This document shows positions 1-64,000 of a stretch of DNA of 64,000 bases, in pieces. Each line of letters starts with the position of its first letter. Positions within the stretch are counted from its first letter, which is position 1. A program made the translations under genes and the position numbers. Origin of the DNA: Utricularia gibba (lineage: Eukaryota > Streptophyta > Magnoliopsida > Lamiales > Lentibulariaceae); assembly GCA_002189035.1 (NCBI GenBank), contig NEEC01000007.1, positions 3,596,001 through 3,660,000 on the forward strand. Reading direction: 5' to 3'. The notes beneath the pieces are model-generated. The model saw only the letters and a list, made by a program, of their open reading frames with translations, had not been told where the DNA came from and ran no database searches.

Positions 1-1573
1 CGGCAAAAAACTTGATGCATTTATTAACGGTTGGTTTTAATAGGCTGCCTCAATGGTTTTCTCAAGGAAAAGCTTGTCGTTTTTGGGCGGGTGATGTCGT
101 TGTGAACTTCGTTCTGACCCAAGGTTCGGTCTGTCTCCTTTGCCAATCTGGTCCTACTCGACGAAAATCGTGATGCAGTTATTGAAGTTAGGATTTCATG
201 AGCACCCAAAATGCTTTTGTCAATCGCATGCTTTGTAGTTGAGGAGGCGCTCTAGTGGGGCACGGTATCGGGCAAAAGGTCGAGTCGGGCTCGCTCCAGA
301 GTCATTTTTAGCCTGTCAAAAAAAGTGATGCATTTATTAACGTTGGGTTTTAATAGGCTGCCTACATGGTTTCTCAAGGAAAAGCTTGTCGTTTCTGGGC
401 GGGTGATGTCTTTTGGAACTTCGTTCTGACCATAGGTTCGGTCTGACTCCTTTGCCACATCGGTCCTACTCGACGAAAATCGTGATGCAGTTATTGAAGT
501 TAGGATTTCATGAGCACCCAAAATGGTTTTCTCAACCGCATGCTTTATATTTGATAAGGCACTCTCGTGGGGCAACGGTATCGAGCAGGAGGTCGAGTCG
601 AGCTCGGGCCCAGAGTCATTTGTAGCCCGGCAAAAAAATTGATGCATTTATTAACGTTGGTTTTATTAGGCTGCCTACATGTTTTCAAGGAAAAGCTTGT
701 CGTTTTGGGCGGGTGATGTCTTTTGGAACTTCGTTCTGACCAAGGTTCGGTCTGACTCCTTTGCCAATCGGGTCCTACTCGACGAAAATCGTGATGCAGT
801 TATTGAAGTTAGGATTTCATGAGCACCCAAAATGGTTTTCTCAACCGCATGCTTTATATTTGATAAGGTGCTCTCGTGGGGCAACGGTATCGAGTAGGAG
901 GTCGAGTCGAGCTCGGGCCATAGTCATTTGTAGCTCGGCAAAAAACTTGATGCATTTATTAACGGTTGGTTTTAATAGGCTGCCTCAATGGTTTTCTCAA
1001 GGAAAAGCTTGTCGTTTTTGGGCGGGTGATGTCGTTGTGAACTTCGTTCTGACCAAGGTTCGGTCTGACTCCTTTGCCAAATCTGGTCCTACTCGACGAA
1101 AATCGTGATGCAGTTATTGAAGTTAGGATTTCATGAGCACCCAAAATGCTTTTGTCAATCGCATGCTTTGTAGTTGAGGAGGCGCTCTAGTGGGGCACGG
1201 TATCGGCAAAAGGTCGAGTCGGGCTCGCTCCCAGAGTCATTTTTAGCCTGTCAAAAAAGTGATGCATTTATTAACGTTGGGTTTTAATAGGCTGCCTACA
1301 TGGTTTCTCAAGGAAAAGCTTGTCGTTTCTGGGCGGGTGATGTCTTTTGGAACTTCGTTCTGACCATAGGTTCGGTCTGACTCCTTTGCCACATCGGGTC
1401 CTACTCGACGAAAATCGTGATGCAGTTATTGAAGTTAGGATTTCATGAGCACCCAAAATGGTTTTCTCAACCGCATGCTTTATATTTGATAAGGCTTCTC
1501 GTGGGGCAACGGTATCGAGTAGGAGGTCGAGTCGAGCTCGGGCCCATAGTCATTTGTAGCTCGGCAAAAAACT

Positions 1574-1843
1574 TGATGCATTTATTAACGGTTGGTTTTA
1601 ATAGGCTGCCTCAATGGTTTTCTCAAGGAAAAGTGGGGCGGGTGATGTCGTTGTGAACTTCGTTCTGACCCTTCGGGTTAGAAAATCGTGATGCAGTTAT
1701 TGAAGTTAGGATTTCATGAGCACCCAAAATGCTTTTGTCAATCGCATGCTTTGTAGTTGAGGAGGCGCTCTAGTGGGGCACGGTATCGGGCAAAAGGTCG
1801 AGTCGGGCTCGCTCCAGAGTCATTTTTAGCCTGTCAAAAAAAG
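1574..1843 (+). repeat. Truncated class-a monomer (270 bp)
   Basis: This copy is about 43 bp shorter than its neighbours. Two stretches of the first half are missing. The HindIII-proximal CTTGTCGTTTTT is lost, giving GGAAAAGTGGGGCGGG near 1627-1642. Most of the sequence between GACC and GAAAATCG is replaced by a short CTTCGGGTTA join near 1669-1682. The second half and class-a tail are intact. The two junctions lie close together but are not a single clean deletion. Confidence 0.85.
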
Positions 1844-4800
1844 TGATGCATTTATTAACGTTGGGTTTTAAATAGGCTGCCTACATGGTTTCTCAAGGAA
1901 AAGCTTGTCGTTTCTGGCGGGTGATGTCTTTTGGAACTTCGTTCTGACCATAGGTTCGGTCTGACTCCTTTGCCACATCGGGTCCTACTCGACGAAAATC
2001 GTGATGCAGTTATTGAAGTTAGGATTTCATGAGCACCCAAAATGGTTTTCTCAACCGCATGCTTTATATTTGATAAGGTGCTCTCGTGGGGCAACGGTAT
2101 CGAGTAGGAGGTCGAGTCGAGCTCGGGCCCATAGTCATTTGTAGCTCGGCAAAAAATTGATGCATTTATTAACGGTTGGTTTTAATAGGCTGCCTCAATG
2201 GTTTTCTCAAGGAAAAGCTTGTCGTTTTTGGGCGGGTGATGTCGTTGTGAACTTCGTTCTGACCCAAGGTTCGGTCTGTCTCCTTTGCCAATCTGGTCCT
2301 ACTCGACGAAAATCGTGATGCAGTTATTGAAGTTAGGATTTCATGAGCACCCAAAATGCTTTTGTCAATCGCATGCTTTGTAGTTGAGGAGGCGCTCTAG
2401 TGGGGCACGGTATCGGGCAAAAGGTCGAGTCGGGCTCGCTCCCAGAGTCATTTTTAGCCTGTCAAAAAAGTGATGCATTTATTAACGTTGGGTTTTAATA
2501 GGCTGCCTACATGGTTTTCAAGGAAAAGCTTGTCGTTTCTGGGCGGTGATGTCTTTGGAACTTCGTTCTGACCATAGGTTCGGTCTGACTCCTTTGCCAC
2601 ATCGGGTCCTACTCGACGAAAATCGTGATGCAGTTATTGAAGTTAGGATTTCATGAGCACCCAAAATGGTTTTCTCAACCGCATGCTTTATATTTGATAA
2701 GGTGCTCTCGTGGGCAACGGTATCGAGTAGGAGGTCGAGTCGAGCTCGGGCCCATAGTCATTTGTAGCTCGGCAAAAAAATTGATGCATTTATTAACGGT
2801 TGGTTTTAATAGGCTGCCTCAATGGTTTTCTCAAGGAAAAGCTTGTCGTTTTTGGGCGGGTGATGTCGTTGTGAACTTCGTTCTGACCCAAGGTTCGGTC
2901 TGTCTCCTTTGCCAATCTGGTCCTACTCGACGAAAATCGTGATGCAGTTATTGAAGTTAGGATTTCATGAGCACCCAAAATGCTTTTGTCAATCGCATGC
3001 TTTGTAGTTGAGGAGGCGCTCTAGTGGGGCACGGTATCGGGCAAAAGGTCGAGTCGGGCTCGCTCCCAGAGTCATTTTTAGCCTGTCAAAAAAAGTGATG
3101 CATTTATTAACGTTGGGTTTTAATAGGCTGCCTACATGGTTTCTCAAGGAAAAGCTTGTCGTTTCTGGGCGGGTGATGTCTTTTGGAACTTCGTTCTGAC
3201 CATAGGTTCGGTCTGACTCCTTTGCCACATCGGGTCCTACTCGACGAAAATCGTGATGCAGTTATTGAAGTTAGGATTTCATGAGCACCCAAAATGGTTT
3301 TCTCAACCGCATGCTTTATATTTGATAAGGTGCTCTCGTGGGCAACGGTATCGAGTAGGAGGTCGAGTCGAGCTCGGGCCCATAGTCATTTGTAGCTCGG
3401 CAAAAAACTTGATGCATTTATTAACGGTTGGTTTTAATAGGCTGCCTCAATGGTTTTCTCAAGGAAAAGCTTGTCGTTTTTGGGCGGGTGATGTCGTTGT
3501 GAACTTCGTTCTGACCCAAGGTTCGGTCTGTCTCCTTTGCCAAATCTGGTCCTACTCGACGAAAATCGTGATGCAGTTATTGAAGTTAGGATTTCATGAG
3601 CACCCAAAATGCTTTTGTCAATCGCATGCTTTGTAGTTGAGGAGGCGCTCTAGTGGGGCACGGTATCGGGCAAAAGGTCGAGTCGGGCTCGCTCCAGAGT
3701 CATTTTTAGCCTGTCAAAAAAAGTGATGCATTTATTAACGTTGGGTTTTAATAGGCTGCCTACATGGTTTCTCAAGGAAAAGCTTGTCGTTTCTGGGCGG
3801 GTGATGTCTTTTGGAACTTCGTTCTGACCATAGGTTCGGTCTGACTCCTTTGCCACATCGGGTCCTACTCGACGAAAATCGTGATGCAGTTATTGAAGTT
3901 AGGATTTCATGAGCACCCAAAATGGTTTTCTCAACCGCATGCTTTATATTTGATAAGGCACTCTCGTGGGGCAACGGTATCGAGCAGGAGGTCGAGTCGA
4001 GCTCGGGCCCAGAGTCATTTGTAGCCGGCAAAAAAATTGATGCATTTATTAACGTTGGTTTATTAGGCTGCCTACATGGTTTCTCAAGGAAAAGCTTGTC
4101 GTTTCTGGGCGGGTGATGTCTTTTGGAACTTCGTTCTGACCATAGGTTCGGTCTGACTCCTTTGCCACATCGGGTCCTACTCGACGAAAATCGTGATGCA
4201 GTTATTGAAGTTAGGATTTCATGAGCACCCAAAATGGTTTTCTCAACCGCATGCTTTATATTTGATAAGGCGCTCTCGTGGGGCAACGGTATCGAGCAGG
4301 AGGTCGAGTCGAGCTCGGGCCCATAGTCATTTGTAGCTCGGCAAAAAACTTGATGCATTTATTAACGTTGGTTTTAATAGGCTGCCTACATGGTTTTCTC
4401 AAGGAAAAGCTTGTCGTTTTTGGGCGGGTGATGTCGTTGTGAACTTCGTTCTGACCAAGGTTCGGTCTGTCCTTTGCCACATCGGGTCCTACTCGACGAA
4501 AATCGTGATGCAGTTATTGAAGTTAGGATTTCATGAGCACCCAAAATGGTTTTCTCAACCGCATGCTTTATATTTGATAAGGTGCTCTCGTGGGGCAACG
4601 GTATCGAGTAGGAGGTCGAGTCGAGCTCGGGCCCATAGTCATTTGTAGCTCGGCAAAAAACTTGATGCATTTATTAACGTTGGTTTTAATAGGCTGCCTC
4701 AATGGTTTTCTCAAGGAAAAGCTTGTCGTTTTTGGGCGGGTGATGTCGTTGTGAACTTCGTTCTGACCCAAGGTTCGGTCTGTCTCCTTTGCCAAATCTG

Positions 4801-5913
4801 GTCCTACTCGACGAAAATCGTGATGCAGTTATTGAAGTTAGGATTTCATGAGCACCCAAAATGCTTTTGTCAATCGCATGCTTTGTAGTTGAGGAGGCGC
4901 TCTAGTGGGGCACGGTATCGGGCAAAAGGTCGAGTCGGGCTCGCTCCCAGAGTCATTTTAGCCTGTCAAAAAAAGTGATGCATTTATTAACGTTGGGTTT
5001 TAATAGGCTGCCTACATGGTTTCTCAAGGAAAAGCTTGTCGTTTCTGGGCGGGTGATGTCTTTTGGAACTTCGTTCTGACCATAGGTTCGGTCTGACTCC
5101 TTTGCCACATCGGGTCCTACTCGACGAAAATCGTGATGCAGTTATTGAAGTTAGGATTTCATGAGCACCCAAAATGGTTTTCTCAACCGCATGCTTTATA
5201 TTTGATAAGGTGCTCTCGTGGGGCAACGGTATCGAGTAGGAGGTCGAGTCGAGCTCGGGCCCATAGTCATTTGTAGCTCGGCAAAAAACTTGATGCATTT
5301 ATTAACGGTTGGTTTTAATAGGCTGCCTCAATGGTTTTCTCAAGGAAAAGCTTGTCGTTTTGGGCGGGTGATGTCGTTGTGAACTTCGTTCTGACCCAAG
5401 GTTCGGTCTGTCTCCTTTGCCAATCTGGTCCTACTCGACGAAAATCGTGATGCAGTTATTGAAGTTAGGATTTCATGAGCACCCAAAATGCTTTTGTCAA
5501 TCGCATGCTTTGTAGTTGAGGAGGCGCTCTAGTGGGGCACGGTATCGGGCAAAAGGTCGAGTCGGGCTCGCTCCCAGAGTCATTTTTAGCCTGTCAAAAA
5601 AGTGATGCATTTATTAACGTTGGTTTTAATAGGCTGCCTACATGGTTTCTCAAGGAAAAGCTTGTCGTTTCTGGGCGGGTGATGTCTTTTGGAACTTCGT
5701 TCTGACCATAGGTTCGGTCTGACTCCTTTGCCACATCGGGTCCTACTCGACGAAAATCGTGATGCAGTTATTGAAGTTAGGATCATGAGCACCCAAAATG
5801 GTTTTCTCAACCGCATGCTTTATATTTGATAAGGCACTCTCGTGGGGCAACGGTATCGAGCAGGAGGTCGAGTCGAGCTCGGCCCAGAGTCATTTGTAGC
5901 CCGGCAAAAAAAT

Positions 5914-6375
5914 TGATGCATTTATTAACGTTCGGTTTATTAGGCTGCCTACATAGTTTCTCAAGGAAAAGCTTGTCGTTTCTGGGCGGGTGATGTCTTT
6001 TGGAACTTCGTTCTGACCATAGGTTCGGTCTGACTCCTTTGCCACATCGGGTCCTACTCGACGAAAATCGTGATGCAGTTATTGAAGTTAGGATTCGGTC
6101 ATTTAGCACCCAAACATGGTTTCTCAAGGAAAAGCTTGTCGTTTCTGGCGGGTGATGTCTTTGAACTTCGTTCTGACCAAGGTTCGGTCTGACTCCTTTG
6201 CCACATCGGTCCTACTCGACGAAAATCGTGATGCAGTTATTGAAGTTAGGATTTCATGAGCTCGTGGGGCTCAACCGCATGCTTTATATTTGATAAGGTG
6301 CTCTCGTGGGGCAACGGTATCGTAGGAGGTCGAGTCGAGCTCGGCCCATAGTCATTTGTAGCTCGGCAAAAAACT
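5914..6375 (+). repeat. One-and-a-half-unit monomer made by half-repeat exchange
   Basis: The interval is 462 bp instead of ~313. TGATGCAG occurs twice, at 6071 and 6229, exactly 158 bp apart. The second half starts normally at 6071, reads into GCACCCAAA at about 6104-6113, and then continues as first-half sequence (CATGGTTTCTCAAGG, about 6114-6128). A normal first-half end and a full second half with a class-c tail follow. The switch lies where the two halves of the monomer share ATGGTTTCTCAA-like sequence, as expected for unequal crossing over between the two ~157-bp subunits. A second oddity near 6260-6269 inserts TCGTGGGGC before TCAACCGCATGC. Confidence 0.85.
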
Positions 6376-9300
6376 TGATGCATTTATTAACGGTTGGTTT
6401 TAATAGGCTGCCTCAATGGTTTTCTCAAGGAAAAGCTTGTCGTTTTTGGGCGGGTGATGTCGTTGTGAACTTCGTTCTGACCCAAGGTTCGGTCTGTCTC
6501 CTTTGCCAATCTGGTCCTACTCGACGAAAATCGTGATGCAGTTATTGAAGTTAGGATTTCATGAGCACCCAAAATGTTTTGTCAATCGCATGCTTTGTAG
6601 TTGAGGAGGCGCTCTAGTGGGGCACGGTATCGGGCAAAAGGTCGAGTCGGGCTCGCTCCCAGAGTCATTTTTAGCCTGTCAAAAAAAGTGATGCATTTAT
6701 TAACGTTGGGTTTTAATAGGCTGCCTACATGGTTTCTCAAGGAAAAGCTTGTCGTTTCTGGGCGGGTGATGTCTTTTGGAACTTCGTTCTGACCATAGGT
6801 TCGGTCTGACTCCTTTGCCACATCGGGTCCTACTCGACGAAAATCGTGATGCAGTTATTGAAGTTAGGATTTCATGAGCACCCAAAATGGTTTTCTCAAC
6901 CGCATGCTTTATATTTGATAAGGTGCTCTCGTGGGGCAACGGTATCGAGTAGGAGGTCGAGTCGAGCTCGGCCCATAGTCATTTGTAGCTCGGCAAAAAA
7001 CTTGATGCATTTATTAACGGTTGGTTTTAATAGGCTGCCTCAATGGTTTTCTCAAGGAAAAGCTTGTCGTTTTTGGGCGGGTGATGTCGTTGTGAACTTC
7101 GTTCTGACCAAGGTTCGGTCTGTCTCCTTTGCCAATCTGGTCCTACTCGACGAAAATCGTGATGCAGTTATTGAAGTTAGGATTTCATGAGCACCCAAAA
7201 TGCTTTTGTCAATCGCATGCTTTGTAGTTGAGGAGGCGCTCTAGTGGGGCACGGTATCGGGCAAAAGGTCGAGTCGGCTCGGCTCCCAGAGTCATTTTTA
7301 GCCTGTCAAAAAAAGTGATGCATTTATTAACGTTGGGTTTTAATAGGCTGCCTACATGGTTTCTCAAGGAAAAGCTTGTCGTTTCTGGGCGGGTGATGTC
7401 TTTTGGAACTTCGTTCTGACCATAGGTTCGGTCTGACTCCTTTGCCACATCGGGTCCTACTCGACGAAAATCGTGATGCAGTTATTGAAGTTAGGATTCA
7501 TGAGCACCCAAAATGGTTTTCTCAACCGCATGCTTTATATTTGATAAGGCTCTCGTGGGGCAACGGTATCGAGCAGGAGGTCGAGTCGAGCTCGGGCCCA
7601 GAGTCATTTGTAGCCCGGCAAAAAAATTGATGCATTTATTAACGTTGGTTTTATAGGCTGCCTACATGGTTTCTCAAGGAAAAGCTTGTCGTTTTCTGGG
7701 CGGGTGATGTCTTTTGGAACTTCGTTCTGACCATAGGTTCGGTCTGACTCCTTTGCCACATCGGGTCCTACTCGACGAAAATCGTGATGCAGTTATTGAA
7801 GTTAGGATTTCATGAGCACCCAAAATGGTTTTCTCAACCGCATGCTTTATATTTGATAAGGTGCTCTCGTGGGGCAACGGTATCGAGTAGGAGGTCGAGT
7901 CGAGCTCGGGCCCATAGTCATTTGTAGCTCGGCAAAAAACTTGATGCATTTATTAACGTTTGGTTTTAATAGGCTGCCTCAATGGTTTTCTCAAGGAAAA
8001 GCTTGTCGTTTGCGGGTGATGTCGTTGTGAACTTCGTTCTGACCAAGGTTCGGTCTGACTCCTTTGCCACATCGGGTCCTACTCGACGAAAATCGTGATG
8101 CAGTTATTGAAGTTAGGATTTCATGAGCACCCAAAATGGTTTTTCTCAACCGCATGCTTTATATTTGATAAGGTGCTCTCGTGGGGCAACGGTATCGAGT
8201 AGGAGGTCGAGTCGAGCTCGGCCCATAGTCATTTGTAGCTCGGCAAAAAACTTGATGCATTATTAACGGTTGGTTTTAATAGGCTGCCTCAATGGTTTCT
8301 CAAGGAAAAGCTTGTCGTTTTGGGCGGGTGATGTCGTTTGAACTTCGTTCTGACCCAAGGTTCGGTCTGTCTCCTTTGCCAATCTGGTCCTACTCGACGA
8401 AAATCGTGATGCAGTTATTGAAGTTAGGATTTCATGAGCACCCAAAATGTTTTTGTCAATCGCATGCTTTGTAGTTGAGGAGGCGCTCTAGTGGGGCACG
8501 GTATCGGGCAAAAGGTCGAGTCGAGCTCGCTCCCAGAGTCATTTTTAGCCTGTCAAAAAAAGTGATGCATTTATTAACGTTGGGTTTTAATAGGCTGCCT
8601 ACATGGTTTCTCAAGGAAAAGCTTGTCGTTTCTGGGGGTGATGTCTTTTGGAACTTCGTTCTGACCATAGGTTCGGTCTGACTCCTTTGCCACATCGGGT
8701 CCTACTCGACGAAAATCGTGATGCAGTTATTGAAGTTAGGATTCATGAGCACCCAAAATGGTTTTCTCAACCGCATGCTTTATATTTGATAAGGCACTCT
8801 CGTGGGGCAACGGTATCGAGCAGGAGGTCGAGTCGAGCTCGGGCCAGAGTCATTTGTAGCCCGGCAAAAAAAATTGATGCATTTATTAACGTTGGTTTTA
8901 TAGGCTGCCTACATAGTTTCTCAAGGAAAAGCTTGTCGTTTCTGGGCGGGTGATGTCTTTTGGAACTTCGTTCTGACCATAGGTTCGGTCTGACTCCTTT
9001 GCCACATCGGGTCCTACTCGACGAAAATCGTGATGCAGTTATTGAAGTTAGGATTTCATGAGCACCCAAAATGGTTTTCTCAACCGCATGCTTTATATTT
9101 GATAAGGTGCTCTCGTGGGGCAACGGTATCGAGTAGGAGGTCGAGTCGAGCTCGGGCCCATAGTCATTTGTAGCTCGGCAAAAAACTTGATGCATTATTA
9201 ACGGTTGGTTTTAATAGGCTGCCTCAATGGTTTCTCAAGGAAAAGCTTGTCGTTTTTGGGCGGGTGATGTCGTTGTGAACTTCGTTCTGACCCAAGGTTC

Positions 9301-10729
9301 GGTCTGTCTCCTTTGCCAATCTGGTCCTACTCGACGAAAATCGTGATGCAGTTATTGAAGTTAGGATTTCATGAGCACCCAAAATGTTTTTCAATCGCAT
9401 GCTTTGTAGTTGAGGAGGCGCTCTGGGGCACGGTATCGGCAAAAGGTCGAGTCGAGCTCGCCCAGAGTCATTTTAGCCTGCAAAAAAAGTGATGCATTTA
9501 TTAACGTTGGGTTTTAATAGGCTGCCTACATGGTTTCTCAAGGAAAAGCTTGTCGTTTCTGGGCGGGTGATGTCTTTTGGAACTTCGTTCTGACCATAGG
9601 TTCGGTCTGACTCCTTTGCCACATCGGGTCCTACTCGACGAAAATCGTGATGCAGTTATTGAAGTTAGGATTTCATGAGCACCCAAAATGGTTTTCTCAA
9701 CCGCATGCTTTATATTTGATAAGGCGCTCTCGTGGGGCAACGGTATCGAGCAGGAGGTCGAGTCGAGCTCGGCCCATAGTCATTTGTAGCTCGGCAAAAA
9801 ACTTGATGCATTTATTAACGTTGGTTTTAATAGGCTGCCTCAATGGTTTTCTCAAGGAAAAGCTTGTCGTTTTTGGGCGGGTGATGTCGTTGTGAACTTC
9901 GTTCTGACCAAGGTTCGGTCTGTCTCCTTTGCCAATCGGTCCTACTCGACGAAAATCGTGATGCAGTTATTGAAGTTAGGATTTCATGAGCACCCAAAAT
10001 GCTTTTTCAATCGCATGCTTTGTATTGAGGAGGCGCTCTAGTGGGGCACGGTATCGGGCAAAAGGTCGAGTCGGGCTCGCCCAGAGTCATTTTTAGCCTG
10101 TCAAAAAAGTGATGCATTTATTAACGTTGGTTTTAATAGGCTGCCTACATGGTTTCTCAAGGAAAAGCTTGTCGTTTCTGGGCGGGTGATGTCTTTTGGA
10201 ACTTCGTTCTGACCATAGGTTCGGTCTGACTCCTTTGCCACATCGGGTCCTACTCGACGAAAATCGTGATGCAGTTATTGAAGTTAGGATTCATGAGCAC
10301 CCAAAATGGTTTTCTCAACCGCATGCTTTATATTTGATAAGGCACTCTCGTGGGGCAACGGTATCGAGCAGGAGGTCGAGTCGAGCTCGGGCCCAGAGTC
10401 ATTTGTAGCCGGCAAAAAATTGATGCATTTATTAACGTTGGTTTTAATAGGCTGCCTACATGGTTTCTCAAGGAAAAGCTTGTCGTTTCTGGGCGGGTGA
10501 TGTCTTTTGGAACTTCGTTCTGACCATAGGTTCGGTCTGACTCCTTTGCCACATCGGGTCCTACTCGACGAAAATCGTGATGCAGTTATTGAAGTTAGGA
10601 TTTCATGAGCACCCAAAATGGTTTTCTCAACCGCATGCTTTATATTTGATAAGGCTCTCGTGGGGCAACGGTATCGAGCAGGAGGTCGAGTCGAGCTCGG
10701 CCCAGTCATTTGTAGCCGGCAAAAAAAAT

Positions 10730-12386
10730 TGATGCATTTATTAACGTTGGTTTTAATAGGCTGCCTACATGGTTTCTCAAGGAAAAGCTTGTCGTTTTCT
10801 GGGCGGGTGATGTTTTGGAACTTCGTTCTGACCCACAGGTTCTCGGAAAATCGTCTCCTTTTGCCAATCGGTCCTACTCGACGAAAAATCGTGATGCAGT
10901 TATTGAAGTTAGGATTTCACTGACGCATGCCACAAAATGGTTTTTTCCGCATGCTTTATATTTGAGGAGGCGCTCTAGTGGGGCACGGTATCGAGGCAAA
11001 GGTCGAGTCGAGCTCGGGCCCATAGTCATTTGTAGCCTGCAAAAAACTTGATGCATTTATTAACGTTGGGTTTAATAGGCTGCCTACATGTTTTCTCAAG
11101 GAAAAGCTTGTCGTTTTTGGGCGGGTGATGTCGTTTGGAACTTCGTTCTGACCAAGGTTCGGTCTGTCTTTTTGCCATCGGTCCGGTCTCGACGAAAATC
11201 GTGATGCAGTTATTAAGTTAGTTAGGATTTCATGAGCACCCAAAATGGTTTTTCAACCGCATCGCATGCTTTGGGCATATTTGATCGAATAGGTAGCTCT
11301 TGATGCGGTGGGGCAACGGTATGTCGTTGTGAGTTCTGAGGAGGTCGAGTCGATGCATCGTGCCAGGTTTTAATAGTTGTAGTACAAAAAAATTGATCAA
11401 GGAAAAGCTTGTCGTTTTGGCGGGTGATGTCTTTTGGAACTTCGTTCTGACCAAGGTTCGGTCTGACTCCTTTGCCAATCGGGTCCTACTCGACGAAAAT
11501 CGTGATGCAGTTATTGAAGTTAGGATTTCATGAGCACCCAAAATGGTTTTCTCAACCGCATGCTTTATATTTGATAAGGTGCTCTCGTGGGGCAACGGTA
11601 TCGAGTAGGAGGTCGAGTCGAGCTCGGGCCCATAGTCATTTGTAGCTCGGCAAAAAACTTGATGCATTTATTAACGGTTGGTTTTAATAGGCTGCCTCAA
11701 TGGTTTTCTGTCTTTTGGAACTTCGTTCTGACCAAAGGTTTGTCGTGATTCGGGTTGCATGTCGTTGTGAACGGTTCGTCCTACCCAAGAATTCGTCTGT
11801 GATTGCAGTCAATTCTGGTTAGGTCGACGAAAATCGTGATGCAGTTATTGAAGTTAGGATTTCATGAGCACCCAAAATGGTTTCTCTTTTCTCAATCGCT
11901 GCTTATATTTGTAGTAAGAGGAGGCTGCTCTAGGGGCACGGTATCGGCAAAAGGTCGAGTCGGGCTCGAGTCCAGCAGAGTCATTTTTAGCCTGTCAAAA
12001 AAATGATGCATTTATTAACGTTGGGTTTTAATAGGCTGCCTACATGGTTTCTCAAGGAAAAGCTTGTCGTTTCTGGGCGGTTAACGGTTGGGAACTTCGT
12101 TCTGACCTAATGTTCTTCTCAAGGAAAAGCTCCTTTGTTTTGATGGGCGGGTGACGTCGTTGTGAAACTTCGTTCTGACCAAGGTTCGGTCTGTCTCCTT
12201 TGCCATGCTGGTTATTGAAGTCGACGATTCATGAGCACCCAAAATGGTTTTCTCAACCGAGCACTTTATATTTGATGCTTTTGTCAATCGCATGCTTTGT
12301 AGTTGAGGAGGCGCTCTAGTGGGGCACGGTATCGGCAAAAGGTCGAGTCGGCTCGCCCAGAGTCATTTTTAGCCTGTCAAAAAAAG
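10730..12386 (+). repeat. Scrambled satellite segment
   Basis: The segment still consists of fragments of the same satellite, but five successive units are disordered. Recognisable irregularities are an extra CTCGGAAAAT near 10841-10850; CACTGACGCATGCCAC near 10917-10932; a GTTAGTTAGG duplication near 11216; a jumbled tail at about 11260-11390 that joins TTGATC directly to AAGGAAAAGC, deleting about 50 bp of first half; a mixed first half at 11710-11825 with a GAATTC near 11789; and a 383-bp unit at 12004-12386 with two copies of the AAGGAAAAGC element (near 12055 and 12120). Several stretches read like two classes interleaved base by base, for example TCTCTTTTCTCAATCGC near 11883. I found no unique insert or transposon in it. 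An assembly or consensus error is the likeliest cause; a true rearrangement hotspot is the alternative. Confidence 0.8.
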
Positions 12387-15300
12387 TGATGCATTTATTA
12401 ACGTTGGGTTTTAATAGGCTGCCTACATGGTTTCTCAAGGAAAAGCTTGTCGTTTCTGGGCGGGTGATGTCTTTTGGAACTTCGTTCTGACCATAGGTTC
12501 GGTCTGACTCCTTTGCCACATCGGGTCCTACTCGACGAAAATCGTGATGCAGTTATTGAAGTTAGGATTTCATGAGCACCCAAAATGGTTTTCTCAACCG
12601 CATGCTTTATATTTGATAAGGTGCTCTCGTGGGGCAACGGTATCGAGTAGGAGGTCGAGTCGAGCTCGGGCCCATAGTCATTTGTAGCTCGGCAAAAAAC
12701 TTGATGCATTTATTAACGGTTGGTTTTAATAGGCTGCCTCATGGTTTTCTCAAGGAAAAGCTTGTCGTTTTTGGGCGGGTGATGTCGTTGTGAACTTCGT
12801 TCTGACCAAGGTTCGGTCTGTCTCCTTTGCCAAATCTGGTCCTACTCGACGAAAATCGTGATGCAGTTATTGAAGTTAGGATTTCATGAGCACCCAAAAT
12901 GCTTTTGTCAATCGCATGCTTTGTAGTTGAGGAGGCGCTCTAGTGGGGCACGGTATCGGGCAAAAGGTCGAGTCGGCTCGCTCCCAGTCATTTTTAGCCT
13001 GTCAAAAAAAGTGATGCATTTATTAACGTTGGGTTTTAATAGGCTGCCTACATGGTTTCTCAAGGAAAAGCTTGTCGTTTCTGGGCGGGTGATGTCTTTT
13101 GGAACTTCGTTCTGACCATAGGTTCGGTCTGACTCCTTTGCCACATCGGGTCCTACTCGACGAAAATCGTGATGCAGTTATTGAAGTTAGGATTTCATGA
13201 GCACCCAAAATGGTTTTCTCAACCGCATGCTTTATATTTGATAAGGTGCTCTCGTGGGGCAACGGTATCGAGCAGGAGGTCGAGTCGAGCTCGGGCCCAT
13301 AGTCATTTGTAGCCGGCAAAAAACTTGATGCATTTATTAACGTTGGTTTAATAGGCTGCCTATGGTTTCTCAAGGAAAAGCTTGTCGTTTTGGGCGGGTG
13401 ATGTCGTTGGAACTTCGTTCTGACCAAGGTTCGGTCTGACTCCTTTGCCACATCGGGTCCTACTCGACGAAAATCGTGATGCAGTTATTGAAGTTAGGAT
13501 TTCATGAGCACCCAAAATGTTTTTCAACCGCATGCTTTGTATTTGAGGAGGCGCTCTCGTGGGGCAACGGTATCGAGAGGTCGAGTCGCTCGCCCAGAGT
13601 CATTTGTACAAAAAATTGATGCATTTATTAACGTTGGGTTTTAATAGGCTGCCTACTTTCTCAAGGAAAAGCTTGTCGTTCTGGCGGGTGATGTCTTTGG
13701 AACTTCGTTCTGACCAAGGTTCGTCTGACTCCTTTGCCACATCGGTCCTACTCGACGAAAATCGTGATGCAGTTATTGAAGTTAGGATTTCATGAGCACC
13801 CAAAATGGTTTTCTCAACCGCATGCTTTATATTTGATAAGGCTCTCGTGGGGCAACGGTATCGAGCAGGAGGTCGAGTCGAGCTCGGCCCAGAGTCATTT
13901 GTAGCCCGGCAAAAAAATTGATGCATTTATTAACGTTTTTATAGGCTGCCTACATAGTTTCTCAAGGAAAAGCTTGTCGTTTCTGGGCGGGTGATGTCTT
14001 TTGGAACTTCGTTCTGACCAAGGTTCGGTCTGACTCCTTTGCCAAATCGGGTCCTACTCGACGAAAATCGTGATGCAGTTATTGAAGTTAGGATTTCATG
14101 AGCACCCAAAATGGTTTTCTCAACCGCATGCTTTATATTTGATAAGGTGCTCTCGTGGGGCAACGGTATCGAGTAGGAGGTCGAGTCGAGCTCGGCCCAT
14201 AGTCATTTGTAGCTCGGCAAAAAACTTGATGCATTTATTAACGGTTGGTTTTAATAGGCTGCCTCAATGGTTTTCTCAAGGAAAAGCTTGTCGTTTTTTG
14301 GGCGGTGATGTCGTTGTGAACTTCGTTCTGACCAAGGTTCGGTCTGTCTCCTTTGCCAAATCTGGTCCTACTCGACGAAAATCGTGATGCAGTTATTGAA
14401 GTTAGGATTTCATGAGCACCCAAAATGTTTTTCAATCGCATGCTTTATAGTTGAAGGCGCTCTAGTGGGGCACGGTATCGGGCAGGTCGAGTCGGGCTCG
14501 CCCAGAGTCATTTTAGCCCAAAAAATTGATGCATTTATTAACGTTGGTTTTAATAGGCTGCCTACATGGTTTCTCAAGGAAAAGCTTGTCGTTTCTGGCG
14601 GGTGATGTCTTTTGGAACTTCGTTCTGACCAAGGTTCGGTCTGACTCCTTTGCCACATCGGGTCCTACTCGACGAAAATCGTGATGCAGTTATTGAAGTT
14701 AGGATTCATGAGCACCCAAAATGGTTTTCTCAACCGCATGCTTTATATTTGATAAGGCGCTCTCGTGGGGCAACGGTATCGAGCAGGAGGTCGAGTCGAG
14801 CTCGGCCCAGAGTCATTTGTAGCCCGGCAAAAAAATTGATGCATTTATTAACGTTGGTTTAATAGGCTGCCTACATAGTTTCTCAAGGAAAAGCTTGTCG
14901 TTTCTGGGCGGGTGATGTCTTTTGGAACTTCGTTCTGACCATAGGTTCGGTCTGACTCCTTTGCCACATCGGGTCCTACTCGACGAAAATCGTGATGCAG
15001 TTATTGAAGTTAGGATTTCATGAGCACCCAAAATGGTTTTCTCAACCGCATGCTTTATATTTGATAAGGTGCTCTCGTGGGCAACGGTATCGAGTAGGAG
15101 GTCGAGTCGAGCTCGGGCCCATAGTCATTTGTAGCTCGGCAAAAAACTTGATGCATTTATTAACGTTGGTTTTAATAGGCTGCCTCAATGGTTTTCTCAA
15201 GGAAAAGCTTGTCGTTTTTGGGCGGGTGATGTCGTTGAACTTCGGACCAAGGTTCGGTCTGACTCCTTTGGGTCCTACTCGACGAAAATCGTGATGCAGT

Positions 15301-18300
15301 TATTGAAGTTAGGATCATGAGCACCCAAAATGTTTTGTCAACGCATGCTTTATATTTGAGGAGGCGCTCTAGTGGGGCACGGTATAGGTCGAGTCGGGCT
15401 CGCCCAGAGTCATTTTTAGGCAAAAAAAGTGATGCATTTATTAACGTTGGGTTTTAATAGGCTGCCTACATTTTCTCAAGGAAAAGCTTGTCGTTTCTGG
15501 GCGGGTGATGTCTTTTGGAACTTCGTTCTGACCATAGGTTCGGTCTGACTCCTTTGCCACATCGGTCCTACTCGACGAAAATCGTGATGCAGTTATTGAA
15601 GTTAGGATTTCATGAGCACCCAAAATGGTTTTCTCAACCGCATGCTTTATATTTGATAAGGCACTCTCGTGGGCAACGGTATCGAGCAGGAGGTCGAGTC
15701 GAGCTCGGCCCAGAGTCATTTGTAGCTCGGCAAAAAATTGATGCATTTATTAACGTTGGTTTATAGGCTGCCTACATAGTTTCTCAAGGAAAAGCTTGTC
15801 GTTTCTGGGCGGGTGATGTCTTTTGGAACTTCGTTCTGACCAAGGTTCGGTCTGACTCCTTTGCCACATCGGGTCCTACTCGACGAAAATCGTGATGCAG
15901 TTATTGAAGTTAGGATTTCATGAGCACCCAAAATGGTTTTCTCAACCGCATGCTTTATATTTGATAAGGTGCTCTCGTGGGGCAACGGTATCGAGTAGGA
16001 GGTCGAGTCGAGCTCGGGCCCATAGTCATTTGTAGCTCGGCAAAAAACTTGATGCATTTATTAACGGTTGGTTTTAATAGGCTGCCTCAATGGTTTTCTC
16101 AAGGAAAAGCTTGTCGTTTTTGGGCGGGTGATGTCGTTGTGAACTTCGTTCTGACCAAGGTTCTCCTTTGCCAAATCTGGTCCTACTCGACGAAAATCGT
16201 GATGCAGTTATTGAAGTTAGGATTTCATGAGCACCCAAAATGCTTTTGTCAATCGCATGCTTTGTAGTTGAGGAGGCGCTCTAGTGGGGCACGGTATCGG
16301 GCAAAAGGTCGAGTCGGGCTCGCTCCCAGAGTCATTTTTAGCCTGTCAAAAAAAGTGATGCATTTATTAACGTTGGGTTTTAATAGGCTGCCTACATGGT
16401 TTCTCAAGGAAAAGCTTGTCGTTTCTGGCGGGTGATGTCTTTTGGAACTTCGTTCTGACCATAGGTTCGGTCTGACTCCTTTGCCACATCGGGTCCTACT
16501 CGACGAAAATCGTGATGCAGTTATTGAAGTTAGGATTTCATGAGCACCCAAAATGGTTTTCTCAACCGCATGCTTTATATTTGATAAGGTGCTCTCGTGG
16601 GGCAACGGTATCGAGTAGGAGGTCGAGTCGAGCTCGGGCCCATAGTCATTTGTAGCTCGGCAAAAAAACTTGATGCATTTATTAACGGTTGGTTTTAATA
16701 GGCTGCCTCAATGGTTTTCTCAAGGAAAAGCTTGTCGTTTTTGGGCGGTGATGTCGTTGTGAACTTCGTTCTGACCCAAGGTTCGGTCTGTCTCCTTTGC
16801 CAAATCTGGTCCTACTCGACGAAAATCGTGATGCAGTTATTGAAGTTAGGATTTCATGAGCACCCAAAATGCTTTTGTCAATCGCATGCTTTGTATTGAG
16901 GCGCTCTGTGGGGCACGGTATCGGGCAAAAGGTCGAGTCGGGCTCGCCCAGAGTCATTTTTAGCCTGCAAAAAAAGTGATGCATTTATTAACGTTGGGTT
17001 TTAATAGGCTGCCTACATGGTTTCTCAAGGAAAAGCTTGTCGTTTCTGGGCGGGTGATGTCTTTTGGAACTTCGTTCTGACCATAGGTTCGGTCTGACTC
17101 CTTTGCCACATCGGGTCCTACTCGACGAAAATCGTGATGCAGTTATTGAAGTTAGGATTTCATGAGCACCCAAAATGGTTTTCTCAACCGCATGCTTTAT
17201 ATTTGATAAGGTGCTCTCGTGGGGCAACGGTATCGAGTAGGAGGTCGAGTCGAGCTCGGGCCCATAGTCATTTGTAGCTCGGCAAAAAACTTGATGCATT
17301 TATTAACGGTTGGTTTTAATAGGCTGCCTCAATGGTTTTCTCAAGGAAAAGCTTGTCGTTTTTGGGCGGGTGATGTCGTTGTGAACTTCGTTCTGACCCA
17401 AGGTTCGGTCTGACTCCTTTGCCAAATCTGGTCCTACTCGACGAAAATCGTGATGCAGTTATTGAAGTTAGGATTTCATGAGCACCCAAAATGCTTTTTC
17501 AATCGCATGCTTTGTATTTGAGGAGGCGCTCTAGTGGGGCACGGTATCGGGCAGGTCGAGTCGGGCTCGCCCAGAGTCATTTTACAAAAAAAGTGATGCA
17601 TTTATTAACGTTGGTTTTAATAGGCTGCCTACATGGTTTCTCAAGGAAAAGCTTGTCGTTTCTGGGCGGGTGATGTCTTTTGGAACTTCGTTCTGACCAA
17701 GTTCGGTCTGACTCCTTTGCCACATCGGGTCCTACTCGACGAAAATCGTGATGCAGTTATTGAAGTTAGGATTTCATGAGCACCCAAAATGTTTTTCAAT
17801 CGCATGCTTTGTAGTTGAGGAGGCGCTCTAGTGGGGCACGGTATCGGGCAAAGGTCGAGTCGAGCTCGCTCCCAGAGTCATTTTTTAGCCTGCAAAAAAA
17901 GTGATGCATTTATTAACGTTGGGTTTTAATAGGCTGCCTACATGGTTTCTCAAGGAAAAGCTTGTCGTTTCTGGGCGGGTGATGTCTTTTGGAACTTCGT
18001 TCTGACCATAGGTTCGGTCTGACTCCTTTGCCACATCGGGTCCTACTCGACGAAAATCGTGATGCAGTTATTGAAGTTAGGATTTCATGAGCACCCAAAA
18101 TGGTTTTCTCAACCGCATGCTTTATATTTGATAAGTGCTCTCGTGGGGCAACGGTATCGAGTAGGAGGTCGAGTCGAGCTCGGCCCATAGTCATTTGTAG
18201 CTCGGCAAAAAAACTTGATGCATTTATTAACGGTTGGTTTTAATAGGCTGCCAATGGTTTTCTCAAGGAAAAGCTTGTCGTTTGGGCGGTGATGTCGTTG

Positions 18301-21300
18301 TGAACTTCGTTCTGACCAAGGTTCGGTCTGACTCCTTTGCCAAATCTGGTCCTACTCGACGAAAATCGTGATGCAGTTATTGAAGTTAGGATTTCATGAG
18401 CACCCAAAATGTTTTTCAATCGCATGCTTTGTTTGAGGAGGCGCTCTAGTGGGGCACGGTATCGGCAAAAGGTCGAGTCGGGCTCGCCCCAGAGTCATTT
18501 TAGCCTGCAAAAAAAGTGATGCATTTATTAACGTTGGGTTTTAATAGGCTGCCTACATGGTTTCTCAAGGAAAAGCTTGTCGTTTCTGGGCGGGTGATGT
18601 CTTTTGGAACTTCGTTCTGACCATAGGTTCGGTCTGACTCCTTTGCCACATCGGGTCCTACTCGACGAAAATCGTGATGCAGTTATTGAAGTTAGGATTC
18701 ATGAGCACCCAAAATGGTTTTCTCAACCGCATGCTTTATATTTGATAAGGCACTCTCGTGGGGCAACGGTATCGAGCAGGAGGTCGAGTCGAGCTCGGCC
18801 AGAGTCATTTGTAGCCCGGCAAAAAAATTGATGCATTTATTAACGTTCGGCTTTATAGGCTGCCTACATAGTTTCTCAAGGAAAAGCTTGTCGTTTCTGG
18901 GCGGGTGATGTCGTTTTGAACTTCGTTCTGACCGTTCGGTCTGACTCCTTTGCCACATCGGGTCCTACTCGACGAAAATCGTGATGCAGTTATTGAAGTT
19001 AGGATTTCATGAGCACCCAAAATGTTTTCTCAACCGCATGCTTTATATTTGATAAGGCTCTCGTGGGGCAACGGTATCGAGCAGGAGGTCGAGTCGAGCT
19101 CGGGCCATAGTCATTTGTAGCTCGGCAAAAAACTTGATGCATTTATTAACGTTGGTTTTAATAGGCTGCCTCAATGTTTCTCAAGGAAAAGCTTGTCGTT
19201 TTTGGCGGGTGATGTCGTTGTGAACTTCGTTCTGACCAAGGTTCGTCTGACTCCTTTGCCAATCGGGTCCTACTCGACGAAAATCGTGATGCAGTTATTG
19301 AAGTTAGGATTCATGAGCACCCAAAATGGTTTTCTCAATCGCACAGGCGCTCTCGTGGGCACGGTATCGGCAAAGGTCGAGTCGAGCTCGCCCAGAGTCA
19401 TTTGTAGCCTGCAAAAAAGTGATGCATTTATTAACGTTTTTAATAGGCTGCCTACATGGTTTCTCAAGGAAAAGCTTGTCGTTTCTGGGCGGGTGATGTC
19501 TTTTGGAACTTCGTTCTGACCAAGGTTCGGTCTGACTCCTTTGCCACATCGGGTCCTACTCGACGAAAATCGTGATGCAGTTATTGAAGTTAGGATTCAT
19601 GAGCACCCAAAATGGTTTTCTCAACCGCATGCTTTATATTTGATAAGGTGCTCTCGTGGGGCAACGGTATCGAGCAGGAGGTCGAGTCGAGCTCGGGCCC
19701 ATAGTCATTTGTAGCTCGGCAAAAAACTTGATGCATTTATTAACGGTTGGTTTTAATAGGCTGCCTCAATGGTTTCTCAAGGAAAAGCTTGTCGTTTTGG
19801 GCGGGTGATGTCGTTGTGAACTTCGTTCTGACCAAGGTTCGGTCTGTCTCCTTTGCCAAATCTGGTCCTACTCGACGAAAATCGTGATGCAGTTATTGAA
19901 GTTAGGATTTCATGAGCACCCAAAATGTTTTCTCAATCGCATGCTTTGTATTTGAGGAGGCGCTCTAGTGGGGCACGGTATCGGGCAAAAGGTCGAGTCG
20001 GGCTCGCCCAGAGTCATTTTTAGCCTGTCAAAAAAGTGATGCATTTATTAACGTTGGTTTTAATAGGCTGCCTACATGGTTTCTCAAGGAAAAGCTTGTC
20101 GTTTCTGGGGGGTGATGTCTTTTGGAACTTCGTTCTGACCATAGGTTCGGTCTGACTCCTTTGCCACATCGGGTCCTACTCGACGAAAATCGTGATGCAG
20201 TTATTGAAGTTAGGATTTCATGAGCACCCAAAATGGTTTTCTCAACCGCATGCTTTATATTTGATAAGGCGCTCTCGTGGGGCAACGGTATCGAGCAGGA
20301 GGTCGAGTCGAGCTCGGGCCCATAGTCATTTGTAGCTCGGCAAAAAATTGATGCATTATTAACGTTGGTTTTAATAGCCTACATAGTTTTCTCAAGGAAA
20401 AGCTTGTCGTTTTTGGGCGGGTGATGTCGTTGTGAACTTCGTTCTGACCCAAGGTTCGGTCTGTCCTTTGCCAAGGTCCTACTCGACGAAAATCGTGATG
20501 CAGTTATTGAAGTTAGGATTTCATGAGCACCCAAAATGGTTTTCTCAACCGCATGCTTTATATTTGATAAGGTGCTCTCGTGGGGCAACGGTATCGTAGG
20601 AGGTCGAGTCGAGCTCGGGCCCATAGTCATTTGTAGCTCGGCAAAAAACTTGATGCATTTATTAACGTTGGTTTTAATAGGCTGCCTAATGGTTTTCTCA
20701 AGGAAAAGCTTGTCGTTTTGGGCGGTGATGTCGTTGTGAACTTCGTTCTGACCCAAGGTTCGGTCTGTCTCCTTTGCCAATCTGGTCCTACTCGACGAAA
20801 ATCGTGATGCAGTTATTGAAGTTAGGATTTCATGAGCACCCAAAATGTTTTTCAATCGCATGCTTTATATTTGAAGGCGCTCTAGTGGGGCACGGTATCG
20901 GGCAAAGGTCGAGTCGGGCTCGCCCAGAGTCATTTTTTAGCCTGCAAAAAAATTGATGCATTTATTAACGTTGGGTTTTAATAGGCTGCCTACATGGTTT
21001 CTCAAGGAAAAGCTTGTCGTTTTGGGCGGTGATGTCTTTGGAACTTCGTTCTGACCAAGGTTCGGTCTGACTCCTTTGCCACATCGGTCCTACTCGACGA
21101 AAATCGTGATGCAGTTATTGAAGTTAGGTTCATGAGCACCCAAAATGGTTTTCTCAACCGCATGCTTTATATTTGATAAGGCACTCTCGTGGGGCAACGG
21201 TATCGAGCAGGAGGTCGAGTCGAGCTCGGCCCATAGTCATTTGTAGCTCGGCAAAAAATTGATGCATTTATTAACGGTTTTAATAGGCTGCCTATGGTTT

Positions 21301-24300
21301 CTCAAGGAAAAGCTTGTCGTTTTTGGGCGGGTGATGTCGTTGGGAACTTCGTTCTGACCAAGGTTCGGTCTGACTCCTTTGCCAATCGGTCCTACTCGAC
21401 GAAAATCGTGATGCAGTTATTGAAGTTAGGATTTCATGAGCACCCAAAATGGTTTTCTCAACCGCATGCTTTATATTTGAAAGGCGCTCTCGTGGGGCAA
21501 CGGTATCGAGTAGGAGGTCGAGTCGAGCTCGGGCCCATAGTCATTTGTAGCTCGGCAAAAAACTTGATGCATTATTAACGTTGGTTTTAATAGGCTGCCT
21601 CAATGGTTTTCTCAAGGAAAAGCTTGTCGTTTTGGGCGGGTGATGTCGTTGTGAACTTCGTTCTGACCCAAGGTTCGGTCTGTCTCCTTTGCCGTCCTAC
21701 TCGACGAAAATCGTGATGCAGTTATTGAAGTTAGGATTTCATGAGCACCCAAAATGTTTTCTCAACCGCATGCTTTATATTTGAGGAGGCGCTCTCGTGG
21801 GGCACGGTATCGAGCAAAAGGTCGAGTCGGGCTCGCCAGAGTCATTTTTAGCCGCAAAAAAATTGATGCATTTATTAACGTTGGGTTTTAATAGGCTGCC
21901 TACATGGTTTCTCAAGGAAAAGCTGTCGTTTCTGGGCGGGTGATGTCTTTTGGAACTTCGTTCTGACCAAGGTTCGGTCTGACTCCTTTGCCACATCGGG
22001 TCCTACTCGACGAAAATCGTGATGCAGTTATTGAAGTTAGGATTCATGAGCACCCAAAATGGTTTTCTCAACCGCATGCTTTATATTTGAAGGCGCTCTG
22101 GGGCAACGGTATCGAGCAGGAGGTCGAGTCGAGCTCGGCCCAAGTCATTTGTAGCCCGCAAAAAAATTGATGCATTTATTAACGTTGGCTTTATTAGGCT
22201 GCCTACATGTTTCTCAAGGAAAAGCTTGTCGTTTCTGGGCGGGTGATGTCTTTTGAACTTCGTTCTGACCAAGGTTCGGTCTGACTCCTTTGCCACATCG
22301 GTCCTACTCGACGAAAATCGTGATGCAGTTATTGAAGTTAGGATTTCATGAGCACCCAAAATGGTTTTCTCAACCGCATGCTTTATATTTGATAAGGTGC
22401 TCTCGTGGGGCAACGGTATCGAGTAGGAGGTCGAGTCGAGCTCGGCCATAGTCATTTGTAGCTCGGCAAAAAACTTGATGCATTTATTAACGTTGGTTTT
22501 AATAGGCTGCCTCAATGGTTTTCTCAAGGAAAAGCTTGTCGTTTTTGGGCGGGTGATGTCGTTGTGAACTTCGTTCTGACCCAGGTTCGGTCTGTCTCCT
22601 TTGCCAATCGGGTCCTACTCGACGAAAATCGTGATGCAGTTATTGAAGTTAGGATTTCATGAGCACCCAAAATGGTTTTCTCAATCGCATGCTTTATATT
22701 TGAGGAGGCGCTCTAGTGGGGCACGGTATCGGGCAAAGGTCGAGTCGGCTCGGGCCCAGAGTCATTTTTAGCCGCAAAAAAAGTGATGCATTTATTAACG
22801 TTGGGTTTTATAGGCTGCCTACATGGTTTCTCAAGGAAAAGCTTGTCGTTTCTGGGCGGGTGATGTCTTGGAACTTCGTTCTGACCAAGGTTCGGTCTGA
22901 CTCCTTTGCCACATCGGGTCCTACTCGACGAAAATCGTGATGCAGTTATTGAAGTTAGGATTCATGAGCACCCAAAATGGTTTTCTCAACCGCATGCTTT
23001 ATATTTGATAAGGCGCTCTCGTGGGGCAACGGTATCGAGGAGGTCGAGTCGAGCTCGGCCCAGAGTCATTTGTAGCTCGGCAAAAAAATTGATGCATTTA
23101 TTAACGTTGGTTTTATTAGGCTGCCTACATTTCTCAAGGAAAAGCTTGTCGTTTTGGCGGGTGATGTCTTTTGGAACTTCGTTCTGACCAAGGTTCGGTC
23201 TGACTCCTTTGCCACATCGGGTCCTACTCGACGAAAATCGTGATGCAGTTATTGAAGTTAGGATTTCATGAGCACCCAAAATGGTTTTCTCAACCGCATG
23301 CTTTATATTTGATAAGGGCTCTCGTGGGGCAACGTATCGAGTAGGAGGTCGAGTCGAGCTCGGCCCATAGTCATTTGTAGCTCGGCAAAAAACTTGATGC
23401 ATTTATTAACGTTGGTTTTAATAGGCTGCCTCAATGGTTTTCTCAAGGAAAAGCTTGTCGTTTTTGGCGGGTGATGTCGTTGTGAACTTCGTTCTGACCC
23501 AAGGTTCGGTCTGACTCCTTTGCCAAATCGGTCCTACTCGACGAAAATCGTGATGCAGTTATTGAAGTTAGGATTTCATGAGCACCCAAAATGGTTTTTC
23601 AATCGCATGCTTTTGTATTTGAGGAGGCGCTCTCGTGGGGCAACGGTATCGAGCAGGAGGTCGAGTCGGGCTCGCCCAGAGTCATTTGTAGCCCGCAAAA
23701 AAATTGATGCATTTATTAACGTTGGGTTTTAATAGGCTGCCTACATGGTTTCTCAAGGAAAAGCTTGTCGTTTCTGGGCGGGTGATGTCTTTTGGAACTT
23801 CGTTCTGACCAAGGTTCGGTCTGACTCCTTTGCCACATCGGGTCCTACTCGACGAAAATCGTGATGCAGTTATTGAAGTTAGGATTCATGAGCACCCAAA
23901 ATGGTTTTCTCAACCGCATGCTTTATATTTGATAAGGCACTCTCGTGGGGCAACGGTATCGAGCAGGAGGTCGAGTCGAGCTCGGGCCAGTCATTTGTAG
24001 CCCGGCAAAAAAAATTGATGCATTTATTAACGTTGGCTTTAATAGGCTGCCTACATAGTTTCTCAAGGAAAAGCTTGTCGTTTTTGGCGGGTGATGTCGT
24101 TGGAACTTCGTTCTGACCCAAGGTTCTGTCTGACTCCTTTGCCACATCGGTCCTACTCGACGAAAATCGTGATGCAGTTATTGAAGTTAGGATTCATGAG
24201 CACCCAAAATGGTTTTTCAACCGCATGCTTTTATATTTGAGGAGCGCTCTCGTGGGGCAACGGTATCGAGCAGGAGGTCGAGTCGAGCTCGGGCCCATAG

Positions 24301-27300
24301 TCATTTGTAGCTCGGCAAAAAAATTGATGCATTTATTAACGTTGGTTTATAGGCTGCCTACATGGTTTTCTCAAGGAAAAGCTTGTCGTTTTTGGGCGGG
24401 TGATCGTTGGAACTTCGTTCTGACCCAAGGTTCGGTCTGACTCCTTTGCCACATCGGGTCCTACTCGACGAAAATCGTGATGCAGTTATTGAAGTTAGGA
24501 TTTCATGAGCACCCAAAATGGTTTTCTCAACCGCATGCTTTATATTTGATAAGGCGCTCTCGTGGGGCAACGGTATCGAGCAGGAGGTCGAGTCGAGCTC
24601 GGGCCCATAGTCATTTGTAGCTCGGCAAAAAACTTGATGCATTTATTAACGTTGGTTTTAATAGGCTGCCTCAATGGTTTTCTCAAGGAAAAGCTTGTCG
24701 TTTTGGCGGGTGATGTCGTTGTGAACTTCGTTCTGACCCAAGGTTCGGTCTGTCTCCTTTGCCAAATCGGGTCCTACTCGACGAAAATCGTGATGCAGTT
24801 ATTGAAGTTAGGATTTCATGAGCACCCAAAATGTTTTCTCAATCGCATGCTTTATATTTGAGGAGGCGCTCTAGTGGGCACGGTATAGGTCGAGTCGAGC
24901 TCGCCCAGAGTCATTTGTAGCGCAAAAAAATTGATGCATTTATTAACGTTGGTTTTAATAGGCTGCCTACATTTCTCAAGGAAAAGCTTGTCGTTTCTGG
25001 GCGGGTGATGTCTTTTGAACTTCGTTCTGACCCAAGGTTCGGTCTGACTCCTTTGCCACATCGGGTCCTACTCGACGAAAATCGTGATGCAGTTATTGAA
25101 GTTAGGATTTCATGAGCACCCAAAATGGTTTTCTCAACCGCATGCTTTATATTTGATAAGGCGCTCTCGTGGGGCAACGGTATCGAGCAGGAGGTCGAGT
25201 CGAGCTCGGGCCCATAGTCATTTGTAGCTCGGCAAAAAAACTTGATGCATTTATTAACGGGGTTTTAATAGCTGCCTACATGGTTTTCTCAAGGAAAAGC
25301 TTGTCGTTTTTGGCGGGTGATGTCGTTGTGAACTTCGTTCTGACCCAAGGTTCGGTCTGTCTCCTTTGCCACATCTGGTCCTACTCGACGAAAATCGTGA
25401 TGCAGTTATTGAAGTTAGGATTTCATGAGCACCCAAAATGGTTTTCTCAACCGCATGCTTTATATTTGATAAGGCGCTCTCGTGGGGCAACGGTATCGAA
25501 GGAGGTCGAGTCGAGCTCGGCCCAGAGTCATTTGTAGCCCGGCAAAAAAATTGATGCATTTATTAACGTTGGTTTAATAGGCTGCCTACATGGTTTCTCA
25601 AGGAAAAGCTTGTCGTTTCTGGGCGGGTGATGTCTTTTGGAACTTCGTTCTGACCATAGGTTCGGTCTGACTCCTTTGCCACATCGGGTCCTACTCGACG
25701 AAAATCGTGATGCAGTTATTGAAGTTAGGATTTCATGAGCACCCAAAATGGTTTTCTCAACCGCATGCTTTATATTTGATAAGGGCTCTCGTGGGGCAAC
25801 GGTATCGAGCAGGAGGTCGAGTCGAGCTCGGGCCCATAGTCATTTGTAGCTCGGCAAAAAACTTGATGCATTTATTAACGTTGGTTTTAATAGGCTGCCT
25901 CAATGTTTTCTCAAGGAAAAGCTTGTCGTTTTTGGGCGGGTGATGTCGTTGTGAACTTCGTTCTGACCCAAGGTTCGGTCTGACTCCTTTGCCAAATCGG
26001 TCCTACTCGACGAAAATCGTGATGCAGTTATTGAAGTTAGGATTTCATGAGCACCCAAAATGTTTTCAACCGCATGCTTTATATTTGAGGAGGCGCTCTA
26101 GTGGGGCACGGTATCGGGCAGGTCGAGTCGAGCTCGGCTCCCAGTCATTTTGTAGCCGCAAAAAAATTGATGCATTTATTAACGTTGGGTTTTAATAGGC
26201 TGCCTACATGGTTTCTCAAGGAAAAGCTTGTCGTTTTTGGGCGGGTGATGTCTTTTGGAACTTCGTTCTGACCAAGGTTCGGTCTGACTCCTTTGCCACA
26301 TCGGGTCCTACTCGACGAAAATCGTGATGCAGTTATTGAAGTTAGGATTTCATGAGCACCCAAAATGGTTTTCTCAACCGCATGCTTTATATTTGATAAG
26401 GCTCTGGGGCAACGGTATCGAGCAGGAGGTCGAGTCGAGCTCGGCCCATAGTCATTTGTAGCTCGGCAAAAAAACTTGATGCATTTATTAACGTTGGTTT
26501 TAATAGGTTTTCTCAAGGAAAAGCTTGTCGTTTTTGGGCGGGTGATGTCGTTGTGAACTTCGTTCTGACCCAAGGTTCGGTCTGACTCCTTTGCCAAATC
26601 GGTCCTACTCGACGAAAATCGTGATGCAGTTATTGAAGTTAGGATTTCATGAGCACCCAAAATGGTTTCTCAACCGCATGCTTTATATTTGATAAGGGCT
26701 CTCGTGGGCAACGGTATCGAGCAGGAGGTCGAGTCGAGCTCGGCCCAGAGTCATTTGTAGCCGGCAAAAAAATTGATGCATTTATTAACGTTGGTTTTAA
26801 TAGGCTGCCTACATGGTTTCTCAAGGAAAAGCTTGTCGTTTCTGGGCGGTGATGTCTTTTGGAACTTCGTTCTGACCAAGGTTCGGTCTGACTCCTTTGC
26901 CACATCGGTCCTACTCGACGAAAATCGTGATGCAGTTATTGAAGTTAGGATTTCATGAGCACCCAAAATGGTTTTCTCAACCGCATGCTTTATATTTGAT
27001 AAGGGCTCTCGTGGGCAACGGTATCGAGCAGGAGGTCGAGTCGAGCTCGGGCCATAGTCATTTGTAGCTCGGCAAAAAACTTGATGCATTTATTAACGGT
27101 TGGTTTTAATAGGCTGCCTCAATGGTTTCTCAAGGAAAAGCTTGTCGTTTTTGGGCGGGTGATGTCGTTGTGAACTTCGTTCTGACCCAAGGTTCGGTCT
27201 GTCTCCTTTGCCAAATCTGGTCCTACTCGACGAAAATCGTGATGCAGTTATTGAAGTTAGGATCATGAGCACCCAAAATGGTTTTTCAACCGCATGCTTT

Positions 27301-30300
27301 ATATTGAAGGCGCTCTCGTGGGACGGTATCGGCAAAAGGTCGAGTCGGGCTCGGCCAGAGTCATTTTTAGCCGGCAAAAAAATTGATGCATTTATTAACG
27401 TTGGTTTTAATAGGCTGCCTACATGGTTTCTCAAGGAAAGCTTGTCGTTTCTGGGCGGGTGATGTCTTTTGGAACTTCGTTCTGACCAAGGTTCGGTCTG
27501 ACTCCTTTGCCACATCGGTCCTACTCGACGAAAATCGTGATGCAGTTATTGAAGTTAGGATTTCATGAGCACCCAAAATGGTTTTCTCAACCGCATGCTT
27601 TATATTTGATAAGGCTCTCGGGGCAACGGTATCGAGTAGGAGGTCGAGTCGAGCTCGGGCCCATAGTCATTTGTAGCTCGGCAAAAAACTTGATGCATTT
27701 ATTAACGGTTGGTTTTAATAGGCTGCCTCAATGGTTTTCTCAAGGAAAAGCTTGTCGTTTTTGGGCGGGTGATGTCGTTGTGAACTTCGTTCTGACCAAG
27801 GTTCGGTCTGTCTCCTTTGCCACATCTGGTCCTACTCGACGAAAATCGTGATGCAGTTATTGAAGTTAGGATTTCATGAGCACCCAAAATGTTTTCTCAA
27901 CCGCATGCTTTTGTATTTGAGGAGGCGCTCTCGTGGGGCAACGGTATCGGGCAAAAGGTCGAGTCGGGCTCGCCAGAGTCATTTTTAGCCTGCAAAAAAA
28001 ATTGATGCATTTATTAACGTTGGGTTTTAATAGGCTGCCTACATGGTTTCTCAAGGAAAAGCTTGTCGTTTCTGGGCGGGTGATGTCTTTGGAACTTCGT
28101 TCTGACCAGGTTCGGTCTGACTCCTTTGCCACATCGGGTCCTACTCGACGAAAATCGTGATGCAGTTATTGAAGTTAGGATTTCATGAGCACCCAAAATG
28201 GTTTTCTCAACCGCATGCTTTATATTTGATAAGGCGCTCTCGTGGGGCAACGGTATCGAGCAGGAGGTCGAGTCGAGCTCGGGCCCAGAGTCATTTGTAG
28301 CCGGCAAAAAATTGATGCATTTATTAACGTTGGTTTTAATAGGTTTCTCAAGGAAAAGCTTGTCGTTTTTGGGCGGTGATGTCGTTGTGAACTTCGTTCT
28401 GACCAAGGTTCGGTCTGCCTTTGCCAAATCGGGTCCTACTCGACGAAAATCGTGATGCAGTTATTGAAGTTAGGATTTCATGAGCACCCAAAATGGTTTT
28501 CTCAACCGCATGCTTTATATTTGATAAGGGCTCTCGTGGGGCAACGGTATCGAAGGAGGTCGAGTCGAGCTCGGGCCCATAGTCATTTGTAGCTCGGCAA
28601 AAAACTTGATGCATTTATTAACGGGTTTTAATAGGCTGCCTAATGGTTTCTCAAGGAAAAGCTTGTCGTTTTGGGCGGGTGATGTCGTTGGAACTTCGTT
28701 CTGACCAAGGTTCGGTCTGACTCCTTTGCCACATCGGGTCCTACTCGACGAAAATCGTGATGCAGTTATTGAAGTTAGGATTTCATGAGCACCCAAAATG
28801 GTTTTCTCAACCGCATGCTTTATATTTGCTCGTGGGGCACGTATCGAGCAGGTCGAGTCGAGCTCAGAGTCATTTGTAGGCAAAAAATTGATGCATTTAT
28901 TAACGTTGGTTTTAATAGGCTGCCTACATGGTTTCTCAAGGAAAAGCTTGTCGTTTTGGGCGGGTGATGTCGTTGGAACTTCGTTCTGACCAAGGTTCGG
29001 TCTGACTCCTTTGCCACATCGGGTCCTACTCGACGAAAATCGTGATGCAGTTATTGAAGTTAGGATTCATGAGCACCCAAAATGGTTTTCTCAACCATGC
29101 TTTATATTTGATAAGGCACTCTCGTGGGGCAACGGTATCGAGCAGGAGGTCGAGTCGAGCTCGGCCCAGAGTCATTTGTAGCTCGGCAAAAAAAATTGAT
29201 GCATTTATTAACGTTGGTTTTATAGGCTGCCTACATGTTTCTCAAGGAAAAGCTTGTCGTTTCTGGGCGGGTGATGTCTTTTGGAACTTCGTTCTGACCA
29301 AGGTTCGGTCTGACTCCTTTGCCACATCGGGTCCTACTCGACGAAAATCGTGATGCAGTTATTGAAGTTAGGATTTCATGAGCACCCAAAATGGTTTTCT
29401 CAACCGCATGCTTTATATTTGATAAGGCTCTCGTGGGCAACGGTATCGAGCAGGAGGTCGAGTCGAGCTCGGGCCCATAGTCATTTGTAGCTCGGCAAAA
29501 AACTTGATGCATTTATTAACGGTTGGTTTTAATAGGCTGCCTCAATGGTTTTCTCAAGGAAAAGCTTGTCGTTTTTGGGCGGGTGATGTCGTTGTGAACT
29601 TCGTTCTGACCCAAGGTTCGGTCTGTCTCCTTTGCCAAATCGGTCCTACTCGACGAAAATCGTGATGCAGTTATTGAAGTTAGGATTTCATGAGCACCCA
29701 AAATGTTTTTCAATCGCATGCTTTTTGAGGAGGCGCTCTAGTGGGGCACGGTATCGGGCAAAAGGTCGCTCGCCCAGAGTCATTTGTAGCCTGCAAAAAA
29801 GTGATGCATTTATTAACGTTGGGTTTTAATAGGCTGCCTACATGGTTTTCTCAAGGAAAAGCTTGTCGTTTCTGGGCGGGTGATGTCTTTTGGAACTTCG
29901 TTCTGACCAAGGTTCGGTCTGACTCCTTTGCCACATCGGGTCCTACTCGACGAAAATCGTGATGCAGTTATTGAAGTTAGGATTCATGAGCACCCAAAAT
30001 GGTTTTCTCAACCGCATGCTTTATATTTGATAAGGCGCTCTCGTGGGGCAACGGTATCGAGCAGGAGGTCGAGTCGAGCTCGGGCCCAGAGTCATTTGTA
30101 GCCGGCAAAAAAAATTGATGCATTTATTAACGTTGGTTTTAATAGGCTGCCTACATGGTTTCTCAAGGAAAAGCTTGTCGTTTTTGGGCGGGTGATGTCG
30201 TTGTGAACTTCGTTCTGACCCAAGGTTCGGTCTGACTCCTTTGCCACATCGGGTCCTACTCGACGAAAATCGTGATGCAGTTATTGAAGTTAGGATTCAT

Positions 30301-33300
30301 GAGCACCCAAAATGGTTTTCTCAACCGCATGCTTTATATTTGAAGGCGCTCTCGTGGGGCAACGGTATCGAGCAGGAGGTCGAGTCGAGCTCGGGCCCAT
30401 AGTCATTTGTAGCCGGCAAAAAACTTGATGCATTTATTAACGTTGGTTTTAATAGGCCCTACATGGTTTCTCAAGGAAAAGCTTGTCGTTTTTGGGCGGG
30501 TGATGTCGTTGGAACTTCGTTCTGACCAAGGTTCGGTCTGTCCTTTGCCACATCGGGTCCTACTCGACGAAAATCGTGATGCAGTTATTGAAGTTAGGAT
30601 TTCATGAGCACCCAAAATGGTTTTCTCAACCGCATGCTTTTATTTGATAAGGGCTCTCGTGGGGCAACGGTATCGAGCAGGAGGTCGAGTCGAGCTCGGG
30701 CCCATAGTCATTTGTAGCTCGGCAAAAAACTTGATGCATTATTAACGTTGGTTTTAATAGGCTGCCTAATGGTTTTCTCAAGGAAAAGCTTGTCGTTTTT
30801 GGGCGGGTGATGTCGTTTGAACTTCGTTCTGACCAAGGTTCGGTCTGTCTCCTTTGCCAAATCTGGTCCTACTCGACGAAAATCGTGATGCAGTTATTGA
30901 AGTTAGGATTTCATGAGCACCCAAAATGTTTTTCAATCGCATGCTTTGTATTTGAGGAGGCGCTCTAGTGGGGCACGGTATAGGTCGAGTCGGGCTCGCT
31001 CCCAGAGTCATTTTTTATCAAAAAAATTGATGCATTTATTAACGTTGGTTTAATAGGCTGCCTACATGTTTCTCAAGGAAAAGCTTGTCGTTTCTGGGCG
31101 GGTGATGTCGGAACTTCGTTCTGACCAAGGTTCGTCTGACTCCTTTGCCACATCGGGTCCTACTCGACGAAAATCGTGATGCAGTTATTGAAGTTAGGAT
31201 CATGAGCACCCAAAATGGTTTTCTCAACCGCATGCTTTATATTTGATAAGGCGCTCTCGTGGGGCAACGGTATCGAGGAGGTCGAGTCGAGCTCGGCCCA
31301 TAGTCATTTGTAGCTCGGCAAAAAACTTGATGCATTTATTAACGTTTGGTTTTAATAGGTTTCTCAAGGAAAAGCTTGTCGTTTTTGGGCGGGTGATGTC
31401 GTTGTGAACTTCGTTCTGACCCAAGGTTCGGTCTGTCTCCTTTGCCAATCGGGTCCTACTCGACGAAAATCGTGATGCAGTTATTGAAGTTAGGATTTCA
31501 TGAGCACCCAAAATGGTTTTCTCAACCGCATGCTTTATATTTGATAAGGCGCTCTCGTGGGGCAACGGTATCGAGCAGGAGGTCGAGTCGAGCTCGGGCC
31601 CATAGTCATTTGTAGCTCGGCAAAAAATTGATGCATTTATTAACGTTGGTTTTAATAGGCTGCCTACATGGTTTCTCAAGGAAAAGCTTGTCGTTTTTTG
31701 TGATGTCGTTTGTGAACTTCGTTCTGACCAAGGTTCGGTCTGACTCCTTTGCCACATCGGTCCTACTCGACGAAAATCGTGATGCAGTTATTGAAGTTAG
31801 GATTTCATGAGCACCCAAAAATTTTCTCAACCGCATGCTTTATATTTGATAAGGCGCTCGTGGGGCACGGTATCGGAGGTCGAGTAGCTCGCCCAGAGTC
31901 ATTTGTAGCCGCAAAAAAATTGATGCATTTATTAACGTTGGTTTTAATAGGCTGCCTACATGTTTTCTCAAGGAAAAGCTTGTCGTTTCTGGCGGGTGAT
32001 GTCTTTTGGAACTTCGTTCTGACCAAGGTTCTGTCTGACTCCTTTGCCACATCGGGTCCTACTCGACGAAAATCGTGATGCAGTTATTGAAGTTAGGATT
32101 CATGAGCACCCAAAATGGTTTTCTCAACCGCATGCTTTATATTTGATAAGGCACTCTCGTGGGCAACGGTATCGAGCAGGAGGTCGAGTCGAGCTCGGCC
32201 CAGAGTCATTTGTAGCCGGCAAAAAAATTGATGCATTTATTAACGTTGGCTTTATTAGGCTGCCTACATAGTTTCTCAAGGAAAAGCTTGTCGTTTCTGG
32301 GCGGTGATGTCTTTTGGAACTTCGTTCTGACCAAGGTTCGGTCTGACTCCTTTGCCACATCGGGTCCTACTCGACGAAAATCGTGATGCAGTTATTGAAG
32401 TTAGGATCATGAGCACCCAAAATGGTTTTCTCAACCGCATGCTTTATATTTGATAAGGGCTCTCGTGGGGCAACGGTATCGAGTAGGAGGTCGAGTCGAG
32501 CTCGGGCCCATAGTCATTTGTAGCTCGGCAAAAAACTTGATGCATTTATTAACGTTGGTTTTAATAGGCTGCCTCAATGGTTTTCTCAAGGAAAAGCTTG
32601 TCGTTTTGGCGGGTGATGTCGTTGTGAACTTCGTTCTGACCCAAGGTTCGGTCTGACTCCTTTGCCAAATCGGTCCTACTCGACGAAAATCGTGATGCAG
32701 TTATTGAAGTTAGGATTTCATGAGCACCCAAAATGTTTTTCAATCGCATGCTTTGTATTTGAAGGCGCTCTAGTGGGGCAACGGTATCGAGCAGGTCGAG
32801 TCGAGCTCGCCCAGAGTCATTTTAGCCCAAAAAAATTGATGCATTTATTAACGTTGGGTTTTAATAGGCTGCCTACATGGTTTCTCAAGGAAAAGCTTGT
32901 CGTTTCTGGCGGGTGATGTCTTTTGGAACTTCGTTCTGACCAAGGTTCGGTCTGACTCCTTTGCCACATCGGGTCCTACTCGACGAAAATCGTGATGCAG
33001 TTATTGAAGTTAGGATTCATGAGCACCCAAAATGGTTTTCTCAACCGCATGCTTTATATTTGATAAGGGCTCTCGTGGGGCAACGGTATCGAGTAGGAGG
33101 TCGAGTCGAGCTCGGGCCCATAGTCATTTGTAGCTCGGCAAAAAACTTGATGCATTTATTAACGGTTGGTTTTAATAGGCTGCCTCAATGGTTTTCTCAA
33201 GGAAAAGCTTGTCGTTTTTTGATGTCGTTGTGAACTTCGTTCTGACCCAAGTTCGGTCTGTCTCCTTTGCCAAATCGGTCCTACTCGACGAAAATCGTGA

Positions 33301-35271
33301 TGCAGTTATTGAAGTTAGGATTCATGAGCACCCAAAATGTTTTCTCAACCGCATGCTTTATATTTGAGGAGGCGCTCTCGTGGGGCACGGTATCGAGCAG
33401 AGGTCGAGTCGGGCTCGCCCAGAGTCATTTTTACAAAAAAATGATGCATTTATTAACGTTGGTTTTAATAGGCTGCCTACAGTTTCTCAAGGAAAAGCTT
33501 GTCGTTTCTGGCGGGTGATGTCTTTTGGAACTTCGTTCTGACCAAGGTTCGGTCTGACTCCTTTGCCACATCGGGTCCTACTCGACGAAAATCGTGATGC
33601 AGTTATTGAAGTTAGGATTCATGAGCACCCAAAATGGTTTTCTCAACCGCATGCTTTATATTTGATAAGGCGCTCTCGTGGGGCAACGGTATCGAGCAGG
33701 AGGTCGAGTCGAGCTCGGGCCCATAGTCATTTGTAGCCCGGCAAAAAAAATTGATGCATTTATTAACGTTGGCTTTATAGGCTGCCTACATAGTTTCTCA
33801 AGGAAAAGCTTGTCGTTTTGGGCGGTGATGTCGTTGGAACTTCGTTCTGACCAAGGTTCGGTCTGACTCCTTTGCCACATCGGGTCCTACTCGACGAAAA
33901 TCGTGATGCAGTTATTGAAGTTAGGATTTCATGAGCACCCAAAATGGTTTTCTCAACCGCATGCTTTATATTTGATAAGGTGCTCTCGTGGGGCAACGGT
34001 ATCGAGCAGGAGGTCGAGTCGAGCTCGGGCCCATAGTCATTTGTAGCTCGGCAAAAAACTTGATGCATTTATTAACGTTTGGTTTTAATAGGCTGCCTCA
34101 ATGGTTTTCTCAAGGAAAAGCTTGTCGTTTTTGGGCGGGTGATGTCGTTGGAACTTCGTTCTGACCCAAGGTTCGGTCTGACTCCTTTGCCAAATCGGTC
34201 CTACTCGACGAAAATCGTGATGCAGTTATTGAAGTTAGGATTTCATGAGCACCCAAAATGGTTTTCTCAACCGCATGCTTTATATTTGAAGCGCTCTCGT
34301 GGGGCAACGGTATCGAGCAGGTCGAGTGCTCGCCCAGAGTCATTTGTAGGCAAAAAAATTGATGCATTTATTAACGTTGGTTTTAATAGGCTGCCTACAT
34401 GGTTTCTCAAGGAAAAGCTTGTCGTTTTGGCGGGTGATGTCTTTTGAACTTCGTTCTGACCAAGGTTCGGTCTGACTCCTTTGCCACATCGGTCCTACTC
34501 GACGAAAATCGTGATGCAGTTATTGAAGTTAGGATTTCATGAGCACCCAAAATGTTTTCTCAACCGCATGCTTTATATTTGATAAGGCACTCTCGTGGGG
34601 CAACGGTATCGAGCAGGAGGTCGAGTCGAGCTCGGGAGTCATTTGTAGCCCGGCAAAAAAAAAATTGATGCATTTATTAACGTTGGTTTTATAGGCTGCC
34701 TACATGTTTTCAAGGAAAAGCTTGTCGTTTTGGCGGGTGATGTCGTTGGAACTTCGTTCTGACCCAAGGTTCGGTCTGACTCCTTTGCCACATCGGGTCC
34801 TACTCGACGAAAATCGTGATGCAGTTATTGAAGTTAGGATTCATGAGCACCCAAAATGTTTTCTCAACCGCATGCTTTATATTTGAGGAGCGCTCTCGTG
34901 GGCAACGGTATCGGCAGAGGTCGAGTCGAGCTCGGGCCCATAGTCATTTGTAGCTCGGCAAAAAATTGATGCATTTATTAACGTTGGTTTTAATAGGCCC
35001 TACATTTTTCTCAAAAAAGCTTGTCGTTTTTGGGCGGGTGATGTCGTTGTGAACTTCGTTCTGACCCAAGGTTCGGTCTGACTCCTTTGCCAATCGGTCC
35101 TACTCGACGAAAATCGTGATGCAGTTATTGAAGTTAGGATTTCATGAGCACCCAAAATGGTTTTCTCAACCGCATGCTTTATATTTGATAAGGTGCTCTC
35201 GTGGGGCAACGGTATCGAGTAGGAGGTCGAGTCGAGCTCGGGCCCATAGTCATTTGTAGCCGGCAAAAAAT
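12387..35271 (+). repeat. Degenerate middle domain with shortened and hybrid monomers
   Basis: Starts are 12387, 12702, 13012, 13326, 13617, 13919, 14227, 14527, 14837, 15149, 15430, 15739, 16050, 16356, 16671, 16977, 17292, 17594, 17902, 18216, 18517, 18829, 19135, 19420, 19729, 20037, 20349, 20651, 20954, 21260, 21565, 21864, 22168, 22476, 22784, 23090, 23395, 23705, 24016, 24325, 24635, 24932, 25243, 25552, 25864, 26168, 26477, 26774, 27082, 27384, 27691, 28003, 28313, 28607, 28889, 29197, 29505, 29802, 30116, 30426, 30732, 31028, 31328, 31629, 31921, 32229, 32538, 32837, 33148, 33442, 33752, 34061, 34360, 34666 and 34967. The mean spacing is about 305 bp, against about 311 bp to the right. 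Trimers of the a-(b or d)-c type dominate, for instance 20651-21564 and 21565-23394. Many tails mix class-a and class-b/c markers. No gene or foreign DNA is visible. Confidence 0.88.
17292..17901 (+). repeat. Two consecutive class-a monomers
   Basis: The units at 17292-17593 and 17594-17901 both end with class-a tails (CAATCGCATGC, GCTCTAGTGGGGCACGG, then an A-tract followed by GTGATG). Everywhere else that I could class with confidence, a class-a tail is followed by a b, c or d tail. The first tail is also shortened (CATTTTACAAAAAAAG, lacking GCCTG). This breaks the alternating dimer pattern and marks a local deletion, duplication or exchange. Confidence 0.75.
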
Positions 35272-36509
35272 TGATGCATTTATTAACGTTGTTTTAATAG
35301 GCTGCCTAATGGTTTTCTCAAGGAAAAGCTTGTCGTTTTTGGGCGGGTGATGTCGTTGTGAACTTCGTTCTGACCCAAGGTTCGGTCTGACTCCTTTGCC
35401 AAATCTGGTCCTACTCGACGAAAATCGTGATGCAGTTATTGAAGTTAGGATTTCATGAGCACCCAAAATGCTTTTTCAATCGCATGCTTTGTAGTTGAGG
35501 AGGCGCTCTAGTGGGGCACGGTATCGGCAAAAGGTCGAGTCGGGCTCGCTCCCAGAGTCATTTTTAGCCGGCAAAAAAAGTGATGCATTTATTAACGTTG
35601 GGTTTTAATAGGCTGCCTACATGGTTTCTCAAGGAAAAGCTTGTCGTTTCTGGGCGGGTGATGTCTTTTGGAACTTCGTTCTGACCAAGGTTCGGTCTGA
35701 CTCCTTTGCCACATCGGGTCCTACTCGACGAAAATCGTGATGCAGTTATTGAAGTTAGGATTTCATGAGCACCCAAATGGTTTTCTCAACCGCATGCTTT
35801 ATATTGATAAGGTGCTCTGGGGCAACGGTATCGAGTAGGAGGTCGAGTCGAGCTCGGGCCCATAGTCATTTGTAGCTCGGCAAAAAACTTGATGCATTTA
35901 TTAACGGTTGGTTTTAATAGGCTGCCTCAATGGTTTTCTCAAGGAAAAGCTTGTCGTTTTTTGGGCGGGTGATGTCGTTGTGAACTTCGTTCTGACCCAA
36001 GGTTCGGTCTGTCTCCTTTGCCAAATCTGGTCCTACTCGACGAAAATCGTGATGCAGTTATTGAAGTTAGGATTTCATGAGCACCCAAAATGCTTTTTCA
36101 ATCGCATGCTTTGTAGTTGAGGAGGCGCTCTAGTGGGGCACGGTATCGGGCAAAAGTCGAGTCGGGCTCGCCCAGAGTCATTTTTAGCCTGCAAAAAAAG
36201 TGATGCATTTATTAACGTTGGTTTTAATAGGCTGCCTACATGGTTTCTCAAGGAAAAGCTTGTCGTTTCTGGGCGGGTGATGTCTTTGGAACTTCGTTCT
36301 GACCATAGGTTCGGTCTGACTCCTTTGCCACATCGGGTCCTACTCGACGAAAATCGTGATGCAGTTATTGAAGTTAGGATTTCATGAGCACCCAAAATGG
36401 TTTTCTCAACCGCATGCTTTATATTTGATAAGCTCTCGTGGGCAACGGTATCGAGTAGGAGGTCGAGTCGAGCTCGGGCCCATAGTCATTTGTAGCTCGG
36501 CAAAAAACT
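35272..36509 (+). repeat. Two a-c dimers bordering the long HOR
   Basis: Starts 35272a, 35581c, 35890a and 36201c make two regular ~620-bp dimers. Here the sequence changes from the deletion-rich middle domain to the nearly intact right-hand domain. From 36510 the class order becomes strictly periodic. Confidence 0.8.
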
Positions 36510-38058
36510 TGATGCATTTATTAACGGTTGGTTTTAATAGGCTGCCTAATGTTTTCTCAAGGAAAAGCTTGTCTTTTGGGCGGGTGATGTCGTTGTGAAC
36601 TTCGTTCTGACCCAAGGTTCGGTCTGACTCCTTTGCCAAATCTGGTCCTACTCGACGAAAATCGTGATGCAGTTATTGAAGTTAGGATTTCATGAGCACC
36701 CAAAATGCTTTTCAATCGCTGCTTTGTAGTTGAGGAGGCGCTCTAGTGGGCACGGTATCGGGCAAAGGTCGAGTCGGGCTCGCCCAGAGTCATTTTTAGC
36801 CTGTCAAAAAAAGTGATGCATTTATTAACGTTGGGTTTTAATAGGCTGCCTACATGGTTTCTCAAGGAAAAGCTTGTCGTTTCTGGCGGGTGATGTCTTT
36901 TGGAACTTCGTTCTGACCAAGGTTCGGTCTGACTCCTTTGCCACATCGGGTCCTACTCGACGAAAATCGTGATGCAGTTATTGAAGTTAGGATTCATGAG
37001 CACCCAAAATGGTTTTCTCAACCGCATGCTTTATATTTGATAAGGCACTCTCGTGGGGCAACGGTATCGAGCAGGAGGTCGAGTCGAGCTCGGGCCCAGA
37101 GTCATTTGTAGCCCGGCAAAAAAATTGATGCATTTATTAACGTTGGTTTTATTAGGCTGCCTACATGGTTTCTCAAGGAAAGCTTGTCGTTTTGGCGGGT
37201 GATGTCTTTTGGAACTTCGTTCTGACCAAGGTTCGGTCTGACTCCTTTGCCACATCGGGTCCTACTCGACGAAAATCGTGATGCAGTTATTGAAGTTAGG
37301 ATTTCATGAGCACCCAAAATGGTTTTCTCAACCGCATGCTTTATATTTGATAAGGCGCTCTCGTGGGGCAACGGTATCGAGCAGGAGGTCGAGTCGAGCT
37401 CGGGCCCATAGTCATTTGTAGCTCGGCAAAAAACTTGATGCATTTATTAACGTTGGGTTTTAATAGGCCCTACATGGTTTTCTCAAGGAAAAGCTTGTCG
37501 TTTTTGGGCGGGTGATGTCGTTGTGAACTTCGTTCTGACCCAAGGTTCGGTCTGTCTCCTTTGCCAAATCTGGTCCTACTCGACGAAAATCGTGATGCAG
37601 TTATTGAAGTTAGGATTTCATGAGCACCCAAAATGGTTTTCTCAACCGCATGCTTTATATTTGATAAGGCACTCTCGTGGGGCAACGGTATCGAGCAGGA
37701 GGTCGAGTCGAGCTCGCCCAGAGTCATTTGTAGCCGGCAAAAAACTTGATGCATTTATTAACGTTGGTTTTAATAGGCTGCCTACATGGTTCTCAAGGAA
37801 AGCTTGTCGTTTCTGGGCGGGTGATGTCTTTTGGAACTTCGTTCTGACCATAGGTTCGGTCTGACTCCTTTGCCACATCGGGTCCTACTCGACGAAAATC
37901 GTGATGCAGTTATTGAAGTTAGGATTTCATGAGCACCCAAAATGGTTTTCTCAACCGCATGCTTTATATTTGATAAGGTGCTCTCGTGGGGCAACGGTAT
38001 CGAGTAGGAGGTCGAGTCGAGCTCGGGCCCATAGTCATTTGTAGCTCGGCAAAAAACT

Positions 38059-38216
38059 TGATGCATTTATTAACGGTTGGTTTTAATAGGCTGCCTCAAT
38101 GGTTTTCTCAAGGAAAAGCTTGTCGTTTTTGGGCGGGTGATGTCGTTGTGAACTTCGTTCTGACCCAAGGTTCGGTCTGTCTCCTTTGCCAATCTGGTCC
38201 TACTCGACGAAAATCG
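38059..38216 (+). repeat. Half-monomer subunit H1 (158 bp)
   Basis: The unit begins TGATGCATTTATTAACG and ends with TCCTACTCGACGAAAATCG just before the second TGATGCA. It aligns with H2 (38217-38372) along its length: the A-tract and TGATGCA at the start, then TTATT, GTT-GG, ATGGTTTTCTCAA (ATGCTTTTGTCAA in H2 here), a GCTT element, a GGTG/CTC element and a GGTTCGG-like stretch against GGTCGAG. The two halves are therefore diverged copies of a ~157-bp ancestral unit, close to the length of DNA wrapped by one nucleosome. Confidence 0.8.
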
Positions 38217-38259
38217 TGATGCAGTTATTGAAGTTAGGATTTCATGAGCACCCAAAATG
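38196..38259 (+). other. Invariant box of the monomer (reference copy)
   Basis: This ~64-bp stretch runs from GGTCCTACTCGACG through TGATGCAGTTATTG to GAGCACCCAAAATG. It is almost unchanged in all classes and survives even in the scrambled region. Rare exceptions are a lost ACG near 56865, GACGAAATCG near 42564 and 51271, and an extra T near 54388. One systematic difference is GGATTCATG in place of GGATTTCATG, mostly in b-tailed units. It is the only long part of the monomer with essentially no class-diagnostic bases. It could be a protein-binding or recombination site, or only the longest identity tract. Confidence 0.7.
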
Positions 38260-38372
38260 CTTTTGTCAATCGCATGCTTTGTAGTTGAGGAGGCGCTCTA
38301 GTGGGGCACGGTATCGGGCAAAAGGTCGAGTCGGGCTCGCTCCCAGAGTCATTTTTAGCCTGTCAAAAAAAG
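38217..38372 (+). repeat. Half-monomer subunit H2 (156 bp)
   Basis: H2 begins TGATGCAGTTATTGAAG and ends with the class tail and A-tract. It carries nearly all the class-diagnostic bases of the tail. The H1-H2 match is clearest in the first 60 bp and again in the last 40 bp (GACTCCTTTGCCACAT in class-c-tailed units against GAGCTCGGGCCCATAG). H1 and H2 have diverged far more from each other than copies of H1 or of H2 have among themselves, so the duplication is older than the present array. Confidence 0.8.
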
Positions 38373-38687
38373 TGATGCATTTATTAACGTTGGGTTTTAA
38401 TAGGCTGCCTACATGGTTTCTCAAGGAAAAGCTTGTCGTTTCTGGGCGGGTGATGTCTTTTGGAACTTCGTTCTGACCATAGGTTCGGTCTGACTCCTTT
38501 GCCACATCGGGTCCTACTCGACGAAAATCGTGATGCAGTTATTGAAGTTAGGATTTCATGAGCACCCAAAATGGTTTTCTCAACCGCATGCTTTATATTT
38601 GATAAGGTGCTCTCGTGGGGCAACGGTATCGAGTAGGAGGTCGAGTCGAGCTCGGGCCCATAGTCATTTGTAGCTCGGCAAAAAACT
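38373..38687 (+). repeat. Reference monomer: a-type head, class-c tail
   Basis: The head after a class-a tail has AACGTTGGGTTTT, CCTACATGGTTTCTC, TTTCTGGGCGGG, GTCTTTTGGAAC, CCATAGG, CTGACTCC and CACATCGGG. The tail has GGTTTTCTCAACCGC, TTTATATTTGATAAGG, TGCTCTCGTGGGGCAACGG, GAGTAGGAGG, GAGCTCGGGCCCATAG and CTCGGCAAAAAACTT. Together with the preceding monomer it forms the ~628-bp a-c dimer that is common on both sides of the window. Confidence 0.9.
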
Positions 38688-39001
38688 TGATGCATTTATT
38701 AACGGTTGGTTTTAATAGGCTGCCTCAATGGTTTTCTCAAGGAAAAGCTTGTCGTTTTTGGGCGGGTGATGTCGTTGTGAACTTCGTTCTGACCCAAGGT
38801 TCGGTCTGTCTCCTTTGCCAATCTGGTCCTACTCGACGAAAATCGTGATGCAGTTATTGAAGTTAGGATTTCATGAGCACCCAAAATGCTTTTGTCAATC
38901 GCATGCTTTGTAGTTGAGGAGGCGCTCTAGTGGGGCACGGTATCGGGCAAAAGGTCGAGTCGGGCTCGCTCCCAGAGTCATTTTTAGCCTGTCAAAAAAA
39001 G

Positions 39002-39315
39002 TGATGCATTTATTAACGTTGGGTTTTAATAGGCTGCCTACATGGTTTCTCAAGGAAAAGCTTGTCGTTTTCTGGGCGGGTGATGTCTTTTGGAACTTCG
39101 TTCTGACCATAGGTTCGGTCTGACTCCTTTGCCACATCGGGTCCTACTCGACGAAAATCGTGATGCAGTTATTGAAGTTAGGATTCATGAGCACCCAAAA
39201 TGGTTTTCTCAACCGCATGCTTTATATTTGATAAGGCACTCTCGTGGGGCAACGGTATCGAGCAGGAGGTCGAGTCGAGCTCGGCCCAGAGTCATTTGTA
39301 GCCCGGCAAAAAAAT
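39002..39315 (+). repeat. Reference monomer: a-type head, class-b tail
   Basis: The head is as in the other a-following units. The tail has GGATTCATG (one T fewer), GATAAGGCACTCTCG, GAGCAGGAGG, GCCCAGAGTCATTTG and CCCGGCAAAAAAATT. Class b differs from class c by CAC for TGC, GAGCAGG for GAGTAGG, CAGAG for CATAG, and CCC for CTC before GGC. Confidence 0.85.
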
Positions 39316-39628
39316 TGATGCATTTATTAACGTTGGTTTTAATAGGCTGCCTACATGGTTTCTCAAGGAAAGCTTGTCGTTTCTGGGCGGGTGATGTTTT
39401 GGAACTTCGTTCTGACCATAGGTTCGGTCTGACTCCTTTGCCACATCGGGTCCTACTCGACGAAAATCGTGATGCAGTTATTGAAGTTAGGATTTCATGA
39501 GCACCCAAAATGGTTTTCTCAACCGCATGCTTTATATTTGATAAGGCGCTCTCGTGGGGCAACGGTATCGAGCAGGAGGTCGAGTCGAGCTCGGCCCAGA
39601 GTCATTTGTAGCCCGGCAAAAAAAAAAT
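39316..39628 (+). repeat. Reference monomer: b-type head, class-b-like tail
   Basis: The head following a b tail has AACGTTGG without the third G. In other copies it is TTTATTAGG and CTACATAGTTTCTC. The tail is class b-like, with GCGCTCTCG, GAGCAGGAGG and CCCAGAGTC. Its A-tract at about 39618-39627 is 10 A, among the longest seen. Confidence 0.8.
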
Positions 39629-39943
39629 TGATGCATTTATTAACGTTGGTTTTAATAGGCTGCCTACATGGTTTTCTCAAGGAAAAGCTTGTCGTTTTTG
39701 GGCGGGTGATGTCGTTTGGAACTTCGTTCTGACCCAAGGTTCGGTCTGACTCCTTTGCCACATCGGGTCCTACTCGACGAAAATCGTGATGCAGTTATTG
39801 AAGTTAGGATTCATGAGCACCCAAAATGGTTTTCTCAACCGCATGCTTTTATATTTGAGGAGGCGCTCTCGTGGGGCAACGGTATCGAGCAGGAGGTCGA
39901 GTCGAGCTCGGGCCCATAGTCATTTGTAGCTCGGCAAAAAACT
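39629..39943 (+). repeat. Reference monomer: b-type head, class-d tail
   Basis: The head here already mixes markers: TTTTTGGGCGGG and GTCGTTTGGAAC, with CCCAAGG and CACATCGGG. The tail is class d: TTTGAGGAGGCGCTCTCGTGG (class-a-like GAGGAGG followed by c-like GGGGCAACGG), GAGCAGGAGG, GGGCCCATAG and CTCGGCAAAAAACTT. Class d thus looks like a recombinant of a-, b- and c-type tails. Confidence 0.78.
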
Positions 39944-40255
39944 TGATGCATTTATTAACGTTGGTTTTAATAGGCTGCCTACAGGTTTTCTCAAGGAAAA
40001 GCTTGTCGTTTTTGGGCGGGTGATGTCGTTGAACTTCGTTCTGACCCAAGGTTCGGTCTGTCTCCTTTGCCAATCGGGTCCTACTCGACGAAAATCGTGA
40101 TGCAGTTATTGAAGTTAGGATTTCATGAGCACCCAAAATGGTTTTCTCAACCGCATGCTTTATATTTGATAAGGCGCTCTCGTGGGGCAACGGTATCGAG
40201 CAGGAGGTCGAGTCGAGCTCGGGCCCAGAGTCATTTGTAGCCCGGCAAAAAAAAT
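39944..40255 (+). repeat. Reference monomer: d-type head, class-b tail
   Basis: The head has AACGTTGGTTTT, GCCTACAGGTTTTCTC, TTTTTGGGCGGG, GTCGTTGAAC (deleted relative to GTCGTTGTGAAC), CCCAAGG and CTGTCTCC. The tail is b-like with GCGCTCTCG and CCCAGAG. The same position in other octamers (42432, 46452, 52984) carries larger deletions after TTTTAATAG. Confidence 0.78.
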
Positions 40256-40566
40256 TGATGCATTTATTAACGTTGGTTTAATAGGCTGCCTACATGGTTT
40301 CTCAAGGAAAGCTTGTCGTTTCTGGGCGGGTGATGTCTTTTGGAACTTCGTTCTGACCATAGGTTCGGTCTGACTCCTTTGCCACATCGGGTCCTACTCG
40401 ACGAAAATCGTGATGCAGTTATTGAAGTTAGGATTTCATGAGCACCCAAAATGGTTTTCTCAACCGCATGCTTTATATTTGATAAGGTGCTCTCGTGGGG
40501 CAACGGTATCGAGTAGGAGGTCGAGTCGAGCTCGGGCCATAGTCATTTGTAGCTCGGCAAAAAACT
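40256..40566 (+). repeat. Reference monomer: b-type head, class-c tail, end of octamer
   Basis: The head is GTTGGTTTAATAGG with CCTACATGG, TTTCTGGGCGGG and CCATAGG. The tail is class c with GAGTAGGAGG and GGGCCATAG, one C fewer than the usual GGGCCCATAG. It closes the octamer; the next unit at 40567 begins again with a c-type head and class-a tail. Confidence 0.8.
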
Positions 40567-43033
40567 TGATGCATTTATTAACGGTTGGTTTTAATAGGCT
40601 GCCTCAATGGTTTTCTCAAGGAAAAGCTTGTCGTTTTGGGCGGGTGATGTCGTTTGAACTTCGTTCTGACCCAAGGTTCGGTCTGTCTCCTTTGCCAATC
40701 TGGTCCTACTCGACGAAAATCGTGATGCAGTTATTGAAGTTAGGATTTCATGAGCACCCAAAATGCTTTTGTCAATCGCATGCTTTGTAGTTGAGGAGGC
40801 GCTCTAGTGGGGCACGGTATCGGGCAAAAGGTCGAGTCGGGCTCGCTCCCAGAGTCATTTTTAGCCTGTCAAAAAAAGTGATGCATTTATTAACGTTGGT
40901 TTTAATAGGCTGCCTACATGGTTTCTCAAGGAAAGCTTGTCGTTTCTGGGCGGGTGATGTCTTTTGGAACTTCGTTCTGACCATAGTTCGGTCTGACTCC
41001 TTTGCCACATCGGGTCCTACTCGACGAAAATCGTGATGCAGTTATTGAAGTTAGGATTTCATGAGCACCCAAAATGGTTTTCTCAACCGCATGCTTTATA
41101 TTTGATAAGGTGCTCTCGTGGGGCAACGGTATCGAGTAGGAGGTCGAGTCGAGCTCGGGCCCATAGTCATTTGTAGCTCGGCAAAAAACTTGATGCATTT
41201 ATTAACGGTTGGTTTTAATAGGCTGCCTCAATGGTTTTCTCAAGGAAAAGCTTGTCGTTTTTGGGCGGGTGATGTCGTTGTGAACTTCGTTCTGACCCAA
41301 GGTTCGGTCTGTCTCCTTTGCCAAATCTGGTCCTACTCGACGAAAATCGTGATGCAGTTATTGAAGTTAGGATTTCATGAGCACCCAAAATGCTTTTGTC
41401 AATCGCATGCTTTGTAGTTGAGGAGCGCTCTAGTGGGGCACGGTATCGGGCAAAGGTCGAGTCGGGCTCGCTCCCAGAGTCATTTTTAGCCTGTCAAAAA
41501 AAGTGATGCATTTATTAACGTTGGTTTTAATAGGCTGCCTACATGGTTTCTCAAGGAAAAGCTTGTCGTTTCTGGGCGGGTGATGTCTTTTGGAACTTCG
41601 TTCTGACCATAGGTTCGGTCTGACTCCTTTGCCACATCGGGTCCTACTCGACGAAAATCGTGATGCAGTTATTGAAGTTAGGATTCATGAGCACCCAAAA
41701 TGGTTTTCTCAACCGCATGCTTTATATTTGATAAGGCGCTCTCGGGGCAACGGTATCGAGCAGGAGGTCGAGTCGAGCTCGGGCCCAGAGTCATTTGTAG
41801 CCCGGCAAAAAAATTGATGCATTTATTAACGTTGGTTTTAGGCTGCCTACATGTTTCTCAAGGAAAAGCTTGTCGTTTCTGGGCGGGTGATGTCGTTGGA
41901 ACTTCGTTCTGACCAAGGTTCGGTCTGACTCCTTTGCCACATCGGGTCCTACTCGACGAAAATCGTGATGCAGTTATTGAAGTTAGGATTTCATGAGCAC
42001 CCAAAATGGTTTTCTCAACCGCATGCTTTATATTTGATAAGGCACTCTCGTGGGGCAACGGTATCGAGCAGGAGGTCGAGTCGAGCTCGGGCCCAGAGTC
42101 ATTTGTAGCCCGGCAAAAAAAATTGATGCATTTATTAACGTTGGTTTAATAGGCTGCCTACATGGTTTCTCAAGGAAAAGCTTGTCGTTTCTGGCGGGTG
42201 ATGTCGTTGGAACTTCGTTCTGACCAAGGTTCGGTCTGACTCCTTTGCACATCGGGTCCTACTCGACGAAAATCGTGATGCAGTTATTGAAGTTAGGATT
42301 TCATGAGCACCCAAAATGGTTTTCTCACCGCATGCTTTATATTTGAGGAGGCGCTCTCGTGGGGCAACGGTATCGAGCAGGAGGTCGAGTCGAGCTCGGG
42401 CCCATAGTCATTTGTAGCTCGGCAAAAAACTTGATGCATTTATTAACGTTGGTTTTAATAGGGTTTCTCAAGGAAAAGCTTGTCGTTTTTGGGGGGTGAT
42501 GTCGTTTGAACTTCGTTCTGACCAAGGTTCGGTCTGTCTCCTTTGCCAAATCGGTCCTACTCGACGAAATCGTGATGCAGTTATTGAAGTTAGGATTTCA
42601 TGAGCACCCAAAATGGTTTTCTCAAATGCTTTATTTGATAAGGCGCTCTCGTGGGGCAACGGTATCGAGCAGAGGTCGAGTCGAGCTCGGGCCCAGAGTC
42701 ATTTGTAGCCCGGCAAAAAAAAATTGATGCATTTATTAACGTTGGTTTTAATAGGCTGCCTACATGGTTTCTCAAGGAAAGCTTGTCGTTTCTGGCGGGT
42801 GATGTCTTTTGGAACTTCGTTCTGACCAAGGTTCGGTCTGACTCCTTTGCCACATCGGGTCCTACTCGACGAAAATCGTGATGCAGTTATTGAAGTTAGG
42901 ATTTCATGAGCACCCAAAATGGTTTTCTCAACCGCATGCTTTATATTTGATAAGGTGCTCTCGTGGGGCAACGGTATCGAGTAGGAGGTCGAGTCGAGCT
43001 CGGGCCCATAGTCATTTGTAGCGGCAAAAAACT

Positions 43034-46000
43034 TGATGCATTTATTAACGGTTTTAATAGGCTGCCTCAATGGTTTTCTCAAGGAAAAGCTTGTCGTTTT
43101 TGGGCGGTGATGTCGTTGTGAACTTCGTTCTGACCAAGGTTCGGTCTGTCTCCTTTGCCAATCTGGTCCTACTCGACGAAAATCGTGATGCAGTTATTGA
43201 AGTTAGGATTTCATGAGCACCCAAAATGCTTTTGTCAATCGCATGCTTTGTAGTTGAGGAGGCGCTCTAGTGGGGCACGGTATCGGCAAAAGGTCGAGTC
43301 GGGCTCGCCCAGAGTCATTTTAGCCTGTCAAAAAAAGTGATGCATTTATTAACGTTGGGTTTTAATAGGCTGCCTACATGGTTTCTCAAGGAAAAGCTTG
43401 TCGTTTCTGGGGGTGATGTCTTTTGGAACTTCGTTCTGACCATAGGTTCGGTCTGACTCCTTTGCCACATCGGGTCCTACTCGACGAAAATCGTGATGCA
43501 GTTATTGAAGTTAGGATTTCATGAGCACCCAAAATGGTTTTCTCAACCGCATGCTTTATATTTGATAAGGCACTCTCGTGGGGCAACGGTATCGAGCAGG
43601 AGGTCGAGTCGAGCTCGGGCCCAGAGTCATTTGTAGCCCGGCAAAAAAAATTGATGCATTTATTAACGTTGGTTTTAATAGGCTGCCTATGGTTTTCTCA
43701 AGGAAAAGCTTGTCGTTTTTGGGCGGGTGATGTCTTTTGAACTTCGTTCTGACCAAGGTTCGGTCTGACTCCTTTGCCACATCGGGTCCTACTCGACGAA
43801 AATCGTGATGCAGTTATTGAAGTTAGGATTCATGAGCACCCAAAATGGTTTTCTCAACCGCATGCTTTATATTTGATAAGGCGCTCTCGTGGGCAACGGT
43901 ATCGAGCAGGAGGTCGAGTCGAGCTCGGGCCCATAGTCATTTGTAGCTCGGCAAAAAAACTTGATGCATTTATTAACGTTGGTTTTAATAGGCTGCCTAC
44001 ATGGTTTTCTCAAGGAAAAGCTTGTCGTTTTTTGGGCGGGTGATGTCGTTGGAACTTCGTTCTGACCCAAGGTTCGGTCTGACTCCTTTGCCAAATCGGG
44101 TCCTACTCGACGAAAATCGTGATGCAGTTATTGAAGTTAGGATTTCATGAGCACCCAAAATGGTTTTCAACCGCATGCTTTATATTTGATAAGGCGCTCT
44201 CGTGGGGCAACGGTATCGAGCAGGAGGTCGAGTCGAGCTCGGGCCCAGTCATTTGTAGCCCGGCAAAAAAAATTGATGCATTTATTAACGTTGGTTTTAT
44301 AGGCTGCCTACATGGTTTCTCAAGGAAAAGCTTCGTTTCTGGGCGGGTGATGTCTTTTGAACTTCGTTCTGACCATAGGTTCGGTCTGACTCCTTTGCCA
44401 CATCGGGTCCTACTCGACGAAAATCGTGATGCAGTTATTGAAGTTAGGATTTCATGAGCACCCAAAATGGTTTTCTCAACCGCATGCTTTATATTTGATA
44501 AGGTGCTCTCGTGGGGCAACGGTATCGAGTAGGAGGTCGAGTCGAGCTCGGGCCCATAGTCATTTGTAGCTCGGCAAAAAACTTGATGCATTTATTAACG
44601 GTTGGTTTTAATAGGCTGCCTCAATGGTTTTCTCAAGGAAAAGCTTGTCGTTTTTGGGCGGGTGATGTCGTTGTGAACTTCGTTCTGACCCAAGGTTCGG
44701 TCTGTCTCCTTTGCCAAATCTGGTCCTACTCGACGAAAATCGTGATGCAGTTATTGAAGTTAGGATTTCATGAGCACCCAAAATGCTTTTTCAATCGCAT
44801 GCTTTGTAGTTGAGGAGGCGCTCTAGTGGGGCACGGTATCGGGCAAAAGGTCGAGTCGGGCTCGCTCCCAGAGTCATTTTTAGCCTGTCAAAAAAAGTGA
44901 TGCATTTATTAACGTTGGGTTTTAATAGGCTGCCTACATGGTTTCTCAAGGAAAAGCTTGTCGTTTCTGGGCGGGTGATGTCTTTTGGAACTTCGTTCTG
45001 ACCATAGGTTCGGTCTGACTCCTTTGCCACATCGGGTCCTACTCGACGAAAATCGTGATGCAGTTATTGAAGTTAGGATTTCATGAGCACCCAAAATGGT
45101 TTTCTCAACCGCATGCTTTATATTTGATAAGGTGCTCTCGTGGGGCAACGGTATCGAGTAGGAGGTCGAGTCGAGCTCGGGCCCATAGTCATTTGTAGCT
45201 CGGCAAAAAACTTGATGCATTTATTAACGGTTGGTTTTAATAGGCTGCCTCAATGGTTTTCTCAAGGAAAAGCTTGTCGTTTTTGGGCGGGTGATGTCGT
45301 TGTGAACTTCGTTCTGACCAAGGTTCGGTCTGTCTCCTTTGCCAATCTGGTCCTACTCGACGAAAATCGTGATGCAGTTATTGAAGTTAGGATTTCATGA
45401 GCACCCAAAATGCTTTTGTCAATCGCATGCTTTGTAGTTGAGGAGCGCTCTAGTGGGGCACGGTATCGGGCAAAAGGTCGAGTCGGGCTCGCTCCCAGAG
45501 TCATTTTTAGCCTCAAAAAAAGTGATGCATTTATTAACGTTGGTTTTAATAGGCTGCCTACATGGTTTCTCAAGGAAAAGCTTGTCGTTTCTGGGCGGGT
45601 GATGTCTTTTGGAACTTCGTTCTGACCATAGGTTCGGTCTGACTCCTTTGCCACATCGGGTCCTACTCGACGAAAATCGTGATGCAGTTATTGAAGTTAG
45701 GATTCATGAGCACCCAAAATGGTTTTCTCAACCGCATGCTTTATATTTGATAAGGTCTCGTGGGGCAACGGTATCGAGCAGGAGGTCGAGTCGAGCTCGG
45801 GCCCAGAGTCATTTGTAGCCCGGCAAAAAAAATTGATGCATTTATTAACGTTGGTTTTTAGGCTGCCTACATGTTTCTCAAGGAAAAGCTTGTCGTTTCT
45901 GGGCGGGTGATGTCTTTTGGAACTTCGTTCTGACCAAGGTTCGGTCTGACTCCTTTGCCACATCGGGTCCTACTCGACGAAAATCGTGATGCAGTTATTG

Positions 46001-49000
46001 AAGTTAGGATTTCATGAGCACCCAAAATGGTTTTCTCAACCGCATGCTTTATATTTGATAAGGCCTCTCGTGGGGCAACGGTATCGAGCAGGAGGTCGAG
46101 TCGAGCTCGGCCCAGAGTCATTTGTAGCCCGGCAAAAAAAATTGATGCATTTATTAACGTTGGTTTTAGGCTGCCTACATGGTTTCTCAAGGAAAAGCTT
46201 GTCGTTTTTGGCGGGTGATGTCGTTGGAACTTCGTTCTGACCCAAGGTTCGGTCTGACTCCTTTGCCACATCGGGTCCTACTCGACGAAAATCGTGATGC
46301 AGTTATTGAAGTTAGGATTTCATGAGCACCCAAAATGGTTTTCTCAACCGCATGCTTTATATTTGATAAGGCGCTCTCGTGGGGCAACGGTATCGAGCAG
46401 GAGGTCGAGTCGAGCTCGGGCCCATAGTCATTTGTAGCTCGGCAAAAAACTTGATGCATTATTAACGTTGGTTTTAATAGACATGGTTTTCTCAAGGAAA
46501 AGCTTGTCGTTTTTGGCGGGTGATGTCGTTGGAACTTCGTTCTGACCCAAGGTTCGGTCTGACTCCTTTGCCACATCGGTCCTACTCGACGAAAATCGTG
46601 ATGCAGTTATTGAAGTTAGGATTCATGAGCACCCAAAATGGTTTTCTCAACCGCATGCTTTATATTTGATAAGGCACTCTCGTGGGGCAACGGTATCGAG
46701 CAGGAGGTCGAGTCGAGCTCGGCCAGAGTCATTTGTAGCCCGGCAAAAAAATTGATGCATTTATTAACGTTCGGCTTTATTAGGCTGCCTACATGTTTCT
46801 CAAGGAAAAGCTTGTCGTTTCTGGCGGGTGATGTCTTTTGGAACTTCGTTCTGACCAGGTTCGGTCTGACTCCTTTGCCACATCGGGTCCTACTCGACGA
46901 AAATCGTGATGCAGTTATTGAAGTTAGGATTTCATGAGCACCCAAAATGGTTTTCTCAACCGCATGCTTTATATTTGATAAGGTGCTCTCGTGGGGCAAC
47001 GGTATCGAGTAGGAGGTCGAGTCGAGCTCGGGCCCATAGTCATTTGTAGCTCGGCAAAAAACTTGATGCATTTATTAACGGTTGGTTTTAATAGGCTGCC
47101 TCAATGGTTTTCTCAAGGAAAAGCTTGTCGTTTTGGGCGGGTGATGTCGTTGTGAACTTCGTTCTGACCCAAGGTTCGGTCTGTCTCCTTTGCCAATCTG
47201 GTCCTACTCGACGAAAATCGTGATGCAGTTATTGAAGTTAGGATTTCATGAGCACCCAAAATGCTTTTGTCAATCGCATGCTTTGTAGTTGAGGAGGCGC
47301 TCTAGTGGGGCACGGTATCGGGCAAAAGGTCGAGTCGGGCTCGCCCAGAGTCATTTTGCCTGTCAAAAAAAGTGATGCATTTATTAACGTTGGGTTTTAA
47401 TAGGCTGCCTACATGGTTTCTCAAGGAAAAGCTTGTCGTTTCTGGGCGGTGATGTCTTTTGGAACTTCGTTCTGACCATAGGTTCGGTCTGACTCCTTTG
47501 CCACATCGGGTCCTACTCGACGAAAATCGTGATGCAGTTATTGAAGTTAGGATTTCATGAGCACCCAAAATGGTTTTCTCAACCGCATGCTTTATATTTG
47601 ATAAGGTGCTCTCGTGGGGCAACGGTATCGAGTAGGAGGTCGAGTCGAGCTCGGGCCCATAGTCATTTGTAGCTCGGCAAAAAACTTGATGCATTTATTA
47701 ACGGTTGGTTTTAATAGGCTGCCTCAATGGTTTTCTCAAGGAAAAGCTTGTCGTTTTTGGGCGGGTGATGTCGTTGTGAACTTCGTTCTGACCCAAGGTT
47801 CGGTCTGTCTCCTTTGCCAATCTGGTCCTACTCGACGAAAATCGTGATGCAGTTATTGAAGTTAGGATTTCATGAGCACCCAAAATGCTTTTGTCAATCG
47901 CATGCTTTGTAGTTGAGGAGGCGCTCTAGTGGGGCACGGTATCGGGCAAAGGTCGAGTCGGGCTCGCTCCCAGAGTCATTTTTAGCCTGTCAAAAAAAGT
48001 GATGCATTTATTAACGTTGGGTTTTAATAGGCTGCCTACATGGTTTCTCAAGGAAAAGCTTGTCGTTTCTGGGCGGGTGATGTCTTTTGGAACTTCGTTC
48101 TGACCATAGGTTCGGTCTGACTCCTTTGCCACATCGGGTCCTACTCGACGAAAATCGTGATGCAGTTATTGAAGTTAGGATTCATGAGCACCCAAAATGG
48201 TTTTCTCAACCGCATGCTTTATATTTGATAAGGCACTCTCGTGGGGCAACGGTATCGAGCAGGAGGTCGAGTCGAGCTCGGGCCCAGAGTCATTTGTAGC
48301 CCGGCAAAAAAATTGATGCATTTATTAACGTTGGTTTATTAGGCTGCCTACATGTTTCTCAAGGAAAAGCTTGTCGTTTCTGGGCGGGTGATGTCTTTTG
48401 GAACTTCGTTCTGACCAAGGTTCGGTCTGACTCCTTTGCCACATCGGGTCCTACTCGACGAAAATCGTGATGCAGTTATTGAAGTTAGGATTTCATGAGC
48501 ACCCAAAATGGTTTTCTCAACCGCATGCTTTATATTTGATAAGGCGCTCTCGTGGGGCAACGGTATCGAGCAGGAGGTCGAGTCGAGCTCGGGCCCAGAG
48601 TCATTTGTAGCCCGGCAAAAAAATTGATGCATTTATTAACGTTGGTTTTAATAGGCTGCCTACATGGTTTCTCAAGGAAAAGCTTGTCGTTTCTGGCGGG
48701 TGATGTCGTTGGGAACTTCGTTCTGACCAAGGTTCGGTCTGACTCCTTTGCCACATCGGTCCTACTCGACGAAAATCGTGATGCAGTTATTGAAGTTAGG
48801 ATTCATGAGCACCCAAAATGGTTTTCTCAACCGCATGCTTTATATTTGATAAGGCGCTCTCGTGGGGCAACGGTATCGAGCAGGAGGTCGAGTCGAGCTC
48901 GGGCCCATAGTCATTTGTAGCTCGGCAAAAAACTTGATGCATTTATTAACGTTGGTTTTAATAGCTGCCTACATGGTTTTCTCAAGGAAAAGCTTGTCGT

Positions 49001-49560
49001 TTTTGGGCGGGTGATGTCGTTGTGAACTTCGTTCTGACCCAAGGTTCGGTCTGTCTCCTTTGCCAAATCTGGTCCTACTCGACGAAAATCGTGATGCAGT
49101 TATTGAAGTTAGGATTTCATGAGCACCCAAAATGGTTTTCTCAACCGCATGCTTTATATTTGATAAGGCACTCTCGTGGGGCAACGGTATCGAGCAGGAG
49201 GTCGAGTCGAGCTCGGCCCAGAGTCATTTGTAGCCCGGCAAAAAAAATTGATGCATTTATTAACGTTGGTTTATTAGGCTGCCTACATGGTTTCTCAAGG
49301 AAAGCTTGTCGTTTCTGGGCGGGTGATGTCTTTTGGAACTTCGTTCTGACCATAGGTTCGGTCTGACTCCTTTGCCACATCGGGTCCTACTCGACGAAAA
49401 TCGTGATGCAGTTATTGAAGTTAGGATTTCATGAGCACCCAAAATGGTTTTCTCAACCGCATGCTTTATATTTGATAAGGTGCTCTCGTGGGGCAACGGT
49501 ATCGAGTAGGAGGTCGAGTCGAGCTCGGGCCCATAGTCATTTGTAGCTCGGCAAAAAACT
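43034..49560 (+). repeat. 21-monomer HOR, copy 2 (5+8+8 order)
   Basis: Starts with tail class are: pentamer 43034a, 43338b, 43652d, 43962b, 44274c; octamer 44584a, 44898c, 45213a, 45523b, 45834b, 46143d, 46452b, 46753c; octamer 47064a, 47373c, 47687a, 48000b, 48314b, 48625d, 48935b, 49249c. Total length is 6527 bp. The d-to-b monomer at 46452 is 301 bp and lacks GCTGCCT before ACATGG. Confidence 0.85.
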
Positions 49561-52500
49561 TGATGCATTTATTAACGTTGGTTTTAATAGGCTGCCTCAA
49601 TGGTTTTCTCAAGGAAAAGCTTGTCGTTTTTGGGCGGGTGATGTCGTTGTGAACTTCGTTCTGACCCAAGGTTCGGTCTGTCTCCTTTGCCAATCTGGTC
49701 CTACTCGACGAAAATCGTGATGCAGTTATTGAAGTTAGGATTTCATGAGCACCCAAAATGCTTTTGTCAATCGCATGCTTTGTATTGAGGAGGCGCTCTA
49801 GTGGGGCACGGTATCGGGCAAAAGGTCGAGTCGGGCTCGCTCCCAGAGTCATTTTTAGCCTGCAAAAAAAGTGATGCATTTATTAACGTTGGGTTTTAAT
49901 AGGCTGCCTACATGGTTTCTCAAGGAAAAGCTTGTCGTTTCTGGGCGGGTGATGTCTTTTGGAACTTCGTTCTGACCATAGGTTCGGTCTGACTCCTTTG
50001 CCACATCGGGTCCTACTCGACGAAAATCGTGATGCAGTTATTGAAGTTAGGATTCATGAGCACCCAAAATGGTTTTCTCAACCGCATGCTTTATATTTGA
50101 TAAGGCACTCTCGTGGGGCAACGGTATCGAGCAGGAGGTCGAGTCGAGCTCGGCCCAGAGTCATTTGTAGCCCGGCAAAAAAAATTGATGCATTTATTAA
50201 CGTTCGGCTTTATTAGGCTGCCTACATAGTTTCTCAAGGAAAAGCTTGTCGTTTCTGGGCGGGTGATGTCTTTTGGAACTTCGTTCTGACCAAGGTTCGG
50301 TCTGACTCCTTTGCCACATCGGGTCCTACTCGACGAAAATCGTGATGCAGTTATTGAAGTTAGGATTCATGAGCACCCAAAATGGTTTTCTCAACCGCAT
50401 GCTTTATATTTGATAGGAGGCGCTCTCGTGGGGCAACGGTATCGAGCAGGAGGTCGAGTCGAGCTCGGGCCCATAGTCATTTGTAGCTCGGCAAAAAACT
50501 TGATGCATTTATTAACGTTGGGTTTTAATAGCTGCCTACATTGTTTTCTCAAGGAAAAGCTTGTCGTTTTTGGGCGGGTGATTTCGTTGTGAACTTCGTT
50601 CTGACCCAAGGTTCGGTCTGTCTCCTTTGCCAAATCGGGTCCTACTCGACGAAAATCGTGATGCAGTTATTGAAGTTAGGATTTCATGAGCACCCAAAAT
50701 GGTTTTCTCAACCGCATGCTTTATATTTGATAAGGCACTCTCGTGGGGCAACGGTATCGAGCAGGAGGTCGAGTCGAGCTCGGCCCAGAGTCATTTGTAG
50801 CCCGGCAAAAAAATTGATGCATTTATTAACGTTCGGCTTTATTAGGCTGCCTACATGTTTCTCAAGGAAAAGCTTGTCGTTTCTGGGCGGGTGATGTCTT
50901 TTGGAACTTCGTTCTGACCATAGGTTCGGTCTGACTCCTTTGCCACATCGGGTCCTACTCGACGAAAATCGTGATGCAGTTATTGAAGTTAGGATTTCAT
51001 GAGCACCCAAAATGGTTTTTCAACCGCATGCTTTATATTTGATAAGGTGCTCTCGTGGGGCAACGGTATCGAGTAGGAGGTCGAGTCGAGCTCGGGCCCA
51101 TAGTCATTTGTAGCTCGGCAAAAAATTGATGCATTTATTAACGGTTGGTTTTAATAGGCTGCCTATGGTTTTCTCAAGGAAAAGCTTGTCGTTTTGGCGG
51201 GTGATGTCGTTGTGAACTTCGTTCTGACCCAAGGTTCGGTCTGTCTCCTTTGCCAATCGGTCCTACTCGACGAAATCGTGATGCAGTTATTGAAGTTAGG
51301 ATTTCATGAGCACCCAAAATGTTTTCTCAATCGCATGCTTTGTATTTGAGGAGGCGCTCGTGGGCACGGTATCGGGCGAGGTCGAGTCGGCTCGCCCAGA
51401 GTCATTTTTAGCCTGCAAAAAAATGATGCATTTATTAACGTTGGGTTTTAATAGGCTGCCTACATGGTTTCTCAAGGAAAAGCTTGTCGTTTCTGGCGGG
51501 TGATGTCTTTTGGAACTTCGTTCTGACCAAGGTTCGGTCTGACTCCTTTGCCACATCGGGTCCTACTCGACGAAAATCGTGATGCAGTTATTGAAGTTAG
51601 GATTTCATGAGCACCCAAAATGGTTTTCTCAACCGCATGCTTTATATTTGATAAGGTGCTCTCGTGGGGCAACGGTATCGAGTAGGAGGTCGAGTCGAGC
51701 TCGGGCCCATAGTCATTTGTAGCTCGGCAAAAAAACTTGATGCATTTATTAACGGTTGGTTTTAATAGGCTGCCTCAATGGTTTTCTCAAGGAAAAGCTT
51801 GTCGTTTTTGGGCGGGTGATGTCGTTGTGAACTTCGTTCTGACCCAAGGTTCGGTCTGTCTCCTTTGCCAATCTGGTCCTACTCGACGAAAATCGTGATG
51901 CAGTTATTGAAGTTAGGATTTCATGAGCACCCAAAATGTTTTGTCAATCGCATGCTTTGTAGTTGAGGAGGCGCTCTAGTGGGGCACGGTATCGGGCAAA
52001 AGGTCGAGTCGGCTCGCTCCCAGAGTCATTTTTAGCCTGTCAAAAAAAGTGATGCATTTATTAACGTTGGGTTTTAATAGGCTGCCTACATGGTTTCTCA
52101 AGGAAAAGCTTGTCGTTTCTGGGCGGGTGATGTCTTTTGGAACTTCGTTCTGACCATAGGTTCGTCTGACTCCTTTGCCACATCGGGTCCTACTCGACGA
52201 AAATCGTGATGCAGTTATTGAAGTTAGGATTCATGAGCACCCAAAATGGTTTTCTCAACCGCATGCTTTATATTTGATAAGGCACTCTCGTGGGGCAACG
52301 GTATCGAGCAGGAGGTCGAGTCGAGCTCGGGCCCAGAGTCATTTGTAGCCCGGCAAAAAAAAATTGATGCATTTATTAACGTTGGCTTTATTAGGCTGCC
52401 TACATATTTCTCAAGGAAAAGCTTGTCGTTTCTGGCGGGTGATGTCTTTTGGAACTTCGTTCTGACCCAAGGTTCGGTCTGACTCCTTTGCCACATCGGG

Positions 52501-55500
52501 TCCTACTCGACGAAAATCGTGATGCAGTTATTGAAGTTAGGATTTCATGAGCACCCAAAATGGTTTTCTCAACCGCATGCTTTATATTTGATAAGGCACT
52601 CTCGTGGGGCAACGGTATCGAGCAGGAGGTCGAGTCGAGCTCGGCCCAGAGTCATTTGTAGCCCGGCAAAAAAAATTGATGCATTTATTAACGTTGGCTT
52701 TATTAGGCTGCCTACATAGTTTCTCAAGGAAAAGCTTGTCGTTTCTGGCGGGTGATGTCGTTGGAACTTCGTTCTGACCCAAGGTTCGGTCTGACTCCTT
52801 TGCCACATCGGGTCCTACTCGACGAAAATCGTGATGCAGTTATTGAAGTTAGGATTTCATGAGCACCCAAAATGGTTTTCTCAACCGCATGCTTTATATT
52901 TGAAGGCTCTCGTGGGGCAACGGTATCGAGCAGAGGTCGAGTCGAGCTCGGGCCCATAGTCATTTGTAGCTCGGCAAAAAACTTGATGCATTATTAACGT
53001 TGGTTTTAATAGCATTGTTTTCTCAAGGAAAAGCTTGTCGTTTTTGGGCGGGTGATGTCGTTTGGAACTTCGTTCTGACCAAGGTTCGGTCTGTCCTTTG
53101 CCAAATCGGTCCTACTCGACGAAAATCGTGATGCAGTTATTGAAGTTAGGATTTCATGAGCACCCAAAATGTTTTTCAACCGCATGCTTTATATTTGATA
53201 AGGCACTCTGGGGCAACGGTATCGAGCAGGAGGTCGAGTCGAGCTCGGGCCCAGAGTCATTTGTAGCCCGGCAAAAAAAATTGATGCATTTATTAACGTT
53301 CGGCTTTATTAGGCTGCCTACATAGTTTCTCAAGGAAAAGCTTGTCGTTTCTGGGCGGGTGATGTCTTTTGGAACTTCGTTCTGACCATAGGTTCGGTCT
53401 GACTCCTTTGCCACATCGGGTCCTACTCGACGAAAATCGTGATGCAGTTATTGAAGTTAGGATTTCATGAGCACCCAAAATGGTTTTCTCAACCGCATGC
53501 TTTATATTTGATAAGGTGCTCTCGTGGGGCAACGGTATCGAGTAGGAGGTCGAGTCGAGCTCGGGCCCATAGTCATTTGTAGCTCGGCAAAAAACTTGAT
53601 GCATTTATTAACGTTGGTTTTAATAGGCTGCCTCAATGGTTTTCTCAAGGAAAAGCTTGTCGTTTTTGGGCGGGTGATGTCGTTGTGAACTTCGTTCTGA
53701 CCCAAGGTTCGGTCTGTCTCCTTTGCCAATCTGGTCCTACTCGACGAAAATCGTGATGCAGTTATTGAAGTTAGGATTTCATGAGCACCCAAAATGCTTT
53801 TGTCAATCGCATGCTTTGTAGTTGAGGAGGCGCTCTAGTGGGGCACGGTATCGGCAAAAGGTCGAGTCGGCTCGCTCCCAGAGTCATTTTTAGCCTGCAA
53901 AAAAATTGATGCATTTATTAACGTTGGGTTTTAATAGGCTGCCTACATGGTTTCTCAAGGAAAAGCTTGTCGTTTCTGGGCGGGTGATGTCTTTTGGAAC
54001 TTCGTTCTGACCATAGGTTCGGTCTGACTCCTTTGCCACATCGGGTCCTACTCGACGAAAATCGTGATGCAGTTATTGAAGTTAGGATTTCATGAGCACC
54101 CAAAATGGTTTTCTCAACCGCATGCTTTATATTTGATAAGGTGCTCTCGTGGGGCAACGGTCGAGTAGGAGGTCGAGTCGAGCTCGGGCCCATAGTCATT
54201 TGTAGCTCGGCAAAAAACTTGATGCATTTATTAACGTTGGTTTTAATAGGCTGCCTCAATGGTTTTCTCAAGGAAAAGCTTGTCGTTTTTTGGGCGGGTG
54301 ATGTCGTTGTGAACTTCGTTCTGACCCAAGGTTCGGTCTGTCTCCTTTGCCAATCTGGTCCTACTCGACGAAAATCGTGATGCAGTTTATTGAAGTTAGG
54401 ATTTCATGAGCACCCAAAATGTTTTTGTCAATCGCATGCTTTGTAGTTGAGGAGGCGCTCTAGTGGGGCACGTATCGGGCAAAAGGTCGAGTCGGGCTCG
54501 CTCCCAGAGTCATTTTTAGCCTGTCAAAAAAAGTGATGCATTTATTAACGTTGGTTTTAATAGGCTGCCTACATGGTTTCTCAAGGAAAAGCTTGTCGTT
54601 TCTGGGCGGGTGATGTCTTTTGGAACTTCGTTCTGACCATAGGTTCGGTCTGACTCCTTTGCCACATCGGGTCCTACTCGACGAAAATCGTGATGCAGTT
54701 ATTGAAGTTAGGATTCATGAGCACCCAAAATGGTTTTCTCAACCGCATGCTTTATATTTGATAAGGCACTCTCGTGGGGCAACGGTATCGAGAGCAGGAG
54801 GTCGAGTCGAGCTCGGGCCCAGAGTCATTTGTAGCCCGGCAAAAAAATTGATGCATTTATTAACGTTGGTTTTATTAGGCTGCCTACATAGTTTCTCAAG
54901 GAAAAGCTTGTCGTTTCTGGGCGGGTGATGTCTTTTGGAACTTCGTTCTGACCAAGGTTCGGTCTGACTCCTTTGCCACATCGGGTCCTACTCGACGAAA
55001 ATCGTGATGCAGTTATTGAAGTTAGGATTCATGAGCACCCAAAATGGTTTTCTCAACCGCATGCTTTTATATTTGATAAGGCACTCTCGTGGGCAACGGT
55101 ATCGAGCAGGAGGTCGAGTCGAGCTCGGCCCAGAGTCATTTGTAGCCCGGCAAAAAAAATTGATGCATTTATTAACGTTCGGCTTTATTAGGCTGCCTAC
55201 ATAGTTTCTCAAGGAAAAGCTTGTCGTTTCTGGCGGGTGATGTCGTTGGGAACTTCGTTCGGACCCAAGGTTCTGTCTGACTCCTTTGCCACATCGGGTC
55301 CTACTCGACGAAAATCGTGATGCAGTTATTGAAGTTAGGATGTCATGAGCACCCAAAATGGTTTTCTCAACCGCATGCTTTATATTTGAGGAGGCGCTCT
55401 CGTGGGGCAACGGTATCGAGCAGGAGGTCGAGTCGAGCTCGGGCCCATAGTCATTTGTAGCTCGGCAAAAAACTTGATGCATTTATTAACGTTGGTTTTA

Positions 55501-56096
55501 ATATGCCTACATTGTTTTCTCAAGGAAAAGCTTGTCGTTTTTTGGGCGGGTGATTTCGTTGTGAACTTCGTTCTGACCCAAGGTTCGGTCTGTCTCCTTT
55601 GCCAAATCGGTCCTACTCGACGAAAATCGTGATGCAGTTATTGAAGTTAGGATTTCATGAGCACCCAAAATGGTTTTCTCAACCGCATGCTTTATATTTG
55701 AGGCGCTCTCGTGGGGCAACGGTATCGAGCAGGAGGTCGAGTCGAGCTCGGGCCCAGAGTCATTTGTAGCCGGCAAAAAAATTGATGCATTTATTAACGT
55801 TGGTTTTAATAGGCTGCCTACATGGTTTCTCAAGGAAAAGCTTGTCGTTTCTGGGCGGGTGATGTCTTTTGGAACTTCGTTCTGACCATAGGTTCGGTCT
55901 GACTCCTTTGCCACATCGGGTCCTACTCGACGAAAATCGTGATGCAGTTATTGAAGTTAGGATTTCATGAGCACCCAAAATGGTTTTCTCAACCGCATGC
56001 TTTATATTTGATAAGGTGCTCTCGTGGGGCAACGGTATCGAGTAGGAGGTCGAGTCGAGCTCGGGCCCATAGTCATTTGTAGCTCGGCAAAAAACT
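49561..56096 (+). repeat. 21-monomer HOR, copy 3 (5+8+8 order)
   Basis: Starts with tail class are: pentamer 49561a, 49872b, 50186d, 50501b, 50815c; octamer 51127a, 51424c, 51738a, 52050b, 52365b, 52677d, 52984b, 53282c; octamer 53597a, 53907c, 54220a, 54534b, 54849b, 55161d, 55475b, 55783c. Total length is 6536 bp. The monomers starting at 50501, 52984 and 55475 share a CATTGTTTTCTC variant not seen in copies 1 and 2. Confidence 0.85.
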
Positions 56097-59000
56097 TGAT
56101 GCATTTATTAACGGTTGGTTTTAATAGGCTGCCTCAATGGTTTTCTCAAGGAAAAGCTTGTCGTTTTTGGGCGGGTGATGTCGTTGTGAACTTCGTTCTG
56201 ACCAAGGTTCGGTCTGTCTCCTTTGCCAATCTGGTCCTACTCGACGAAAATCGTGATGCAGTTATTGAAGTTAGGATTTCATGAGCACCCAAAATGTTTT
56301 GTCAATCGCATGCTTTGTAGTTGAGGAGGCGCTCTAGTGGGGCACGGTATCGGGCAAAAGGTCGAGTCGGGCTCGCTCCCAGAGTCATTTTAGCCTGCAA
56401 AAAAAGTGATGCATTTATTAACGTTGGGTTTTAATAGGCTGCCTACATGGTTTCTCAAGGAAAAGCTTGTCGTTTCTGGGCGGGTGATGTCTTTTGGAAC
56501 TTCGTTCTGACCATAGGTTCGGTCTGACTCCTTTGCCACATCGGGTCCTACTCGACGAAAATCGTGATGCAGTTATTGAAGTTAGGATTCATGAGCACCC
56601 AAAATGGTTTTCTCAACCGCATGCTTTATATTTGATAAGGCACTCTCGTGGGCAACGGTATCGAGCAGGAGGAGAGTCGAGCTCGGCCCAGAGTCATTTG
56701 TAGCCCGGCAAAAAAATTGATGCATTTATTAACGTTCGGTTTATTAGGCTGCCTACATAGTTTCTCAAGGAAAAGCTTGTCGTTTCTGGGCGGGTGATGT
56801 CTTTTGGAACTTCGTTCTGACCAAGGTTCGGTCTGACTCCTTTGCCACATCGGGTCCTACTCGAAAATCGTGATGCAGTTATTGAAGTTAGGATTCATGA
56901 GCACCCAAAATGGTTTTCTCAACCGCATGCTTTATATTTGATAGGCGCTCTCGTGGGGCAACGGTATCGAGCAGGAGGTCGAGTCGAGCTCGTCCCAGAG
57001 TCATTTGTAGCCGGCAAAAAAATTGATGCATTTATTAACGTTGGTTTATTAGGCTGCCTACATGTTTTCTCAAGGAAAAGCTTGTCGTTGGGCGGGTGAT
57101 GTCGTTGGGAACTTCGTTCCCCAAGGTTCGTCTGACTCCTTTGCCACATCGGGTCCTACTCGACGAAAATCGTGATGCAGTTATTGAAGTTAGGATTCAT
57201 GAGCACCCAAAATGGTTTTCTCAACCGCATGCTTTATATTTGAGGAGGCGCTCGTGGGCAACGGTATCGAGCAGGAGGTCGAGTCGAGCTCGGGCCCATA
57301 GTCATTTGTAGCTCGGCAAAAAACTTGATGCATTTATTAACGTTGGGTTTTAATAGGCTGCCTACATGTTTTCTCAAGGAAAAGCTTGTCGTTTTTGGGC
57401 GGGTGATGTCGTTGTGAACTTCGTTCTGACCCAAGGTTCGGTCTGTCTCCTTTGCCAAATCTGGTCCTACTCGACGAAAATCGTGATGCAGTTATTGAAG
57501 TTAGGATTTCATGAGCACCCAAAATGGTTTTCTCAACGCATGCTTTATTTGAGGAGGCGCTCTAGTGGGGCAACGGTATCGAGCAAAGGTCGAGTCGGCT
57601 CGCCCAGAGTCATTTTTAGCCTGTCAAAAAAATGATGCATTTATTAACGTTGGGTTTAATAGGCTGCCTACATGGTTTCTCAAGGAAAAGCTTGTCGTTT
57701 CTGGGCGGTGATGTCTTTTGGAACTTCGTTCTGACCATAGGTTCGGTCTGACTCCTTTGCCACATCGGGTCCTACTCGACGAAAATCGTGATGCAGTTAT
57801 TGAAGTTAGGATTTCATGAGCACCCAAATGGTTTTCTCAACCGCATGCTTTATATTTGATAAGGTGCTCTCGTGGGGCAACGGTATCGAGTAGGAGGTCG
57901 AGTCGAGCTCGGGCCCATAGTCATTTGTAGCTCGGCAAAAAACTTGATGCATTTATTAACGTTGGTTTTAATAGGCTGCCTCAATGGTTTTCTCAAGGAA
58001 AAGCTTGTCGTTTTTGGGCGGGTGATGTCGTTGTGAACTTCGTTCTGACCAAGGTTCGGTCTGTCTCCTTTGCCAATCTGGTCCTACTCGACGAAAATCG
58101 TGATGCAGTTATTGAAGTTAGGATTTCATGAGCACCCAAAATGCTTTTGTCAGCATGCTTTATAGTTTGAGGAGGCGCTCTAGTGGGCACGGTATCGGCA
58201 AAAGGTCGAGTCGGGCTCGCTCCAGAGTCATTTTAGCCGTCAAAAAAAGTGATGCATTTATTAACGTTGGGTTTTAATAGGCTGCCTACATGGTTTCTCA
58301 AGGAAAAGCTTGTCGTTTCTGGGCGGTGATGTCTTTTGGAACTTCGTTCTGACCATAGGTTCGGTCTGACTCCTTTGCCACATCGGGTCCTACTCGACGA
58401 AAATCGTGATGCAGTTATTGAAGTTAGGATTCATGAGCACCCAAAATGGTTTTCTCAACCGCATGCTTTATATTTGATAAGGCACTCTCGTGGGGCAACG
58501 GTATCGAGCAGGAGGTCGAGTCGAGCTCGGCCCAGTCATTTGTAGCCCGGCAAAAAAATTGATGCATTTATTAACGTTCGGTTTATTAGGCTGCCTACAT
58601 AGTTTCTCAAGGAAAAGCTTGTCGTTTTGGGCGGGTGATGTCTTTTGGAACTTCGTTCTGACCATAGGTTCGGTCTGACTCCTTTGCCACATCGGGTCCT
58701 ACTCGACGAAAATCGTGATGCAGTTATTGAAGTTAGGATTTCATGAGCACCCAAAATGGTTTTCTCAACCGCATGCTTTATATTTGATAAGGCTCTCGTG
58801 GGGCAACGGTATCGAGTAGGAGGTCGAGTCGAGCTCGGGCCCATAGTCATTTGTAGCTCGGCAAAAAACTTGATGCATTTATTAACGGTTGGTTTTAATA
58901 GGCTGCCTCAATGGTTTTCTCAAGGAAAAGCTTGTCGTTTTTGGCGGGGTGATGTCGTTGTGAACTTCGTTCTGACCCAAGGTTCGGTCTGTCTCCTTTG

Positions 59001-62000
59001 CCAATCTGGTCCTACTCGACGAAAATCGTGATGCAGTTATTGAAGTTAGGATTTCATGAGCACCCAAAATGCTTTTGTCAATCGCATGCTTTGTAGTTGA
59101 GGAGGCGCTCTAGTGGGGCACGGTATCGGCAAAAGGTCGAGTCGGGCTCGCTCCCAGAGTCATTTTTAGCCTGTCAAAAAAAGTGATGCATTTATTAACG
59201 TTGGGTTTTAATAGGCTGCCTACATGGTTTCTCAAGGAAAAGCTTGTCGTTTCTGGGCGGGTGATGTCTTTTGGAACTTCGTTCTGACCATAGGTTCGGT
59301 CTGACTCGCCACATCGGGTCCTACTCGACGAAAATCGTGATGCAGTTATTGAAGTTAGGATTTCATGAGCACCCAAAATGGTTTTCTCAACCGCATGCTT
59401 TATATTTGATAAGGTGCTCTCGTGGGGCAACGGTATCGAGTAGGAGGTCGAGTCGAGCTCGGGCCCATAGTCATTTGTAGCTCGGCAAAAAACTTGATGC
59501 ATTTATTAACGGTTGGTTTTAATAGGCTGCCTCAATGGTTTTCTCAAGGAAAAGCTTGTCGTTTTTGGGCGGGTGATGTCGTTGTGAACTTCGTTCTGAC
59601 CCAAGGTTCGGTCTGTCTCCTTTGCCAATCTGGTCCTACTCGACGAAAATCGTGATGCAGTTATTGAAGTTAGGATTTCATGAGCACCCAAAATGCTTTT
59701 TCAACGCATGCTTTGTAGTTGAGGAGGCGCTCTAGTGGGGCACGGTATCGGGCAAAAGGTCGAGTCGGGCTCGCTCCAGAGTCATTTTAGCCTGTCAAAA
59801 AAAGTGATGCATTTATTAACGTTGGGTTTTAATAGGCTGCCTACATGGTTTCTCAAGGAAAAGCTTGTCGTTTCTGGGCGGGTGATGTCTTTTGGAACTT
59901 CGTTCTGACCATAGGTTCGGTCTGACTCCTTTGCCACATCGGGTCCTACTCGACGAAAATCGTGATGCAGTTATTGAAGTTAGGATTCATGAGCACCCAA
60001 AATGGTTTTCTCAACCGCATGCTTTATATTTGATAAGGCACTCTCGTGGGGCAACGGTATCGAGCAGGAGGTCGAGTCGAGCTCGGGCCCAGAGTCATTT
60101 GTAGCCCGGCAAAAAATTGATGCATTTATTAACGTTGGTTTAATAGGCTGCCTACATGGTTTCTCAAGGAAAAGCTTGTCGTTTTGGGCGGGTGATGTCT
60201 TTTGGAACTTCGTTCTGACCAGGTTCGGTCTGACTCCTTTGCCACATCGGTCCTACTCGACGAAAATCGTGATGCAGTTATTGAAGTTAGGATTCATGAG
60301 CACCCAAAATGGTTTTCTCAACCGCATGCTTTATATTTGATAAGGCACTCTCGTGGGGCAACGGTATCGAGCAGGAGGTCGAGTCGAGCTCGGGCCCAGA
60401 GTCATTTGTAGCCCGGCAAAAAAATTGATGCATTTATTAACGTTGGTTTAATAGGCTGCCTACATGGTTTCTCAAGGAAAAGCTTGTCGTTTCTGGGCGG
60501 GTGATGTCTTTTGGAACTTCGTTCTGACCAAGGTTCGGTCTGACTCCTTTGCCACATCGGGTCCTACTCGACGAAAATCGTGATGCAGTTATTGAAGTTA
60601 GGATTCATGAGCACCCAAAATTTTTCTCAACGCATGCTTTATATTTGAGGAGGCGCTCTCGTGGGGCACGGTATCGAGCAAAAGGTCGAGTCGGGCTCGT
60701 CCCAGAGTCATTTTTAGCCCGTCAAAAAATTGATGCATTTATTAACGTTGGGTTTAATAGGCTGCCTACATGGTTTCTCAAGGAAAAGCTTGTCGTTTCT
60801 GGGCGGGTGATGTCTTTTGGAACTTCGTTCTGACCATAGGTTCGGTCTGACTCCTTTGCCACATCGGGTCCTACTCGACGAAAATCGTGATGCAGTTATT
60901 GAAGTTAGGATTTCATGAGCACCCAAAATGGTTTTCTCAACCGCATGCTTTATATTTGATAAGGTGCTCTCGTGGGGCAACGGTATCGAGCAGGAGGTCG
61001 AGTCGAGCTCGGCCCATAGTCATTTGTAGCTCGGCAAAAAACTTGATGCATTTATTAACGGTTGGTTTTAATAGGCTGCCTCAATGGTTTTCTCAAGGAA
61101 AGCTTGTCGTTTTGGGCGGGTGATGTCTTTTGAAACTTCGTTCTGACCAGTTCGGTCTGACTCCTTTGCCACATCGGGTCCTACTCGACGAAAATCGTGA
61201 TGCAGTTATTGAAGTTAGGATTCATGAGCACCCAAAATGGTTTTCTCAACCGCATGCTTTATATTTGATAAGGCACTCTCGTGGGGCAACGGTATCGAGC
61301 AGGAGGTCGAGTCGAGCTCGGTCCCAGAGTCATTTGTAGCCCGGCAAAAAAAATTGATGCATTTATTAACGTTGGTTTATTAGGCTGCCTACATGTTTCT
61401 CAAGGAAAAGCTTGTCGTTTCTGGCGGGTGATGTCGTTGGAACTTCGTTCTGACCCAAGGTTCGGTCTGACTCCTTTGCCACATCGGGTCCTACTCGACG
61501 AAAATCGTGATGCAGTTATTGAAGTTAGGATTCATGAGCACCCAAAATGGTTTTCTCAACCGCATGCTTTATATTTGAGGAGGCTCTCGTGGGGCAACGG
61601 TATCGAGCAGGAGGTCGAGTCGAGCTCGGGCCCATAGTCATTTGTAGCTCGGCAAAAAACTTGATGCATTTATTAACGTTGGTTTTAATAGGCTGCCTAC
61701 ATTGTTTTCTCAAGGAAAAGCTTGTCGTTTTTGGGCGGGTGATGTCGTTGTGAACTTCGTTCTGACCAAGGTTCGGTCTGACTCCTTTGCCACATCGGGT
61801 CCTACTCGACGAAAATCGTGATGCAGTTATTGAAGTTAGGATTTCATGAGCACCCAAAATGGTTTTCTCAACCGCATGCTTTATATTTGATAAGGTGCTC
61901 TCGTGGGGCAACGGTATCGAGTAGGAGGTCGAGTCGAGCTCGGGCCCATAGTCATTTGTAGCTCGGCAAAAAACTTGATGCATTTATTAACGGTTGGTTT

Positions 62001-62597
62001 TAATAGGCTGCCTCAATGGTTTTCTCAAGGAAAAGCTTGTCGTTTTTGGCGGGTGATGTCGTTGTGAACTTCGTTCTGACCCAAGGTTCGGTCTGTCTCC
62101 TTTGCCAAATCTGGTCCTACTCGACGAAAATCGTGATGCAGTTATTGAAGTTAGGATTTCATGAGCACCCAAAATGCTTTTGTCAATCGCATGCTTTGTA
62201 GTTGAGGAGGCGCTCTAGTGGGGCACGGTATCGGGCAAAAGGTCGAGTCGGGCTCGCTCCAGAGTCATTTTTAGCCCAAAAAAAGTGATGCATTTATTAA
62301 CGTTGGGTTTTAATAGGCTGCCTACATGGTTTCTCAAGGAAAAGCTTGTCGTTTCTGGGGGTGATGTCTTTTGGAACTTCGTTCTGACCATAGGTTCGGT
62401 CTGACTCCTTTGCCACATCGGGTCCTACTCGACGAAAATCGTGATGCAGTTATTGAAGTTAGGATTTCATGAGCACCCAAAATGGTTTTCTCAACCGCAT
62501 GCTTTATATTTGATAAGGTGCTCTCGTGGGGCAACGGTATCGAGTAGGAGGTCGAGTCGAGCTCGGGCCATAGTCATTTGTAGCTCGGCAAAAAACT
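56097..62597 (+). repeat. Irregular HOR domain right of the 21-mer blocks
   Basis: Starts with tail class are 56097a, 56407b, 56718b, 57024d, 57326a, 57633c, 57945a, 58250b, 58560c, 58871a, 59184c, 59495a, 59805b, 60118b, 60426a (hybrid), 60731c, 61044b, 61355d, 61662c, 61976a and 62286c. The strict 5+8+8 order ends at 56097. Parts of the octamer word remain (a-b-b-d), mixed with a-c dimers and a-b-c trimers. The tail before 60731 mixes a and b markers (GAGCAAAAGG, GTCAAAAAATT). Confidence 0.82.
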
Positions 62598-63007
62598 TGA
62601 TGCATTTATTAACGTTGGTTTTAATAGGCTGCCTCAATGGTTTCTCAAGGAAAAGCTTGTCGTTTTGGCGGGTGATGTCGTTGTGAACTTCGTTCTGACC
62701 AAGGTTCGGTCTGTCCTTTGCCAATGGTTTTCTCAAGGAAAAGCTTGTCGTCTTTTGGGCGGGTGATAGTCGTTGGCAAAAAACTGAACTTCGTTCTGAA
62801 AAGCCAAGGTTCGGTCTGACTCCTTTGCCAAATCGGTCCTACTCGACGAAAATCGTGATGCAGTTATTGAAGTTAGGATTTCATGAGCACCCAAAATGGT
62901 TTTTCAACGCATGCTTTATATTTGATATAAGCGCTCTAGTGTGGGCACGGGTATCGGCAAAAGGTCGAGTCGGGCTCGCCCCAGTCATTTTGTAGCCCGC
63001 AAAAAAA
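62598..63007 (+). repeat. Monomer with a ~97-bp internal partial duplication
   Basis: This unit is 410 bp. After CTGTCCTTTGCCAA (about 62711-62724) the sequence jumps back to ATGGTTTTCTCAAGG and repeats the HindIII region, GGGCGGGTGAT and the CTTCGTTCTGA stretch before resuming normally at about 62801. The duplicated part contains out-of-place pieces such as GGCAAAAAACTGAAC near 62775-62789, which resembles the monomer boundary. Its tail and the next start are also noisy (GATATAAGCGC near 62924, TGATGCATCATTTATAACG at 63008). A consensus or join artefact is likely; a slippage duplication is the alternative. Confidence 0.75.
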
Positions 63008-64000
63008 TGATGCATCATTTATAACGTTGGGTTTTAATAGGCTGCCTACATGGTTTCTCAAGGAAAAGCTTGTCGTTTCTGGGCGGGTGATGTCTTTTGG
63101 AACTTCGTTCTGACCATAGGTTCGGTCTGACTCCTTTGCCACATCGGGTCCTACTCGACGAAAATCGTGATGCAGTTATTGAAGTTAGGATTTCATGAGC
63201 ACCCAAAATGGTTTTCTCAACCGCATGCTTTATATTTGATAAGGTGCTCTCGTGGGGCAACGGTATCGAGTAGGAGGTCGAGTCGAGCTCGGGCCCATAG
63301 TCATTTGTAGCTCGGCAAAAAACTTGATGCATTTATTAACGGTTGGTTTTAATAGGCTGCCTCAATGGTTTTCTCAAGGAAAAGCTTGTCGTTTTTGGGC
63401 GGGTGATGTCGTTGTGAACTTCGTTCTGACCCAAGGTTCGGTCTGTCTCCTTTGCCAAATCTGGTCCTACTCGACGAAAATCGTGATGCAGTTATTGAAG
63501 TTAGGATTTCATGAGCACCCAAAATGCTTTTCAATCGCATGCTTTGTAGTTGAGGAGGCGCTCTAGTGGGGCACGGTATCGGGCAAAAGGTCGAGTCGGG
63601 CTCGCCCAGAGTCATTTTAGCCTGTCAAAAAAAGTGATGCATTTATTAACGTTGGGTTTTAATAGGCTGCCTACATGGTTTCTCAAGGAAAAGCTTGTCG
63701 TTTCTGGGCGGGTGATGTCTTTTGGAACTTCGTTCTGACCATAGGTTCGGTCTGACTCCTTTGCCACATCGGGTCCTACTCGACGAAAATCGTGATGCAG
63801 TTATTGAAGTTAGGATTTCATGAGCACCCAAAATGGTTTTCTCAACCGCATGCTTTATATTTGATAAGGTGCTCTCGTGGGGCAACGGTATCGAGTAGGA
63901 GGTCGAGTCGAGCTCGGGCCCATAGTCATTTGTAGCTCGGCAAAAAACTTGATGCATTTATTAACGGTTGGTTTTAATAGGCTGCCTCAAGGTTTTCTCA
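63008..64000 (+). repeat. Regular a-c dimers running off the window
   Basis: Starts with tail class are 63008c, 63325a, 63635c and a partial unit from 63950. Sequence is again nearly canonical, so the array continues beyond the right edge just as it enters from the left edge at base 1 in the middle of a class-c tail. Confidence 0.85.

Follow-up and report, generated by a model that had tools for sequence, protein, structure and literature searches.

We asked whether the 21-monomer order that recurs three times in succession in a satellite array of Utricularia gibba marks a unit copied as a whole, or a regular arrangement of shorter units that were copied and homogenised among themselves.

The satellite array and its monomer

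The window, that is, the whole stretch of 64,000 nt analysed here (C213:3,596,001-3,660,000, in an assembly of 100.1 Mb with 516 contigs, the largest of 8.5 Mb), is one satellite array in a single orientation, the monomer consensus covering every base:

1..64000, plus strand: ~313-bp satellite (TRF; full consensus coverage, on the plus strand only; flanking samples)

Flanking samples place the window in a parent array of at least 218 kb, which begins near C213:3,486,180 and continues as far as the end of the contig at 3,704,653. An exact 50-mer of the satellite occurs 1,799 times genome-wide against 147 times within the window, giving roughly 0.8 Mb of assembled satellite in total. The monomer is itself dimeric, as the first-pass annotation had proposed; its halves of 157 bp are 73% identical over ungapped columns, and their alignment score exceeds those of all 500 shuffles. 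The underlying dimer is old. Monomers at the array's edge carry 19–30 substitutions relative to the consensus, and those of the interior mostly 0–5, which is the usual pattern of an old edge and a young core. An RNA origin of the repeat was rejected, because an Rfam search of the sequence gave no match and a tRNA search over 36–46 kb of the window found none.

Altogether 205 monomers, varying in length by tens of bases, were cut at one shared anchor across the window. Each was aligned separately to the 314-bp consensus, since a joint MAFFT alignment of all monomers had been swollen to 930 columns by odd-length pieces and was dropped; substitutions alone were scored, because the indels are dominated by homopolymer shortening. 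The odd-length monomers, at 11495-12537 and 62435-62848, measure 334, 708, and 414 bp between anchors and are still satellite; they are either rearranged units or assembly joins. The monomers form four classes, designated P, Q, R, and S, whose consensuses differ at 4–34 of 314 sites (about 1–11%): P from S at 4 sites, R from P at 16, R from S at 12, and Q from the other three at 22 to 34.

The threefold 21-monomer order

Between 36963 and 56557, substitution-based class calls yield the string RSRPQ|PQRRSRPQ|PQRRSRPQ three times consecutively, with 62 of the 63 monomer places in agreement, which confirms the 21-monomer order described previously. The 5-mer RSRPQ equals the 8-mer PQRRSRPQ minus its initial PQR. 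The features are as follows, with class calls as evidence unless indicated otherwise.

36963..43486 (6524 bp), plus strand: copy 1 of the 21-monomer order, RSRPQ + PQRRSRPQ + PQRRSRPQ (substitution-based)
43487..50022 (6536 bp), plus strand: copy 2 (substitution-based)
50023..56557 (6535 bp), plus strand: copy 3, with one mosaic monomer (substitution-based)
36963..38523, plus strand: 5-mer RSRPQ, first of three (also a T in its first R, common to all copies)
43487-45048 and 50023-51572, plus strand: 5-mers two and three
38524..41026, plus strand: 8-mer PQRRSRPQ, first of six
Starts at 41027, 45049, 47523, 51573, and 54058, plus strand: remaining five 8-mers
51272..51572 (301 bp), plus strand: Q/R mosaic monomer 165, where Q is expected (haplotype row)
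9024..11494, plus strand: eight-monomer order in PQPQRRSR phase, occurring once outside the block (order match at 9024; end placed at the next odd-length monomer)

The near-equality of the copy lengths, given earlier as 6524, 6527, and 6536 bp, holds, with somewhat different values in the phase used here. The mosaic monomer 165 is nearest to R by consensus distance, by a small margin. Upstream the block is flanked by plain PQ dimers, and downstream the order breaks with R-R-S. The class order shows nested periods of 5, 8, 13, and 21, and the nested 2-, 5-, 8-, and 21-monomer order reported before is real in terms of both class calls and order periods. Moreover, within lags 10–30 the class order of the window matches itself exactly over as many as 27 monomers, a length that none of 3,000 first-order Markov simulations of the class order reached (maximum, 18). 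Together with the 62/63 fit, this shows that the threefold order is real and not a product of chance.

Identity at matched positions

Raw identity within the block is highest at lag 21 (99.20%), followed by lag 42 (98.90%), lag 8 (97.58%), lag 13 (96.85%), lag 2 (96.51%), and lag 1 (94.05%), and no lag-21 peak was found in the 72 monomers upstream of the block. The excess over lags 8 and 13, which the first-pass annotation had expected of a super-repeat, is thus reproduced in the raw values. It is, however, confounded by the class order: since the 5-mer shifts the register, pairs at lags 8 and 13 often join monomers of different classes. Each monomer was therefore given its role in the 8-mer, and only pairs of like role were compared. 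The lag-21 advantage was then absent among the block monomers, the same 21-position giving 99.11% against 99.06% for off-phase pairs, and 3,623 of 5,000 permutations of positions within roles equalled or exceeded the observed value. Indeed, role-matched identity was 99.26% at lag 8, 99.19% at lag 13, 99.02% at lag 16, and 99.07% at lag 29. By the annotation's own rule, under which a 21-mer super-repeat falls if monomers at lag 21 are no more alike than at lag 8 or 13, the super-repeat is unsupported at the sequence level.

Matching by class only left a slight excess at lag 21 (99.28%, the mean under permutation being 99.13%; as high in 123 of 4,000 permutations), which arises because roles differ within a class and which role matching removes. 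The class-matched test can nevertheless detect block duplication in this assembly. The contig C52 (38,359 bp, all satellite) holds a ~19-kb duplication of 61 monomers, reverse-strand monomers 8–61, and for this 61-mer the class-only test was strongly positive (0 of 4,000; z 6.8). Thus, a raw lag peak is insufficient evidence for a higher level of a higher-order repeat (HOR), and order must be told apart from phased variants.

Sharing of variants among units

Minor alleles are shared by 32 pairs within a copy against 15 at the same 21-position, in counts that take in some homopolymer-run sites; roles 4–8, where all counted variants lie, offer as many pairs of one kind as of the other, and equal numbers would be expected. 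Rare variants, which the earlier remark had described as not all following the 21-mer phase, track physical neighbourhood. For example, Q variants at sites 153–155 recur in the last Q of four units in succession (monomers 160, 165, 173, and 181), a run that crosses the boundary between copies 2 and 3; A at site 206 is found in all three R4 monomers of copy 3 and only there; and, where the block ends on the right, several variants persist from one unit to the next.

The nine 5-monomer cores (roles 4–8, being monomers 4–8 of each unit) were further aligned with MAFFT. Differences over gap-free columns rise from 9.9 between adjacent units to about 13 between distant ones; with strict columns few sites are left, the neighbourhood signal is weak, and neither kind of pair is clearly the closer (3.33 differences at the same position against 3.44 within the same copy). 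Column 254 is perfectly phased, its T marking the first R of the 5-mer against both 8-mers in all three copies, which indicates a shared 5-mer type and not a 21-mer unit. Within these cores, no site separates 8-mer 1 from 8-mer 2 in all three copies.

Origin of the order

By a little over an even chance, we read the block as a local higher-order domain in a putative centromeric or pericentromeric array, in which an 8-mer and its 5-mer derivative lie in 5-8-8 order and are locally homogenised. The equality under role matching and the sharing of variants by neighbourhood support the 8-mer, with its 5-mer form, as the putative copying unit, and the 21-monomer period would be a regularity of order. 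The previous caution, which allowed for independent alternation of 5- and 8-mers, was justified in this respect. Presumably, whole-monomer blocks multiplied through unequal sister-chromatid exchange or replication-based copying, and neighbouring 8-mers and 5-mers would be kept alike by conversion or exchange over short distances. The order itself may go back to a 21-mer that was amplified and then subjected to conversion, or to a small number of independent steps. By our own arithmetic, of the 84 ways to place three 5-mers in nine slots, 3 (3.6%) give a period-3 order, which makes purely independent alternation somewhat unlikely, and a true third-level 21-mer is accordingly kept as a possible unit. 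Such a unit, an 8-8-5 block amplified in tandem to three copies whose phased variants were later erased by conversion, seems to us rather doubtful. It would account for the fit of the order and the near-equal copy lengths, for an order match longer than in any simulation, for the raw maximum and the small class-matched excess at lag 21, and for the phased site marking the 5-mer in every copy; yet role matching leaves no excess, variants track neighbourhood and not phase, and no phased site splits the two 8-mers, whereas the 61-mer on C52 stands out clearly in the class-matched test. If the 8-mers were nearly identical at the time of amplification, however, no phased variants would have been left and the test would be blind.

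The order may also owe something to the assembly. The present assembly fits the U. gibba genome assembled with HGAP from PacBio subreads averaging 10,385 bases, with an N50 of 3.4 Mb (PMC5793159), and with reads of ~10 kb the units of a 19.6-kb block, being 99% identical, may have been put in the wrong order. Homopolymer runs account for 51% of the consensus and hold 76% of the 687 single-base deletions in the window; this is expected of a weakly polished PacBio consensus, which the array interior resembles. Read correction could, moreover, blend neighbouring copies and so mimic local conversion. That correction or layout of noisy ~10-kb reads duplicated, collapsed, or blended copies, making the threefold order wholly or partly an assembly product, is still unlikely in our view. 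The dispersal of the satellite over about 30 small contigs fits such an origin, but gaps per monomer in the block (about 2–7) are below those of most of the upstream array, substitutions outside homopolymers distinguish the copies, and a single 6.5-kb unit is shorter than the mean read.

Genomic setting of the array

C213 bears CCCTAAA telomere repeats at its left end, and its right end lies inside the satellite. The left edge of the array near 3,486,180 directly adjoins a Ty1/copia element (C213:3481501-3486170; L047:1-4670) with one in-frame stop near the integrase region; a second LTR of the same family lies inverted just left of this element (L035:1188-1434). This copia family comprises at least 40 copies of 92–100% identity, among which are the following clusters.

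C4:1976570-2052058: nine copies within 76 kb
C413:2929379-2971855: three copies within 43 kb
C402:2542034-2568471: three copies within 27 kb
C3:4631881-4736163: three copies within 105 kb
C2:2822123-2892940: three copies within 71 kb

Among the best 40 candidates scored, 23 have a neighbour within 105 kb, a limit picked after the hits had been seen; the expected number is 3.0, and none of 2,000 uniform placements gave more than 13. Dense clusters on several large contigs could be candidate satellite-free centromere cores. If they are read as centromeres, the array beside a member of the same family would belong to the centromeric region of one chromosome, and the contig running from telomere to array, the copia edge, and the older edge monomers are positional hints in the same direction. 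These features suggest a putative centromeric or pericentromeric satellite of one chromosome, whose function, if any, would be that of an ordinary centromeric satellite, namely nucleosome-scale DNA for centromeric chromatin. In the sequence searched, two exact class patterns, all of whose hits were listed (47 and 84), match C213 and otherwise just small contigs, the latter at coordinates below 42 kb, although gaps in the assembly may hide further matches; sharing by all chromosomes, common although not obligatory for a centromeric satellite, is thus apparently lacking.

Other observations concern the rest of the genome. A multi-exon histone H3-fold match at C402:1152439-1152773, separate from six intact H3 genes, could be a candidate CENH3. 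Degenerate rbcL copies on a large, apparently nuclear contig (C2:3012594-3013507) and on the mitochondrial contig (C515:58344-58736) are probably plastid DNA transfers; the mitochondrial contig also carries a split cox1, and the plastid contig a flowering-plant rbcL.

PMC8333044, citing the genome paper, states that the putative centromeres of U. gibba are free of satellite repeats. If the location of the array is confirmed, that statement would need an exception for one chromosome, and the spread of satellites into centromeres could usefully be studied in a small genome that has centromeres of both types. A bolder reading is quite improbable: that a third-level 21-mer is newly formed in the putative centromeric satellite of one chromosome, the others having clusters of one young copia family instead, so that the take-over of a retrotransposon-type centromere by satellite is seen at an early stage.

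Comparison with known systems

A precedent is known from hop, where chromosome-specific centromeric satellites (Saaz293 and others) occur beside retrotransposon-rich centromeres (PMC12371157). There, too, a ~320-bp satellite is limited to some chromosomes, and other centromeres are rich in an LTR retrotransposon; that element is a Ty3/gypsy CRM, in contrast to the Ty1/copia neighbour here, and the location in hop is supported by CENH3 ChIP and FISH, whereas the centromeric position here is putative.

As to form, a classical (Willard-type) HOR has distinct monomer types diverging by 20–40% within the unit, whereas four classes fill the 21 places here. In a cascading HOR, types recur with subfragment periods, as they do here with 5, 8, 13, and 21, and tandem copies of a whole unit diverge by under 5%, as with 99.2% identity at lag 21 and 98.9% at lag 42. 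As to whether copies are closer than type alone predicts, class-only matching was weakly positive and the role-matched and variant-sharing tests were negative. The human chromosome 15 alpha satellite 15mer is such a cascading HOR, with periods of 4, 7, and 11 and 429 copies (PMC11050224). The block resembles it in that a monomer type recurs within the unit, with periods of 5, 8, and 13; it differs in having three copies, in classes that diverge by about 1–11% and not by 20–40%, and in that phase brings no gain in identity once the 8-mer role is taken into account. It fits a cascading HOR in form, without the scale of the primate case, the copying of the unit being putative.

The block also fits a looser usage, under which any two similar blocks of several monomers make an HOR (PMC10199239). 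In the sense of TRASH (two blocks of at least 3 monomers with no more than 5 variants in each monomer pair), it is one by definition when substitutions only are counted, the average at lag 21 being about 2.5 per monomer (99.2% of 314) with indels left out. The local HORs of Arabidopsis CEN178, defined in this way (PMC10199239), belong to a 178-bp monomer, in contrast to a dimeric 313-bp monomer found on one large contig only of a draft assembly. They, too, are paired blocks of several monomers that differ at few sites per monomer, and they make up numerous local patterns that overlap, with no single unit spanning the array. The same holds here, where the 61-mer on C52, a weak 22-mer at C213:3.55 Mb, and dimers at the window start occur elsewhere in the satellite, and the 21-monomer block is one local pattern among several, not an array-wide structure.
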